The position numbers were made by a program, and so were the translations under genes. 64,000 bases of DNA from Corynebacterium mustelae (GTDB taxonomy: Bacteria; Actinomycetota; Actinomycetes; Mycobacteriales; Mycobacteriaceae): NCBI RefSeq assembly GCF_001020985.1, contig NZ_CP011542.1:2976001-3040000 (forward strand). Direction: 5' to 3'. Of the stretch, positions 1 to 64,000 are shown in pieces. The notes under the pieces were generated by a model. It was not told the origin of the DNA and did no database searches. It worked only from the letters and a program-made list of their open reading frames with translations. Positions within the stretch are counted from its first letter, which is position 1. Every line of letters begins with the position of its first letter.

Positions 1-802
1 CAATCATGCGGTCGTAATACACCACCAGGCAGTGGGTTAGCGCCACCACCGCAGCTAGCTCTTTTAAGTTTGATGTGGAATCACAAATACGCACCTCAAT
101 GGTGCCCCATTTGCCGGCAGGACGGATATCAAAGTGCATCGAACCGGTGTGGTTAATCACCCCGGAGATGTCTTGGTCTTTCATGTAGCGTTCCCACTGT
201 TCCCAGTTTTGAAACTGGTACGGTAAGCCAGCGGTGGGCAATTGCTGGTACAGCATGGTGCGGTTAGATGCATAGCCGGTATCAATGCCGTCCCAGCCGG
301 GCGAGGACGCCGTCAGGGCTAATAGGTGCGGGTATTTGGTGAGCAGTGCGTTGATGATGGGCCACACTCGTTCTTTGTGCGAGATTCCCACATGCGTGTG
401 GATGCCCCAGATGAGCATTTGATTGCCCCAGTATTGAGTGCGTGCGATGATTTCCGCGTAGCTACCTTTGCTGCTGGTGGGTTGGTTTCTAAAGTCGCTA
501 AACGGGTGGGAACCAGCACCCCACAATTTCAGGCCGAAGGTGTCGGCAGCTTCTTTAACAGCGGTGACTGCCTTGTCTAATTCTGCGATAGCTTCGGGAA
601 CTGTGTGACACACTGGGGTTACTAATTCCACCGTGTTGGCAAGGAATTCGCGCTCCAATTGTATGTCTGGGTGGCTTGCCGCCACCAACGCCACCACATC
701 ACCGGCACGGGGCACGAGGTCACGGGTCACCGGATCAATGAGGGCTAGTTCCCATTCCACACCAATGGTGGGTTTGTCGGAAGCGGAAAACTGTTGTTTC
801 AC
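1..802 (-). CDS. Carboxylate-amine ligase / glutamate-cysteine ligase family (GCS2, YbdK-like), partial
   Basis: The C-terminal part lies beyond the window edge; about 267 residues are visible. The N terminus reads [11 protein letters not shown] followed by [12 protein letters not shown], the start typical of the GCS2/YbdK ATP-dependent carboxylate-amine ligases. Further in, HTHVGI and [11 protein letters not shown] match the family's metal and substrate region. The start is a GTG preceded by AAAAGGTG. The gene lies 11 bp downstream of the LytR_C gene and is probably cotranscribed with it. Corynebacteria use mycothiol, so a true glutathione role is doubtful. Family call firm, substrate unknown. 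Confidence 0.85.
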
Positions 803-813
803 GAACACACCTT

Positions 814-1416
814 TTAAAAATCGGTTGCTAATACCACAACGAGCGAGCTGGGCCCTTGGGTTTCGGCAGGCAGGTTTGCTGGCCGAGGTACGGCGACACC
901 GCCAATTTCAGCTGCTAATTCCCGTGCTTGGGCTTCATTATCAGAGAAATACACGGTGTTTTGCGGCACTACCGTATCGGAGTAATTACCAACATGGCCG
1001 ATAGTGTAGCCAGCGTTATCCAGCCGGTCGCCCGCACGGGCGGCTAGCCCTTGGACGGTCGAGTTATTCAGAACGTGGACGGTAATCGGCTGGTTGCCCG
1101 CAGGTTGTTGCGGCTGCTGTGGCTGTTGCTGCGGCGTATCTTGTGGAGCCGCCGACGGGGTGTCCTGTGGCGTTTCCTGCGGCATCGGCTGCTCCGGCTG
1201 CGTCTTTGGCTGCTGTTTTTGGGCAGCGGGGGCTGTGCTTTTCGACGTCGCCGCGGCAGGCGCTGCTTGTTGCTCGGAATCGCCACCTAATCCACTGACC
1301 GCAGTGTAGATTCCCCATCCGGCTAACAACACTGCCACTGCTATCAAAATCATGGCGACGCCACGCAGCGGCAATGGTTGTTGTGCAGGTTTATTGTTGT
1401 CAGTCACGATAGTCAT
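814..1416 (-). CDS. Membrane-anchored LytR_C-domain protein
   Basis: A 200-residue protein with a short cytoplasmic N terminus and one membrane helix (about residues 20-42). A linker of about 60 residues, very rich in Gln, Pro, Ala and Thr, follows. The C-terminal domain (about 110-200) contains [20 protein letters not shown], the hallmark of the LytR/CpsA/Psr C-terminal domain. It is expected to sit outside the membrane in the cell wall. The CpsA catalytic domain is absent, so it is not itself a wall-polymer ligase. A GTG three codons in (1407) has the better-spaced AGGA and may be the true start. It is 5 bp from the DUF3263 gene upstream. Confidence 0.8.
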
Positions 1417-1421
1417 CCTAT

Positions 1422-1646
1422 CTAGGTCTGGTTACGTTCGGTGGCTCGTTGGTCTCGGATTCGCCGCAACCGTGCGGTTAACTGGGGATATTTCTCCATC
1501 ATCTCGGGCATATCAATAACGATATTCAATCGCTGATAATACCGTACTGGACTAATCCCCAGTTGCATTCGGATAGCTTCTTCCTTAGCGCCGATGGTTT
1601 TGGGGGCGGATTCTTCGAAGCTGAGAATGTCACTGGGCTCTAGCAT
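1422..1646 (-). CDS. DUF3263-family small protein
   Basis: A 74-residue basic protein starting [12 protein letters not shown]. It contains the sequence [21 protein letters not shown], a predicted helix-turn-helix-like segment conserved in actinobacterial DUF3263 proteins, and it ends with an Arg-rich tail. In related genomes it sits before a LytR_C gene and divergent from def, as here. It could be a DNA-binding regulator, but that is inference. The ATG at 1646 was chosen over an upstream one at 1679, because the latter would overlap the start of def on the other strand. Confidence 0.7.
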
Positions 1647-1662
1647 GTTTACACTGTATGAC
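1645..1662. promoter_or_regulatory. Shared divergent start region, possible leaderless promoters
   Basis: Only 16 bp separate the ATG codons of def (1663, plus) and the DUF3263 gene (1646, minus). Neither has a Shine-Dalgarno sequence in this gap. It holds TACACTGTA, which offers a TACACT -10-like hexamer on the plus strand and TACAGT on the minus strand, each about 6-9 bases from its start codon. That spacing fits leaderless transcription, common in corynebacteria. Inference from spacing only. Confidence 0.4.
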
Positions 1663-2247
1663 ATGACTGTACGACCCATCGTTATCTACGGCACCCCTGT
1701 GTTGCATAATCCGACAAAACCAGTGACCGAGCCCATAGCTGATCTGGCCGAATTGATAGCCGACATGTACGAGACTATGGCCGCGGCGCATGGTGTGGGG
1801 CTCGCCGCTAATCAGATCGGGGTGGACAAGCGCATCTTCGTCTACGACTGCCCGGACGATGAAGGCAACTTCCATAAGGGATGCTTTATCAATCCGGTTT
1901 TGGAAACCTCAGAAATTCCCCTCGGCATGCCCGCCACCGACGGCTCCGATGAAGAAGGCTGCCTGTCGCTGCCCGGATTGGGCTTCCCCACCGGCCGGGC
2001 CGACTGGGCGAAAGTCACTGGCTTTAATGAGCACGGCGAAGAAGTCACCGTGGAGGCAACCGGCTTTTTGGCCCGCTGTTTCCAACACGAGGTGGGCCAC
2101 CTGGATGGTTTCGTCTACGCCGATGTCTTGCAAGGCCGGTGGAAGCGGGCGGCGAAAAAAGCTATCAAACGGGAAGGCTGGACCGAAGCTGGGTTGACCT
2201 GGCTGCCCGGAGTCGATCCGGACCCCTTCGGCCACGACGACGAATAA
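1663..2247 (+). CDS. def: Peptide deformylase
   Basis: A 194-residue metallo-enzyme that removes the formyl group from nascent N-terminal methionine. All three family motifs are present: [10 protein letters not shown] near residue 45, EGCLSLPG near residue 103, and QHEVGHLDG, which contains the HExxH zinc site. The start [10 protein letters not shown] aligns with other actinobacterial deformylases. It is followed 3 bp later by the GNAT gene, so the two are probably one transcript. No ribosome-binding site precedes the ATG, which suggests a leaderless mRNA. Confidence 0.96.
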
Positions 2248-2250
2248 ACC

Positions 2251-3207
2251 ATGTCCCGGATTTTCAGAAGCGACGCCATCGCCCCCGGCGACCGGGTGGT
2301 GCTCAGGCGGGTCATTGACGGCAACCATTCCGACATCATCGGCCATGTGGTGGAAGTGACCGACGAGTACACCCGAATCCGGCCGCAGCTGGCCGGTGGG
2401 TTTCCCTCCCAGAAGCCGGAGATTCGGGTGGCGGCGGATGAGATCGCGATCGTTAAGAAGCTCAGCCCCCGGCGGGTGCGTAATTCCGATATCCGCACCA
2501 TCGAAACCGCCTACGCCAAAGCCTTTCCCGGTATTGACCATATGTGGGTGGATGGTTGGTTGCTGCGGGCCGGCGATGGGATCACCGAACGCTCCAATTC
2601 GGCAGCTCCGCTGGGACCGTCCGCACCGTTTAACCCGGTCCCTATTAAAGAAATTAAGGAGTTTTACGCCCGCCACAACCTGCCGCCGCAGGTGCTTATT
2701 CCGGAACGCATTGGTCGCGGCGTCGAAAAGCATGTGGCTGAGTTGGGGCCGGAAATCATCGTCATGACCACCCCGTTGGACACCGTCCCCGACGTACCGG
2801 TTAGCTGCGAGTTTCGTGTCGACGACCAGCCTGACGACGATTGGCTGTCGCTCTACCATTTTCGGGGCAAGCCGCTACCTAACCACGCGTTGGAGCAATT
2901 ACGCCGCACCATCGACGGAACCATGGGGTTTGGGCGGCTTACTATCGACGGCGTCACCGTCGCGATCACGCGCGGCACCATAACCGACAATCACTTGGGA
3001 TACTCTGCGGTTGAAGTCGCCCCGGAGTATCGGCGCAAGGGGTTAGGAACCCAACTCGGTGCCCGAATGATGGCATGGGGTCGTGACAATGGCGCCCACA
3101 CCTCCTATCTACAAGTCATCGCTAGCAACACTGCTGGGATCGCCTTGTACCGCAAACTTGGTTTCGTCGAACACCACCGTCATTGCTACGGCCTATTAAA
3201 AGCTTAG
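2251..3207 (+). CDS. GNAT acetyltransferase, probable N-acetylglutamate synthase (Cg3035-like)
   Basis: A 318-residue protein. The N-terminal 60 residues form a small beta-rich module (GDRVVLRR, GHVVEVTDEYTRI). The C-terminal GNAT domain (about 220-318) has the acetyl-CoA loop PEYRRKGLGTQLG and the closing ALYRKLGFVEHHRHCYG. Size, architecture and position between def and xth match C. glutamicum Cg3035, reported as an unusual N-acetylglutamate synthase of arginine biosynthesis. The synthase role is by homology; the acetyltransferase fold is visible. Confidence 0.82.
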   Translation: MSRIFRSDAIAPGDRVVLRRVIDGNHSDIIGHVVEVTDEYTRIRPQLAGGFPSQKPEIRVAADEIAIVKKLSPRRVRNSDIRTIETAYAKAFPGIDHMWVDGWLLRAGDGITERSNSAAPLGPSAPFNPVPIKEIKEFYARHNLPPQVLIPERIGRGVEKHVAELGPEIIVMTTPLDTVPDVPVSCEFRVDDQPDDDWLSLYHFRGKPLPNHALEQLRRTIDGTMGFGRLTIDGVTVAITRGTITDNHLGYSAVEVAPEYRRKGLGTQLGARMMAWGRDNGAHTSYLQVIASNTAGIALYRKLGFVEHHRHCYGLLKA

Positions 3208-3221
3208 GTATGGTTAAAGTC

Positions 3222-3980
3222 ATGCGTATTGCCAACTGGAACGTCAATTCTGCACGCACCCGAGTCACCCGCATGACGGATTTCCTCCACCGCCATGACA
3301 TTGATGTCTGCCTCGTTCAAGAAACCAAATGCACCGACGCCCAGTTTCCATACGACGCCTTTCCCGACTACGAGATCGCACACCTAGGTTTCAATCAATG
3401 GAATGGTGTGGCGATTTTGTCCCGAATAGGCTTAACCGATGTAGAAACCGCATTCCCTGGCCAGCCAGGCTTCCACAAAGACCCCACAAAACCCCAGGAA
3501 ATTGAAGCACGCGCCATCTCCGCACTCTGCAATGGCGTCCGGGTCTGGTCACTATATGTACCCAACGGCCGCGAAATCGCCGACCCACACTACGACTACA
3601 AGCTGCGCTGGCTTCACGCACTCGCCAACCACGTCTCACATACAACCGGCCCACTGGTACTTGGCGGCGATTTCAACATCGCACCACTAGATGCCCACGT
3701 GTGGTCACCGGCAGCGTTTGTGGGGCTCACTCACGTCACTGAGCCCGAACGCCAAGCCTTTGACAGGTTATTAGAAGCCGGGCTTACCGTAACTTCCCCG
3801 TTCACAGGGTTTTCATACTGGGACTACAAAGGTGCACGATTCGACCGAGGGGAAGGAATGCTCATCGACTTCCAGCTGGCGCGGGATATTACAGCCACAA
3901 ATTCGCTTATCGACGTTAAAGAGCGTGCCGGCAAAGGCGCATCCGACCATGCCCCAGTGATCGTGGATTACGCCCTATGA
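3222..3980 (+). CDS. xthA: Exodeoxyribonuclease III / AP endonuclease
   Basis: A 252-residue endonuclease/exonuclease/phosphatase-fold enzyme acting at abasic sites in base excision repair. Visible motifs are NWNVNSARTR at the N terminus, LVQETK with the metal-binding Glu, YVPNGRE, GGDFNIAP and the C-terminal SDHAPVIVDY with the catalytic Asp-His. The start MRIANWN was chosen because it is the conserved family start; an in-frame ATG at 3210 is an alternative. Its TGA overlaps the ATG of cls (ATGA), implying translational coupling. Confidence 0.95.
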   Translation: MRIANWNVNSARTRVTRMTDFLHRHDIDVCLVQETKCTDAQFPYDAFPDYEIAHLGFNQWNGVAILSRIGLTDVETAFPGQPGFHKDPTKPQEIEARAISALCNGVRVWSLYVPNGREIADPHYDYKLRWLHALANHVSHTTGPLVLGGDFNIAPLDAHVWSPAAFVGLTHVTEPERQAFDRLLEAGLTVTSPFTGFSYWDYKGARFDRGEGMLIDFQLARDITATNSLIDVKERAGKGASDHAPVIVDYAL

Positions 3981-5455
3981 TCACACTCGGCAATTTTGAT
4001 CTCTCCAGCTGGCAAACCATTGGCCTTATCATTGACTACTCCATCAAGATAATCGCCATTGGCTTCGTACCCGAAGGCCGACGTCCCTCCTCCTCCACCG
4101 CTTGGCTCCTGGCCATTTTGGCTCTGCCATACATCGGATTGCCGCTGTTTTTGCTCATGGGCTCGCCCTACATCAACCGCAGGCGGCACCGAATCCAGCA
4201 AGCCGCTACTCGACGCATCACCAACGTCCAAGCCAAAGTGCCAAACCACCCATTAGAGGAAATCAGCCGGGAACTCGACTCGGTGATCGCCCTCAACCGG
4301 ACACTGACAGCCATGCCCGCAGTCACCGGCACCAACCACGGTGTTCACAGCGACTACAACGACATCATCAAACGCATGGCCGAAGCCGTCGATAATGCCC
4401 GCGATTACGTGCACGTCGAAATCTATATCATGGCCTGGGACGACACCACCGATGTGTTCTTTCAGGCACTTGCCCGTGCTACCCGGCGCGGTGTCAAAGT
4501 TCGGCTACTACTCGACCACGTCGGGTCATGGAAATACCCCGGATTCTATAAATTAGGTCGCAGGCTAAGCGCCATTGGGGTGGAATGGCACCTCATGCTA
4601 CCGCTACAACCTTGGCGATGGCGCTTCCGCCGACCGGACCTGCGCAATCACCGAAAAATGTTGATTATCGACGGGGAACGAGGATTCCTCGGTTCCCTTA
4701 ATATGATCGACTCTTCCTACCTTTTGCCCGCCAATATTAAAGACGGCCGCCACTGGATCGATATCATGGTGGAACTGTCTGGGCCGGTAGTTGCCAGCAT
4801 GAACACGGTCTTCGCCGTGGACTGGTATCTCGAATCCGACGAACTATTAGAGGTTGTCGATCAAGCACCCCCCAACCTCGAACGAGAAGACGTCAATCTT
4901 GTCCAATTAGTGCCATCGGGCCCTGGCTACACCACTGAACCGAACCTGAGGATGTTCAATTCCATCATCCACCACGCCAAAGACCGGCTAGTGATGTGCT
5001 CACCATATTTCATTCCCGATGAATCCATGCTTGAGGCCGTCACTTCAGCCTGCTACCGAGGAGTTCGAGTGGAATTGCTTGTAAGCGAACAGGCCGACCA
5101 ATTCATGGTCGGCCACGCCCAATCCTCCTACTACCAAGCATTACTAGAAGCCGGGGTACGGATTTTCCAATACCGCGCCCCGTATGTTCTGCACTCAAAA
5201 TACGTTCTCGCCGACCCGGAATCCCCCGATGCGGTTGGAGTGGTGGGGTCATCCAACATGGACATGCGTAGCTTCGGTCTTAACTACGAAGTATCGCTGA
5301 TGATGACCCGCGGGGACATCATTACCCAATTAAACGAGCTGACCACCGAGTATCAGGCAAACTCCACCGAGCTAACCCTGAGCGAATGGAATAAACGAGG
5401 ATTAGCCCGCAGATACATCGACAATATTATGCGTCTGACATCCGCACTGCAGTGA
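3977..5455 (+). CDS. cls: Cardiolipin synthase (phospholipase D superfamily)
   Basis: A 492-residue membrane enzyme joining phosphatidylglycerol units into cardiolipin. Two N-terminal membrane segments (about 14-32 and 43-62) are followed by two PLD catalytic motifs. HRKMLIID gives H225, K227 and D232; HSKYVLAD gives H406, K408 and D413. The second motif is followed by GSSNMDMRS. Length is typical of bacterial Cls. It overlaps xthA by four bases and faces the ABC transporter operon tail to tail. Confidence 0.94.
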   Translation: MITLGNFDLSSWQTIGLIIDYSIKIIAIGFVPEGRRPSSSTAWLLAILALPYIGLPLFLLMGSPYINRRRHRIQQAATRRITNVQAKVPNHPLEEISRELDSVIALNRTLTAMPAVTGTNHGVHSDYNDIIKRMAEAVDNARDYVHVEIYIMAWDDTTDVFFQALARATRRGVKVRLLLDHVGSWKYPGFYKLGRRLSAIGVEWHLMLPLQPWRWRFRRPDLRNHRKMLIIDGERGFLGSLNMIDSSYLLPANIKDGRHWIDIMVELSGPVVASMNTVFAVDWYLESDELLEVVDQAPPNLEREDVNLVQLVPSGPGYTTEPNLRMFNSIIHHAKDRLVMCSPYFIPDESMLEAVTSACYRGVRVELLVSEQADQFMVGHAQSSYYQALLEAGVRIFQYRAPYVLHSKYVLADPESPDAVGVVGSSNMDMRSFGLNYEVSLMMTRGDIITQLNELTTEYQANSTELTLSEWNKRGLARRYIDNIMRLTSALQ

Positions 5456-5463
5456 CCTTGGTG

Positions 5464-5474
5464 CGTCGAAAAGC
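5464..5474 (+). repeat. Dispersed 11-bp word CGTCGAAAAGC (intergenic copy)
   Basis: An exact copy of the over-represented 11-mer, placed in the 24-bp gap between the convergent cls and ABC permease genes. It is not part of an obvious hairpin here. The other copies are listed in the findings. Confidence 0.7.
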
Positions 5475-5479
5475 AACGA

Positions 5480-6241
5480 TCACGCGTCCCGCGACTTTAA
5501 TACGCCAACGCCAATGAGGAAAACGACAATAGCCCAGCACGCAAAATAAATACCGGAACCGTACACCCCCCACGGCCCATCAACAATTGGCTCCTTCAAA
5601 AGAAACGCCGTCATATTGCTCATTGGCCCATACTGTTTAACGTACTCACCTATGTGCGGCAGCAAACTAAGAATGCCTTCCAACGCGAGTATCCACAGGC
5701 TCATCAACGCCACCGCACCGGCAGTCTGCCGCAACAACCACGCAACCCCCTGACTAAAGGTAACCAATAGCACCAACGTCAACGGATACGTCCACATGAT
5801 GCGGCGAGCATTATCATCCCGCCACACCTCAAGCGTTGCCGAAGCTGCCTCCGTGGCGGTGGTCTTTGCCATGTAAAAACACAAAATCACCGTGATGAAA
5901 GTGACAATCGCAACGATAATCGAATACAGCAACCACTTCGCCAACGCCACCACAATCCGATTAGGGGTAGCCATGAACGTCACCGACTGGTAATTGTGCC
6001 GATACTCCGCCGTCACCACCATGATCGCCTGAACACTAACCACAAATGTACCCAGCGCAGCAATCGCCGTGACAACCTTATCCGCATACAAAATCGGGAT
6101 ATTAAAGACCAACGGATCCGGCTCTACCTGGCTACCGGCTAAAGCCGCGAAACCAACAGCCATGAAAATAAACAACGCCGTGGTCCAATAAATAGCGTTG
6201 GTGGTTGTTAATTTAGTCCACTCAGAAATAAAGGTCTTCAT
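5480..6241 (-). CDS. ABC-2 type transporter permease
   Basis: A 253-residue protein with six predicted membrane helices, first AIYWTTALFIFMAVGFAALAG and last IYFACWAIVVFLIGVGVL. The phrase VTAEYRHNYQSVTFMATPNR matches the cytoplasmic loop of ABC-2 permeases of the YhaP/NatB or lantibiotic-immunity type. It starts 2 bp after the ATPase gene stops, so the pair forms one exporter operon. The substrate cannot be read from sequence. Confidence 0.85.
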   Translation of the reverse strand: MKTFISEWTKLTTTNAIYWTTALFIFMAVGFAALAGSQVEPDPLVFNIPILYADKVVTAIAALGTFVVSVQAIMVVTAEYRHNYQSVTFMATPNRIVVALAKWLLYSIIVAIVTFITVILCFYMAKTTATEAASATLEVWRDDNARRIMWTYPLTLVLLVTFSQGVAWLLRQTAGAVALMSLWILALEGILSLLPHIGEYVKQYGPMSNMTAFLLKEPIVDGPWGVYGSGIYFACWAIVVFLIGVGVLKSRDA

Positions 6242-6243
6242 GG

Positions 6244-7173
6244 TTAGTTCGACTCCCTCTCGGTGGCCTGGTACTGGACAGCATGATTTGTCATTTCCAT
6301 GAAGGCATCCTCCAAGGAAGCCTGCCGCTCAGATAGCTGATACAACGCAATCTGGTGCTGGAACGCAACCGCACCCACCTGATCGGTCTGGAAGTTATCA
6401 ATAAGCAATAACGGCCGACCTTCCTCATCTACTTCGGTACGCACAACAATTCCCTGCTGTTCCAAACCCAACCGCAACCGCTCATTATCAGAACTGCGCA
6501 CGATCACCGTCGACTTCGAATTTTCTTTAATAAAGGAATAGGTTGAACAATCAGCAACCAGTTTGCCTTTACCAATGACCACCAGGTGATCCGCAGTCTG
6601 CGACATTTCGCTTAACAAGTGCGACGACACCAGAATCGTTCGCCCTTCGCTAGCCAACCCCCGCAGAAACTCGCGCACCCACCGGATGCCCTCCGGGTCA
6701 AGACCATTGACCGGCTCATCCAGAATCAAAATCTCTGGATCCCCCAAAAGCGCCGTAGCCAAGCCAAGCCGCTGTCCCATACCAAGCGAGAAACCACCAG
6801 CCTTTTTCTTTGCCACCCCAGTCAAGCCAACCAGATGCAACACCTCCCCAACCCGAGATTTCTTAATCCCATTCGACTGGGCCACCCAGGTCAAGTGATC
6901 GATCGCTCGGCGATTTGGATGCACAGCTTTAGCATCTAGCAACGTCCCCACCTTAAACAGCGGATCTTTCATGGATCGGTACGCAACACCGTCGATAAGC
7001 GCCGTACCTGATGTCGGCGCATCTAAGCCCAATATCATCCGCATCGTCGTCGATTTTCCCGCACCATTAGGGCCCAAAAACCCAGTAACGATGCCCGGAC
7101 GTACATCAAAAGACAAATCATCCACCGCACGAACATCGCCGTACTGCTTGGATAAACCTCGCACTTCAATCAT
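6244..7173 (-). CDS. ABC transporter ATP-binding protein
   Basis: A 309-residue ATPase. Walker A is GPNGAGKST at residues 34-42, the signature region reads LGMGQRLGLA, and Walker B is ILILDEPVNGLDPEG followed by SSHLLSEM. The C-terminal 90 residues are the extension found in drug or lantibiotic-type ATPases. The start MIEVRGLSKQYG was chosen because it aligns with the family; an upstream in-frame ATG at 7212 would add 13 unrelated residues. It works with the downstream permease. Confidence 0.93.
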   Translation of the reverse strand: MIEVRGLSKQYGDVRAVDDLSFDVRPGIVTGFLGPNGAGKSTTMRMILGLDAPTSGTALIDGVAYRSMKDPLFKVGTLLDAKAVHPNRRAIDHLTWVAQSNGIKKSRVGEVLHLVGLTGVAKKKAGGFSLGMGQRLGLATALLGDPEILILDEPVNGLDPEGIRWVREFLRGLASEGRTILVSSHLLSEMSQTADHLVVIGKGKLVADCSTYSFIKENSKSTVIVRSSDNERLRLGLEQQGIVVRTEVDEEGRPLLLIDNFQTDQVGAVAFQHQIALYQLSERQASLEDAFMEMTNHAVQYQATERESN

Positions 7174-7281
7174 GCAAGCAATTCTGTCACAAAAAAGCCA
7201 CGCTGTGGCCAAGCTGCATCAAAAACCGAAAATCCACTATCCTTTAACACAAAATAGTATCCCCGCGAGAAGGCAGAAACA

Positions 7282-8651
7282 TTGGAAGCCAACACCAGCC
7301 CCATCGCCCAGCTTGTGCCAGATGACACCCAAGATCGGTGGCTCGACAAAACCGCCCGCCGCCGCAGCGTCATCCGCCGACTCTGGCACGGATACATCAA
7401 CTATCCCCGCCGCTGGACGAAAAAATTTCTCCGCTTCCTCAACACAACACCCGGCAAAATGACCGCCATGGTGCTCCTACTAAGCATCTTCACATTCTCA
7501 GCCGGAATCTCCATGTCCAATATCGCAGCTGACCGCCGCTTAGACTTCGACCGGCTCATCAATAACACCGAACCCGTCAGCTACATGGCCCACAACCTCT
7601 ACACGTCACTATCCTCCGCCAACACCGCCGCGTCCTCCGGCTTCGTGCTCGCGGGAACTGACTCCGAGACCGCTCGGGCAGAATACTTCACCGCATTCCA
7701 AGAAGCAGGACACGCCATCGCCCAAACCGCTGGTGGCATAACCATCGACGACACCCAAGAACTCGAACTAATCACAGAACTATCCCAAAAACTCCCCATC
7801 TACACCGGAATAGTAGAAACCGCCTGGGCCAATAATCGCCAAGGCAACCCAGTTGGTGTGGCCTACATGTCCGAAGCCTCCACCCTCATGCGAGAAGAAC
7901 TCCTACCACTAGCCGCACGCCTCTACACGCTGACCAGTGAAAACGTCGAAAAGCAACAACTATCACTCACCGAACCCCTATGGCTTCCCATCTCCGGGCT
8001 CGCCGCCGCACTCATCGCACTCATACTCGCCCAAATCTGGATGTCCGCCACCACCAACCGCCGCTTTAATAAGGGAATGCTACTAGCCTTCGCACTCATG
8101 GCAATCGCAACCACCTGGGTAGTCACCGCAAACGCCATCACATGGCAAGCAGGCTCCAAAGCCTACGAAAAAGCCTCCGCACCCCTAGAAAACCTCACCG
8201 ACGCCCGCATTCTCGCCCAACAAGCCCGCACCCAAGAAATGCTGGCACTGGTATGGCGGCAATCGCTAGAAAGCTCCGGCACTACCTTCGCCACGGCCAC
8301 CTCCTCTATTAAAGAAACTCTAGCCACCTTCAACCACCCCACCGCACGCGAAGCTGAAACCGCACTAAGCACCTGGGCCAACTCCCACAACGACATCCTC
8401 ACCGCGCTCAACGTCGGCGACTACGAAACCGCCCAAGCCCTGGCACTCAAATCCGAAACTGCTCAAGCATACGAAGACCTCGACACAGCGCTCGCCATGC
8501 TTATCGACGAAAACCGCACCATCATGCGCGCCTACCTCGACCAAGGCGTAACCGCATCCACCCTCGTATCCACCATGGTCCTGCTGATCAGCATCATTTC
8601 CGTATTAAGCCTATGGATCGGAATCCGACCCCGACTGCAGGAGTACCTCTA

Positions 8652-8652
<1 letters not shown>
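7282..8652 (+). CDS. glnX: GlnX-like membrane protein of the pknG operon
   Basis: A 456-residue membrane protein starting at TTG, preceded by GAGAAGG. Hydrophobic segments lie near residues 56-75, 233-252, 262-283 and 427-448. Between the first two and between the third and fourth are helical extracytoplasmic stretches, a layout like chemoreceptor sensor domains. In C. glutamicum the equivalent GlnX links the binding protein GlnH to the kinase PknG, adjusting 2-oxoglutarate dehydrogenase through OdhI. The stop overlaps the glnH start by one base (TAATG). Confidence 0.85.
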
Positions 8653-11931
<3,279 letters not shown>

Positions 11932-11985
11932 TACAGCACTGCTAGGCCGCTAACCATTGTGGTTGCGGCCGTTGGCGGGTGTGTT

Positions 11986-13167
11986 TTAGGCTTCGGGTGG
12001 TGGTTTATCGATAGCACTCATTCGCGCTGCGTAGGCGGCAAGTCCTCGTTTATTTGCGCGGTGTCGGTTTCTTCTAATAGTGCCGTCGGGCATTTGGTAA
12101 TAGGTTAGTCCGGTGGCAGGGTCGGTGATGACTCTGCCGTTTTTAATGGTGGGGCCGTCGTCGTTTTTGAGGTTGTGTTTTCGGCACAGTGGGCATAGGT
12201 TTTCGGGGCTGGTTTTCCCGCCTGTCGCGAAGGATTGGATGTGGTGGGTTTCGCAGCGGATTGCGTTGATGGTGCAGTCGGGGTGTTGGCACACGAGGTG
12301 GCTGAGGATGCTGAGGAATCGGTCGTTGGCGTCGGCAAGGCGTTTGATTTCGAGTACGTTTTGCGGTCGCATGACGCCGGTGTGGTCTTTGTAGATTGTG
12401 ACGGCGAATCCGTATTTTTCGAGTCGCCGGTTTGCTATGTCATTGATGTTTACGACTACTCCGTTGGTGTCGACGACGGTGCCATCAATGTTTTTCGTTA
12501 GTTCCCAGTCGGGGATGATGATGCATGGGCGTTGCCGTAGGTCTCGCGGGTTTTCGGGGTTTTCCCAGGCTTCGGCGTATTCGATTTCTTTAATAGGGGT
12601 GGCAATCCGGCGGTAGAGGGCTTTGGCGTGGCCCTCTGCTTCGTCGACAGCGTTGTGGGAGTGGACGAGGGCTCGGGCTTCGGGGGTAAGTGAGCTGCGC
12701 AAGTGTTCGGCTTGTTCTGTGGGGAGTTTAGCAATGATGTAGCTCATTCCGTCAGCATCTGGGGTTGCGGAGTAGCGTAGGTGCCATTTGCGGTTGCGGG
12801 TGTATCCGCCGTTGAGCTTTTCGACGACGGCGGTGACGTGTTGTTTGTTTTCGTCTACGGTGCGGCTGCGGGCGTCGTCGAAAAGCTGCGCTCGCAGTGC
12901 TTGCCTGTCGACGTCGGGGTTTGTCAGTTTGCGTGAGGTGATCGCAATATCGCGGAGGATTTCGAAGCAGATTCCGTCGGCCTGAGCTAGTTCTTCGGAT
13001 TCGTAGACTTTCGCAGTAGCGATCATTCGGCTCGCGGTGGCTTGCGAGATCCCCAGTGCTGTAGAAAGTTCAATTTTATCCATGCCTGTTTCTTTAATGG
13101 CGAGGAGAAGTTCCGCCCCTCGCTGCGCTAGCTGCGCGTATGCGATAAAGATTTCTGGCATGTCCAT
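11986..13167 (-). CDS. DUF222 / HNH endonuclease-domain protein
   Basis: A 393-residue protein of the 13E12-like type, abundant in corynebacteria and mycobacteria. The N-terminal 250 residues are the helical DUF222 region, beginning with an HTH-like stretch (ALGISQATASRMIATAKV). The C terminus holds an HNH nuclease motif, with CQHPDC, CETHHIQ and PENLCPLCRKHN providing zinc and catalytic residues. Targets are unknown for this family. It is tail to tail with pknG and apparently monocistronic. Two copies of the 11-bp word CGTCGAAAAGC lie inside it in opposite orientation (12816 and 12876). Confidence 0.88.
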   Translation of the reverse strand: MDMPEIFIAYAQLAQRGAELLLAIKETGMDKIELSTALGISQATASRMIATAKVYESEELAQADGICFEILRDIAITSRKLTNPDVDRQALRAQLFDDARSRTVDENKQHVTAVVEKLNGGYTRNRKWHLRYSATPDADGMSYIIAKLPTEQAEHLRSSLTPEARALVHSHNAVDEAEGHAKALYRRIATPIKEIEYAEAWENPENPRDLRQRPCIIIPDWELTKNIDGTVVDTNGVVVNINDIANRRLEKYGFAVTIYKDHTGVMRPQNVLEIKRLADANDRFLSILSHLVCQHPDCTINAIRCETHHIQSFATGGKTSPENLCPLCRKHNLKNDDGPTIKNGRVITDPATGLTYYQMPDGTIRRNRHRANKRGLAAYAARMSAIDKPPPEA

Positions 13168-13260
13168 GATCTAAGGGTATTGAACACACGTGCGCCTTAG
13201 CAATGGGTTTAGGAAGTTTCTATGCGTGGTTGTGCCTGCTTATATGCCAGATAAGAATTT

Positions 13261-13291
13261 CGGGGTTTCGGGAACCGTTCCGGGGTTTCGG
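13261..13291. repeat. Tandem 11-bp direct repeat upstream of the HNH gene
   Basis: CGGGGTTTCGG occurs at 13261-13271 and again at 13281-13291, 20 bp apart, in the gap between the HNH gene start and the ackA terminator. The two-turn spacing would suit a dimeric regulator. No regulator is suggested by the sequence. Confidence 0.4.
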
Positions 13292-13350
13292 TGAGTCTTA
13301 TTAAAGAATGGGCACTTTTCGATTCGGGGGCACCCACCTGAGATTCTTTA

Positions 13351-13386
13351 AGCAAAAACCGGGCTGATAATGTATCAGCCCGGTTT
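13351..13386 (-). terminator. Terminator of pta-ackA
   Basis: A 15-bp perfect stem, 13355-13369 against 13372-13386, closing on a two-base centre. On the minus strand it follows the ackA stop by 12 bases and ends in a T run. This is a strong intrinsic terminator. Confidence 0.9.
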
Positions 13387-13398
13387 TCTTTAATAAGG

Positions 13399-14589
13399 TT
13401 AGCTGGCGAGTTTTTTCGCATACCTGGCGATTGCCAGCTCTTCATTGGTCGGCACGACCCACACTTTGATGCGAGAGTCGTCGGTAGAGATGAGCCGCGG
13501 CCCGGTGTTGGGTTGGTTGTTGCGCTCTTCGTCTATTTTGATGCCGTACATTTCCAGTCCGGCTAATGCATCGGCTCTCACGAAGGTGGCGTTTTCGCCG
13601 ACACCTGCGGTAAAGGTGATGGCGTCGACGTTTCCAAGTGTGATCATGTAGGAGCCGATGTAGCGGCGCAGTTGGTGGATGTAGACGTTATAGGCAAGCC
13701 AAGCGTCTTGGTCTCCGTCATCAATTTTGGCACGTAGTTCTCGGAAGTCATTGACTCCGGAGATTCCTTTGACACCGGACTGTTTGTTTAATAGGGAGTC
13801 GATCTCATCGATGCTCATGCCTGCGGTGCGGTGGAGGTGGAACACGATACCGGGATCGATGTCGCCGGAGCGGGTGCCCATGACCAATCCGGCTAGCGGG
13901 GTCATGCCCATGGAGGTGTCGATGGGCTGTCCGGCTTTAATGGCTGCGCAGGAGGCACCGTTGCCGAGGTGGAGGGTGATCTGGTTGATGTGGTCGGATT
14001 CCATGAGTTCGTGCACTTTGTGTGACACGTATTCGTGGCTGGTGCCGTGGAATCCGTAGCGGCGCACTCCGTTTTCGGCGGCGACTTCGGCGTTGATGGC
14101 ATAAAGCGCGGCGGCTGGCGGCATGGCGTGGAAAAACCCGGTGTCGAATACTCCAATGTGCGGAATGTCTGGCAGTAGTTCCCGTGCCACTTCCACGCCT
14201 TGAATGTTTGCTGGATTGTGCAGCGGCGCTAGTGGGATTAGGTCGCGTACCATCTCAAGGATTTCATCGGTGATGATTTCCGGTTTGCTAAATAGGATTC
14301 CGCCGTGAACGAGCCGGTGTCCGACGGCGACAAGGTCTACGTCGAGCGGGCCGCAGCCGTGTTCGCCCATGAGTTTGAAAGAAAGGTCCAATCCGGTTGC
14401 GTGGTCAGGGATTGGTGCTTTAATGGTGTGTTTTTCACCTGCGTGTTTCAGGGTGATGGTCCCCTCGGTTTCTCCGATTTGTTCGACGAGACCGGAGGCG
14501 AAGGGCTCGTCAGTTGCGTGTTGGTCGGGGTCGACAAGTTGGAATTTGATGGAGGAGGAACCGGAGTTGAGCACGAGGACGAGGGACAT
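13399..14589 (-). CDS. ackA: Acetate kinase
   Basis: A 396-residue kinase interconverting acetate plus ATP and acetyl phosphate. Family signatures seen are [11 protein letters not shown] at the N terminus, [53 protein letters not shown] and FTAGVGEN. Length is normal. The start codon overlaps the pta stop by one base, so the two are translated together. A strong hairpin terminator follows. Confidence 0.97.
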
Positions 14590-15962
14590 TAAGCTTTGCC
14601 TCCTGTTGCCTGGATCGCGGTGATTGCCACGGTGTTAACGATGTCGGGGACGGTCGCGCCGCGGGATAGGTCATTGACTGGCTTATTAAGGCCTTGGAGG
14701 ATGGGACCAACGGCGAGGGCATGGCCGGTGCGTTGCGCGGTTTTGTATCCGATGTTTCCAGCTTCAAGGTCCGGGAAGATAAACACATTTGCTTGGCCAG
14801 CTACCTTGGAGTCGGGTAGCTTTTTGGCTGCTACACCGGGATCCATGGCTGCGTCGAATTGCAGGGGGCCGTCGACAAGCAAAGCGGGGTCTTTTTCTTG
14901 GGCGATCCGGACGGCCTCTGTCGCACGGTCTACGTCTGGGCCGGTGCCGGAGGTGCCGGTGGAGTAGCTGAGGATCGCTACTTTAGGATCAATACCGAAT
15001 TGGGCTGCGGTGCGAGCCGAGATGACCGCAATTTCCGCAAGTTGTTCTGCGGTGGGGTTGGGGTTGACTGCGCAGTCACCGAATGCCCACAGTTTTCCGC
15101 GCATGACCATAATGAATATGGAGGATACGACTGAGGCGCCGGGGACGGTTTTAATGATCTGGAAGGAGGGTTTGATGGTGTGTGCGGTAGTGTGCGCAGC
15201 ACCGGATACCATGCCATCGGCCAGGCCCTTATGGATCATCATGGTTGCATAGTAGGAGATGTCCTTCATGGTTTCTTTGGCTTCTTCGAGGGTCATCCCT
15301 TTGTGTTTGCGAAGCTCATAGAATTCTTGGGCAAATTCCTCAGCGCGGGCGTCGTTAAGCGGGTCCGCAATATTTGCATTTGATAGATCTAAGCCTAGTT
15401 CCACGCCACGGGCCAAGACGGTTGCCGGGTCGCCCAATATGGTTAGCTGGCAAATGCGTTCCCGTAGAAGCTGGTCAGCTGCGGTTAAGATTCGGTCATC
15501 GTCGCCTTCTGGCAAGACGATGTGTGCTTGATTTTGCTTAGCCCGGTTTAATAGCCAGTGTTCGAAAACATCAGCATTCATAACCTGTTGCGCTTCAGTG
15601 GTGCGTGCCGCTTCCGTTGCTGTGGTCAACGATTGTTCGCCGACGACAATGGCCGCAATTTTTGCTCCAAGCTCTGCCGCCTCGATCCGAGCGAGTTCGG
15701 TTATGGTAGCTTCTTCAGCTGCTTGGATAACCATGGCCACGCCCAGTGCTGCCGCGGATCGAGCGTCAAAGTTTAAATTTCCGGTGCCGGTATAGACCAC
15801 GGGGTCATCCGATGCGTGTTTCAGGACATCGGCGATTTCCGGTGTTTCATGGACCAGTGGACGTATGTTGACGCCTAATGCGTTAGCAAATTCGGCAACT
15901 TCCGCTGGGTTAAGACGGCGGCCGATGGCGGTGAGCAACACGGAGCGAGTAGTTTGGGTCAC
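14589..15962 (-). CDS. pta: Phosphate acetyltransferase
   Basis: A 457-residue enzyme converting acetyl-CoA and phosphate to acetyl phosphate. The catalytic PTA domain occupies about residues 130-455 ([73 protein letters not shown]). The N-terminal 125 residues are a reduced DRTGG-like segment, as in C. glutamicum Pta. With ackA it forms the acetate activation and overflow route. Confidence 0.95.
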
Positions 15963-16254
15963 CAGAAATCCCTTCTCTTTATTACAGCGAGTGTGAGACA
16001 GGCGTCAAAAACCTGCCGCCTGTGAATCAACCCATAAGTTTACAAGGTTTAGTTCCCCTATGGGCGCTTCGTATTAGCAAAAATACTTATCTCATGAAAA
16101 GTTTTTACCGCATGCCCCGTAGCAATTACTTTCTTTAATAAAGCGGATAACTATTGCCCAGCGACTATTGGGCGTAAAGTGCTAAGGGGCGTGTAAGTAT
16201 CCACGCTGTGAAATGTATGTGTTGTTTTAGTGTTCTAAGGATTTCGAAGCGACT
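15963..16254. other. Divergent pta / fprA intergenic region
   Basis: This 292-bp AT-richer gap must hold promoters for pta-ackA (minus) and fprA (plus). It contains a GGTAAAAACTTTTC stretch (minus strand, near 16095-16110) faintly like a RamB site, and short C4 or G4 runs that could be RamA half-sites. None is convincing alone. One TATTAAAG octamer (16133-16140, reverse) is present. Confidence 0.4.
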
Positions 16255-17637
16255 ATGAGCTCAACCTCGTTAGATTCTTCCCGCCCATTACGCGTAGCGG
16301 TGGTCGGCGCGGGCCCGGCCGGTATTTATGCTTCTGATTTGTTGATGAAGTCTGGTACCGATGTCGAGATTGATTTGTTTGAGCGGATGCCGGCTCCGTT
16401 TGGGCTGATCCGTTATGGTGTTGCCCCGGATCATCCCCGTATTAAAGCGATTGTTAATTCCTTGCACGCGATTATGGAGAAACCGCAGCTGCGATTCTTG
16501 GGCAACGTTGCGGTGGGAACTGACGTAACGGTTGAGCAATTGCGCCAGTTCTATGATGCCATCGTGTTTTCTACCGGCGCAGTAGCGGACCGGGATTTGG
16601 ATATTCCTGGGCAGGATTTGGCTGGTTCGCATGGTGCGGCGGAGTTTGTCGGTTTCTATGACGGCAATCCGGATTTTAAGCGGGATTGGGATTTGTCTGC
16701 TGAAAAGGTCGCGGTTATCGGGGTGGGGAACGTGGCGTTGGATGTGGCGCGCATTCTGGCCAAGACGGGTGATGAGTTATTGGTGACTGAGATTCCGGAC
16801 AATGTGTATGCGTCGCTGAAGAATAATAAGGCCACCGAGGTGCACGTGTTTGGCCGCCGGGGCCCGGCCCAGGCGAAGTTCACGCCGTTGGAGCTGAAGG
16901 AATTGGATCACTCCCCTACCATTGAGGTGATCGTCGATCCGGAAGATATTGATTACGATGCTGCCAGCGAACAGGCACGGCGGGATTCAAAATCGCAGGA
17001 TTTGGTGTGCCAGACGTTGGAGCAATATGCAATGCGGGATCCGCAGGGCGCGCCGCATAAGCTTTTCATTCATTTCTTCGAATCCCCAGTGGAAATTCTT
17101 GGCGAAAACGGCAAGGTTGTGGGGTTAAAAACCGAGCGTATGCAGTTGGACGGTTCCGGCGGCGTTACTGGTACCGGCACATTCACGACATGGCCGGTGC
17201 AGTCTGTGTATCGCGCGGTGGGTTACCGTTCGGACGCGGTGACAGGCGTGCCGTTTGATGCTGAGTCCGCGGTCATCCCGAACGATGGTGGACATGTGCT
17301 GGATCCGGATTCTAGGCAGCCGGTTCCTGGGTTATACGCAACGGGCTGGATTAAGCGCGGCCCGGTTGGGTTGATCGGCAATACCAAGTCGGATGCGAAG
17401 GAAACCACGGAGATGCTGTTGGCTGATTACGCTGCGGGTAAGCTCCAGGCTCCGGCGCAGCCGTCTAAGGATGCCGTGTTGGAATTCCTGAATGCGCAAG
17501 GTATCACGTTTACCACCTGGGATGGGTGGCATCGGCTGGATAATGCGGAACGCGCATTGGGCGCACCGGAAGGCCGGGAACGGAAGAAGATCGTGGAGTG
17601 GGATGAGATGGTTTCCCACGCTCGCCACGACGCCTAG
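16255..17637 (+). CDS. fprA: Ferredoxin/adrenodoxin-type NADP+ reductase
   Basis: A 460-residue FAD enzyme like mycobacterial FprA. The FAD-binding GAGPAG is at residues 18-23, with LFERMPAPFGLIRYGVAPDH after it. The NADP-binding GVGNVALDVAR begins near residue 156. The C-terminal TGWIKRGPVGLIGNTKSDA is the adrenodoxin-reductase hallmark. It transfers electrons between NADPH and ferredoxins or cytochromes P450. Monocistronic, followed by a stem-loop. Confidence 0.94.
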   Translation: MSSTSLDSSRPLRVAVVGAGPAGIYASDLLMKSGTDVEIDLFERMPAPFGLIRYGVAPDHPRIKAIVNSLHAIMEKPQLRFLGNVAVGTDVTVEQLRQFYDAIVFSTGAVADRDLDIPGQDLAGSHGAAEFVGFYDGNPDFKRDWDLSAEKVAVIGVGNVALDVARILAKTGDELLVTEIPDNVYASLKNNKATEVHVFGRRGPAQAKFTPLELKELDHSPTIEVIVDPEDIDYDAASEQARRDSKSQDLVCQTLEQYAMRDPQGAPHKLFIHFFESPVEILGENGKVVGLKTERMQLDGSGGVTGTGTFTTWPVQSVYRAVGYRSDAVTGVPFDAESAVIPNDGGHVLDPDSRQPVPGLYATGWIKRGPVGLIGNTKSDAKETTEMLLADYAAGKLQAPAQPSKDAVLEFLNAQGITFTTWDGWHRLDNAERALGAPEGRERKKIVEWDEMVSHARHDA

Positions 17638-17646
17638 GCCCCTAGC

Positions 17647-17696
17647 TTTTCGACGCCCCCACTATTAAAGAAAATCTTTGTAGCTGGGGGCGTCAC
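17647..17696 (+). terminator. Stem-loop after fprA with embedded dispersed words
   Basis: A perfect 10-bp stem (GACGCCCCCA at 17654-17663 with TGGGGGCGTC at 17687-17696) starts 16 bp after the fprA stop. Its left arm overlaps a reverse copy of the 11-bp word (17647-17657), and its loop contains TATTAAAG (17665-17672). There is no clear T run, so termination may be weak or assisted. Confidence 0.65.
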
Positions 17697-17721
17697 CGTT
17701 GTCTCCCCCTAGATTCAGAAA

Positions 17722-17791
17722 CCTGTGTGCTGCGAACCTTGTGGGGGCTGGCCGCTAGAACCGTATCGGATTGACGCTAACGCAGCACACG
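17722..17791. repeat. Intergenic inverted-arm element, copy 1
   Basis: Left arm GTGTGCTGCG (17725-17734) and right arm CGCAGCACAC (17781-17790) are exact inverted repeats, 66 bp end to end. The centre is unlike that of the other copies. It lies in the fprA-GNAT gap of about 360 bp; apart from this and the fprA stem-loop nothing else is recognised there. Confidence 0.8.
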
Positions 17792-17998
17792 AAAAACCGG
17801 ACAATACTAAGAAGCACCTGCGTGCTTCACTGTAGATTTTTAGCCTTTCATTAGGTTTGATTTTAAGTCACTAGCATGTATTGTCGTGAACTTGCACACA
17901 TCAATATTCCTGCGAATCGCCGGTGAACTGCGTGAACGTGGTTCACCTGGGATGTTGGGTTCCCCGGTGTGCAGCTAGAAAGTGTAAGTTGGGGCGTC

Positions 17999-18505
17999 AT
18001 GAACGTTTTCTTCGCAGTAGACCAACTTTCGCGCTTGTCTGCGCTTGAAGTGCATAAGATTTATAAATTACGGGTCGATGTATTTGTTCATGAACAAAAG
18101 AGCCCGTATCAGGAAATTGATGAGGTCGATGCGCTCGACACCACGTTCCACGTTCAAGCATGGAAGCATGCTGACCTAGTGGAGCGGGATCTCATTGCAT
18201 GTGCTCGGTTATATCCAGAGGTTGCGCCGTCTGGTGCTAACCGGTTCCATTTGGGTCGGGTGTGTGTCGCCCAACCGTACCGGGATCAGGGTTTAGGTAC
18301 TGAAATCATGAAGCAAACGCTGCGGTTGGCGGCCGAGCAGAATCCGGAATGGGATGTATATATCGAGTCGCAAACCACCAGCGTACCGTTTTATGAGGCG
18401 TTGGGCTTTACCTCATCCGGTGAAGAATTCGACTGGGATGGCGTTCCACACATGCCGATGGTGTTGCCTGCAGCCAAGGTAGCAACCTATACCACCTTGG
18501 ACTAG
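17999..18505 (+). CDS. ElaA-like GNAT N-acetyltransferase
   Basis: A 168-residue acetyltransferase. The N-terminal [32 protein letters not shown] and the acetyl-CoA loop [15 protein letters not shown] mark the ElaA subgroup. [24 protein letters not shown] is the usual C terminus. The acceptor is unknown. The ATG at 17999 (GGGG six bases upstream) was preferred to a GTG at 17969. Its end overlaps the convergent purT end by four bases. Confidence 0.88.
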
Positions 18506-19710
18506 TTTGCTACTACCTGGATACTGCCCGCTGCCGCTTTGGCGCGGGCTTTTGCCGTTGTAACATCGTCGGCGGTCGACAGTGCCACGCCCATGCGTCG
18601 ATAAGCAAAGGATTCGGGTTTGCCAAATAATCGGATGTCGGTTTCGGGGATAGCGAGTGCATCGGCAAGTCCGGTGTAGCCTACAGCGGTTGCATCTACC
18701 CCACCGTAAATCACAGCTGACGCACCAGGGCTGGTACACGTGACGTCGATAGGCAAGCCGAGGATGGCGCGGGCATGCAGGGCAAATTGGTCGAAGCGTT
18801 GGGTTGCCAAGGTGACCATGCCGGTGTCGTGTGGCCGGGGCGAGACTTCGGAAAAATACACCTCGTCCCCCGCGATGAATAGTTCAACGCCAAAAACACC
18901 GCGCCCACCGAGCGCATTAGTGATCCGGGCCGCGATGGAGCGGGCGGCATCAAGCGCGGTGGGGCTTAACGGCATCGGTTGCCACGATTCCACATAATCG
19001 CCGCTTAATTGCCGGTGCCCAATGGGTTCACAAAACCAGGTGGCCAATTCGCCGCTTTGTGGGTCGATCGAGCGAATTGTCAGCAGAGTGATCTCGAAGT
19101 CAAAATTGACGAACCGTTCCACCATCACCGTCTTGCTGGGGTTTCGACCGTCATGCTGGGCAGTATTCCATGCTTTGGGAATATCTTCCGGGCCTTGTAA
19201 TACGCTTTGACCTTTGCCGCTGGAGCTCATGCTAGGTTTAGCCACACACGGAAACCCAGCGTGAGCAACCGCCTCGTGGAATTCCGCTTCGGTGCTGGCA
19301 AACCAGTAAGCGGAGGTAGGAATGCCAAGTTTTTCCGAAGCTAACCGCCTAATGCCCTCCCGGTTCATGGTTAATTGGGTAGCTTTGGCCGTGGGGACGA
19401 CAGTCCGCCCTTCTTCTTCCAAGTGAGCCAACGTGTTGGTATTGAGGGCTTCTAGTTCCGGCACGATAAAGTGCGGGTCAACAAAGTCCACAAGTTCTTT
19501 GATAGCAGCACCGTCTGTCATATCGACCGTATAACCAAAGTGGGAGACTTGGTGGGCGGGAGCGTTTTCGTAACGGTCGACCGCGTGCACCTCCACGCCG
19601 AGGCGTTGGAAGGCGATGGCGATCTCCTTGCCTAGTTCGCCGGAACCTAGCAACATGACCCGGATAGCGTTCGGGCTGAGCGGGGTTCCGACGGTTTTCG
19701 GTTTATACAT
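18502..19710 (-). CDS. purT: Formate-dependent phosphoribosylglycinamide formyltransferase
   Basis: A 402-residue ATP-grasp enzyme making formyl-GAR from GAR, formate and ATP, the folate-independent route for purine step 3. Visible are [22 protein letters not shown] at the N terminus, ATP-grasp [54 protein letters not shown], and a C-terminal RRMGVALS. It lies 30 bp downstream of purA, so the two are likely one purine operon. Confidence 0.95.
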
Positions 19711-19740
19711 GAGCTAACTCTTCACTTTAGTTTCAGGCTG

Positions 19741-21030
19741 TTAGTTGGCCATCACGTCATGAATTACTATGGTCTGATCGCGGCCTGGCCCTACACCAAT
19801 GTAGGAGATTCGACAGCCGGAAAGTTCCTCCAACCGGCGCACGTAGGCTTGGGCTTTATCCGGAAGCTCTTCAAAGCTAGTGCAGCCGGTGATGTCTTCC
19901 TCCCACGCTGGCATGGTTTCATAAATGGGAACCGCATGGTGAAATTCTGATTGGGTCAGTGGCATTTCGTCATAACGCACGCCATCAACATCGTAGGCGA
20001 CGCAAATAGGGATTTCCCCAATACCAGTGAGCACGTCCAGCTTGGTTAAGAATAGGTCCGTGAAGCCGTTGACGCGGCTTGCGTAGCGGGCAATCACGGA
20101 ATCGTACCAACCGCACCGCCGTTTCCGGCCGGTATTCACACCGACTTCACCGCCGGTAACCTGGAGAAATTCGCCCCATTTGTCGAAAAGTTCAGTTGGG
20201 AATGGACCCGCCCCCACCCGGGTGGTATATGCCTTGATAATCCCCAAAGAACTCGTAATCCGGGTTGGACCAATGCCGGAGCCGACACAGGCGCCACCCG
20301 CAGTGGGGTTGGATGAGGTGACAAATGGGTAGGTGCCGTGGTCGACGTCCAGCATTGTAGCTTGGCCGCCTTCCATGAGGACGTGCTTGCCAGCATCAAG
20401 AGCCTTATTAAGTTCCAGCTCAGCGTCGATCATCATGGGTTTTAAGCGGTCGGCGTAGGAGAGGAAGTAGTCAACGATCTCGTCGGCGACTATCGCTTGC
20501 CGGTTATACATCTTCACCAAGATTTGGTTTTTTATGTCAAGTGCGGATTCGATCTTCTGGCGCAGGATCGACTCGTCGAATACGTCCTGTACCCGAATGC
20601 CTACTCGCGAAACCTTATCCGCATAGGTTGGGCCGATACCGCGACCAGTGGTGCCGATGGCGCGTTTTCCTAAAAACCGCTCCTGTACTCGGTCAAGTAT
20701 TTGATGGTATGGCGCAACAAGGTGTGCGTTTGCGGAGATCCGGAGCCGGGACGCATCCGCACCGCGTGATTCGAGACCATCTATTTCGTCGAAAAGCGCC
20801 TCAAGGTTAATCACCACGCCATTACCAAGAATGGGGGTGGCATTTTCAGAGAGCACACCGGCCGGCAGGAGTTTCAATTCGTATTTTTCGCCGCCGACAA
20901 CAACGGTATGGCCGGCGTTGTTACCACCGTTGGGTTTGACCACATAGTCAACCACACCGCCGAGGATGTCGGTGGCTTTTCCTTTGCCTTCGTCGCCCCA
21001 TTGGGCACCGACAATCACTATTGCTGCCAT
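19741..21030 (-). CDS. purA: Adenylosuccinate synthetase
   Basis: A 429-residue GTP-dependent enzyme of AMP synthesis (IMP plus aspartate). Signatures are [16 protein letters not shown] at the N terminus, [46 protein letters not shown], and GTP-binding KLDVLTGI with the C-terminal [10 protein letters not shown]. Length is normal. A 237-bp gap separates it from the divergent membrane protein gene at 21268. Confidence 0.97.
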
Positions 21031-21267
21031 GAATTACACGTCCTTGACTTTGATTTTTTAAACTTCCTAACCAAAACAGAAAGTTCACAGACGTTTGATT
21101 ATTGTACAGTGAACCACCCTGGTTCCTGGAACTAATGCTGGTTTTCTCAACTGTTGCACGATAAATCTTGCGGATTGCGCTTGTTTTTCTTGCAGTCTTT
21201 GCGCACTTGTACTCCCAGCCCATACTAAAATTGCAACTGCTACAGACACGACACGAAAGATAACCTG

Positions 21268-21945
21268 ATGTCATATTCTGGCCCCTCGCCTTCCGGCATG
21301 GATGATAAAAACAACCTACACAACGCTTTTCAGGGGGCTCAATTACCCCCTCCTGTGGCGCCAACACCACAACCAATCACCAAAAGCTCCCGCTCGCTGA
21401 CTGCCATTTTGGTTGTCATCGCCATCGCATTAGTAGTTGTTGGCGTTCTGTTAGGGATACAGGTTCTTAAAAGCTCAACCTCGGAATCTGTGCCAGTTGC
21501 TGCGCCTGAGACTGTGACAAAGAAAGTAGAGGTGGTCACTGAGGTCGTTACCACAACCACGGTGGCAACGCAGCAACAGCAACCCCAAGAGCCTGCTTCC
21601 AATACCCAAGCTGCAAGTCAGGTGGGGCTGAAAGCTACCGGGTTTTCCGCGCTCTCGTGCGTAGGCAACGATACCTGGGTGTTTGCTGCGGTAAGCACCG
21701 ATGGCAAACACGTGCTGATCTGCCAATTCGGCACCACCGGTGGGTACTACTACACCCACGACTATTTGGCGGATGTTTACCGCAAGGATGTCGACGAGGC
21801 CAATCTGGCGGCGGGCACCTTCCGGGTGGTTAATTCCGACGCCACGATCAGCATCGCCCCATCCGGTTTATTCGTCGACGCCGTCCAAGGTTCAGATTTC
21901 AGCAGTTCGTTTAGTACGTCGTTCACCTCAAACCCCTGGCGCTAG
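21268..21945 (+). CDS. Single-pass membrane protein with extracytoplasmic domain, unknown function
   Basis: A 225-residue protein. The N-terminal 38 residues are Pro/Gln-rich and cytoplasmic. One membrane helix follows (about 42-68, TAILVVIAIALVVVGVLL). The outer part begins with a Val/Thr-rich stalk (VTKKVEVVTEVVTTTTVATQ) and ends in a compact domain of about 100 residues with two Cys (SCVGNDTW and LICQFG), possibly a disulphide. No family recognised. Its stop overlaps the convergent TerD-like gene by four bases. Confidence 0.6.
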   Translation: MSYSGPSPSGMDDKNNLHNAFQGAQLPPPVAPTPQPITKSSRSLTAILVVIAIALVVVGVLLGIQVLKSSTSESVPVAAPETVTKKVEVVTEVVTTTTVATQQQQPQEPASNTQAASQVGLKATGFSALSCVGNDTWVFAAVSTDGKHVLICQFGTTGGYYYTHDYLADVYRKDVDEANLAAGTFRVVNSDATISIAPSGLFVDAVQGSDFSSSFSTSFTSNPWR

Positions 21946-24137
21946 CATTCGGCAAGCAGCCGCTCCACCTGTTCCGTGGCGCATCGGGTATCGGTTTCAC
22001 CAGTAGTATCAGCCCCGTGCGCGGCCGCCCACAGGGATAGCAGTTCGCCGACCGTCATGCGGGCACTCAAGGATTCTAATTCCGCCCGCACCATGTCGAC
22101 AGCGCCGGTTCCGCCGGTGTGAAGCCTGCCGCGTTTGACGCCTAACGACGTATCCAGCCAGATCAATTCCTCATTTTTGAGGTCAATGACAAACGGGATC
22201 GCAGAGGTGCCATCGTTCACCAGCCGCATCGCGGTTTCCACCGTGCGCGGTTCAAAAACTTCACCCGACATTAATCCGCGGCGCGTCATCACCCCGGTGT
22301 AGTTGTCGATCAGCCGAAACGGCAGGCCACTATAACTAATCAACACCGGAATGGCGTAGCGGACTCCGGGAATCGTGTCGAAAACAGTAGCCGCCCCGGC
22401 GCGACCGGCTTCGGAACGCAGGCGGATATTAATAAATTCTGCTGCACCGTCCGGCTTCGGCGCGTACACGATGTCCCCGGAATGGGTGACCACGTGCCGC
22501 AATCTATTGTCGGCCAGATTGGTGTAATCGACGTAAGCCAATTGTTGCGTAAGCGTGTCATCGGCGAAGATCACCCCGAGGTCAACATCAAAGCCGAACC
22601 AGTGCATGAATAGCCGGAGCGAGCAATCATCAGCGGCAAAGTCGAGCGGAATGTGCTCGCCACGTGCGAGCGGCCGGATAGTGTCGGAGACATCGCGCCG
22701 CACCAATTCCACCGGATCCGGGCAGCCGCAGGCGACCGGCTCGCGTGGTGGGGTGGTGGCTGCCAATCGGTTTCGTATGGCCGATTCCAACGCGGTTTTT
22801 ACCTGGGTTACTGTTTCAGTTTCTACCCCGTCGGGGATTCGGCGCAGTAATTTGGGGCCTACTCCAAGTATTCGGATCACCACTAGTTCCGCGTTTCGGT
22901 TGCGCAGGGCGTTATATGCGGAGATTAAGGTGCTCAGCCGTGACTGTGCACCGATTTCAGCAATTGCAGCGCATAGCCGCGCCATGGCGGCCGGATCGGT
23001 GTGGCTTAGCCGCATGAGATGTTGGGCACGGCGAATGAGCATGCCTGGGCTGGTTTCCATAAGTTCAAGGGCGCGCTGCGTGTCCCCCTTGGCCAAGGCG
23101 GTTTCCACCTGGCTATTAAAGCTCCGGTAGGTGATGTTGTCATGGATGATATCCAGTTGGAATCTCACTTGGTCGTGTCCGGAAATGGAGTACGGTCGGA
23201 TGGAGCGCATGACTTTTTGCCACAGGGGTTTCCGGCGCACCAGGAGGTTGAGGTTGGTGGGGTCGTCGAAAAGCGCGAGGGCTTTAAGCACTTGCCGTCG
23301 GATTTTTCGCGGCATCGTCGCCACCGCGATACCTGGGTATTTCAGGTCGGCAAAACTGAATCCAGAATTTGGCACTTTGGTGTAGAGCACCAACGCGGCG
23401 CGTAGGACGTCGTCAAGATTGCGCGCTTTGCCCAACGCCGACGCCATGATGCGGTCACGGTCAAACCCGGCGCGCCGCAGCCCGTGCAATGCCGCCCCGA
23501 AGTTTTCACTGTTTCTGATTGTGGTGGTTTCCATCAGCGCGATCGGGTCGAAGCCGGTGCGGTTTATGGTGTTAGCCCGCACCAGCTGCCGGAACCGCCC
23601 GAACAGCGGGTTTTTCATGGGTAGTTCGGAAATTTGGGTGCCGCGTAGCGCGTTAATCAGATCGATGCTGTGCATAACGTCGGCGGCGGACATACTCACT
23701 GGCTTGGCCCATAGCTGCGTTAACGTGGAATCGTCGAGGTGGCGGAGCATAAGTTCCCGGAAATTCTGGGTCCAATCGATGGCTTTGAGCGCTTCCCGCT
23801 GATATCTGCGGCTAGTTGTTGGCAACCACTCGCCGAATTCGTAGTAATGCATAATCGCGTTGCATACGAGTGTGATGTCGTCTGCGTCCATGACTTCCTG
23901 CGGAAAGCCCGGATACATCACCTTAAAGGTACGGTTGACACCGGCGACGGTGCGGGCGTTTTCTAGCAACACGACGAGTTCGGTGTCGGTTAAGGTCGCC
24001 AGTTCCTCCCATTTGGAAACGAAACCGAGCCGTAATAGTTGATACGCGGCGGTGACTGTTTGCGCTTGAGTGGCAGATGGTTGGGTTGCGGACGCGACGA
24101 AATACCCACGCCGCAGCATGCTTGCGGTGGTAAACAC
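21942..24137 (-). CDS. Large protein with C-terminal TerD-like region
   Basis: A 731-residue protein beginning at GTG after GGGGGA. The first 480 residues are helical repeats without a recognised motif, apart from CGCPDP near 480. The region from about 520 on (LFMHWFGFDVDLGVIFAD, RHVVTHSGDIVYAPKPDGAA, IPVLISYSGLPFRLIDN, GVMTRRG) resembles the TerD/tellurium stress fold as found in the large MXAN_6230/SCO0854-type proteins. The usual N-terminal RING-like cysteines are not seen. Function unknown; assignment rests on recall of family patterns. Confidence 0.55.
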   Translation of the reverse strand: MFTTASMLRRGYFVASATQPSATQAQTVTAAYQLLRLGFVSKWEELATLTDTELVVLLENARTVAGVNRTFKVMYPGFPQEVMDADDITLVCNAIMHYYEFGEWLPTTSRRYQREALKAIDWTQNFRELMLRHLDDSTLTQLWAKPVSMSAADVMHSIDLINALRGTQISELPMKNPLFGRFRQLVRANTINRTGFDPIALMETTTIRNSENFGAALHGLRRAGFDRDRIMASALGKARNLDDVLRAALVLYTKVPNSGFSFADLKYPGIAVATMPRKIRRQVLKALALFDDPTNLNLLVRRKPLWQKVMRSIRPYSISGHDQVRFQLDIIHDNITYRSFNSQVETALAKGDTQRALELMETSPGMLIRRAQHLMRLSHTDPAAMARLCAAIAEIGAQSRLSTLISAYNALRNRNAELVVIRILGVGPKLLRRIPDGVETETVTQVKTALESAIRNRLAATTPPREPVACGCPDPVELVRRDVSDTIRPLARGEHIPLDFAADDCSLRLFMHWFGFDVDLGVIFADDTLTQQLAYVDYTNLADNRLRHVVTHSGDIVYAPKPDGAAEFINIRLRSEAGRAGAATVFDTIPGVRYAIPVLISYSGLPFRLIDNYTGVMTRRGLMSGEVFEPRTVETAMRLVNDGTSAIPFVIDLKNEELIWLDTSLGVKRGRLHTGGTGAVDMVRAELESLSARMTVGELLSLWAAAHGADTTGETDTRCATEQVERLLAEC

Positions 24138-24361
24138 TTTTCCCCCAAAGTTTTTATCTAAAACGGCGAGGAAAGCAACATCCGAGTCCGAATATAAGAA
24201 TTGAAGTATCGTCTGTCTAGGGCCTCGCCACCTAAGAATCTACACCCGCCCCCACCTACCGTCAACGGGTGTGGGGAATATCCCCCTGTGCGGTTGCCCG
24301 GTTTCTAATACAATTGATCGGAAGATGAACGACACGAAACTATAGGAAAGATCACCACATA

Positions 24362-24796
24362 ATGAGCGAATTGACCGAGCCGTTCACCATCGACCGGGTA
24401 GCGGATTACTTACGGGCGCAAGATTATAATTTCACTACAGACCAGGACGGCGATATTTTTACCGGGTTCGACGAAAACAACTTTGTTTTGGTGGCTACCG
24501 GAAAAATGCGGGAAATTTACGTGGTTCGTGCAACGTGGAAAGTAACAGCACCTATTGATGCACGGGGGAAATTAGTAGAGATCTGCAACGACTGGAATCG
24601 GGAGAAGTTGTGGCCCAAAGCCTATGTCACCGTCGATGACGAAGGCATGGTGCGGGTGCACGCCGAAACAAATACCGATCTAGAGCACGGGGTGGGTGAC
24701 CGGCAGTTAGCTCAGTTTACTGACTGTGGTATCGCCACAGCGTTGCAGCTGTTTAACCGGCTCGATGAGGAATTCCCGGACACCCGGTTCTCCTAA
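24362..24796 (+). CDS. YbjN-domain protein
   Basis: A 144-residue protein with the YbjN fold pattern: TIDRVADYLRAQDYNF, then DGDIFTGFDENNFVLV, ICNDWNREKLWPKAYV and HAETNTDLEHGV. YbjN-type proteins resemble type III secretion chaperones and are often regulatory partners of neighbouring genes. The stop overlaps the start of the next gene (TAATG), so the two are coupled. GGAAAG precedes the ATG by 12 bases. Confidence 0.85.
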   Translation: MSELTEPFTIDRVADYLRAQDYNFTTDQDGDIFTGFDENNFVLVATGKMREIYVVRATWKVTAPIDARGKLVEICNDWNREKLWPKAYVTVDDEGMVRVHAETNTDLEHGVGDRQLAQFTDCGIATALQLFNRLDEEFPDTRFS

Positions 24797-25650
24797 TGCG
24801 TCTTGTTATTCTTCGGTGCGGGACCGACCTCAAGCTTAGTTTTCCGCCCACCGCCGAGCTTTTCGACGTCTCCGCAGTGCCGGGTCGGCGCGAGTTGAAT
24901 CCGCTTAACGTCATTACCGCCGAAATTTTGCCGGTTGACCCAACCCCTAGTCTCACGGATATTGCGCAGCAGCCCGACGTGTCCCACCTCGGCACACCCA
25001 CGTTTGCTCCGCAGCCTATCGACGAGCCCCTAAGGGTTGTCGTCATCGGATCCGATGCGGCGCTATCGGCCGTTTTGACCAGACTGATGCGCGCCGACAC
25101 CATGTGGGCAGAAATCGGTTTTGTGCCCACCGATTCGCATTCCAATGCCGCACAGCACTGGGGCTTGAGTGAGCTTTCTGCCCAGGAGCAATTGGATTTC
25201 GCCGCCACCGGCCGGGTCCACCCGCTGCCGGTGATTCGGGACGATTCCGCCACGGTTGTTGCTGGCACTGCGACTGTTACTGATTGGGACAATAAGGAAA
25301 TCACGGCGGAAATAATCGTCGATGATGATGTTCTACTACGGCACCAATCCGGTCGACGTATTCCCCGTTATGGGATTTTCGGCGCCAAATTGGTGCCTAT
25401 GTTTGACGCGCCTGGAATAGCAGCAGCGGTTTTAGATTCTCCGCTTTCGCGCTCGGCGAAAAAATGGTGGCAGCGCTCGCCACTTCCGACGGCTACCACC
25501 GACCCGGACACGGTTCACACCGGCCGGGCGTTGCAAGCTGGCGGTGAAACTTTGCGAGTCACCATCGATGGGGTTTCCCGTAAACGCGCGGTGGAACGAG
25601 TGACCTTCTACCGACATCTACGCGACCTCCAAGCGGTTCGGAAAATCTAG
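24796..25650 (+). CDS. Conserved corynebacterial protein of unknown function
   Basis: A 284-residue protein with no membrane segment or signal. The middle (RVVVIGSDAALSAVLTRLMRAD) looks like a nucleotide- or cofactor-binding Rossmann-type strand-loop-helix. The C-terminal end (GRALQAGGETLRVTIDGVSRKRAVERVTFYRHLRDL) resembles the last segment of diacylglycerol-kinase-like proteins, but the catalytic GGDGT is absent. Tightly coupled to the YbjN gene and convergent with the FUSC gene, which it overlaps by four bases. Function not recognised. Confidence 0.5.
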   Translation: MRLVILRCGTDLKLSFPPTAELFDVSAVPGRRELNPLNVITAEILPVDPTPSLTDIAQQPDVSHLGTPTFAPQPIDEPLRVVVIGSDAALSAVLTRLMRADTMWAEIGFVPTDSHSNAAQHWGLSELSAQEQLDFAATGRVHPLPVIRDDSATVVAGTATVTDWDNKEITAEIIVDDDVLLRHQSGRRIPRYGIFGAKLVPMFDAPGIAAAVLDSPLSRSAKKWWQRSPLPTATTDPDTVHTGRALQAGGETLRVTIDGVSRKRAVERVTFYRHLRDLQAVRKI

Positions 25651-26813
25651 TCCGCCACGCTCCCGTCATGATCCCACAGCTCTGGCGGTTGGCATGGATG
25701 CTCTGACGTTGGCCGGAGAATTGCCACCGCACTGCGTCTAGACAAGCCACATATCTGAAGCAAGTCCACAATGATGGACCTGGATTGCCCCAAGATCATT
25801 TGCGCAGACAGCACCTTGCCCTCCGCCACTTCCAGCCGAGCCTGGTTACCCAATACCCGCAACCGCTTGATAAGTTCCGGCATTTCTTTGTGTGCATCTT
25901 CCCCACCGCTGAATAATTCCTGTAGCCGCAGGGAAACGTCGGCAAGCTCCGCTATAATCGCGACCTGCTCGGTCGATACTGTGTCTTTATCCTCGGATAG
26001 CACCAATGCCCGGCGCGCCAAGACTCGGGTATTGCGGATCGCGTTATCCACTGGGTTGAGAATACGCATCAAGGAACGAATTTTCGGGCGTTGCCGCCAC
26101 AGCAGTGGGCTGACTGTGAGGTTTTCCGCACCTGCTTTAGCCGCCGCGATCATGTTGTTAATGCCACCCTGGGTACCGCGCGCCTCCTGCAGCGCAGTAC
26201 GAATCGCCTCGGTGTCGCCGGTTTTAAGTGCGAAGGCCACTTGGTCTAAGACCTGGGATGTTACCCCCATAAGCATGGATATTTCCTTGCGCCCTTGTTT
26301 TAACGGCGACTCTGGAAACACAGCGATAACTGCAAGCCCCACCAGACCGCCAATGAAGGCATCCAGCATCCGGTCCGTTCCACCGCTTGTTCCAGGTGGC
26401 AGGATTGTGGCAATCAGCACCGAGGCAAAGGCGGCTTGATTTGCCACCAGCACTCCTTTGTCTAGGAACCTGCCAAATGCGATGGCCACGGCGACCGCGA
26501 CTGCTATCTGCCAAACCCCTGACCCAATGAAGGCTATCATCAGGTCGCCAATTCCTACCCCGAGGCTTACCCCGACAACTAATTCCAGCGCGCGGCGGAA
26601 TCGTTCACCACCAGTGGTGGAAAGCACGATGATGGTAGCCATGGGGGCGAAGAACGGGTCTGGGTTTCCCACCAGGTGTGCTGCTACCCAATAGGATAAG
26701 CCTGCGGCAACAGCGGCTTGGATGATATACAGCCACCCTTCATTCAGGCGGTGCCAGCCTTCCTCAATTCGGGTTTTAATACGGGTGGCTGTGTTCTTTG
26801 TGGCTTTCGGCAT
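25647..26813 (-). CDS. FUSC-family (aromatic acid exporter-like) membrane protein
   Basis: A 388-residue inner-membrane protein. Six helices occupy about residues 28-165 (IIQAAVAAGLSYWVAAHLVG, FFAPMATIIVLSTTGGERFRRALELVVGVSLGVGIGD, IAVAVAVAIAFG and AFIGGLVGLAVIAVFP). A cytoplasmic helical domain fills the second half (LMRILNPVDNAIRNTRVLARRA). This matches the FUSC/ArAE exporter family. Substrate unknown. In C. glutamicum a similar gene lies beside fba. Confidence 0.82.
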   Translation of the reverse strand: MPKATKNTATRIKTRIEEGWHRLNEGWLYIIQAAVAAGLSYWVAAHLVGNPDPFFAPMATIIVLSTTGGERFRRALELVVGVSLGVGIGDLMIAFIGSGVWQIAVAVAVAIAFGRFLDKGVLVANQAAFASVLIATILPPGTSGGTDRMLDAFIGGLVGLAVIAVFPESPLKQGRKEISMLMGVTSQVLDQVAFALKTGDTEAIRTALQEARGTQGGINNMIAAAKAGAENLTVSPLLWRQRPKIRSLMRILNPVDNAIRNTRVLARRALVLSEDKDTVSTEQVAIIAELADVSLRLQELFSGGEDAHKEMPELIKRLRVLGNQARLEVAEGKVLSAQMILGQSRSIIVDLLQICGLSRRSAVAILRPTSEHPCQPPELWDHDGSVAD

Positions 26814-26927
26814 GGTTGTAGTGTTCCGTCTCCAATTCCACCACGGAGTTCGACTTTGTTTCTTTTAGATTCAACGTAGCCAGCTCCCATTGTGTTCCCG
26901 AATGTTTTAAGGCTATATACCTCTAGA

Positions 26928-26994
26928 TGTGTGCTGCGAAACCTGGCGCGCAGGCGTCGAAAAGTATCCCGAAAACCACGCAACGCAGCACACA
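26928..26994. repeat. Intergenic inverted-arm element, copy 2
   Basis: Arms GTGTGCTGCG (26929-26938) and CGCAGCACAC (26984-26993), 65 bp end to end. Its centre contains GGCGTCGAAAAG, a near copy of the dispersed 11-bp word (last base T instead of C), 27 bases from the left arm start. Confidence 0.85.
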
Positions 26995-27022
26995 GCTAAC
27001 TGACCCAAACCACCCCGAACCT

Positions 27023-27087
27023 GTGTGCTGCGAAACCGCATTCAGAGAGGCACGAAATCCCCTAGTTTCCACGCAAACGCAGCACAC
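27023..27087. repeat. Intergenic inverted-arm element, copy 3
   Basis: Arms GTGTGCTGCG (27023-27032) and CGCAGCACAC (27078-27087), again exactly 65 bp. It follows copy 2 after 29 bp, in the 345-bp gap between fba and the FUSC gene. The centre differs from copy 2. Confidence 0.85.
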
Positions 27088-27105
27088 ACCACACCTAGGA
27101 TAAAG

Positions 27106-27141
27106 CACAAAAACACCCGCACCTTGATGCGGGTGCGGGTG
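27106..27141 (-). terminator. Terminator of fba
   Basis: A 10-bp stem CACCCGCACC (27114-27123) with GGTGCGGGTG (27132-27141), 17 bp after the fba stop, with a T5 run downstream on the minus strand. Confidence 0.9.
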
Positions 27142-27158
27142 GAAGATAAGGGAAGAGA

Positions 27159-28193
27159 TTACTTGCTTAAGGTGGTGCCTACAGAGTGCAGGTCCTGGCA
27201 TGCTTCGACGATGCGCTCAGCCATGCCCTGCTCAGCCAGCTTCAGGTAAGAGCGTGGGTCGTAGGTCTTCTTGTTTCCAACTTCGCCGTCGATCTTCAAA
27301 ACGCCGTCGTAGTTGGTGAACATGTGGCCTGCGATTGGGCGGGTAAATGCGTACTGGGTGTCGGTGTCGACGTTCATCTTGATAACACCGTATCGCAGTG
27401 CTTCTTCGATCTTTTCCTTCTCGGAGCCGGAGCCACCGTGGAAGACGAAGTCGAATGGGAGGGCATCATCGCCCAGGCCAAGCTTCTCACGTGCGACCTT
27501 CTGGCCTTCCAACAAGACCTCAGGGCGAAGCTTCACGTTGCCTGGCTTATATACCCCGTGGACGTTGCCGAAAGTAGCGGCTAGCAGGTAGCGGCCGTTT
27601 TCACCGGTTCCGATCGCATCAATGGTCTTGGCGAAGTCTTCCGGGGAGGTGTACAGGTTAGCGCCTGCCTTTGCTTCAACGCCGTCCTCTTCGCCACCAA
27701 CAACACCAATTTCAACCTCAAGAATGATGTTAGCTTTGCGGGCTTTCTCAAGAAGTTCCTGAGCGATGACAAGGTTTTCATCGATTGGGATTGCAGAACC
27801 ATCCCACATGTGGGACTGGAACAGCGGCAGTTCGCCCCGGTCTACGCGCTCCTGGGAGATGGCGATCAGCGGCCGGACGTACTCGTCAAGCACTTCCTTC
27901 TGGCAGTGGTCGGTATGCAGTGCCACGTTGATGTTGTAGTGCTTTGCGGCTTCGTGCGCGAATGCGGCAAGGGCACAGGCACCTGCCACCTTATTCTTGA
28001 CGGACAAGCCGGAACCGAACTCTGCACCACCGGTAGAGAACTGGATGATACCGTCGGATTCTGCCTCCGCGAAACCACGAAGCGCTGCGTTAATGGTTTC
28101 AGAAGAAGTGCAGTTAATCGCCGGGAAGGCAAAGCCGCCTGCCTTGGCGCGATCGAGCATCTCGTTGTAAACCTCAGGAGTTGCGATTGGCAT
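27159..28193 (-). CDS. fba: Fructose-bisphosphate aldolase, class II
   Basis: A 344-residue zinc aldolase of glycolysis and gluconeogenesis. Motifs seen are FAFPAINCTSSETINAAL, the zinc and catalytic ALHTDHCQKE, EIGVVGGEEDGVE, TFGNVHGVYKPGNVKL, FHGGSGSEKEKI and MNVDTDTQYAF. The ATG follows GGAGG at seven bases. Monocistronic, with its own hairpin terminator. Confidence 0.97.
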   Translation of the reverse strand: MPIATPEVYNEMLDRAKAGGFAFPAINCTSSETINAALRGFAEAESDGIIQFSTGGAEFGSGLSVKNKVAGACALAAFAHEAAKHYNINVALHTDHCQKEVLDEYVRPLIAISQERVDRGELPLFQSHMWDGSAIPIDENLVIAQELLEKARKANIILEVEIGVVGGEEDGVEAKAGANLYTSPEDFAKTIDAIGTGENGRYLLAATFGNVHGVYKPGNVKLRPEVLLEGQKVAREKLGLGDDALPFDFVFHGGSGSEKEKIEEALRYGVIKMNVDTDTQYAFTRPIAGHMFTNYDGVLKIDGEVGNKKTYDPRSYLKLAEQGMAERIVEACQDLHSVGTTLSK

Positions 28194-28387
28194 GTGTCAT
28201 CCTCCAAGAATGCCTGTAGTAATGATTGTTTCGGGAGCCGCAAAACTTAAAAGCAACCCGCCTTTACAATTATGCCAGGATCACCGCGCAGATGTGCGGT
28301 TCTAGGTGGGTGAAAAACCACACATTCGGGCATAGGAAATGCCCACTTGCCGACAAAAATCATAAACGAACCTTAGAATGAGAAACC

Positions 28388-29719
28388 ATGCGAAACATTC
28401 GACCCTATCCAGCGTTAATTTCCGATGACAATGATGTCGATTTGTTTGTGCAAAATTTTTCTCGTGCTGCTGTTCAACCGTTCCCAGCCCCGATTGTGGG
28501 TTTCGTTCCGTTGCTTTTCGTAGACCCCTACCGGTTGCCGCCCGAAGTCGTCGAAAAGCTAGAAATAAACCTGGGCAAGCTGTATTCGCTTTTCGACGAC
28601 CCCACGCAGCATGCCACCGTCGAACGCATCATTAATACCTGCGTACCAGTGGCGGCAAGCGCCGCTGACCTACGGTATTGGGCTGGGGTTTATCACACAA
28701 TGTTAGGGGTTGTGCAGGGTTCGACAGAAGCGGTTTTTAACGGTTACACCCAACAGGCCCGGGGCCTTGAGCAGGCGGGGGAAAGTGACTTGGCGGCGGC
28801 ACTGCAAGCACATGCCGGGGTTGATTTGACACCAGAAACCTCCCGCATTGACGATATTTTCGCAGGAAAAGCCGATTCCACGGTTAGCGATTCCGGGGTC
28901 ATGGTGTCGGATTTCATCACGGAATTTGCCCACACCACCCCCGCTAAGGTGGCGGAGTGGATGGCTATGATCGTGCCGGTCATGGAGAATGAACTGAAAG
29001 CTAACCGCTCCGCCAATATTAGTTTCGTGACGCAATTTGATAGAGAACTGAGTAACCAATTATTCGGTTCCGGGCAGGCGGATCCCGCATTCGATGAGGC
29101 GCTTGCTGGCTGGTATAAGCTTTTTTCCGAACAACCAATCCCAATCTTTGAGCATCTGTCCGCCCGGACTACTTATTTCGCGCTACTGCCGTTTGCCCGG
29201 GCAGACTACGATAACCAGCGCCCCCTTCACGACGTATTAAATCGACTTGATGTTCTCCAAAGTGTGGCATATAGCCTCGCTGACTATAAAACCTCCCTGG
29301 CGGCAGCAAATAACCAGATCCGGTGGGCGCAAACCGCAGGTGATTTCTACCAAGCAAAGAAAGCCTCCGAAGCCGCCTGGGAATACGCTAGCCGACTATT
29401 AAAAAATGGGGTTTCCAACATCCACACCGAGGCACTGTGGGCAACCAGAAGCTTCGCCCAGTTGATGTCGCTGGACAATAACAAACATCGCGCTGCGGAA
29501 CTATTACTCAGCGTGCGGCAAAACTTTACTTTTAGTTCACTGGAATTCAGCGCCCAACTAAACTACATTCTCGCAGTTATTGAGCTTGCCGACCTCTTCG
29601 GGCAGGCGCATCAAGATGCTAATCGTCGTCGGCTGCTGACGGAAGCTGCCCAACTTTACGACGACATTGGGCTTAATACCGAGGCGATAAAGCTGCGGCA
29701 ACTTCACAACCTTCGGTAG
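28388..29719 (+). CDS. Helical-repeat protein of unknown function
   Basis: A 443-residue soluble, largely alpha-helical protein. The N terminus reads IRPYPALISDDNDVDLFVQNF. The C-terminal 180 residues (AYSLADYKTSLAAANNQIRWAQTAGDFYQAKKASEAAWEY and following) look like TPR repeats. Families with catalytic residues were not recognised. It starts at ATG within a 194-bp gap after the divergent fba. It may be a scaffold; nothing in the neighbourhood fixes a role. Confidence 0.5.
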   Translation: MRNIRPYPALISDDNDVDLFVQNFSRAAVQPFPAPIVGFVPLLFVDPYRLPPEVVEKLEINLGKLYSLFDDPTQHATVERIINTCVPVAASAADLRYWAGVYHTMLGVVQGSTEAVFNGYTQQARGLEQAGESDLAAALQAHAGVDLTPETSRIDDIFAGKADSTVSDSGVMVSDFITEFAHTTPAKVAEWMAMIVPVMENELKANRSANISFVTQFDRELSNQLFGSGQADPAFDEALAGWYKLFSEQPIPIFEHLSARTTYFALLPFARADYDNQRPLHDVLNRLDVLQSVAYSLADYKTSLAAANNQIRWAQTAGDFYQAKKASEAAWEYASRLLKNGVSNIHTEALWATRSFAQLMSLDNNKHRAAELLLSVRQNFTFSSLEFSAQLNYILAVIELADLFGQAHQDANRRRLLTEAAQLYDDIGLNTEAIKLRQLHNLR

Positions 29720-29885
29720 AGTACCGCGCACAAGTGGTAAAAACTTGGTGAAAAACATATAAAGTAATCTCAGTTTCGCGCCCCTTACCCTAAGAAAAAG
29801 GTATAGTGCTATCAGGCTAACCCTAAGAGGGGTCTGCCCTTCATTGACCTATCGACGTTTGACCCCCGAACAAAAACCGAGCTAC

Positions 29886-30548
29886 ATGTCAAATACACCA
29901 GCGCATCGCCCCGGCACTGACCCTTTCGAGACCACCAGTTTCCCACCAGTCACCGAGCAATTAGGCAACCCATTTAACACCCATCAGCACCCCCAGAATC
30001 CGCAGCAAGCGTTCCACCCCCAACAGCCGCCAATCCAGTATCAACAACCTAAATCCAGTGCTGGCAAAATCATCGCAGTCATCCTCATCATTGTCTTAGC
30101 ACCGCTAGCCTTGCTGGCCGGATGCATGCTATTCGCCGGATACACCATTGTCGATACGGTGAACAGTGAACTGAAAAGCGCTGGTTTTAGCTACAACGAC
30201 ACCGAAGGTGCAGTAGAAACCGTCACGGTGTTGGAAACTCCAGGTGCCAACAACCGACCAACGGAGGAGAACTTCCCCATCGCGGTCACACCGGTCAATA
30301 GCGCCGCCATCAATGATGAACCTGCCGGAAAATTCACTAAATACTTCAAATCTGGCGCCACCAGCGACCCCTTTGCGACCGCCGTCGGAGACCAATTCCG
30401 CATCAATCACAACGCGACGGGAAAAACTAGCGACGAACTGCAGGTATTCTCACCTGTAACCAACCAAACCTACACCATGCAGTGCATTGACCAACATTCG
30501 TATGTCCACTGCACCGGCGGCAATAATGCCCATGTATATATCTCCTAG
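29886..30548 (+). CDS. Single-pass membrane protein with DPF/NPF motifs
   Basis: A 220-residue protein with a Pro/Gln/His-rich cytoplasmic N terminus, a hydrophobic helix (about 60-86, IIAVILIIVLAPLALLAGC) and an extracytoplasmic domain with a late Cys pair (MQCIDQHSYVHCTGG). The N terminus carries GTDPFETTSF and LGNPFNTHQ, similar to short motifs in the cluster at 31.7-48.2 kb and in PknG. The ATG at 29886 was chosen over an upstream TTG at 29844. It overlaps the next gene by 17 bases. Confidence 0.6.
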   Translation: MSNTPAHRPGTDPFETTSFPPVTEQLGNPFNTHQHPQNPQQAFHPQQPPIQYQQPKSSAGKIIAVILIIVLAPLALLAGCMLFAGYTIVDTVNSELKSAGFSYNDTEGAVETVTVLETPGANNRPTEENFPIAVTPVNSAAINDEPAGKFTKYFKSGATSDPFATAVGDQFRINHNATGKTSDELQVFSPVTNQTYTMQCIDQHSYVHCTGGNNAHVYIS

Positions 30549-31353
30549 ATCCCTGTCCAGCGTGTCACTAATCACCTTGGTGAGCCTTAGTGCCTGCACG
30601 ATTCCGGTTGACCGTAAGGCCTCGATAAGCACACCAGCATCCACAACCACCGTGACCCTAACCGCACCGGCACCCCACCAACAATTGGACGGCACCGACC
30701 TTGCAGCAATCGTTGCTAGTGTCGAAGCCGAGACAGGTACGCGCGTCGGCATAGCCGTTGATGGAGTGGTCGCGGGCAGCATTCTTAGCGGCCCGGCCTG
30801 GTCAACAGCGAAAGTTCCGATTTCCATCGCAGCCCTGCGCCAATCTACCGGGCACTACGAGGCCATGCGCAGCGCCATAACCACCTCGGATAACGGTAGT
30901 GCTCAACAACTCTGGGAGTCCTTGGGAAGCGGCGAACTCGCAGCAGAAGCAACCAACGCCATCCTACGGGAAGGCGGCGATTTAACCACTCGAATCCAAC
31001 CATTTGTCCAACGCGACGGCTTTTCCGCATTTGGGCAAACCCAATGGGCATTGATCGACCAATCCACCTTCGCCCAACACTTAACGACGATCCCCCACGC
31101 CGAGTCAGTATTCGCCGCAATGGCAGAGATAGCGCCAGACCAACGTTACGGCTTGGGGCTAATACCCGGCGCGCAGTTCAAAGGCGGCTGGGGGCCAGAA
31201 CCTGACCACGGCTACCTCGTGAGACAATTCGGGGTGATTCCCACCCTATCTGGCCCAGTCGCCGTCGCGATCATCGCCAAAGCTGACGATTATGCTACCG
31301 GGCAAACCGCATTAACCGCGCTGGCAGTCAAGCTGCACTCGCGTATGAAATAG
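30532..31353 (+). CDS. Beta-lactamase-like serine hydrolase lipoprotein
   Basis: A 273-residue exported lipoprotein with lipobox SLSAC, the lipidated Cys being residue 22. Three active-site motifs of serine beta-lactamases and DD-peptidases can be matched: STAK (Ser91, Lys94), SDN (119-121) and KGG (217-219) in place of KTG. It could be a penicillin-binding or beta-lactamase-related hydrolase of the cell surface. Starts at 30526 or 30532 are both possible. It overlaps the preceding membrane-protein gene by 17 bases. Confidence 0.7.
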   Translation: MYISPRSLSSVSLITLVSLSACTIPVDRKASISTPASTTTVTLTAPAPHQQLDGTDLAAIVASVEAETGTRVGIAVDGVVAGSILSGPAWSTAKVPISIAALRQSTGHYEAMRSAITTSDNGSAQQLWESLGSGELAAEATNAILREGGDLTTRIQPFVQRDGFSAFGQTQWALIDQSTFAQHLTTIPHAESVFAAMAEIAPDQRYGLGLIPGAQFKGGWGPEPDHGYLVRQFGVIPTLSGPVAVAIIAKADDYATGQTALTALAVKLHSRMK

Positions 31354-31363
31354 ACGGCTGGCT

Positions 31364-31430
31364 GTGTGGCTGCGAAACCTCAACCTGGTGGCGTCGACAA
31401 GCGCTTGTGAAACCGCGCAACGCAGCACCC
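31364..31430. repeat. Intergenic inverted-arm element, copy 4 (degenerate)
   Basis: The left arm GTGTGGCTGCG (31364-31374) has one inserted G, and the right arm CGCAGCACC (31421-31429) has diverged at its end. The centre contains CGTCGACAAGC at 31392-31402, the C variant of the dispersed 11-bp word, 28 bases from the left arm start. Confidence 0.7.
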
Positions 31431-31474
31431 ACCTCGTACCTCCAACGTCAACCCGGTGTGTTTTATTACAACCT

Positions 31475-31539
31475 GTGTGCTGCGAAACCATGCCGCAATC
31501 CTCTCCAGCGCTGCCCCATATCTCACAATCGCAGCACAC
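31475..31539. repeat. Intergenic inverted-arm element, copy 5
   Basis: Arms GTGTGCTGCG (31475-31484) and CGCAGCACAC (31530-31539), 65 bp end to end. Confidence 0.85.
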
Positions 31540-31580
31540 ACCAGAGCTAACCATTATGAGGCTGCAAGCCACCTTCCACC

Positions 31581-31645
31581 GTGTGCTGCGAAACTCCGTG
31601 TAGATTGCAGCAATGCACCCCGTACAACCACACAACGCAGCACAC
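31581..31645. repeat. Intergenic inverted-arm element, copy 6
   Basis: Arms GTGTGCTGCG (31581-31590) and CGCAGCACAC (31636-31645), 65 bp end to end. With copies 4 and 5 it fills most of the 349-bp gap between the convergent lipoprotein gene and the nine-gene cluster. Confidence 0.85.
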
Positions 31646-31650
31646 ACAAA

Positions 31651-31688
31651 AGCCCAAGAAGTTTTATGGGGGTTAAGCTTCTTGGGCT
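31651..31688 (-). terminator. Terminator of the 31.7-48.2 kb cluster
   Basis: An 11-bp perfect stem AGCCCAAGAAG (31651-31661) with CTTCTTGGGCT (31678-31688), followed on the minus strand by TTTT. It lies 14 bp after the last stop of the cluster. Confidence 0.85.
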
Positions 31689-31702
31689 GTAGTAGCGAAA
31701 AA

Positions 31703-32161
31703 TTACTGACCAAACCACGCGTTATTGCGTGGTAACCACACCATGCCACCAGCCACGGCCCCGATAAGGCTAAGCGGCCACAGGCTAGTCACAATGTAGA
31801 AAAAACCAATGATGCTGGTAGCTGACACCAACCAGCGAGACCAGAACCTAGCCTTAAGCAAACCCACAGCACCGATGGTATTGACGATGCCAATAACTAC
31901 GGCGATAAAAACAACCAGGTCGCGGGCATTGGATCGAGTGGTGAACTCGTTGAAAAGCAGCCAGAGCATAACGCAAGCAACAAGGAGATACACCGCGGCT
32001 GCCAACTTCACGATGAACGGAGCATCCCACATGCGTACGGCGGCGAATGGTGGGTGTTGACGGCTAACAGTGGAGCTACCAACCACTTGGTAAGCGTAAT
32101 CAGCGCCGGTGTGTAATTCCTGCTGTTTAGGTGGGTCGGCGAACGGGTCACGAAAACTCAT
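31703..32161 (-). CDS. Small membrane protein of the GTPase/tubulin/vWA cluster
   Basis: A 152-residue protein with an N-terminal cytoplasmic tail beginning MSFRDPFADPPKQQ, which carries the cluster's DPF-acidic motif. Three to four membrane helices follow (about 51-70, 79-102, 112-128 and 130-145). It is the last gene of the cluster, 14 bp after the GTPase stop, and is followed by a terminator. Function unknown. Confidence 0.6.
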   Translation of the reverse strand: MSFRDPFADPPKQQELHTGADYAYQVVGSSTVSRQHPPFAAVRMWDAPFIVKLAAAVYLLVACVMLWLLFNEFTTRSNARDLVVFIAVVIGIVNTIGAVGLLKARFWSRWLVSATSIIGFFYIVTSLWPLSLIGAVAGGMVWLPRNNAWFGQ

Positions 32162-32175
32162 CTAGTCCTCATTCC

Positions 32176-33174
32176 TTACATCAATACCCTGCGTTCTGAG
32201 AGGAACCATCGAAGCGGATCCAAGACCCGGTACGGGGCGATTCCTTTTCGATCCAAATTCTCACCACGAGGTGACTCCCCCAAAGCGGAAACCGCAAAGT
32301 AGGAAAGCCGCTCGGGAACAGCACGATACGCATGGGCCATCATGTTTAACAGTCGATCAGCTTCCAACTTGATCAGTAACGATTGGATCTCTAAGTGCAA
32401 TACCCATTGACTGTGGTAAACGTAATTGAAGCCCGTATCGCGCCGAAAGCCAGCACCCAGATTCCCCATGATGCTTTTCCACTCCTGCTTATCTTGCAGA
32501 CGCTCTAACTCCTGCAAGGTGTCAAACTTGGAGACCGCCACCGCCAACTTCGGCCGAGAATCACCTAAAAGACGCACAATATTGCGAAAAACATCTTCCG
32601 GATTTCCACCCAATTGGCGTGGAGTGGGGATAAGCCCCTGCAAATACGTGGCGATGCTGGGGACTTTCAGCGGATCGAAAAGGAAAATTACCAGGTCACA
32701 GTTTTTGAAAAACCGCATGGATAAAGGATCAACATTCGGGTTTTCCAAATCCTCACCAGCAACGTCGCGGATAACCAAGTAGTGGTGACGTGATACACCC
32801 TCCGGATCTGGCCAGTACCCGAGACTAAAAATAAACGGATCCCGCTGATAGGCGTCCTCATTCACGCTCGTGGGTGTAGGCGGCATGTGCTTGAGCTCTT
32901 GATACAGCGGCTTTTCATATTTTTCCTGGTACCGGATCCGCGTCGATTCATCAGCCGGTTCAATGGTGATGTGCGGGAATCGCTGTTGAGCAAGAAGTTC
33001 CAATTGCTTGATCACAACCGCAAGATACAGGCTCTTCCCGGAAGCGCGGGCACCAGCCATAGCCACACAAAAGGTCACGGATTCCGCCCAATCCGGCAAC
33101 AGCGGATTACCAGCATAGGATATTGTTTGACCAGGCTCTAACAATTCATAGGTGTCGGGGCAACACGCATACAT
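32176..33174 (-). CDS. TRAFAC-type GTPase-domain protein (DO-GTPase2-like)
   Basis: A 332-residue P-loop NTPase. Walker A is GARASGKS at residues 41-48, the switch II/Walker B region is IRDVAGED, and the specificity motif is VAVSKFD (S/N-K-x-D), together diagnostic of a GTPase. The N-terminal YACCPDTYE may be a worn zinc-ribbon remnant, a module I remember preceding this GTPase class. The gene is 3 bp after the vWA-like gene and in the same operon as a GAP1-N-like protein, the partner expected for such GTPases. Confidence 0.78.
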   Translation of the reverse strand: MYACCPDTYELLEPGQTISYAGNPLLPDWAESVTFCVAMAGARASGKSLYLAVVIKQLELLAQQRFPHITIEPADESTRIRYQEKYEKPLYQELKHMPPTPTSVNEDAYQRDPFIFSLGYWPDPEGVSRHHYLVIRDVAGEDLENPNVDPLSMRFFKNCDLVIFLFDPLKVPSIATYLQGLIPTPRQLGGNPEDVFRNIVRLLGDSRPKLAVAVSKFDTLQELERLQDKQEWKSIMGNLGAGFRRDTGFNYVYHSQWVLHLEIQSLLIKLEADRLLNMMAHAYRAVPERLSYFAVSALGESPRGENLDRKGIAPYRVLDPLRWFLSERRVLM

Positions 33175-33177
33175 GAT

Positions 33178-34155
33178 TTAGACACCCCCATCAGCAAACG
33201 GATTAGTGATAACAGCGACAGTCGGCTGCTTCAACGCGGCGGCAATGATCCGAGCATTATCCGCTATCAGACTATGATTCCCCTCGTTAAGCGCACTAAT
33301 CTGCGCATCATCCCACGGCACAAGTCTAAGCGGATATTCCGAGCCGTAGAGCTGATGGTAGTTACGCACTTCCGCCTGGGCATGCGTGCCGACAACCATG
33401 ACGATGGGGTCCGGACGTAGAGTGGCCAACACCGGCCGAGGCGAATCCGTAATAATGATCACGGATTGCTCAGAATCAGTAACTACCTCCACATTAGGTC
33501 GCCCCACCCGGACTGGCGCATGGGTCTTATAATCAGCAAGCTGGTTATCCATATCATCAGCGACAGTGATGTCGAAGTGATCCGCTATTCCCAACACCGC
33601 ATGCCATATAGCGCGCAGGGCAGAAACGGAAACCTGCGTGCACATGGCGGCGGAGGCATCAACACGCACCTGGAGTGAGGAAACAAAACATTCTGTAGCC
33701 TCAAGTGCCCGCAGAGCAGACACCATCGTCATCGCTTCACGCGGTAAATCAACCGCCACATTCGACCCAATCGCACTGATCGAAACAAAACCTGGCTGCT
33801 CGGGCAGAGGCTGGATTTCCCCAATGAGACGCTCACTTGCCCCATCGACACGAACGATAGGAAACTCCAGCCGTATGTGCTCACCAGCGGTCGGCTGCTC
33901 CGCCACCACGCTGACCGAATGCTCCGGCGGGAATTGTCCCCCACCAACAGGGCGCACCACGATGCCCACCCGGCTATCACAATCAGTTAAATACACCTGG
34001 GTCGGATCCGGGCGATTAAATTTAGCTGCGCCAGGGGTAACCAATTCCACATCGACGGCCGCGCCATGGACAAGCCACGCCCGAAGCCGAAGAAAACTAC
34101 CAATGGTCAAAACATGCGACTCACCATCACCAAGCGTGATCGTTTTCGGCGCCAT
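33178..34155 (-). CDS. Degenerate vWA-like / beta-rich protein of the cluster
   Basis: A 325-residue protein. The first 130 residues look beta-rich. The second half reads like a von Willebrand A fold: VRVDASAAM at about 165 resembles a first strand with a worn MIDAS (DASAA against DxSxS), followed by a helix and the strand VVTDSEQSVIIITDSP. The C terminus is TNPFADGGV, carrying the cluster's NPF-acidic motif. ATG at 34155 chosen because GGAG is nine bases upstream; ATG at 34161 is possible. Assignment tentative. Confidence 0.55.
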   Translation of the reverse strand: MAPKTITLGDGESHVLTIGSFLRLRAWLVHGAAVDVELVTPGAAKFNRPDPTQVYLTDCDSRVGIVVRPVGGGQFPPEHSVSVVAEQPTAGEHIRLEFPIVRVDGASERLIGEIQPLPEQPGFVSISAIGSNVAVDLPREAMTMVSALRALEATECFVSSLQVRVDASAAMCTQVSVSALRAIWHAVLGIADHFDITVADDMDNQLADYKTHAPVRVGRPNVEVVTDSEQSVIIITDSPRPVLATLRPDPIVMVVGTHAQAEVRNYHQLYGSEYPLRLVPWDDAQISALNEGNHSLIADNARIIAAALKQPTVAVITNPFADGGV

Positions 34156-34178
34156 CCGCATTCACTCCAATCCAGGGT

Positions 34179-35714
34179 TTAGTTCATCGGGGGAATCGAT
34201 TGTGATTGTTGGTTGATAAACCGCTGTCGCACAGCATCAATCGTCGGAGATGCTGGTTTTTCCGCCCGCAGCCGCTGCCGCAATTCACCCAAAACAGCCG
34301 CGATGCCAGGATGGGTTGGCAACGGCGACGTTTCATTAAGCGCATGCGCAATTGCGGTAGATTCAGCCGGATCGGTTGTAAGCTCTCCGAACAACCGCAA
34401 CGCGTGCTCAAAAACCTCTTCACGCTGCGCCGCATCCACTGCCACCACACTATCAGCACCATAAAAATGCGCTGGCAGACCATGAAGTAACACCAACACC
34501 AAAAACCCAGCCCGGATGGGAAGATGTTCTGTCAACGACAACAGCTCGTGTGCCCTAACCATCTGCGCAAAAGACTCAGGCCCTGGGTTTTGCTGCAACC
34601 TGCCATAGAGCTCCCGCGCTTGAAGCAATTCGGGGGTGGGCAATTCGTCAGGTTGTAACGGCGTCACCCACGCATTCGGCTGAGCCATGCTCGCAGGTGG
34701 TGGCGTTGGTGGCAACTGCTGCGATTGTGCAGACGGCAATGTGAGCGAAACTGCATCGTCTTCCGCAAAAAACGGATTCGCCAAGTGCTCGACACTAGGA
34801 GCCGTCAAATGCTGCAAAGCCATCGTTTGTGGCAATGATGCAGGTTGACTCATTGCCTCCCGATACCGGTACAGTTCATCCGGGATGGGCTCATCTGTAC
34901 GAACCAACAATGCCCCCGTGTGTGCCACCACAGGCGCAACCGCCGCGGCAGATTCCAACGGAACAATCGACAGCTTGCAACCAACATGAATGATTGACTG
35001 AATACGCTCAGGGGTTTCGTACGTCGAAAAGCTAAAATCCTCCGGCAACCCTAATTCACAGGCAACCGCAGCCACCCACAAGGCTGCTTCTGGCAGCGGA
35101 CAAGCCAAAACCACGCACCGCCTGGACACCGAGATCGTGGCGGCAATACATTGCACAAATTCTCGCCGGTATTTCGGTTCCACCTGCGAAAAATGAACCC
35201 CCAGTGGATTATCCCCCACCCAACCATCAGCGAACGCATCCACCACTTTTTGGTCAATCGGCCCTGGAACCGTCAACTCAGCAGGAATTTCCGCATTATC
35301 CACCTGAGTTTTACCAAACGGAGTGGGAATTTCCGGCGAATACATAAACTCCGCCGGGTGATAATCCCCCATGGAGACTTCGCCACAAACCTGGGCGAAA
35401 GTAAAAACATTACCTGGTCGACCCGTAGAATCCTGACCAGCTTGAGCAGACGCATAGAAAACGAATCCCGGCTGCGGGCCCAAATCCTGTTCCGCCCGAG
35501 GCAGCCACGCGAACCGACGTGGCAGACGGGCAATCACCTCAGCCGATGGATAGTTTCCTGGATTCTCCCCACCAACAATGGAGGAAGGTATCCATTTCCT
35601 GAGGTTATTAGCCAGATTTTCATCGACCACACCAGTGCGTTGGCCAACACCCCAACCTCCGGTGCGGTCATCGCGCCGGGAAAACGAAGCGTAACTAAAA
35701 GTACCGTTTAACAT
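34179..35714 (-). CDS. GAP1-N-like GTPase-associated protein
   Basis: A 511-residue protein. The N-terminal 250 residues (LNGTFSYASFSRRDDRTGGWGVGQ, FVFYASAQAGQDSTGRPGNVFTFAQV, RRCVVLACPLPEAALWVAA) match the GAP1-N pattern, the domain that accompanies DO-GTPases in bacterial conflict-type systems. A Pro/Gln-rich linker near 310-350 contains ANPFFAEDD. A helical C terminus follows. Expected to regulate or be regulated by the GTPase two genes downstream. The biochemical activity is not established from sequence. Confidence 0.7.
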   Translation of the reverse strand: MLNGTFSYASFSRRDDRTGGWGVGQRTGVVDENLANNLRKWIPSSIVGGENPGNYPSAEVIARLPRRFAWLPRAEQDLGPQPGFVFYASAQAGQDSTGRPGNVFTFAQVCGEVSMGDYHPAEFMYSPEIPTPFGKTQVDNAEIPAELTVPGPIDQKVVDAFADGWVGDNPLGVHFSQVEPKYRREFVQCIAATISVSRRCVVLACPLPEAALWVAAVACELGLPEDFSFSTYETPERIQSIIHVGCKLSIVPLESAAAVAPVVAHTGALLVRTDEPIPDELYRYREAMSQPASLPQTMALQHLTAPSVEHLANPFFAEDDAVSLTLPSAQSQQLPPTPPPASMAQPNAWVTPLQPDELPTPELLQARELYGRLQQNPGPESFAQMVRAHELLSLTEHLPIRAGFLVLVLLHGLPAHFYGADSVVAVDAAQREEVFEHALRLFGELTTDPAESTAIAHALNETSPLPTHPGIAAVLGELRQRLRAEKPASPTIDAVRQRFINQQSQSIPPMN

Positions 35715-35737
35715 TTGCCATCACTTTTTATACGAAA

Positions 35738-37888
35738 TCATAAACACAAACCGGACACTGCATCATCGTCAACAACGATGCGTTCACCGAGAACATCTTC
35801 TTCCCGGCCATCATCTTGGATAAACAACCGTAAGAAACCACCAGAAAAGCTCCGACAGTCGATCACCCAATGTCGGGCGCTTTCCTCAGCTGCCGTAACC
35901 GACCCCATGAGTGTATCCGGCACCAGCAATGAGCCGGGCTCACTGTATCCCGATTCGGTACTCGCGGCGCATTTTACGGGGGTACCGTCGCCGGGGAATA
36001 GGGGAAGTCGGAGCGGATTATGCACCAGAATAAACCGTGGTGGTTGTCGATCTTCAACACCATCGCGCCATAGCCACAATCGTGGATAGCGTAAATCGCC
36101 CACGATATATGGGTTCTTGTGATCGATGACGTACCGGTAGATCTTCAAACCGGCATACGTGATAATCGCAGGTTTCGCCTTTGTAGTCTGCCCCGCATAT
36201 ATGCTTTTTGGGGTTAAGGTTACCTCATCACCGAAACTGTTAAGATGCAGGCGGATGCCTCCCTGCCGATGATAATTCGCGGCCGTAAGCTCAACCGATT
36301 CACCTTGCTTCTGAGTCACCTCTACAAGATCAGCACCGAATGGCCAGTCAAACGTAATCAATTGACTGTCAACGCGTTGAATCAAAGTGGGCTCGTGAAT
36401 CTCACCAACCCGGTGCAATACTTTAAATTCGCCTACTAAAGATTGATCACCGACCACATTCACCGGCACGCAATACACCTGCGGCCAATCACTGGGCCAC
36501 ATGAGCTCAATAAAAACTGTTTCGCCTGGCTCTGACTCCGTAGTATTTATCCACTCTGTGGCGCCAAGCGCATCGTCGTCCGCCAGATAGCGACTATCGA
36601 CGGCTTGGTTGATTAGGTCAGGGGCAGGTTCGGAATTGGTGAGATAAATCTTCACCTCACCGGTTGGTGGTGCCACCCATTCCAGGGCAATTCTGTCGTT
36701 GTCGTCCTTGGGGACATACACGGCGCTTAAAAGCTCAACCGCCTGAATGTCCGCGCTGATACGCCGAGTGAAAACGGCACTCCCGTCACCCCGAATTGTC
36801 TTACCCCGAAAAACAATTTCCGGAAAGATTTGAAATTCATAGGTCCCACCCCGAACTGGCACGCTGCAAACAAAGCTGCGGGAATCTACCCCGTCGCGTA
36901 ATTGATGCGCCGGGAAATCAATCGGGTTATCAGCGTAGGCTTGACGCATGAACACCGCCATTGAGCTATGTCCCCGAAGCGGGGTCCACGTGCCATTAAC
37001 GATCCCATTCGATTCCACAATCGTGATGTCGTGTGGCGCAATCGCAATGCCTTGTTCACCGACGAAAATTGGCTGTACTTCCAGCAAACCATCCACAGTT
37101 GGCGCGGAATACGCCCACACCATGTAGTGCCGCATTCCGGCACCCGCAGCTATCTCATCCCGATACGCAGTTCCTTGGGTCAGCACCAATTGGGTTCCGG
37201 ACTCGGGACTTAGCGGTTGCTCACTGTCTGCACCAATAACCAGGTAGACGAGGGAATGTCCTGGTGGGATGGGGATAGGGTTCCAATGAATCAAGGCATG
37301 CACGGCACGATGCTTATCGACGTCGCCCGGTGCGGTTTGATCATCTGAGCGTTCAATCTCCACCTGAATCCCAGGAACAACGCTATCGGATGCACCCCAC
37401 TGATAGGGGACGAATTCATCCCGGCTTATCCCCAAAATGAAATCTGCCGGATTCACAACCCGGTGTCTGGCTTTCTTGCGTTCCGCCGCAGCCTGTAATT
37501 TTGCGGCAAGTCCGTCCAACGCTGGAGCAGTTTGAGTTGCCTCCACTACCTCCGCCTCGATACTTTCCGATTCCACCGGCTTTACCGGGCTGTGGTCCGG
37601 TTGCGGTAGCTCTTGTTGCAGTACCGCGGATTGGTCATGTACTTCATCCGCTACCTCAGGTCCTGTTTCATTATCAGCTACCGAATCGGCACCAGTATTA
37701 AGATGTTGCGCTAAATAGTGTTCGTAGGCGGTTTTATCACCTTGAAGGATCGCCGAGATTGCTTGAGCAATCGTATCGACCTCTGTGTGTCGAATCGCAG
37801 CCACGGCTTCTGGGGTTGGGTTGGTTAGTGCGGCAGCCTGAAGCAACTCCTCGGTGGGAATATCCCGCAATTGTTTTCGTAGCACCAT
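35738..37888 (-). CDS. Beta-sandwich multidomain protein of the cluster
   Basis: A 716-residue soluble protein. A helical N terminus (LRKQLRDIPTEELLQAAALTNPTPEAV) and an acidic linker precede about 550 residues of beta-rich sequence. Repeated HWNPIPIPPGHSLVYLVIG- and ALEWVAPPTGEVKIYLT-like strands suggest several fibronectin-III-like domains. It has no signal peptide, so these domains would be cytoplasmic. The start at 37888 follows AGAGGG at seven bases and lies 10 bp after the preceding stop. No enzymatic motif seen. Confidence 0.6.
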   Translation of the reverse strand: MVLRKQLRDIPTEELLQAAALTNPTPEAVAAIRHTEVDTIAQAISAILQGDKTAYEHYLAQHLNTGADSVADNETGPEVADEVHDQSAVLQQELPQPDHSPVKPVESESIEAEVVEATQTAPALDGLAAKLQAAAERKKARHRVVNPADFILGISRDEFVPYQWGASDSVVPGIQVEIERSDDQTAPGDVDKHRAVHALIHWNPIPIPPGHSLVYLVIGADSEQPLSPESGTQLVLTQGTAYRDEIAAGAGMRHYMVWAYSAPTVDGLLEVQPIFVGEQGIAIAPHDITIVESNGIVNGTWTPLRGHSSMAVFMRQAYADNPIDFPAHQLRDGVDSRSFVCSVPVRGGTYEFQIFPEIVFRGKTIRGDGSAVFTRRISADIQAVELLSAVYVPKDDNDRIALEWVAPPTGEVKIYLTNSEPAPDLINQAVDSRYLADDDALGATEWINTTESEPGETVFIELMWPSDWPQVYCVPVNVVGDQSLVGEFKVLHRVGEIHEPTLIQRVDSQLITFDWPFGADLVEVTQKQGESVELTAANYHRQGGIRLHLNSFGDEVTLTPKSIYAGQTTKAKPAIITYAGLKIYRYVIDHKNPYIVGDLRYPRLWLWRDGVEDRQPPRFILVHNPLRLPLFPGDGTPVKCAASTESGYSEPGSLLVPDTLMGSVTAAEESARHWVIDCRSFSGGFLRLFIQDDGREEDVLGERIVVDDDAVSGLCL

Positions 37889-37898
37889 GTTGCGCCCT

Positions 37899-40670
37899 CT
37901 ATACCAATCCATCGAAATCAGGGAAGACATTTTTGCCTTCGGTTAACAACGAATCTGGTCGTGTCTGCGCGGTTGCCTGCTCAGCATCGAAGACCACGGT
38001 GGTGGGATCCAAACCAGCCTGTGACTCCCCTACCAAATAAACCAGTGGCACCGAAGGGCTGAATTGCGTTACCGTCACGCTTTGGTTCAGATTATTGCTG
38101 GCTGTTCCGCTCACATCAACGGTAGACAAATTAGTGTCAATGCTGGTGGCATTCCTGCTTACTCCCGCCGCGTTGACGCACGCGTTGGAAAACCGCGATT
38201 GGACGGGGTCAAAATCGTGCAGTGGGCTTAAGAAGTCGTCGCGGCTGCTGGTTTTGACGGTGTTGTTTTCATAAAACTCCACGGTATTCACCGCCTGTTC
38301 AATACGCTGGGTGACCGACCGATTGTTAATGGTTTCCAACCACTTGTCTGCTATACGGTTACGGTCTTCTAACCGCTCGCTTACCGCGTAGTTGGCTACT
38401 TGATCCAAGATCGAGTTCGTGCCAGACCCAGGTTGGCCAAAAAGCTCAGCCATTCGGGTTGGGTTGGTTCCCTCGGCACGCTTCATTTCTGTGAAGGTAT
38501 CGTCCACAAATGATTGCAACGCAGCCCCTGCCCAACCGGGGCCAAAGAATTCTGACCGAACCTCATTGACCAATTCTGTCATATCAGAATCGCCAGCCAC
38601 CGCCCGACCCAGTTGAGTAGACCTGGGCAAGCCAGCCGTTGGAATACTCAGTGCCTTACTGGATTCGTCGGGTTTTCCAAACGGCCGTTCAAGCACACGC
38701 CCGATGATGGTATTCCAGCTTAGAAATTGCAGGTACGCGCCCGTGAGCCGGGTGACGTCTTGGATCGCGTCACAATAGTTCTGAGAACAAATCTGGTGGT
38801 TTTCCAGTAGCAATCGTTTTCGTTCGATCCCATCAATGATTCCGCGACGCGCCGACATGAACACCGCCATTTGGGTGCCCAGAATCACCCCGGTGATAAT
38901 CAGCAACAACAGCACGTACCAGCGCCAATCAATTCCTGGCCAGCTTGCGAGAAAGAAGCGCCAATCCGGCTTGTAGTAGCGGATCACGAAGTAGGTTAGA
39001 ACAAGAAACAGCGGTAGCCAGATGAAACTCAGCATGCGCAGTTTCATTGCCAATGCGCGGTTTTCCTTTTCGTAGTCGCGTTCATGGAGCGTGGCTACGT
39101 CGGCTTGAATAGCCTGCAACCTGCTCCAGGATTCCCCTACTCGGGAGCGAGCGGTATCTAAACGTTCCAGCAGATGGTTGCCCATCGCCCAGGCGAAACT
39201 AGAGGAATGGCGTTGCCGCCACTGCGCGAAATCCTCACGGATCCGTATGATGGAAGAATCGGTGGATTGGGTCGCCACATAAGTGAGTTCGTTTTCAAAG
39301 ACTCGGGCTCGATACACATCGAATGGCAGAATATGGGCATCGGACTCATTCATACCCACTAGATCTTTTAGGATCGGGTGATACCCATTGAAGGCTTGTG
39401 ACGTGTCCGGAACCACATCGCCCGGTCGACGGGCGATCATGGGGTTACTGTTGTTGTCGCGTGGTCCGGCTAATTCGCCGTCTAGCCGCTCAGCCCCGTC
39501 GACAAGCGTAACCGCCGCTTCTGTATAGTCTTGCCACAGCATGGATAAACTAGGTTCGGGCTCGACTGTAAAACCATTCCGTTGCACCTGTTGCTGAATG
39601 CTGTGGGATTGTTCGCGTAACTGCGTCATCGACGCAGGCCGACCGGAGCTGGAGCCCACAACGACCTCCACAACGGATTTTTCACCATACAATCCACGTT
39701 GGATAGCCGAGGCTGCATTGTCAGTGACTGTACCTTTGATCGAATCCGCCCACCGGCGCGGGGTTCCGAAGACCGCGAGGGAAAACTCCCGGATGAAGGA
39801 TTTCACCGCGGCAAATCCGTCTTGCCTGATACTGGCTACATGTTTTTCTGCCTGTGGCACAGTGGTTAAGTTTGCCTCGTGCTTGGCAATAATCCCGGTG
39901 GTATAGCGGCGTGCTACTTCGGCGGGATCATTGATGAAAACAGTGTAGCGGCCGTCCCTAAAAGCCGTGAGGGGCAATTGCTCCGAAATATCAACCACTC
40001 GGCGTACCAATTGATCTTCCAGCTGGCTGGCATCTATGGTGCGATGGTATGCCCGGGCCAGCCGAAATGCGGATTTAGGGCCGGTGGATATTGCGTGGCC
40101 CGTGTCGTCTAACACGGGGATCGTCGTTGAACTGCGCCACAGTCCGCATAGGCTACTGAGCGCTGGTGCGAACACTTCAGCTGCGCCGCTAGGATCAGAT
40201 GCGCGGTAAAGCGGGCTTAACGACGACACCGGGCTGTCGGAATCCTCCGGAGCCAGCGCTATGGTGGACCAGCCTTCACGCTCTATGGGTGGATGCGTCG
40301 GGTGCGGCAATCGAGGCAGAAGCATACGAATCCGAGAAACACGGCCCGCAACTCGATTTTCAACTTCGGCCAGCCACCGATCTATCTGCGAAAAACTGGT
40401 TTCAGCCGGATCATTGGTTATTTCTTCCAACGCAACCACTAAAACGGTGCCGCGTACTTCCCGCAGCGCGGCATCAATGGTGAGCAACGGTTCGGCCGAG
40501 TAACTTCCTATCATCCGCACGGCGGGAGAAAACACGTCGCTTACGGTGTCAATCCACATAAACTGCTTCAACCGACCAAGGGTGGCCATGTCGGATAACG
40601 TATGTCGCATTTCGTCAACCACGAGGCCGTGGCCTAGAACCACCACTTGCGTGTCATCTTTGTTGCTCAT
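37899..40670 (-). CDS. Large membrane-anchored cytoplasmic protein of the cluster
   Basis: A 923-residue protein. An N-terminal alpha/beta region (VVVLGHGLVVDEMRH, TVLVVALEEITNDP) and helices precede two membrane helices near 556-620 (LSFIWLPLFLVLTYFVIRYY and YVLLLLIITGVILGTQMAVFM). A helical C-terminal region ends in VFPDFDGLV. Its start overlaps the stop of the tubulin-like gene (ATGA), implying a coupled complex. No family recognised. Confidence 0.6.
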   Translation of the reverse strand: MSNKDDTQVVVLGHGLVVDEMRHTLSDMATLGRLKQFMWIDTVSDVFSPAVRMIGSYSAEPLLTIDAALREVRGTVLVVALEEITNDPAETSFSQIDRWLAEVENRVAGRVSRIRMLLPRLPHPTHPPIEREGWSTIALAPEDSDSPVSSLSPLYRASDPSGAAEVFAPALSSLCGLWRSSTTIPVLDDTGHAISTGPKSAFRLARAYHRTIDASQLEDQLVRRVVDISEQLPLTAFRDGRYTVFINDPAEVARRYTTGIIAKHEANLTTVPQAEKHVASIRQDGFAAVKSFIREFSLAVFGTPRRWADSIKGTVTDNAASAIQRGLYGEKSVVEVVVGSSSGRPASMTQLREQSHSIQQQVQRNGFTVEPEPSLSMLWQDYTEAAVTLVDGAERLDGELAGPRDNNSNPMIARRPGDVVPDTSQAFNGYHPILKDLVGMNESDAHILPFDVYRARVFENELTYVATQSTDSSIIRIREDFAQWRQRHSSSFAWAMGNHLLERLDTARSRVGESWSRLQAIQADVATLHERDYEKENRALAMKLRMLSFIWLPLFLVLTYFVIRYYKPDWRFFLASWPGIDWRWYVLLLLIITGVILGTQMAVFMSARRGIIDGIERKRLLLENHQICSQNYCDAIQDVTRLTGAYLQFLSWNTIIGRVLERPFGKPDESSKALSIPTAGLPRSTQLGRAVAGDSDMTELVNEVRSEFFGPGWAGAALQSFVDDTFTEMKRAEGTNPTRMAELFGQPGSGTNSILDQVANYAVSERLEDRNRIADKWLETINNRSVTQRIEQAVNTVEFYENNTVKTSSRDDFLSPLHDFDPVQSRFSNACVNAAGVSRNATSIDTNLSTVDVSGTASNNLNQSVTVTQFSPSVPLVYLVGESQAGLDPTTVVFDAEQATAQTRPDSLLTEGKNVFPDFDGLV

Positions 40671-43600
40671 ACCAAACCACCAAATTCACCGAAATCAGCA
40701 GAGCCACTGGACCTTTCGTCGTTTAGATTTCCAGCATCAAATACTGGTGCCGAATCAGCTGGGGGTCGGGCAGCTACAATCTTCGCCTGATCTAACATGG
40801 CCTTTAGTTGGCGGATTACCGCCAACACATCCGGTGCAAAATCCCGATAAAACGGCATATTCGACGCATGTTCCCTGCTTGGCGGGTTTGCCCAGACTTT
40901 TTCTGCAGTTGTGGCACCAGGGAAACCATTGCTGGGGGTGAGCACGAATTTATCGGCTACTGCTCCCGCTCTTGTCAGCGCCTCGGTTATCATCTCGGCG
41001 CGGTCTTCAATACCATCACCTACCACTTTATTGTCCCCAGCCGGGAACACTCCGTCGCGGAGGAATTGCGCAATATATCCCACTGCGGGATGCTGAATAC
41101 CGCCCTGGCTATTCGTTGGGTGTTGAGCGGAGTCATCATAGATTCCACGCAGTGCCCAGTATGGGCGCAGCGATTGCGCTAGCTTTCCGGTTGCATCCTT
41201 GTTATGCGATTCAGCATAGGCCAACAGAATCGACTCTATGACAGCGGGCATCCAGTCGACTGAATTTCGCATGTGCGACGGTGGCGTCAGCATCGGCTGT
41301 GGGAATGGTAACCATTCATTGCCGTCAAAGACCCAGGCACGTGCGTCTTTTTGCCCTTGATTGTGTACGTATACTCGCCCGGTGGCTAGGCCCAGAATCC
41401 AGCCTGCCACCAACGCCCGGCGTTCGTCATCGGATAGCGGCAGCGCTGCAGGCAGTGGCCTGGCCCGGCGTAGCATCCATGCGTTTTCTTTGTCCATTCG
41501 GGCGGACCAATCATGGGAAATCGCGGGCAATAGTGAACTGAACACAATTGGTGAATAGTTCGGGTAAGAGCCGAAAACATCGATGCGCTGCACCTTTTTC
41601 GCGTCGGAAAGCGACTCAACGAATACTGTCTTGGTTTGATCATGCAGGTGCGGGACGGCATTGAGGACGTCGGAAAGCGTATCGGCGGCGGTAAGGTGCT
41701 GGAATGGAATCTCCGAGAAACTGTACCTGTAGGTTACATCCGAGCCGTGCACCAGGCTCACCATCGCCGCATTGACTCCGGCAAGCGGCCGGGCCTGGCT
41801 TAATGCGGTGGAAAACGCCGAGCGGAGCCGGTTGAGCCGCTGTTGGTATTCCACATCGTTGACCGACTCATCCTGGGTCATGTAGGAACGCAGATCCATC
41901 GAGATAAACCGCTCGAAATGATAACCCGTGCGGTTAATCCACAACCGAGCTCGGCCAAGCAGATCCGCCGGGCGAATCTTCGCCGCAAATACCGCCGGGC
42001 TGGATTCCCGGATCTCACCACCTCCGGGCGGGCTTTGGAGATGTTTAGAAACCCAACCTGCCCGGTTACCGGACACTTCCGCGCGAATCGATGGTGCTAG
42101 TGTGTCCTCCAGCGCTTTAACCGCATCAGTGCTTTCCCACTTACCAACAATCACGGAGCGAGCCGCCAATCGAACCGCTTGGCTTAAATCAAAAACCGAA
42201 GGGTCGGAGACCTTGACCGTTTCTATCAACTGATTGGCGTAGTCGATTGGGAACGAGTCCACCTCGGTAATCAAAATCTCATTGGCAGAACCCCGGAACC
42301 GGTCGCTGATCCGTTCATCAGTATCAGTAGGCCACGCCACCGGGTCCGTTGTGGACACGTCTGCCAGGTGTGACACGGTGTCTTTCTTTCGGGCAGCTTC
42401 GGAAAGGTCAACGTGGGCGGTTTCCAACTCCCGCATTAACCGTTGCAACGCAGTGACCCGAAAGTCCTCTAACACCGGGTGTACCACACGCGCCAACGCC
42501 ACCAGCATGTAGGTGCGCAATTGCGGCCGGTATGCAGCTGCAACCGCGTCGAGGATTTCCCCGCCACCGTGCACTCGTTTATTGCCGCTTAACGGATGCA
42601 ACAACGTGTCAATATCCGCAGGCTTGGCTGCCGGGTTCATACCAACAGCATTCCTCACGGCGTTGTTGAGTGCCACCGAAATCCCCTGCTGAATGATGTC
42701 ATTAATCTCACCCAATGCTGCCTCAACAAACGGGACCCCCACAACGGATAGTTCCCGCTCTGCCGCCGCGACGACGCTGTCAAGTAACCAATCGGCGTAT
42801 TCGTATACGGCTGCATAGGCCGCGTTATTAAGATTTGTCGCTAGGGTATGTGAAATATTCTGGTGACCAAGACGCTGCTCAATTTCACGGGCCCAATCCC
42901 TACTTTGTTGTCCATCGCTTGGTTGTGGCAGCGCTTGGCGCAGCCAATACACTGATGCCGAAACTGCGTTTGTTATTTCCGTTTCGAAATTAGCTTCCAA
43001 CCAACCAGATATCATGGAGCCGGTAGGCTGTGTACTTCTGAATTCCGGGTTAATGCGCAATTCCTGAAGAATATATGGCATCCGTTCCGACAATTTCGCC
43101 TTTAGCTGTTCTTCGCCAGTTGCGTGGTTTGTTGGATCGATATGCCCGGTTAGCAATCGGTCGAATGCGCTTCGTGCCAACCGTTGTGCGGAATATTCCG
43201 CATATTTATCTCGCCCCATACTTAATTGCGCATATCCCATGGAACCCCATGGGATACCATCCCATTTCAGCTGTGCCGGATCAGCCCATCCCAAGTAATC
43301 TCGGTTAGCTCCTGGCGATCCGGTATTTGCTAGCGAATACTGAACGAAGCTATCACTTGCCTGGTCAGAATACATCAACGCGCTCAGAGCCCGACCTAAG
43401 CCTCGGTACACCCCAGTGGAGCTGCCGTCACCGAATTTCGCGCCTTCCTCCCCCATCCGGTTACCGATCGGAAACATGCGACCGAAAGTAATAGGCCGGT
43501 TGGCGCCATTAATCCCCAACGCTTCGTATAACTGTGCGTCAGAAGCTGCTGCGGCTCCGGTTTGGCTGGCGATCGCTTCACCAAACATCGCGAGCGAATT

Positions 43601-44299
43601 AGGCCACGTGCCCACCATCATTTCCGGCGGAATTTCGGAAAAAACCTCCGGGGTAAGCATGAAAACCCCAGTATGTTCTGGTTTGGCATTGGGAAGGGTG
43701 GATAGGATGCGGCACACATCCAAAAACATTGAAGCGCCCGCACCGCCTGCCATAGAGGAGATGATGAGAATCACTGGTGATGTGTTGTGTGAATGCGAAT
43801 TCTTGCCAGAAATCGCGAAGTTGAGTTCGTCTAGTTCAATGTGCGCCTGCGTGGTGTTGAGCGCATCCAGTGCACGGTTTAACCCATCTTGGATTTTCTT
43901 TATCGCAGGAATGGTAAGCATCCGCCCCAGCGCCCGATACTGGCCTGCACCTTCGGATACGGGGGTAGTAATCGCGCCAGGCACTCGTGGTGCCCAAGTT
44001 GCTACTTCTTTCAACCCGCCGTTGTGGATTAATTCGCTGGTGGTGCCGGTGTCAAAGGTGGAATACCGTTGTCTGCTGCCAATGCCAATGTACTTACCGC
44101 CGCTTTGTTGCACATTGGGCAGATTATCTGGCCCGGCTTCTGGCGCTATGGGAACGTCAATGGTAACGAATTGCCAGCACTCCGGCAGTCGTGTGCGATC
44201 CGGTTGGATCGTGCGAAGCAACGCCTTGAGCTGGTCGATCATATAGGCTTGTGTTTTTGCGCCAGAGCCGCCACAACCAACTACCAAAAATTTACGCAT
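40667..44299 (-). CDS. Tubulin-like NTPase-domain protein
   Basis: A 1210-residue protein. The N terminus LVVGCGGSGAKTQAYMIDQL resembles the first nucleotide-binding loop of tubulin/FtsZ proteins. The segment ISSMAGGAGASMFLDVCRIL around residue 186 matches the tubulin GGTGSG signature. This is the Tubulin_2-like class that occurs beside vWA and GTPase genes in actinobacteria. The long C-terminal 800 residues are helical and unrecognised. It ends in FGEFGGLV. Gene context and N-terminal motifs support a cytoplasmic polymer-forming or scaffold role; polymerisation is inference. Confidence 0.78.
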   Translation of the reverse strand: MRKFLVVGCGGSGAKTQAYMIDQLKALLRTIQPDRTRLPECWQFVTIDVPIAPEAGPDNLPNVQQSGGKYIGIGSRQRYSTFDTGTTSELIHNGGLKEVATWAPRVPGAITTPVSEGAGQYRALGRMLTIPAIKKIQDGLNRALDALNTTQAHIELDELNFAISGKNSHSHNTSPVILIISSMAGGAGASMFLDVCRILSTLPNAKPEHTGVFMLTPEVFSEIPPEMMVGTWPNSLAMFGEAIASQTGAAAASDAQLYEALGINGANRPITFGRMFPIGNRMGEEGAKFGDGSSTGVYRGLGRALSALMYSDQASDSFVQYSLANTGSPGANRDYLGWADPAQLKWDGIPWGSMGYAQLSMGRDKYAEYSAQRLARSAFDRLLTGHIDPTNHATGEEQLKAKLSERMPYILQELRINPEFRSTQPTGSMISGWLEANFETEITNAVSASVYWLRQALPQPSDGQQSRDWAREIEQRLGHQNISHTLATNLNNAAYAAVYEYADWLLDSVVAAAERELSVVGVPFVEAALGEINDIIQQGISVALNNAVRNAVGMNPAAKPADIDTLLHPLSGNKRVHGGGEILDAVAAAYRPQLRTYMLVALARVVHPVLEDFRVTALQRLMRELETAHVDLSEAARKKDTVSHLADVSTTDPVAWPTDTDERISDRFRGSANEILITEVDSFPIDYANQLIETVKVSDPSVFDLSQAVRLAARSVIVGKWESTDAVKALEDTLAPSIRAEVSGNRAGWVSKHLQSPPGGGEIRESSPAVFAAKIRPADLLGRARLWINRTGYHFERFISMDLRSYMTQDESVNDVEYQQRLNRLRSAFSTALSQARPLAGVNAAMVSLVHGSDVTYRYSFSEIPFQHLTAADTLSDVLNAVPHLHDQTKTVFVESLSDAKKVQRIDVFGSYPNYSPIVFSSLLPAISHDWSARMDKENAWMLRRARPLPAALPLSDDERRALVAGWILGLATGRVYVHNQGQKDARAWVFDGNEWLPFPQPMLTPPSHMRNSVDWMPAVIESILLAYAESHNKDATGKLAQSLRPYWALRGIYDDSAQHPTNSQGGIQHPAVGYIAQFLRDGVFPAGDNKVVGDGIEDRAEMITEALTRAGAVADKFVLTPSNGFPGATTAEKVWANPPSREHASNMPFYRDFAPDVLAVIRQLKAMLDQAKIVAARPPADSAPVFDAGNLNDERSSGSADFGEFGGLV

Positions 44300-44410
44300 T
44301 AATTCTCCTCAAAGGATATTTCGTTCTAAGCCACGACCGGCTCCTTCATATTTCACGGTTGTGTGTGGCACAACCGTCCAAAGTAAAAGGGCCCGACATC
44401 GATGCGATTG

Positions 44411-47110
44411 TTAATCTGCGAAGGGGTCTCGCGCACCACCTAGTGGCGGGTCTTGGGGTTTTATGACCGGATTACTAGTATCGGGAATCTCCGACTGTGG
44501 GCGTTGGGTGCCTAATCCGTGCGAACCACCGTACGGCCCGTTGCGGTCACCGGCTGTATCCATGCTGCCACCTGTGCCGGTATGGTGCGTTACGACGCCA
44601 CCAGACCGGATGGTTCCGCTATCCCCGAATGGGTCAGCCTGTGCCAGATTCTGTTCATCAGTCGCATCCAAGACCACGGATGGAACTGCTGGTCTTAGTT
44701 TTTCGAGGAAATCTGGAACTTTCTCGGTTATGTCTTGGGATATGCGCTGTAATTCTTCATCGCTGATATTGTGGTCGACAATAACTAGGATATGCCCTCG
44801 GTTTTCGTCATGCGCATTGCCGAACAACACCCAATTTCCGCGCAGCGCCAGCGGCAACCGGGCAGCTTCTCCGATCTGTTTACCGCTACTTGCAATCGCC
44901 GGGCTATCGACGGTCACTGCATAAGCTGCGGTAAACGGATTTAGGTCCCGGCCTACGGTTATCTCTTTGCCTGCCAATACCACCCGGCGCGGCTGTGGCG
45001 TTACACCAGTTGTATTCAAAACTACGGATTGATAATCGAGCTGAACTCGGCCACCAGTGTCTTCGCGCACCACCGCCCCATCGGGTGTGCGTGTTATGGG
45101 GAAGCTGTATCCATGCAATTTGGTACCTGCCAAAACCCCGGTGACGTGTTTAATGATGTACAAAATCGCTAATGGAATCAGAATTCCCAACAAGATGGCG
45201 ATGATAAGCACCGCAACGAACACTGGGGGGTTCACCGGCGCGCGCATGCTGCCGCGCATATCCACTGACACTTCGCCGCTAGCGTTGTCTTCCAATGCCA
45301 TCATTTTCACCAACGCATCGAAAGCAAGCGGACCGTCCCGCAACGAATCCACGGTTATGGTGATGGGCAATTCACCACGATCGCCTTCCTTTAGTAATAG
45401 CGCTGAATCAGCACTATCGTGTTTTGCGGCTACGTTAACTGCGCCAACATTATCCGGGACAGTCATATTCTCTTTGATCCCTGCCGGATCGACCCAAAGC
45501 CTTCCTGGACCTTCGACGGGGATTGTGATGGTGGTTTCTTTCTCCTCAACCGCAAAATTAACTGTGCGAGGGGCTTTTGGTAGATATGCGGGGGAAATAA
45601 CTATTGGATATCGTGCCACCACCGGCGATAATTCGGTGCCGGGAGTCTCTTTGATCCCTTGAGTGGTAATGGTTGTACTCAGAACAATCTCACCCGTGGT
45701 GGGTTCAGCTACCTCAGCCAGGGCAAATTCCACCGACTCGCCGTTTATTATCGACTGCGGTTGTCCCATAGCCACCGGCGCACCAGCGGCTGGTACGAAC
45801 TGTGCAGAGATTGAAGCTTCCCCGTCCAATGCGCGGGGTTGACCATGCCTATCGACCAAGGTGGCGTGAATCGTATCATTGGTGGACAACCCAACGGTCT
45901 TGGTGTTGCTTAATTCCTTGACGACAGTGTTAAGGCCAGGGAATATCTGCATTTTCGCACTGTAATAGGTGTTCTTTTCACCCGTGGTCTTGTAACCAAA
46001 TGCCCACTGGCCAGCCCAATCGTCGGTCTTGGTTTTTTCCATAGCAATATCGACCATCCCGGGGACACTAGCGCCGAGTTCTGTTTCGATTGTGGCGCCA
46101 TTGACAGTGTGCTTCGGAGTTGTTAATTCCAGGGTTTGACCACCTGGAGTAATCAAAATCGGAATTAACGTTCCATCGGCGACTACCTCTTCTGGTTGGG
46201 AGGAAATACGCACCTCAGTGATGGAATTATCGAGTACAAATGTCAGCTGACTTTGCGTATCGCCTCGGTGTTCCACGGAGGCGGAATCTGGAAGAAGCGA
46301 ACGAAACGCCGCGAATAATCCCGCCGGGTTGGATTCTGCATTGAAAAACGCGCCGTTGGGTTCCTGCCCTGCCGCACAGTCGCTTCCTTCGGCCATTGAC
46401 CTCAGTAATTGTTCTGGTGAATCTTCCCCTTCGGGAATCAACCCGACAGTGAATAGGTGAACACCCGCGTCACGGGCCTTGGACACCACTCCATCACCGC
46501 TGCATACAGCTTCTCGGGCGGCGATGTCCGCTTGGCTGTCACCAGGAACGGTAAGCAAGCCATCGGTGAAAAAGAGGATGCTGCGACAGGAATCCGGGTC
46601 TGGTTGCGCAGCAATATCCGCCAGCGCACCGGATAATGCGACCCCGTAGTTGGTGTAGAGATCGTTATTGCGGTTTTCAAAACCAGAGATTGCGGTATCC
46701 AGCGCGGCGGGATTTTGCGACACGTTGGTCCATTCCCCGTAGGTTTCGGGGTTGGAACGATACCCCTCGCCGAAGCCTGCGAGTTTGACGTTAATGTCCG
46801 CGTCGATGTCGGCTGCGGATTTCCCGAGTTGAGCTACCAAATCCTCAACCGCAGCCACCCTAATGTTTTTCGGGTCCGATGCAGGTCCACCGTTATGTCC
46901 CCGCAGAGAGGCCGACTCGTCGATGACAAAAATGATGTCCGCCTTTTTCTTGGTGGCGATACATGAATTCAATCGTTCCAGATTGCGGACACCAGTTTCG
47001 GAAACGTTGTTCTGCTGCGCGAATGCGGCTGGGGCCGCGACCAGCCCGGTTAAGACCGCGGCGGCTATAACTCCTATGGTTTTTTGAACGGTGTTGGCAA
47101 AGTGTTTCAC
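44411..47110 (-). CDS. Secreted, membrane-anchored vWA-domain protein
   Basis: An 899-residue protein. A signal peptide ends near Ala31 (AFA-QQ). The vWA domain (about 55-265) has an intact MIDAS, IDESAS (D64, S66, S68). About 350 residues of beta-rich extracellular sequence follow. One membrane helix lies near 618-645 (FVAVLIIAILLGILIPLAILYII). The cytoplasmic tail of about 250 residues includes DPFGDSGTI and ends in ARDPFAD. It is the obvious surface sensor or adhesin of the cluster, with a metal-dependent ligand site outside and a docking tail inside. Confidence 0.85.
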   Translation of the reverse strand: MKHFANTVQKTIGVIAAAVLTGLVAAPAAFAQQNNVSETGVRNLERLNSCIATKKKADIIFVIDESASLRGHNGGPASDPKNIRVAAVEDLVAQLGKSAADIDADINVKLAGFGEGYRSNPETYGEWTNVSQNPAALDTAISGFENRNNDLYTNYGVALSGALADIAAQPDPDSCRSILFFTDGLLTVPGDSQADIAAREAVCSGDGVVSKARDAGVHLFTVGLIPEGEDSPEQLLRSMAEGSDCAAGQEPNGAFFNAESNPAGLFAAFRSLLPDSASVEHRGDTQSQLTFVLDNSITEVRISSQPEEVVADGTLIPILITPGGQTLELTTPKHTVNGATIETELGASVPGMVDIAMEKTKTDDWAGQWAFGYKTTGEKNTYYSAKMQIFPGLNTVVKELSNTKTVGLSTNDTIHATLVDRHGQPRALDGEASISAQFVPAAGAPVAMGQPQSIINGESVEFALAEVAEPTTGEIVLSTTITTQGIKETPGTELSPVVARYPIVISPAYLPKAPRTVNFAVEEKETTITIPVEGPGRLWVDPAGIKENMTVPDNVGAVNVAAKHDSADSALLLKEGDRGELPITITVDSLRDGPLAFDALVKMMALEDNASGEVSVDMRGSMRAPVNPPVFVAVLIIAILLGILIPLAILYIIKHVTGVLAGTKLHGYSFPITRTPDGAVVREDTGGRVQLDYQSVVLNTTGVTPQPRRVVLAGKEITVGRDLNPFTAAYAVTVDSPAIASSGKQIGEAARLPLALRGNWVLFGNAHDENRGHILVIVDHNISDEELQRISQDITEKVPDFLEKLRPAVPSVVLDATDEQNLAQADPFGDSGTIRSGGVVTHHTGTGGSMDTAGDRNGPYGGSHGLGTQRPQSEIPDTSNPVIKPQDPPLGGARDPFAD

Positions 47111-47125
47111 AGCGATGTCCTGACG

Positions 47126-47605
47126 TTAGTTTCCGATGGTCTTTGACAGCCAGAGGGCGATCTCAACGGCCGTTATGACGACCGCGATGGAACCAAGCGC
47201 AAGCGTTGCCCGCACCAAAAGGGTCTGCGTTGGGTTTTCGATATACAGTCCCGCCGCTTTTCGACGATTATCCGCGCCGATGTGTAAGCCCAATAAAATA
47301 AACCCTGCGATTCCTGCTAAAAACCACCCGATGATCGCCATGATCCGGAAAGCATCGTCTGTCGCACTGCCTCCGATGATTGGGGCCAATACCCCAAGCA
47401 CCACGGCAATTCCCACACTTAGTACCGCAGCTAGTAGAAACGGCCACGGGCCAGTCACCGGTGTCGGTAACCTCCGGGGTGATGCAGACATGTCCCCAAA
47501 GTCGCCGGGGACCTCGGTGCCGAAACCTGGTGCACCTGATTGGCCAGGTTGATTGGAAGCAAAAGGGTCAAAAGCGGCCGGGCTAGAGCCAAAATTTGTG
47601 GACAT
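47126..47605 (-). CDS. Small multi-pass membrane protein of the cluster
   Basis: A 159-residue protein with a disordered N terminus carrying AAFDPFASNQPGQSG. It then has four hydrophobic segments (about 52-73, 84-105, 118-122 region weakly, and 133-152). Fifteen bases separate it from the vWA gene, and AAGGAGG precedes the ATG. Unrecognised family. Confidence 0.6.
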   Translation of the reverse strand: MSTNFGSSPAAFDPFASNQPGQSGAPGFGTEVPGDFGDMSASPRRLPTPVTGPWPFLLAAVLSVGIAVVLGVLAPIIGGSATDDAFRIMAIIGWFLAGIAGFILLGLHIGADNRRKAAGLYIENPTQTLLVRATLALGSIAVVITAVEIALWLSKTIGN

Positions 47606-47681
47606 CGTGAAGTCCTCCTTGCGACGGAACCCCTCATTCTGCGGGGTTTCCTGTGGTTTTTCTTAACTGACCGTGACGCGA

Positions 47682-48200
47682 CTATCGCCTAAAAGAATAT
47701 CGGAACCGTCCACCATCGGTGATCATTTGAACCGCATCAATCAACCACCACACGAATCCCACAAAAAGCATCGGTAATCCGATAATGCTTAAGAAAATGG
47801 TGCCGGTGAGGACAGTCCCAAAGAAGAACAAACAAATCTGCGTAATGGCAATGGCGTTAAACCCGGTGTAGAGATTGTGGGCGCTGATAAAACCGAAGAA
47901 AAACCACAACAGAACCGCGATGGTTTTATCTTTAGTTGGTTCCATGACACCAGGCGCGAAGCCATATTGGGGTATTAATCCTGGTTGCGCGTATGTTTGC
48001 TCGACTGGAACCGAGCCGTAGTTCGGATCATGCATTCCTGGGGTGGTGCTGTAATTAATTGGGGTCTGATAGGACGTCGGCTGCGAGCTATATCCATCGG
48101 TGTTATACGGTTGCCCATCACCATAAAAAGCATCGCTCGAACCTGTAGGGGTTGGAAAAGGATTAGACAGCGGGTCTGGGGAATTATGGGCGTTCGTCAT
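47682..48200 (-). CDS. TM2-domain membrane protein, first gene of the cluster
   Basis: A 172-residue protein. The N terminus is rich in Asn, Pro, Ser and Tyr and includes PLSNPFPTPTG. The C-terminal part (PTKDKTIAVLLWFFFGFISAHNLYTG then a second and third hydrophobic segment) is a TM2-domain pattern. The ATG at 48200 has AAGGA nine bases upstream and was preferred over 48221, which has none. The operon promoter should lie in 48201-48330; a TAAGAT -10-like hexamer is there on the minus strand but is not certain. Confidence 0.65.
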   Translation of the reverse strand: MTNAHNSPDPLSNPFPTPTGSSDAFYGDGQPYNTDGYSSQPTSYQTPINYSTTPGMHDPNYGSVPVEQTYAQPGLIPQYGFAPGVMEPTKDKTIAVLLWFFFGFISAHNLYTGFNAIAITQICLFFFGTVLTGTIFLSIIGLPMLFVGFVWWLIDAVQMITDGGRFRYSFRR

Positions 48201-48405
48201 CGAAAACGTTCCTTCGGTCATTAAAGTTGTGCCGTTTCTACACCAGGCAATCTTAAATCTTACCTACAACATCGCGACCCAAATGGGGTTAGCGATGCCG
48301 TTTTCCTCACCCCCACTGGGTGAAACACGACGTCAAGAAGGAAACTGATTGCCCGATTTACTCCCCCAACCTCCCCCGGTTTTTCACTTTTGGTAGCACA
48401 AAACT

Positions 48406-48438
48406 AACAACCGGAAGTAGGAAACGATCTACCGGTTG
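48406..48438 (-). terminator. Probable terminator after the GH76 gene
   Basis: CAACCGG (48408-48414) pairs with CCGGTTG (48432-48438), and inner GTAG pairs with CTAC. On the minus strand it is followed by a broken T run. It lies about 65 bp after the GH76 stop. Confidence 0.55.
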
Positions 48439-48474
48439 CTGTGTTCAAATCCTAGCCACGACGCTCCTGCTTAG

Positions 48475-48485
48475 CGTCGAAAAGC
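48475..48485 (+). repeat. Dispersed 11-bp word CGTCGAAAAGC (intergenic copy)
   Basis: An exact copy between the GH76 stop and its terminator hairpin. A nearby CGACGCT (48460 region) could pair with AGCGTCG to form a short hairpin. Confidence 0.7.
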
Positions 48486-48504
48486 AAAACTGCCGACGAT
48501 CAGT

Positions 48505-49671
48505 TTACGCTTCAGCTGTTGCTTCGGCACTAGAAATACGGGCAGCAGCCTCTAACAACATCCAGCCAGAAAGCTGAACTGACAGATCGCGTTCATCAAT
48601 ACGCACAAGCCGAACATAATCGGTAATGGTAGAAGTAGCAGCTAACCCGAAGTTGTGTGGCAATTTCGCATCACTGAGCCAGTCTGAGGAAAACACCGGC
48701 AACCCATCAACTTCAAGCCGATGATTCCACACGCTTTCGGCGCTGGCCATGACCATCTTTTTGGCCAGTTTCTTCGTTGCGATATTCGCCTCAGTATCGT
48801 CCGGCAGGCGCACCGCAATATCAGCCAAGTACCGCACCAAGATACCTTTAAACAAACCGCCATCACCGTCACCAGTACGCCAATTGATAACGCCGTTAGC
48901 ATTAGCCATTTCTTTGAACACTGCGGCTACCACGGAACGAATATGAGTAAGGTAGATTACGGCGTCCTCAGCGGTTTCAGGCGATTTACGCAGATGAAGT
49001 GCCAGCTCCAGGCATGCCCCGATCATCACCCCCTGGCAATAGGGGTGAGTAGGTTTGACCATTTCTGGGCCATTCATGGACATGCGAATGCCATCCATGA
49101 CCAACCCGTTGTCGTCGATAAGTTCATCAAAAACCCAATCCACCAAGAACCGCGCCTTGGCAATCCGGCCGGTGCGTGCCATCATGATCGCCGCAGGCCC
49201 ATTGGTGGGCACATTGAAGAATGTCTCCCCCACTCGCCACGGCAAAACTGCCGTAACTGGATCGATTCCATCCAGAATATTTTCTTCCAGCACCTTAAGA
49301 TATTTGCGCTTGGTTTTCCCTGGATACAAAATCTCCGATGCGCGGTTGAGTGCAAGGGCAAGCCACAGCTTATCGTCGTAGTAGTTATTGCGGGTAAATT
49401 GCCCGAAATTGCGCAATCGAATGCCCCGAATGGTTTCCTTGATCCGAATCTTGCGGATTTTTGAGGGACGCCGATGCGCGGCGTCAATCAGACAATCTAA
49501 ATAGTGTGCCTGCCACCAGTAATGCCAGCGGTAGAAGAGTTTTTCCTTGGTGTGCGGCGGCCATGCGGCTACCGCGAGATTGGTTCGGGGTAGCCCCCAT
49601 AACTTGCTGGCATGACGCTCATTAATCGCGGATTCTGCCAGGTCAGCCCGGTGCAGCCACATCTCGTTCAC
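48505..49671 (-). CDS. Glycoside hydrolase family 76-like protein
   Basis: A 388-residue (alpha/alpha)6-type hydrolase. The GH76 pattern includes the paired acidic residues in NNYYDDKLWLALALNRA, then VETFFNVPTNGP-like sequence, HPYCQGVMIGACLELALH and GGLFKGILVRYLADI. GH76 enzymes cleave alpha-1,6-mannans, which fits remodelling of lipomannan-type glycans in corynebacteria. There is no signal peptide, so a cytoplasmic role is likely. Start is GTG with GGAG ten bases upstream; ATG at 49662 is an alternative. Confidence 0.8.
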   Translation of the reverse strand: MNEMWLHRADLAESAINERHASKLWGLPRTNLAVAAWPPHTKEKLFYRWHYWWQAHYLDCLIDAAHRRPSKIRKIRIKETIRGIRLRNFGQFTRNNYYDDKLWLALALNRASEILYPGKTKRKYLKVLEENILDGIDPVTAVLPWRVGETFFNVPTNGPAAIMMARTGRIAKARFLVDWVFDELIDDNGLVMDGIRMSMNGPEMVKPTHPYCQGVMIGACLELALHLRKSPETAEDAVIYLTHIRSVVAAVFKEMANANGVINWRTGDGDGGLFKGILVRYLADIAVRLPDDTEANIATKKLAKKMVMASAESVWNHRLEVDGLPVFSSDWLSDAKLPHNFGLAATSTITDYVRLVRIDERDLSVQLSGWMLLEAAARISSAEATAEA

Positions 49672-49745
49672 TTAAGGTTCACTCCGCTTCGCGTCATGGA
49701 TTTTACTAGCTTTTGAAGATTATAACGTACAGATAACAACGTTTA

Positions 49746-50423
49746 TTACATCCATGCCTGCGAAAGATCGGCATGTTGCCTAATCCACGCATGCATCGCA
49801 ATGCCAGCTGCCACCCCAGCATTAATGGAACGCGTGGAGCCAAACTGGGCAATAGAGCAGGTCATACTGGCATTTTCTTGCGCCTGTTGCGTAACACCAG
49901 GCCCCTCCTGCCCAAACAACAGAAGGCATTTTTCCGGCAATGTGGCAGTTTCCAACGGGACGCTGCCCGGCGTGTTATCAATGGCAACAATGGTCAACCC
50001 CTGTTCCGCCGCCCACGCTACCACCGAATCAGTATCCGGATGGTGCATGAGGTGCTGATACCGATCCGTCACCATTGCGCCGCGCCGATTCCACCGTTTC
50101 TTCCCCACAATGTGCACGGTATCCACCGCAAACGCATTGGCGGTACGCACCACGGTGCCGATATTGGCGTCATTTTCAAAATTTTCAATCGCAATGTGCA
50201 ACGCGTGCCGTCGGGTGTCAATATCCGCTACGATCGCTTCTCGACGCCAATAGCGGTAGGCATCCACCACATTGCGTCGATCCCCGTGTTCCAGCAGCTC
50301 CGGATCATAGTGTGGGTCGGTAGAGATAGGCTGATCCGGGTGTTCTTCCCGCCACGGACCCACTCCGTGGCGACCAGCGCCCCATTCGGTGGGGCCAGCT
50401 ACCTCGTGATCGTTTTCTGCCAT
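49746..50423 (-). CDS. TrmH/SpoU-family RNA 2'-O-methyltransferase
   Basis: A 225-residue SPOUT methyltransferase. Motif 1 is ENFENDANIGTVVRTANAF, motif 2 LLLFGQEGPGV and motif 3 GSTRSINAGVAAGIAMHAW. It methylates tRNA or rRNA ribose using S-adenosylmethionine in a knotted fold. The start codon overlaps the pyrE stop (TAATG), so the two are cotranscribed. Confidence 0.92.
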   Translation of the reverse strand: MAENDHEVAGPTEWGAGRHGVGPWREEHPDQPISTDPHYDPELLEHGDRRNVVDAYRYWRREAIVADIDTRRHALHIAIENFENDANIGTVVRTANAFAVDTVHIVGKKRWNRRGAMVTDRYQHLMHHPDTDSVVAWAAEQGLTIVAIDNTPGSVPLETATLPEKCLLLFGQEGPGVTQQAQENASMTCSIAQFGSTRSINAGVAAGIAMHAWIRQHADLSQAWM

Positions 50424-50962
50424 TACAGTCCGAGATCCTCAAGCCCGATGAGGTACCGGTATTCCAAGCCCTCAGCGGCAATAACTTCGTCCGCCCCGGT
50501 TGCCCGATCCACAACGGTGGCAATTCCGACAACCTCGGCACCGATTTCACGCAGCGCTGCGACTGCGGTCAGCGGGGAATTTCCGGTGGTGGTGGTGTCC
50601 TCTACTACCAGCACCTTTTTCCCTGCCACGTCCGGACCCTCCACGCGGCGTTGCATTCCGTGCTTTTTCGCTTCTTTGCGCACCACAAACGCGTCGATAT
50701 CGCGACCATCGGCGTGCATGATAGCCGTTGCCACCGGGTCAGCCCCCAGCGTCAACCCGCCCACAGCCACGTATTCCCAATCTGCCGTTAGTTCCCGCAA
50801 TAATTCCCCAATTAACCGGGATGCTTCGTGATGCAAGGTAGCCCGCCGCAGGTCAACATAGTAATCGGCTTCCATGCCTGACGATAAGGTGACTTTGCCG
50901 TGGACTACCGCCAAGTCTTTAATCAATTCGGCGAGTTGGGCTTTTTTGGACTGGTTCAGCAT
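50423..50962 (-). CDS. pyrE: Orotate phosphoribosyltransferase
   Basis: A 179-residue enzyme of pyrimidine synthesis joining orotate and PRPP. The PRPP loop is VLVVEDTTTTGNS, and VHGKVTLSSGMEADYYVDLRRATLHHEA is the characteristic N-terminal segment. Also VGGLTLGADPVATAI. Length is normal. The downstream overlap with the methyltransferase is conserved in C. glutamicum as I recall it. Confidence 0.95.
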   Translation of the reverse strand: MLNQSKKAQLAELIKDLAVVHGKVTLSSGMEADYYVDLRRATLHHEASRLIGELLRELTADWEYVAVGGLTLGADPVATAIMHADGRDIDAFVVRKEAKKHGMQRRVEGPDVAGKKVLVVEDTTTTGNSPLTAVAALREIGAEVVGIATVVDRATGADEVIAAEGLEYRYLIGLEDLGL

Positions 50963-51030
50963 CTTTTCGTTCTTTCCGATGGTTGGGGTTGAGTAACACC
51001 TTGTTCGGCGCAGGATTACTTCCGGGTAGT

Positions 51031-52209
51031 TTAGTCGGTTTCCGGGGTGTCGTTAAATATGTGTGCAGGTTGGGTCGGGTCACGCAAGATTCTGGTTCCG
51101 TGGTAGTTCGATTGCCGTTTCTCCAGATCATCCGCGATGGGAGCCACATCATCTGCCCCGATCTCGTGGGGAATCACCACCCCTCTCATATCGCCACGCA
51201 CCCGGGTAGGCAAAACAACATGCTCTTCCTTGGGTTTTATGGTGGGGATTAGCTTCAATGGTGTGGGTTCGATAGGTTCATCCTCACCAAACGTCGCTGT
51301 GGGCATCACCCGGGTTGGATCCGCATCTGAGTAGTCGAGAAGCTCCGCAGGCCTATCTGGCGGTAAAACGCATGCGGAATCTGCCAGTAGCACCAGTGGT
51401 TCAAGCATGTCCTCCCACTCGCTGGCGCTGCTATTTTTCTCCGTTTGCGCCAATACCCAATTTGCCTCTGCCCACACCGCAACCACGGTTTCCGGCAATG
51501 CGCCCAGCGCGGCAGTAACCCGACTATCGATAAAACGCTGACCAACGCCCGGTTCGGTGGCATAAATCTCAAAATCAGCTACCGACTGGATTTTCACAAG
51601 ATCGTTGGTTGGGTGTGCGGTTATGCCACTACGCTGCGCCACGATTACCTCGTTGCTGATTGCTTTTCGACGAATCGCCATCACCGGATTGCCATGCACA
51701 TCCGCTAAATGAACCTCATAACCATCAACCATGCCGCTGACAACATCTTTAGCTACCGCACCGGCCGCGGTGATCCCACGGGACCACTCATCAGTGAGAA
51801 AATCATCTGATTTGCTGTAATCAAAATTGCGGTGATGCGCCCACAGTCGCCGCCGCTTCCGATTTTGTCCTAGTAACCCCGCCAGACTGTTACGCTTTGC
51901 AGTCCTATGCTCAGGTTCTATCGATATTTGCTCCGCAGAATCCTCGGCTACACCGGTGGTTTTTGGTTCCGCAACTACCCGATCAGTGTCGTTTGGCTCT
52001 TCCTCTGGTCGGGCTTCGGGTGCCTCGCTATCCGCCTGAACGTCTTCGTGTTCTTCGCTGCGCGGCTCTGCGATGCAGCCGTTGCTCTTGGTAGTAGAGG
52101 CAGCTGTTACCTGGGCATCCGCAGTGCTTTTTTTGGGGGTGCGGCGCGGTTCCATTAGCAATAATGCCACCCCCAAACCTGCGCATATCGCAGCGATTAG
52201 GAAGATCAT
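51031..52209 (-). CDS. N-terminally anchored membrane protein, unknown function
   Basis: A 392-residue protein. One hydrophobic segment at residues 1-20 (IFLIAAICAGLGVALLLM) is followed by a basic stretch, then a long acidic and low-complexity linker (about 40-100). A folded domain follows from about 125 (RRLWAHHRNFDYSKSDDFL, VVAVWAEANWVLAQTEKN). No enzymatic motif was recognised. Similar proteins occur beside pyrE in C. glutamicum. It starts about 80 bp from the sulfurtransferase end. Confidence 0.6.
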   Translation of the reverse strand: MIFLIAAICAGLGVALLLMEPRRTPKKSTADAQVTAASTTKSNGCIAEPRSEEHEDVQADSEAPEARPEEEPNDTDRVVAEPKTTGVAEDSAEQISIEPEHRTAKRNSLAGLLGQNRKRRRLWAHHRNFDYSKSDDFLTDEWSRGITAAGAVAKDVVSGMVDGYEVHLADVHGNPVMAIRRKAISNEVIVAQRSGITAHPTNDLVKIQSVADFEIYATEPGVGQRFIDSRVTAALGALPETVVAVWAEANWVLAQTEKNSSASEWEDMLEPLVLLADSACVLPPDRPAELLDYSDADPTRVMPTATFGEDEPIEPTPLKLIPTIKPKEEHVVLPTRVRGDMRGVVIPHEIGADDVAPIADDLEKRQSNYHGTRILRDPTQPAHIFNDTPETD

Positions 52210-52290
52210 GCTCTTAGTCTAAGTCAGCGGTCTAACATGGCACCAACAGATTTATCTGAAATTGGGCACCTTTAAAGTTCCCTAGTAGTT

Positions 52291-53127
52291 TTAAAAGCCT
52301 CGTTCTACTGGATTGCGCGGGTTAGCACACCACTGAGACCAGCCACCAATGTAGTGCCGTGGAGTTCCAATCCCGGCTAGATTCATAGCGGCAATAAGTT
52401 GCGCCGAATGGTTTCCGGATCCCGAATACACGATTGCATCCGTTACAGTGTGTTCGGTTATGCCGTGCCTCATGAAGATCTCACGCAGTTCATCGGGGGT
52501 TTTAAAGGTGTAATCGGGATTCATTACTTCCCGGGTTGGGATATTGATAGCTCCTGGAATGTGCCCGGCTTTTAGGTCCAAGTATTCTTTACGCCCTGCA
52601 AACCGATTAGGTTCCCGAGCGTCGACAAGCACCCCTGCATACGCCTTGACGTCTTCAATCGTCGCTATTGGCATTCCGCCCAACACTGGTGAGTTCCCCT
52701 CAACCACCCGGGGGTTGCCGGGGCCACCGATGGTACTAAAACCGGCGGTTTCCCACGCTTTTTGCCCTCCATCGAGGATACTTACCTTCGCCACCCCCGC
52801 CCATTTCAGGACCCACCAGGCACGCGCGGCAAACAATCCCCGGTGATTGTCGTAGACCACTACATCTCGATCTCTGGATAACCCCCACCGCTTGAACCAC
52901 AGTTCTAAGGTGGATTGGGTGGGCAGTGGGTTTCGACCAGTAGTGGAGCTCGGGACCGAGGCTAGTGCTTGGGCAGTGTCACAAAATCGGGCTGTCGGAA
53001 TATGCTCAGAATTGTATTGTGCGTAGCCGCCGCCTTCGTGCGCCGACCATAAACTTGCAAGAATAAGTGGCTGGCGACCAGAATTAATCCGTTGTGAAAG
53101 TTCGCTAGCAGAAATGGTGACTGTCAT
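52291..53127 (-). CDS. Rhodanese-like sulfurtransferase, active-site Cys replaced by Ser
   Basis: A 278-residue two-domain rhodanese. The inactive N-terminal domain is about 1-130 (VVVYDNHRGLFAARAWWVLKWAG), and the C-terminal domain has the CAPE-like DAREPNRFAGRKEYLDLKAGHIPGAINIP. The active loop, usually C-G-S-G-V-T-A, reads YSGSGNHSAQ, with Ser at residue 235 encoded by TCG where the persulfide-forming Cys is expected. It may be catalytically dead or work differently. The rest of the loop and the C-terminal GGWSQW are intact. Confidence 0.85.
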   Translation of the reverse strand: MTVTISASELSQRINSGRQPLILASLWSAHEGGGYAQYNSEHIPTARFCDTAQALASVPSSTTGRNPLPTQSTLELWFKRWGLSRDRDVVVYDNHRGLFAARAWWVLKWAGVAKVSILDGGQKAWETAGFSTIGGPGNPRVVEGNSPVLGGMPIATIEDVKAYAGVLVDAREPNRFAGRKEYLDLKAGHIPGAINIPTREVMNPDYTFKTPDELREIFMRHGITEHTVTDAIVYSGSGNHSAQLIAAMNLAGIGTPRHYIGGWSQWCANPRNPVERGF

Positions 53128-53195
53128 GGTTGTTGATTGTAAATCCCAACTGGTCGTTTGAGTAGTTGGCTAGGACATAGCCCGCCTGACCAGTT

Positions 53196-53741
53196 TTAAT
53201 TCTCTTCCGGCCCCAGCAAAAGATACTGCGCTAACCCGTACGTTGCGATCACTGCGAAATCTAAGCCCGGATGCGGGTGCTGGTGATTTACATCTATCAA
53301 CGCATCAGAAACCATAAATAACGGCCCGCCAAGTGAATGCGACACACTGCTATATGTCGCCAACAACGCACCATAAGCCAATAGTCGCTTGTCATGCACC
53401 ATCGGTGCCGCCACCGCTACTGCCGCAAGATGTGGAATAACAAAACCAGGCCGATAGCCCGCCCGCAGACGTCGCGCAATAAACGCCACGTGGCCTAACC
53501 CGAAACACAGTGCACCACGGCGAAGATTCGCATCGTTGCGCAATAATACGATATCGCCTAAAAGGTGCGCCACAGCCCCGGCAACAAACAACGGATCGCG
53601 CAATCGCCGTGGTTGCGCCGCCATGAGGGCGGAGACTATCAGTGGTTTCGCTAGCTTTTCCGCTGGTGTTTTAGCGCCGCACAGCTTTGCGACGCTTGTA
53701 GTTGCGGTAGCTGCCAACGATAAGGCGTTATAGAACTTCAC
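53196..53741 (-). CDS. YhhN/TMEM86-family membrane protein
   Basis: A 181-residue protein with about seven short membrane helices. Conserved YhhN residues are seen in KPLIVSALM, AHLLGDIVLLR (GD) and MVSDALIDVN (SDA). The family includes lysoplasmalogenases and is otherwise uncharacterised in actinobacteria. It lies 5 bp after clpB's stop codon on the same strand and may be cotranscribed. Confidence 0.78.
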   Translation of the reverse strand: MKFYNALSLAATATTSVAKLCGAKTPAEKLAKPLIVSALMAAQPRRLRDPLFVAGAVAHLLGDIVLLRNDANLRRGALCFGLGHVAFIARRLRAGYRPGFVIPHLAAVAVAAPMVHDKRLLAYGALLATYSSVSHSLGGPLFMVSDALIDVNHQHPHPGLDFAVIATYGLAQYLLLGPEEN

Positions 53742-53745
53742 ACCT

Positions 53746-56307
53746 TTATGCTAATCGACTCGTTTCAGTTGTCACGTCCAACGAGCCTGATTCATTCTTG
53801 GCGACCCGAACCGTATCACCATCCCAAATTTCACCAGCAAGCAGTTTCTTAGCCAATTGATCACCGATCTCTTTTTGAATCAAGCGACGTAATGGGCGAG
53901 CACCGTAGGCAGGATCGTATCCGTGTTCTGCCAACCACTTCTTGGCATCCTCGCTGACATCAAGCTCCAGCCGACGATGTGACAGCCGCTTGCGCAAATC
54001 AGCCAGCTGAATATCGACAATGCTGGTCAATTGTTCCTCGCTTAATGGGTCGAAGATAACGACATCATCGAGACGATTGACGAATTCCGGTTTGAAGGCC
54101 TGCTTGACCGCATCCATCATCTGCTCACGAGTACCGCCAGCGCCGAGATTCGAGGTGAGGATCAACACCGTATTCCTAAAGTCAACAGTTCGACCCTGCC
54201 CATCAGTGAGCCGCCCCTCATCCAGCACCTGCAGCAAGATATCGAAAACATCGGGGTGCGCCTTCTCAACTTCGTCGAAAAGCACGACGGTATATGGCCG
54301 CCTACGCACAGCTTCGGTCAGCTGACCACCTTGATCGTAGCCAACATACCCTGGAGGAGCACCGACGAGGCGAGCAACGGAGTGCTTTTCACCGAATTCG
54401 GACATATCGATGCGCACCATCGCCCGATCATCATCGAACATAAATTCTGCCAATGCCTTAGCAAGCTCCGTCTTACCAACGCCCGTCGGCCCTAGGAACA
54501 AGAAGGAACCAGTTGGGCGGTTCGGATCAGCAACCCCAGCGCGGGACCGACGAACCGCATCGGATACCGCTTCCACAGCCTCGGTCTGCCCGACTACTCG
54601 CTTGCCAAGCTCGCCCTCCATGTTGAGCAGCTTCTCAGTTTCGCCAGCGAGCATCTTCCCAGCGGGAATTCCGGTCCACGCTGAAACCACTTCCGCAATC
54701 GTGTCTGGGGTCACCTCTTCTGTCAGCATGGTCGGAGCTGTCGAGGTGGCTTCTGCGTCCGCAAGTTGCTTTTCCAATTCAGGAATACGCCCATACCGCA
54801 ATTCCGCTACCTTGCCATAGTCGCCATCACGTTCTGCGATCTCCGACTCCTGGCGCAATTGCTCCAGCTCTTCTTTGGCTTCCCGCACCTTGTCAATGGC
54901 GGCTTTCTCGTTGTGCCACCGGGCTTTTAGTTCTCCCAATCGTTCCCGCTCGTCGGCCAACTCTTGCTGCAGTTTCTCCAACCGATCTTTAGAAGCCGCA
55001 TCGGTTTCTTTGGTTAACGCGACTTCCTCAATTTCTAGCCGACGCACGATCCGCTCAAGTTCATCAATTTCCTGCGGTGAGGAATCGATCTCCATACGCA
55101 ACCGAGAAGCGGCCTCATCAACTAAGTCGATAGCTTTGTCCGGCAGGAACCGCGAGGTGATATACCGATCGGACAGGGTTGCAGCTGCCACCAGTGCCGA
55201 GTCCTGAATGCGAACTCCGTGATGCACTTCGTAGCGTTCTTTCAAACCGCGCAAAATTCCTATGGCGTCCTCAACTGAGGGCTCACCTACAAATACTTGC
55301 TGGAACCGCCGTTCCAAGGCGGCATCTTTCTCAATATATTTGCGGTATTCATCAAGAGTCGTGGCACCGACTAATCGCAGCTCCCCTCGGGCGAGCAACG
55401 GCTTAATCATATTGCCAGCATCCATCGCGGATTCGCCCGTAGCACCAGCACCCACTATGGTGTGGAGTTCGTCGATGAAAGTAATAATTTCGCCTTCTGC
55501 TTCTTTAATTTCATCGAGCACAGCCTTGAGTCGTTCTTCAAACTCGCCGCGGTACTTTGCACCAGCGACCATGGATCCAAGATCCAGGCTAATCAGCGTC
55601 TTTCCACGCAAGGATTCCGGAACGTCGCCCGCTACGATACGACGTGCCAGCCCTTCAACGATCGCGGTTTTACCAACACCAGGTTCACCGATCAATACTG
55701 GATTATTCTTTGTTCGGCGCGACAACACCTGGACAACGCGGCGAATTTCCGCATCGCGACCGATTACGGGGTCAATCTTGCCTTCCCTAGCACGGGCGGT
55801 GAGATCTGTTGAATACTTTTCTAATGCCTGGAAGCTCCCTTCCGGGTCCTGGTCGGTAACCTTTTTAGTCCCCCGCACTGTCGGGAACACACCTTTAATA
55901 GCGTCGTAAGTTGCGCCGCGTTTGGTCAACAACTCGGCGGCATCGGATTTTCCGCGAGCTATACCGGCTAGTAACACTTCAGTAGAGACATACTCATCAC
56001 CTAATTCACCCGCTAGCTCCTGAGCCGCGGTTAGCGCATTCAATGCATCACGGTTAAAGGTGGGATTTGCCATCCCCGAGCCTTCAGCTCGCGGATAGCC
56101 GTTAACTAAAGTCACGGCTTCTTGCCGCACAACTTCTGGATCAACACCGGTAGCCCGAAGCACTGGGATAGCAATGCTGTCTTCCTGACCTAAAATCGCT
56201 GCTAGCAAATGCGCAGGGCGAATATCTGGATTACCCAGAGCCGAGGCCTGCTGCAAGGCCATTTGCAATGCTTCCTGCGTTTTTGTTGTTGGGTTAAAAG
56301 CGTTCAT
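53746..56307 (-). CDS. clpB: ClpB disaggregase (Hsp100 ATPase)
   Basis: An 853-residue AAA+ chaperone that with DnaK rescues aggregated proteins. N-terminal Clp domain (about 1-145), first AAA module with Walker [10 protein letters not shown], coiled-coil middle domain (about 395-520, with heptad-like [11 protein letters not shown]), and second AAA module with GPTGVGKTE and DEVEKAHPD. The start [14 protein letters not shown] follows AAAGGAG; an upstream ATG at 56352 would lie inside the HAIR operator. Regulation by HspR is indicated by that operator. Confidence 0.97.
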
Positions 56308-56337
56308 TTTTCTCCTTTTGGTTTCAACTTCCCTAAA

Positions 56338-56356
56338 TTGAGTAAGATACACTCAA
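56338..56356. promoter_or_regulatory. HAIR operator for HspR upstream of clpB
   Basis: TTGAGT (56338-56343), a 7-bp spacer and ACTCAA (56351-56356) match the inverted repeat CTTGAGT-N7-ACTCAAG bound by HspR, with only the outermost bases differing. It lies 31 bp before the clpB ATG. hspR itself is at the window's right end. Confidence 0.9.
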
Positions 56357-56501
56357 CTTTGGTACCAGCATACACTAAAATTCAAAAAATGTTTAGCCCC
56401 CCAGGCTCAAGTTTTAAAATTTGACGGAATTCACATGCCCAATTTTAAACAAACCCCTCCCACTAAACCCGCTCCCCCCTATAATTTTTTGACCACATTT
56501 G

Positions 56502-56541
56502 CAAAAAATTGCGGCCAGACCAATCAAGATCCGACCGCAAT
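56502..56541 (-). terminator. Terminator of the His-rich small gene
   Basis: ATTGCGG (56508-56514) pairs with CCGCAAT (56535-56541), and on the minus strand the stem is followed directly by T6. It is 20 bp after the stop. Confidence 0.85.
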
Positions 56542-56560
56542 TCATTTAACTTAATTACAA

Positions 56561-56713
56561 TTAAGCAACTTCACACTCATCCCAATGTCCATCGTGCTCA
56601 CGATGCCGATGTCCATCGTGGATATAATCCACATGATCACCATGCTGGACGGCTTCATGTCCACAGCCCTCGCCGTGGATATGCTCATGATTCTCATGAA
56701 TCTTGCAGCTCAT
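56561..56713 (-). CDS. Histidine-rich 50-residue protein, putative metal binder
   Basis: A 50-residue protein starting MSCKIHENHEHIHGEG. It has about a dozen His plus many Asp and Glu (HGDHVDYIHDGHRHREHDGHWDE) and three Cys (SCK, GCG and ECE), a metal-buffering composition. AAAGG lies nine bases before this ATG; ATG at 56719 would add two residues. A strong terminator shows that it is a real transcript. Similar short proteins occur in actinobacteria, sometimes misnamed. Zinc or nickel storage is inference. Confidence 0.75.
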   Translation of the reverse strand: MSCKIHENHEHIHGEGCGHEAVQHGDHVDYIHDGHRHREHDGHWDECEVA

Positions 56714-56805
56714 TTTCATTAACCTTTCTGGGTGCCGTTGTCTTTCATGTCTCAATCTACCCGATTTCTGCACGTTGTAAAGATTTTGGCGCAAACTTTT
56801 TCAAA

Positions 56806-56819
56806 TGAAAGCATTTTCA
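56806..56819. promoter_or_regulatory. Possible Zur-type palindrome upstream of the His-rich gene
   Basis: TGAAAGCATTTTCA is an imperfect palindrome with TGAAA/TTTCA ends, similar to the AT-rich zinc-uptake-regulator boxes of corynebacteria. It is about 90 bp upstream of the small gene. The match is by eye only. Confidence 0.35.
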
Positions 56820-57004
56820 ATAACGACGCGCCGATAGTGGGAAATTTCAATAAAGAAAGCTTAATGAAAATAGTGCCACTAAACTGGAAATATTAAAATT
56901 AACGATCCGATTTATATGTTTTTCTAAGGAAGGTTACCCCCTGTATAGACTAACCACATTCGGGGTTACCTGTTCGACCCAGAAACAGGGTTAAAATAGA
57001 CACC

Positions 57005-58141
57005 GTGACTGTAGAAACCCCGTTGAATCAAACCGTTGAGAAGCTACGTGCACTCAGCGAGGAATTCTCACGGGACGTTTTCCACTCGTTTTTCCGAAGT
57101 CACCCCCACGAGCGCCTCGTGATTAGCCCCGAGTTTCCCGTTGCCGCCGCAGTTAGCTTTATCTGCCACGGCGCAGACGCAAACGGCACGTTGTATCCTG
57201 AGACGGAAAATCGGCTCCGGGAATTAGCTGAGATCATCACCGCCCATGGATTCCGATCCATCCTGCCGTTCGCCGATGCAATCACCAAATCGATTCGACA
57301 CTACTGCATGCGCGATGACTTTTTTGGCACTATTGCCGCAGAACGAGCAGTAGAACAGGCTGCGGAAATTCTCAATCACCAAGCCCTGTCGTCGATAAGC
57401 CACCCAGTCATGGCGGAAGTCGTGGAGGTAGAAAAACGGTGCCGCAATATTTCAGTGGTACGAGTTCTCACCGACTACCAGATCGACTACCGCTCCGGGC
57501 AGTTTCTCACAGTTAATTCGGACTACACCGGGGGGCGTTGGCGTGATCTTTGCCCAAGCATCCCATCCAACGAAGCCCGACAAGTCGAATTCCACGTCTA
57601 CGCTGGTGACGAAGCCACCTCCATCCTGGGTGCATCCCGTGCTGGTGACCGGCTCCGTATCGGGGCTGCCGGTGGTGGGTTCACTATCGACTATGAAGAA
57701 GACCTCCTTCTTCTCGCACACGGCACGGGACTAGCTGCGGCTCGCGCCATCATCATTGACCTGCTAATGCGATCCAACCAACCCCGCACCCATCTTTTCG
57801 TCAGCGCAGACTATCCCGGTGAACTCTACGAGCTTCAAGGGCTCTGGCAACTTGCCAGCGCCGCCCCGTGGTTATTTATCAAACCTATCGTCCGCAATAA
57901 AACCGATGCCTGGTGGGTCGGCGCCACCGAACACAGCACTGCTCCGCGGGGTCTGCACTTGATGGAGGTCGGTAAACTTGGCGAAGTTGTTTCCAGCTAC
58001 GGAACCTGGGAAGGACACCAAATCCTCATCACTGGCCCGACCGATATTGTCACCGAAACTCGGCTCGCACTGCTTCGTGGCGGCACTCCAGACTCGATAA
58101 TCCAAACTCAAGGTTCCAGCCGCGATTATTTCTGGGACTAG
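57005..58141 (+). CDS. Flavohaemoprotein-like reductase
   Basis: A 378-residue protein starting at GTG. The N-terminal 135 residues resemble a globin-like helical domain (VEKLRALSEEFSRDVFHSFF, IRHYCMRDDFF). The rest is a ferredoxin-reductase-type FAD/NAD(P)H module (YRSGQFLTVNSDYTGGRWR, then LLLLAHGTGLAAARAIIIDLL). The FAD-contacting RxYS is replaced by a divergent RDLCPS. Related to the divergent actinobacterial type II flavohaemoglobins. A role in NO or redox chemistry is inference; haem binding is uncertain. Confidence 0.72.
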   Translation: MTVETPLNQTVEKLRALSEEFSRDVFHSFFRSHPHERLVISPEFPVAAAVSFICHGADANGTLYPETENRLRELAEIITAHGFRSILPFADAITKSIRHYCMRDDFFGTIAAERAVEQAAEILNHQALSSISHPVMAEVVEVEKRCRNISVVRVLTDYQIDYRSGQFLTVNSDYTGGRWRDLCPSIPSNEARQVEFHVYAGDEATSILGASRAGDRLRIGAAGGGFTIDYEEDLLLLAHGTGLAAARAIIIDLLMRSNQPRTHLFVSADYPGELYELQGLWQLASAAPWLFIKPIVRNKTDAWWVGATEHSTAPRGLHLMEVGKLGEVVSSYGTWEGHQILITGPTDIVTETRLALLRGGTPDSIIQTQGSSRDYFWD

Positions 58142-58201
58142 CAGACTAGCACCGCCTGATATAAGCATTCTCCCCTACCCACGACTTCTCATAGATCCAT
58201 C

Positions 58202-58275
58202 AAGTCGGAGATTCAGGTTCTGGAGGCGTCGAAAAGCACACGTCGATTGCCACTAAAACTATAAATCTCCGACTT
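58202..58275. repeat. 12-bp perfect inverted repeat enclosing the 11-bp word
   Basis: AAGTCGGAGATT (58202-58213) and AATCTCCGACTT (58264-58275) pair perfectly around a 50-base centre. The centre holds CGTCGAAAAGC at 58227-58237. The element lies between the convergent reductase and nitrilase genes. Its architecture copies the intergenic inverted-arm family but with different arms. Confidence 0.75.
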
Positions 58276-58297
58276 CACCCCACGTGTAAAACCACAC

Positions 58298-58337
58298 AGC
58301 CGCCAACAGCTTTCCGAGCGAAAAGGAATTGGCGGCT
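58298..58337 (-). terminator. Probable terminator of the nitrilase-family gene
   Basis: AGCCGCCAA (58298-58306) pairs with TTGGCGGCT (58329-58337), 7 bp after the stop on the minus strand, followed by a short T run (TTTT). Confidence 0.7.
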
Positions 58338-58344
58338 AGTTAGG

Positions 58345-59163
58345 CTACTTATGTGAATAATCTTGCGGATAATCCACAACGGGAAGCTTTTCACGTACCC
58401 GTGCCACATCAGCGATATCGATGTCAAAGAGCAATAGCTCCTCCTCAGCTCCCGCTTCAGCCGCGATCCGACCATCGGGGGTCGTGATCGTAGAGCACCC
58501 TACACCGCGTGGTGCAGTGCCGGAAGGCTGCGTTTCAGCCTGATCTGCCGCTATTACCCAGGATGTGGAATCGAGAGCACGAGCTTGGCTGAGCAGGTGT
58601 TTTTGCCGGAGTTTATCCGCGCCACCTGCCCAAGAAATAGGTACCACGATAACCTGCGCGCCGCGTGCTGCTAGCTGCCGGAAAAGCTCCGGAAACCTCA
58701 AGTCGTAGCAGATAGCTAGGCCGATTTTTGTATCGGCGTAGTCGAAAACCACGAGCTTTTCGCCTGGTTTCACGGTGTCCGATTCACGGTAGCCAAATGC
58801 ATCGTACGTGTGGATTTTATCGTAGTGGTGAACCTCGCCGGTGGGCAGAGCGGCAATCGCGGTGTTTGTTATTCGATTGATCGTTTTATCACCGCGATGT
58901 ATCGAATCAGCGGGGCGAAAAATGCCAGCAATTATGGCGATGTTTTCTAATTGTGCGCAATCAGCAATGGCGGTGACAAAATCACCTTCAAGGGGTTCGG
59001 CAGCTTTATCGAGACGCCCGGTGCCAAACGCCTGCATCGTTGCTTCAGGAAAGACAATCAGCCGGGCGCCTTGCTTGGCGGCAGTGGCAGCAAGGGCACA
59101 AACCCGAGCGAGATTGTCGGGTTTATCCACAGATGAGCGAATTTGACCGATTGCAACTTTCAT
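58345..59163 (-). CDS. Carbon-nitrogen hydrolase (nitrilase/amidase superfamily)
   Basis: A 272-residue hydrolase with the Glu-Lys-Cys triad: FPEATMQAF (Glu), YDKIHTYDAFGY (Lys) and AICYDLRFPELFR (Cys). It belongs to the Nit1/Nit2 omega-amidase or deaminated-glutathione-amidase-like branch; the substrate is not defined. MKVAIGQIRSS is the family start; an upstream ATG at 59190 was rejected. It is divergent from the small gene at 59266. Confidence 0.9.
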   Translation of the reverse strand: MKVAIGQIRSSVDKPDNLARVCALAATAAKQGARLIVFPEATMQAFGTGRLDKAAEPLEGDFVTAIADCAQLENIAIIAGIFRPADSIHRGDKTINRITNTAIAALPTGEVHHYDKIHTYDAFGYRESDTVKPGEKLVVFDYADTKIGLAICYDLRFPELFRQLAARGAQVIVVPISWAGGADKLRQKHLLSQARALDSTSWVIAADQAETQPSGTAPRGVGCSTITTPDGRIAAEAGAEEELLLFDIDIADVARVREKLPVVDYPQDYSHK

Positions 59164-59265
59164 GGCTCCCAGCATAATGCCTGTTCGCATCCGAAGTTAT
59201 CCACAGGCGAAAATTATTTTTTAAAGTTTTGCCACTTTTGGTTGCACTGTTGTTGCAATGGAGCT

Positions 59266-59517
59266 ATGAGTACTTTCACATCTTTTGATCGAAACGTTGA
59301 GTTTCCCTTCTCTCCGCCACCGCAGCTACCCGTTAGCCACGACGTTGGGGCAGCTAACAGCACAAACGCCGCACTGGCGCAGTTTCACTCAGTCACCCTT
59401 GACGCATTGTCATCTAAAGAGGCTGCGTTGGCGGACCATATTTCCGCTTTACGACGATTCACTGCCGCCCAAATTCAGATTGATTCCTCCTTCGCTACCA
59501 ATCTGGAGGAAAAATAA
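59266..59517 (+). CDS. Small helical protein (WXG100-size), partner of the hydrolase
   Basis: An 83-residue protein with a disordered Pro/Ser start (FPFSPPPQLPVSH) and one long helix pair (AALAQFHSVTLDALSSKEAALADHISALRRFTAAQ). No WxG motif is seen. Size and helicity resemble ESX-type or WXG100 partners. Its stop overlaps the start of the hydrolase gene (TAATG). Start taken at 59266, with GGAG only two bases upstream. Function inferred from pairing only. Confidence 0.55.
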   Translation: MSTFTSFDRNVEFPFSPPPQLPVSHDVGAANSTNAALAQFHSVTLDALSSKEAALADHISALRRFTAAQIQIDSSFATNLEEK

Positions 59518-60779
59518 TGCTGCCACTAGATTCCACTTTGCTGAAACAAGCTGCAGCTTCCCATCGGCAATTTGTCGCTGCTACAGAACAATTCCTGACC
59601 GAACTTAAGCCACAATGGGCTAAGGCTTTCAACGTTGCTACCGGCATGGCATACGACGCAGGCAAAGACACCTTGGGGGAAATCGTTGAATCGATGGTCG
59701 CTGAATGGACGAAATCCCACAAACTAGCGACATACTTGGAGCTTACTGCCGATACACAACGGGACTTGGAGCGAAAACTCCATCTCGTTTCTTCAATGGC
59801 CCGCGCTTTAGGTCTAGCAGTGGAAGGCCCAGTTGTAGTTCCAGTAACACCTGCCGCAATTAACCTAGTCGCCATATTTCAGCAGATAGTTAGTACTATC
59901 TACGCTTGGGGGAAGATGCTTGATACCGCATGTGCATGGCAGGTCATGGAGCTGTCGGGGTGCTCGCTGACGCCTGATCCGAAGGCGAAGCTGCTGGCGG
60001 AGTTGGAAATGTCTGAGTTACCTGAAAACCGGTTGTCCAAACAACATAGCGAGGCCATGACACAAGCACCCCCTGAAATCACCCAGCTATTGGCCGATAA
60101 TCCGGAAGCTCAATTACTTCAGGTATCGAAAAATAATTTCGCAGTTGTTTTAGGGGATCCCTATACCGCAGATGTAGTCAGTACCGTATATGGTGGGGTT
60201 GGCTCAGCTGAACCCAACCAGTGGGCTGGAGATCTTGGCCGCTTGAAGGAATTCCATGGAACGGTTGCAGGTGCAGTGGCACCGGAAAAGATCAGTACGG
60301 CAACGGTAATGTTTGTGAATTTGGATTCTCCATCAAGCTTGCCCGCTGGGGCTAGCCCGATACCGCCGATCAAGGGAGCAGAGCAGGTTCAAGTGTTCCA
60401 ACAGTCGTTAGCAGCAGCTAATCCCCAAGCCAAACAGCTAGCACTGGGGCACAGTCTAGGTTCAGTCACACTAGCATTAGCTGGCCAACGTCCGGGCGGA
60501 TTAGCAGCGGATACCATGATTAATGTTGGTAGTCCAGGAAACCGTGCCCCATCAGCCCATGCTATTGAGCTGAAAGGAGAAAACCCCCGGATCATTTCTG
60601 CGATCAATGATGCAGACCCGATCCGGATGGTTCCTGATATTCATGGGCCAGCCCCTCATTCACCAGAATATGGTGCCGAGGTGTGGAATTTGCACGGCGA
60701 TCATTCCTCCTATTTCCGTGACTCCGCATTCCAACACCTCGTAGCCAAGGAGGTTCGCAGGCTTGCGCAATCAGACTAG
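59517..60779 (+). CDS. Alpha/beta hydrolase with helical N-terminal domain (DUF1023-like)
   Basis: A 420-residue protein. Residues 1-190 are helical (SHRQFVAATEQFLTELKPQWA, LLKQAAASH), like the N-terminal modules of type VII-linked proteins. The C-terminal 230 residues form an alpha/beta hydrolase with nucleophile motif LGHSLGSVTLALAGQRPG, an acid region (NDADPIRMVP) and a His in LHGDHSSYF. It matches the DUF1023 class often linked to WXG100 proteins. It is coupled to the preceding gene. Substrate unknown; a secreted or toxin-like role is possible. Confidence 0.72.
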   Translation: MLPLDSTLLKQAAASHRQFVAATEQFLTELKPQWAKAFNVATGMAYDAGKDTLGEIVESMVAEWTKSHKLATYLELTADTQRDLERKLHLVSSMARALGLAVEGPVVVPVTPAAINLVAIFQQIVSTIYAWGKMLDTACAWQVMELSGCSLTPDPKAKLLAELEMSELPENRLSKQHSEAMTQAPPEITQLLADNPEAQLLQVSKNNFAVVLGDPYTADVVSTVYGGVGSAEPNQWAGDLGRLKEFHGTVAGAVAPEKISTATVMFVNLDSPSSLPAGASPIPPIKGAEQVQVFQQSLAAANPQAKQLALGHSLGSVTLALAGQRPGGLAADTMINVGSPGNRAPSAHAIELKGENPRIISAINDADPIRMVPDIHGPAPHSPEYGAEVWNLHGDHSSYFRDSAFQHLVAKEVRRLAQSD

Positions 60780-60782
60780 TTG

Positions 60783-61811
60783 TTAGTCGTAGCGGATTGC
60801 CATGCGGCCATCAATCGCACCGTTGCGCATGTCTTCAAATACCGAGTTCACGTCACCGAGTTTGCATTCGGTGACGGTGGGCTTGATTAGACCCCGTGCA
60901 TAGAAGTCCAGTGCTTCTTCCAGATCTTGGCGGGTTCCCACCAAAGAGCCGCGAATTGTCAAAGCCTTGAACACAATGTCGAAGATTGGTGCTGGGAAAT
61001 CTCCTGGCGGTAGACCATTGAATACGATCGTTCCGCCCTTGCGGGTCATGTCGATCGCCTGACCAAAAGCCTTAGGGTGAACCGCAGTAACCAGCACACC
61101 GTGGGCGCCACCCTTGGTGTATTCGTTGATGGCAGCAGCAGGATCCGTTTCCGCCGCATTGACTGTGAATTCTGCACCGTGTTTCTTAGCCAGCTCCAGT
61201 TTTTCCGGCGCAATATCCACCGCAATGACGCGTAGTCCCATCGCAACGGCGTACTGCACCGCGATGTGGCCTAGACCGCCAACACCGGAAATAACCACAA
61301 ATTGCCCTGGCCGGGTGTCGGTTACTTTGAGTCCTTTGTACACTGTGACACCAGCGCACAGGATTGGTGCGACTTCTACGGGGTCGGCTCCCTCGGGGAT
61401 GCGAGCACAGTAGCGAGTGTCAACCAACATGTACTCACCGAAGGAACCATCGACGGTGTATCCGCCATACTCAGCTGAATTGCATAGCGTTTCCCAGCCG
61501 GTACGACAGTGTTCGCAGGTTCCACATGCGGACCATAGCCACACATTGCCCACCATGTCGCCCACTTGCACGTCATGGTCACCGGGGCCTAATTTCACTA
61601 CCTCGCCCACGCCTTCATGCCCTGGCACAAATGGGGGTTCTGGTTTGACTGGCCAATCGCCTTCCGCGGCATGGAGATCTGTGTGGCAGACACCGGAGGC
61701 GAGGTTTTTCACCAGCGCTTGATGCGGCCCTGGTTCTGGCAGGTCCAGGGTGCCAATTGTTAGTTCTGGACCGAATTCTTCAACGATTGCGGCATTAAAT
61801 TGATCGGACAT
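60783..61811 (-). CDS. adhP: Zinc-dependent alcohol dehydrogenase
   Basis: A 342-residue medium-chain dehydrogenase. The catalytic zinc ligands are in GVCHTDLHAAEGDWP and PGHEGVGEV, the structural zinc is bound by CGTCEHCRTGWETLC, and the NAD site is SGVGGLGHIAVQYA. Resembles E. coli AdhP. Start MSDQFNAAIVEEFG was chosen because AGAAAGG precedes it; ATG at 61847 was rejected. It lies downstream of ald, but a hairpin separates them. Probably converts ethanol to acetaldehyde, the substrate of Ald. Confidence 0.94.
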   Translation of the reverse strand: MSDQFNAAIVEEFGPELTIGTLDLPEPGPHQALVKNLASGVCHTDLHAAEGDWPVKPEPPFVPGHEGVGEVVKLGPGDHDVQVGDMVGNVWLWSACGTCEHCRTGWETLCNSAEYGGYTVDGSFGEYMLVDTRYCARIPEGADPVEVAPILCAGVTVYKGLKVTDTRPGQFVVISGVGGLGHIAVQYAVAMGLRVIAVDIAPEKLELAKKHGAEFTVNAAETDPAAAINEYTKGGAHGVLVTAVHPKAFGQAIDMTRKGGTIVFNGLPPGDFPAPIFDIVFKALTIRGSLVGTRQDLEEALDFYARGLIKPTVTECKLGDVNSVFEDMRNGAIDGRMAIRYD

Positions 61812-61865
61812 AGGGGGATACCTTTCTCCCAAAACCGGTAATAACAACAGTTTTCAATAACTGCT

Positions 61866-61901
61866 CAAAATGCCGAGAGACCGGGAATACCCGGTCTCTC
61901 G
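61866..61901 (-). terminator. Hairpin between ald and adhP
   Basis: A 12-bp perfect stem (CGAGAGACCGGG 61874-61885 with CCCGGTCTCTCG 61890-61901) and a four-base loop, followed on the minus strand by a short T run. It probably terminates or attenuates ald transcripts before adhP. Confidence 0.85.
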
Positions 61902-61939
61902 CTCGCCTATTCGTTAGGATTTTTTGTTTTAGTTACTTC

Positions 61940-63460
61940 CTAGAACAGACCCGTTGGATTCTCATCGTATGAAACCAGCATACACTTGGTTTCTTGGTAG
62001 TGATCCATCATCATCGCGTGATTTTCACGTCCAATACCGGACTGCTTGTAACCACCAAAAGCGGCGTGTGCTGGATAGTTGTGATAATTATTGACCCAGA
62101 TACGCCCCGCCTCAATAGCACGGGCAGCACGGTAAGCATTATTTTGATCGCGACTCCACACTCCGGCCCCCAAACCGTAGATGGTGTCGTTGGCAATCTC
62201 CATGGCCTCTTCGAATGTCTTAAAGGTAGTGACAGCCAAAACCGGTCCGAAGATTTCTTCCCGGAAGCAATTCATTGAGTTATCGCCCTTCATGATGGTC
62301 GGCTCAATATAGTAGCCACCCTCCAGGCCTTCAAACTGGGCAACTTTGCCACCGGTAAGCACCTCGGCGCCTTCTGCAGGGCCAGATTCTAAGTATCCGG
62401 TGATCTTTTCCATCTGTTCCTGCGAGGCCTGAGCGCCCATCATGGTATCCGTGTCCAACGGGTTTCCGGTCTTGATTTCTTTTACCTTTTGCACTGCAAG
62501 CGCAAGGAATTCCTCAGCTATGTCCTCATGAACCAATGCGCGGGAAGGGCAGGTGCAGACTTCACCTTGGTTGAGGGCAAACATAGCAAGACCTTCAATA
62601 CACTTGGCCCGGAAAGCATCATCTTTATCCATGACGTCTGGGAAGAAAATCGACGGGGATTTTCCGCCCAGCTCCAACGTGATAGGGATGATCTTGTCCG
62701 AGACTGCCTTGTGAATAATCTGGCCAACTGCAGTGGAACCAGTGAAGGCAATCTTGCCAATCCGGTTCGATGCGGTGAGCGCAGCGCCTGCTTCTTCACC
62801 AAAACCGTTGACTACATTGAGTACGCCAGTTGGCAGGAGATCTTCAATGAGCTCAATAAGCACCAAGAGGCTAGCTGGGGTCTGCTCAGCTGGCTTTAAA
62901 ACGATGCAGTTTCCAGCGGCTAGCGCAGGTGCGATCTTCCAGGCGGCCATGAGGATAGGGAAGTTCCATGGGATGATCTGCCCCACTACCCCAATGGGTT
63001 CCTTGAAATGATAAGCGACAGTGTTCTCGTCGATTTGCGAGATTCTCCCTTCTTGGGTGCGTGCCACACCGGCGAAATAGCGGAAGTGGTCGATAGCAAG
63101 CGGAATGTCTGCCGCCAATGTCTCCCGGATAGCCTTGCCATTTTCCCAGGTTTCAGCAACGGCGAGCTTTTCGAGGTTTTCTTCCAACCTATCCGCGATC
63201 TTATTCAGGATTAACGCCCGCTCAGCCGCCGACACTTTTGACCACTCCGCCTTGGCGGCGTGCGCCGCATCCAAAGCCAATTCGATATCTTCGGCGGTTG
63301 AGCGCGGAACCCGGGTAAAGACCTCGCCGGTAACTGGGGTAATGTTGTCGAAATATTCCCCTGCAACTGGCGGCACCCATGCACCCCCGATGAAGTTTTC
63401 GTATTGCTCTTTGTAATCAAAAATGGCGCCTGGGGTTCCAGGATTGGCGTAAACAGTCAT
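61940..63460 (-). CDS. ald: Aldehyde dehydrogenase (acetaldehyde dehydrogenase-like)
   Basis: A 506-residue NAD-dependent enzyme. Catalytic Cys302 lies in EVCTCPSR, the general-base Glu in [11 protein letters not shown] (E263), and the NAD loop is FTGSTAVGQ. The N-terminal [21 protein letters not shown] and C-terminal [11 protein letters not shown] fit the ethanol-utilisation ALDH of C. glutamicum (Ald). AAAGGA precedes the ATG. It oxidises acetaldehyde to acetate, feeding ackA-pta at 13-16 kb. Confidence 0.95.
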
Positions 63461-63491
63461 GAAGATTCCTTTCGGTAGGAATTAAATCTTT

Positions 63492-63506
63492 TGGGGCATT
63501 ACCCCG
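63492..63506. promoter_or_regulatory. Paired RamA-like half-sites before ald
   Basis: TGGGGC (63492-63497) and ACCCCG (63501-63506) are two adjacent RamA-type G4/C4 boxes in inverted order, in the ald leader, about 30-45 bases before the start codon. RamA activates acetate and ethanol genes in C. glutamicum. The position downstream of the predicted start of transcription is unusual for an activator. Confidence 0.4.
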
Positions 63507-63528
63507 CCGTCACGCATGCGTTACCGCC

Positions 63529-63557
63529 ACTATAACCGTGACCTGAGTCACTGTAAA
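63529..63557 (-). promoter_or_regulatory. Predicted ald promoter
   Basis: On the minus strand TTTACA (63552-63557 region) is followed after 17 bp by TATAGT (63529-63534), a good -35/-10 pair. The start would be about 60 bases upstream of the ald ATG. The GlxR-like box lies in the spacer. Confidence 0.65.
63537..63552. promoter_or_regulatory. GlxR-like (CRP-type) box in the ald promoter
   Basis: CGTGACCTGAGTCACT is an inverted repeat with GTGA-N6-TCAC, matching the GlxR consensus TGTGA-N6-TCACA except for the outer bases. It sits between the -35 and -10 elements, where binding would repress. In C. glutamicum ald is known to be cAMP/GlxR- and RamA/RamB-controlled. Confidence 0.6.
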
Positions 63558-63620
63558 GGAAAAGAGTGACAGCAGCTATATGCAAAGAGTCGAATGCATA
63601 TCGACCATGCAGGCTGTCAC
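63555..63620 (-). terminator. Terminator after hspR
   Basis: GTGACAGC (63566-63573) pairs with GCTGTCAC (63613-63620) around an inner hairpin (ATATGCA/TGCATAT). On the minus strand it is followed by a T-rich tail (CTCTTTTCC) and lies 45 bp after the hspR stop. It probably ends the dnaK-grpE-dnaJ-hspR transcript whose other genes are beyond the window. Confidence 0.75.
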
Positions 63621-63664
63621 CCTTTTTGCTAATTTGGCTATATCCCCCGTTTGCTGCTCCAGGA

Positions 63665-64000
63665 TCAGCGTTTCCGACTCCGGCGCGGTTCCCACATCAC
63701 TACCGCCGTGGATCTAGGAACGTGGACGATTTCACCCCGGGGGCGCCCTCGTTTCAGATCCTCGTTTTCTTGTCTAACTTCCGCTAATTCCGCATGTAGT
63801 TTTTCGTTTTCCTTTTTCAATTCGATAATTGCTTTAATGCCCGCCAAATTAACGCCATCTTCTTGGCTGAGACGTTGCACGGTGCGCAACAGTTCGACGT
63901 CGGCACGCGAGTAGCGGCGCCCACCGCCGGTGGTGCGCTGCGGGGTCACCAATCCCATGCGGTCGTAGGTGCGTAGCGTTTGCGCATGCATTCCGGATAG
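63665..64000 (-). CDS. hspR: Heat-shock repressor HspR (MerR family), N-terminally cut by the window edge
   Basis: About 112 residues are visible; the first part of the helix-turn-helix is beyond the edge. Seen are the MerR-type GMHAQTLRTYDRMGLVTPQRTTGGGRRYS, then the coiled-coil segment AIIELKKENEKLHAELAEVRQENEDLK. It binds HAIR operators, one of which is in front of clpB in this window, and is usually the last gene of the dnaK operon. Expected to autoregulate with DnaK as co-repressor. Confidence 0.9.
   Translation of the reverse strand, partial: LSGMHAQTLRTYDRMGLVTPQRTTGGGRRYSRADVELLRTVQRLSQEDGVNLAGIKAIIELKKENEKLHAELAEVRQENEDLKRGRPRGEIVHVPRSTAVVMWEPRRSRKR

Follow-up and report, generated by a model that had tools for sequence, protein, structure and literature searches.

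A tubulin-type GAP1-N2/DO-GTPase cluster in Corynebacterium mustelae with co-changing end-tags that hint at how its parts may find each other

A tubulin-type GAP1-N2/DO-GTPase system of Actinobacteria has been described by Kaur, Burroughs, Iyer and Aravind (eLife 2020; PMC7159879). In the part of that article available, the FNIII component is an FNIII-repeat protein fused to HRDC, and two N-terminal zinc ribbons are given for 60% of DO-GTPases. For a further group of loci, the FtsZl1/vWA/GTPase operons, a function in membrane remodelling was proposed in the accessible text of Makarova and Koonin 2010 (PMC2875224). Predictions cast tubulin-type GAP1-N2 systems as elaborate NTP-dependent switches of prokaryotes; a literature search found no experimental study of them. 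The window analysed here, 64,000 nucleotides of the Corynebacterium mustelae contig NZ_CP011542.1, holds a complete instance of the published system that also overlaps the FtsZl1/vWA/GTPase operons. The original prediction had spoken of a corynebacterial version; the grouping of GAP1, GTPase, vWA and tubulin-like genes is real, but it belongs to an already described actinobacterial system and is not a corynebacterial speciality.

Ten ORFs, all on the minus strand, occupy positions 31703 to 48221. Their coordinates agree with the predicted same-strand cluster with short gaps and one ATGA overlap, the long gaps being 76 bp (TM2/m159) and 111 bp (VWA/TUB). Only 15 bp separate m159 from VWA, TUB and Y923 overlap by 4 bp (ATGA), and the gaps following FN730 are, in order, 23, 17, 3 and 14 bp. 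Read as 716 aa, FN730 lies 10 bp from Y923, but an upstream ATG would lengthen it to 730 aa and give a 32-bp overlap; the start of the worn vWA protein likewise allows 325 or 327 aa. A scan of the window with Rfam gave no match at the gathering threshold, and a promoter/terminator scan gave a site count not above that of shuffled sequences. The features are as follows.

28194..48504, no strand assigned: 20.3-kb inserted stretch between the fructose-bisphosphate aldolase and GH76 genes (neighbour-gene comparison)
47682..48221, minus strand: TM2-domain protein, 179 aa, accessory (Pfam TM2, E 7.8e-9; profile count 6 of 70 non-redundant loci)
47126..47605, minus strand: m159, 159 aa, core; three predicted TM helices (hydropathy) and a disordered-looking FG/DPF N-tail
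47447..47605, minus strand: m159 N-terminal tail (AFDPFAS, GFG, DFG; motif enrichment z 12.2 against shuffles)
44411..47110, minus strand: VWA, exported vWA receptor, 899 aa, core (Pfam VWA, E 8e-8; hydropathy)
44414..44743, minus strand: cytosolic tail of VWA, ending RDPFAD* (z 15.6 against shuffles)
40667..44299, minus strand: TUB, tubulin-like NTPase, 1210 aa, core (Tubulin_2, E 8e-41, residues 5-379)
40670..40693, minus strand: last 8 codons of TUB, FGEFGGLV*, matched-tail peptide (tail comparisons)
37899..40670, minus strand: Y923, 923 aa, core (70 of 70 tubulin loci)
37902..37925, minus strand: last 8 codons of Y923, FPDFDGLV*, matched-tail peptide (tail comparisons)
35738..37930, minus strand: FN730, 716 or 730 aa, core; by position most likely the published FNIII component
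34179..35714, minus strand: GAP1, 511 aa, core, GAP1-N2 and GAP1-M (Pfam, E 4.7e-23 and 1.2e-5; 69 of 70 tubulin loci)
32176..33174, minus strand: GTP, DO-GTPase2-type TRAFAC GTPase, 332 aa, core (Pfam profiles, Walker A)
31703..32161, minus strand: m152, accessory (21 of 70 loci), with three TM segments by hydropathy and the N-tail RDPFADP

An eight-gene core in fixed order, led by m159 in every one of the 70 non-redundant tubulin loci and always encoded on one strand, is complete in 68 of them, the other two being truncated by contig or stretch ends; FN730 is present in 69 loci, and the exception stops at a contig end. The predicted co-occurrence of these genes was borne out by profile searches, which found Tubulin_2 and GAP1-N2 in an identical set of 73 of 242 Corynebacterium genomes, both matching the control genome of Corynebacterium glutamicum, an organism that is safe to handle in the laboratory. 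In the family sample, each of the 21 genomes that match Tubulin_2 in full also has GAP1-N2, with 7.5-10.3 kb between the two starts. The surroundings are more varied, with 26 different upstream contexts among 69 loci, and the recognisable flanking genes are of housekeeping types. In 54 of 56 sampled genomes, no more than 3.7 kb separates the fructose-bisphosphate aldolase and GH76 genes that bracket the insertion in the window; no convincing integration repeats were seen at the ends of the insertion.

These observations bear on the possibility that the encoded machine acts constitutively in the envelope or in membrane remodelling and is no conflict system; a tubulin-like polymer would then shape the membrane under the control of an outside vWA receptor. 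Such a role would fit the remodelling proposed for FtsZl1/vWA/GTPase contexts (PMC2875224, text seen in part), the TM segments that hydropathy places in five of the ten products (VWA, Y923, m159, m152 and TM2), catalytic motifs that are invariant in the loci examined, the housekeeping neighbours, and a comparison of the ten proteins with PADLOC-DB 2023 that gave no match below E 0.01 (one weak match, E 0.044, to a CARF-TM model). However, patchiness, varied contexts and the clean insertion in the window are unusual for a basic envelope function, and one distant Y923 carries a peptidase fusion; an envelope role is possible, though less likely than not. The stress or conflict response that we consider most likely is itself the weakest step of our explanation: defence is a plausible but putative role, no recognised effector occurs among the window's own proteins, and no match to TUB turned up among 50,697 phage records.

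All the motifs named in the original prediction (GARASGKS, S-K-x-D in the form SKFD, GGAGAS and DESAS) can be read in the window's proteins, and its GTPase, GAP1-N protein, tubulin-like NTPase, exported MIDAS protein and degenerate vWA protein do form one cluster. VWA has a signal segment (residues 8-26), a single TM segment (632-650) and a cytosolic C-terminal part by hydropathy; its DESAS MIDAS corresponds to Dx[ST]xS in 70 of 70 tubulin loci, and Pfam did not show an FNIII part in it. TUB, the one Tubulin_2 match in the C. mustelae genome, carries GGAGAS and GCGGSGAK, keeps the T4 loop GG[AST]GAS in all 70 loci, and extends in a long C-terminal region beyond residue 379. Both domain matches of GAP1 lie above the Pfam cut-off. 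The window's GTPase has GARASGKS as its Walker A and SKFD; across 70 GTPase rows, of which tubulin loci supply 68, Walker A GxRxxGK[ST] is universal and the Walker B glutamate motif D-x-x-GE is found in 69. The constancy of the MIDAS, the T4 loop and Walker A speaks against a chance occurrence of these motifs. DO-GTPase2 (PF19993) matches the window protein at E 7.5e-4 and 19.7 bits, below its 27-bit cut-off, while all 27 scanned GTPase rows match it with an E of at most 0.01 (2.8e-11 for the strongest), seven of them also matching DO-GTPase1.

The 716- and 923-residue proteins had both seemed undescribed. That appears to be so for Y923, whereas the former is most likely the published FNIII component by position; across 31 rows of its family Pfam found neither FNIII nor HRDC. 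Y923 consists of an alpha/beta N-domain, a long stalk of helices and a hairpin of two TM segments (540-558 and 579-607), modelled by AF2 with pLDDT 80 and pTM 0.62, and no Pfam family matched more than one of 30 Y923 rows. An alpha-pore-forming toxin-like identity was rejected, the best Foldseek rows (MakA/AhlB) reaching only E 0.02-0.3, a resemblance that is weak because of the long helices; so was xenorhabdolysin, with an NCBIfam E of 0.087, far under the cut-off. Together with m159, Y923 is an invariant core partner for which no description was found.

TerF is a fusion of TerD and vWA from tellurite-type stress systems. The 327-aa protein of the window, whose MIDAS is worn, is probably TerF-like, with weak resemblance at the sequence level and no other Ter protein named by Pfam among the ten products.

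The C-tail of VWA and the N-tail of m159 have FG/WG/DPF motifs in common (z 7.5). Within the last 60 residues, motifs of this type occur in 68 of 70 VWA orthologues, as opposed to one of 69 for GAP1 and one of 69 for FN730, and the m159 N-tail carries at least one in 61 of 70 orthologues. As a cluster-specific motif, [DN]PFAD was set aside: three of its four genome-wide DNA matches fall in the cluster and the fourth in a 124-aa ORF elsewhere, an enrichment that is only a hint because the motif was picked after being seen.

A second matched pair is formed by the C-terminal peptides of TUB and Y923, which shift together between clades (z 8.0). In 34 representatives below 65% TUB identity the mean tail score was 10.1 within and -1.8 between, a result reached in none of 5000 permutations; a stricter set of 14 representatives below 50% identity gave z 6.1 (0 of 20000 permutations), and reruns at the level of 6 to 20 clades gave z 3.6-7.1. 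Shared ancestry, composition or chance in such short sequences could in principle have produced the match as an artefact. A nearest-neighbour test came out neutral, with 16 cases better, 16 worse and 2 tied, which leaves the covariation dependent on a limited set of shifts between clades. The Y923 tail of the clade itself was the one top match in no more than 4 of 6, 7 of 12 and 9 of 20 clades, and z rises to 3.7, probably through composition, for tail-segment pairs besides VWA/m159. Yet on this tree none of the 27 further C-terminal pairs exceeds z 1.8, eight control pairs at 12 clades stay at or below z 2.7 (FN730-GTP), and descent alone gives two unrelated tails no reason to converge, which makes an artefact very improbable. 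Recent gene conversion of the 3' ends likewise receives no support, since codons at identical tail residues agree in 114 of 230 cases (112.7 expected), a chance level that argues against recent DNA copying between the two tails. The pairing has exceptions: the tails of L005, L076 and L079 mismatch, those of several loci outside the genus match loosely, and the distant L107 is unmatched (SLHD*/FDAI*). Two of nine loci from distant actinobacteria match the Y923 profile; one distant actinobacterial locus, L102, retains m159-VWA-TUB-Y923 with tails GDPLI*/ANDLI*, and its Y923 carries a Trypsin_2 domain (E 1.3e-28).

FtsZ docks via a short C-terminal tail peptide. Mimicry of FtsZ was rejected as the origin of the cluster tails: in the six readable genomes of eight, FtsZ tails are alike (five of VPxF/IPxF type, one DLPFS) while the cluster tails differ from one another, neither resembling nor following them. 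The same constancy weighs against reading the matched peptides as protease-read turnover or processing tags rather than docking peptides, a reading suggested by their extreme C-terminal position, the hydrophobic last residue in most loci and the trypsin-like domain on a Y923 relative. Clade-by-clade shifts of specificity in step with the cluster are not what one would expect of a host protease, and Pfam named no peptidase among the window's ten products; turnover tags seem unlikely.

Our preferred reading, to which we give slightly better than even weight, is a membrane sensor-switch-assembly machine of the tubulin-type GAP1-N2 kind with tail-addressed subunits. At the sequence level it comprises a vWA receptor, exported and with intact MIDAS, together with a small TM partner, the tubulin-like NTPase, a stalk protein with two TM segments, and, as switch module, DO-GTPase2, GAP1, FN730 and the probable TerF-like protein. 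A ligand bound at the MIDAS would alter the receptor, and might in this way control the cytosolic GTPase/tubulin assembly, as the original prediction supposed. The tails of VWA and m159, with the same type of motif, may dock on a common putative cytosolic binder. With one co-evolving C-terminal peptide in common, TUB and the Y923 stalk would both address a single putative receptor site, which could couple tubulin assembly to the membrane stalk or set up competition between them; the GTPase/GAP1 pair may gate this link, and output would probably exit via Y923, the protein that bears a trypsin-like peptidase in one distant actinobacterium. A more specific proposal, for which we put the chances somewhat below even, is a peptide address code: TUB and Y923 would present the same C-terminal key to one receptor, VWA and m159 the same multivalent tail, key and lock would drift together clade by clade, and m159-VWA-TUB-Y923, which holds both matched pairs, would be the elementary unit to which the GTPase/GAP1 switch module was added. 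If true, tail peptides that compete or dock together would govern a bacterial cytoskeletal assembly, with an outside receptor above them.

Compared with the published system (PMC7159879, as far as its text was available), the window is alike in its GAP1-N2 plus GAP1-M protein and DO-GTPase, in having just one tubulin-like protein, whose C-terminal region is long, and in a vWA protein at the membrane, another large protein at the position of the FNIII component and a membrane link. Zinc ribbons, usual in published DO-GTPases, are rare here (CxxC..CxxC in only two of 70 GTPase rows), a difference not counted as defining because only that 60% have them. In the portion available, the main text does not contain Y923, m159, a TerF-like component of the tubulin subtype or tail motifs; low complexity, C-terminal tails, linear motifs and phase separation do not appear in it, and 'disordered' and TerD occur once each, on other matters. 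With the FtsZl1 operons the window has in common an FtsZ-like protein, a MIDAS vWA protein, a diverged GTPase and TM proteins, its FtsZ-like N-domain with T4 signature lying beside a vWA gene and a P-loop GTPase; the accessible operon text does not name GAP1 and leaves lineage-specific genes unnamed (PMC2875224). With FtsZ itself, TUB has in common membership of the tubulin family and a short C-terminal peptide, possibly for docking. New here are the fixed eight-gene core, the invariant Y923 and m159, the two matched tail pairs and the 20.3-kb insertion: Y923, m159 and the probable TerF-like proteins put names to missing core components, and the matched tails offer a first concrete handle on how the parts connect.

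All ten open reading frames of the minus-strand cluster at 31703-48221 are present in the window; their spacing and the ATGA overlap agree with the original prediction, and the motifs named there were found. Pfam backs Tubulin_2, GAP1-N2, GAP1-M, VWA and TM2 calls; for DO-GTPase2 the window protein lies under the cut-off, though 27 of 27 GTPase rows score E 0.01 or better against that profile. NCBIfam gave weak matches only for the window proteins, all far below cut-off, and a PADLOC search of the cluster proteins returned no match under E 0.01.

The expected co-occurrence of the tubulin and GAP1 genes across Corynebacterium holds for both marker families: comparison of the lists places Tubulin_2 in 73 of 242 genomes and GAP1-N2 in the identical 73. 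Among the 201 genomes of a family sample, Tubulin_2 is matched in 24 (full-length in 21) and GAP1-N2 found in 24; the two lie 7.5-10.3 kb apart in all 21 full-length cases, while three genomes carry GAP1-N2 alone and three carry weak Tubulin_2 pieces alone. Stretches of 20 kb were taken from the 20 other full-Tubulin_2 family genomes, 47 of 66 further genus genomes and the three GAP1-N2-only genomes; of eight named loci added, six repeated contigs already included and were dropped. The final set, window counted in, comprises 70 non-redundant tubulin loci.

The T4 loop GG[AST]GAS and the MIDAS motif Dx[ST]xS are kept in 70/70 tubulin loci, Walker A (GxRxxGK[ST]) in 70/70 GTPase rows (including two from loci that lack the tubulin gene), and [ST]KxD in 67 of 70. 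By hydropathy, the vWA receptor has a signal segment, one TM segment and a C-terminal part inside, the TM2 protein has two TM segments, and Y923, the 923-residue stalk protein, forms a hairpin; single stretches marked in TUB, the tubulin-like NTPase, and in the GAP1 protein are taken as buried strands or helices. Two small proteins have three TM segments each:
31703-32161, minus strand, m152
47126-47605, minus strand, m159
Their profiles show a weak likeness (hhalign probability 40, E 3e-4, 67 columns), and they are possibly related proteins at opposite cluster ends. Two loci (L043, L045) carry a second short GAP1-like ORF (241 and 258 aa) 3′ of the GTPase gene.

Within one locus, the C-terminal 8-mers of TUB and Y923 are alike in ungapped comparison, as in these C-terminal pairs (TUB, then Y923):
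LPGEGEF, LPGTGEF
NDLDDTF, SDLDETF
SMPGEDLF, DMPGEDLF
FGEFGGLV, FPDFDGLV
PGLD, PGLD
Some of the 70 loci are closely related; the tail tests were run on subsets. Over 34 representatives, which take in L003 (Y923 cut by a contig end) as well as L005 and L076 (both without a tail match), the mean score is 10.1 within loci versus -1.8 between them (z 8.0; 0/5000 permutations), against z <= 1.8 for 27 other core-protein pairs. The match persists in 14 representatives below 50% identity (z 6.1) and in clade averages over 69 loci (z 3.6 to 7.1 at 6, 8, 10, 12, 15 and 20 clades), with eight control pairs reaching z <= 2.7 at 12 clades; the final residues agree in 52/69 loci.

A locus's own tail pair scores better than its nearest relative's in 16 cases, worse in 16 and equal in two, and the own Y923 tail is the clade's best match in only part of the clades (4/6, 5/8, 6/10, 7/12, 8/15 and 9/20); the signal is therefore clade-level and stems from a limited number of shifts. 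Codons at identical tail residues are the same in 114/230 cases, versus 112.7 predicted from codon usage, and this chance-level sharing argues for selection on the tail peptide and against recent DNA copying. We propose that the tails may constitute an address code, a new feature that is statistically strong and whose mechanism is putative.

Only one Y923 relative was seen here with an enzymatic domain attached: the distant one at L102:7437-10688 (minus strand), a fusion with a trypsin-like peptidase (Trypsin_2, E 1.3e-28).

Among 61 sampled Corynebacterium genomes, an aldolase gene occurs in 57 and a GH76 gene in all 61. The two share one contig in 56, separated by < 1 kb in 49 and 1.1-3.7 kb in five, with 20.3 kb in the window and 19.3 kb in genome G210. 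The cluster thus lies within a discrete insertion, at a site also taken by another island; the aldolase-GH76 junction is an insertion hotspot. In G210 (L113, 2408220-2428219) the junction is filled by a different 19.3-kb island that encodes a DDE transposase and proteins for polysaccharide synthesis, and the profile search of 242 genus genomes found no Tubulin_2 in G210. The window insertion also holds:
28388-29719, plus strand, 443-aa ORF, no Pfam family
30487-31353, plus strand, 288-aa lipoprotein-like ORF, S-x-x-K motif (read by eye)

Upstream contexts fall into 26 groups over 69 loci (13 of them single loci) and downstream contexts into 28 groups over 50 loci, counts that are upper estimates because the available flanks are short; stable groups spanning whole clades are included. 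The picture is of a cluster gained or moved between clades and inherited inside each clade. Plasmids rarely carry TUB relatives (2/72,556 records), and none was found among 50,697 phage records. A tubulin-like gene lies on two Rhodococcus megaplasmids (NZ_CP110470.1 and NZ_CP113952.1).

The system type (PMC7159879) and the tubulin family of the cluster (PMC2875224) are already described, and a DO-GTPase in a Psp context is predicted to act in membrane stress (PMC11237479). A search of the PMC7159879 main text gave no relevant mention of tail features, and TerD only for another system. A defence role for the cluster is a prediction from this literature; the cluster's membership of the published tubulin-type GAP1-N2 kind is well supported.
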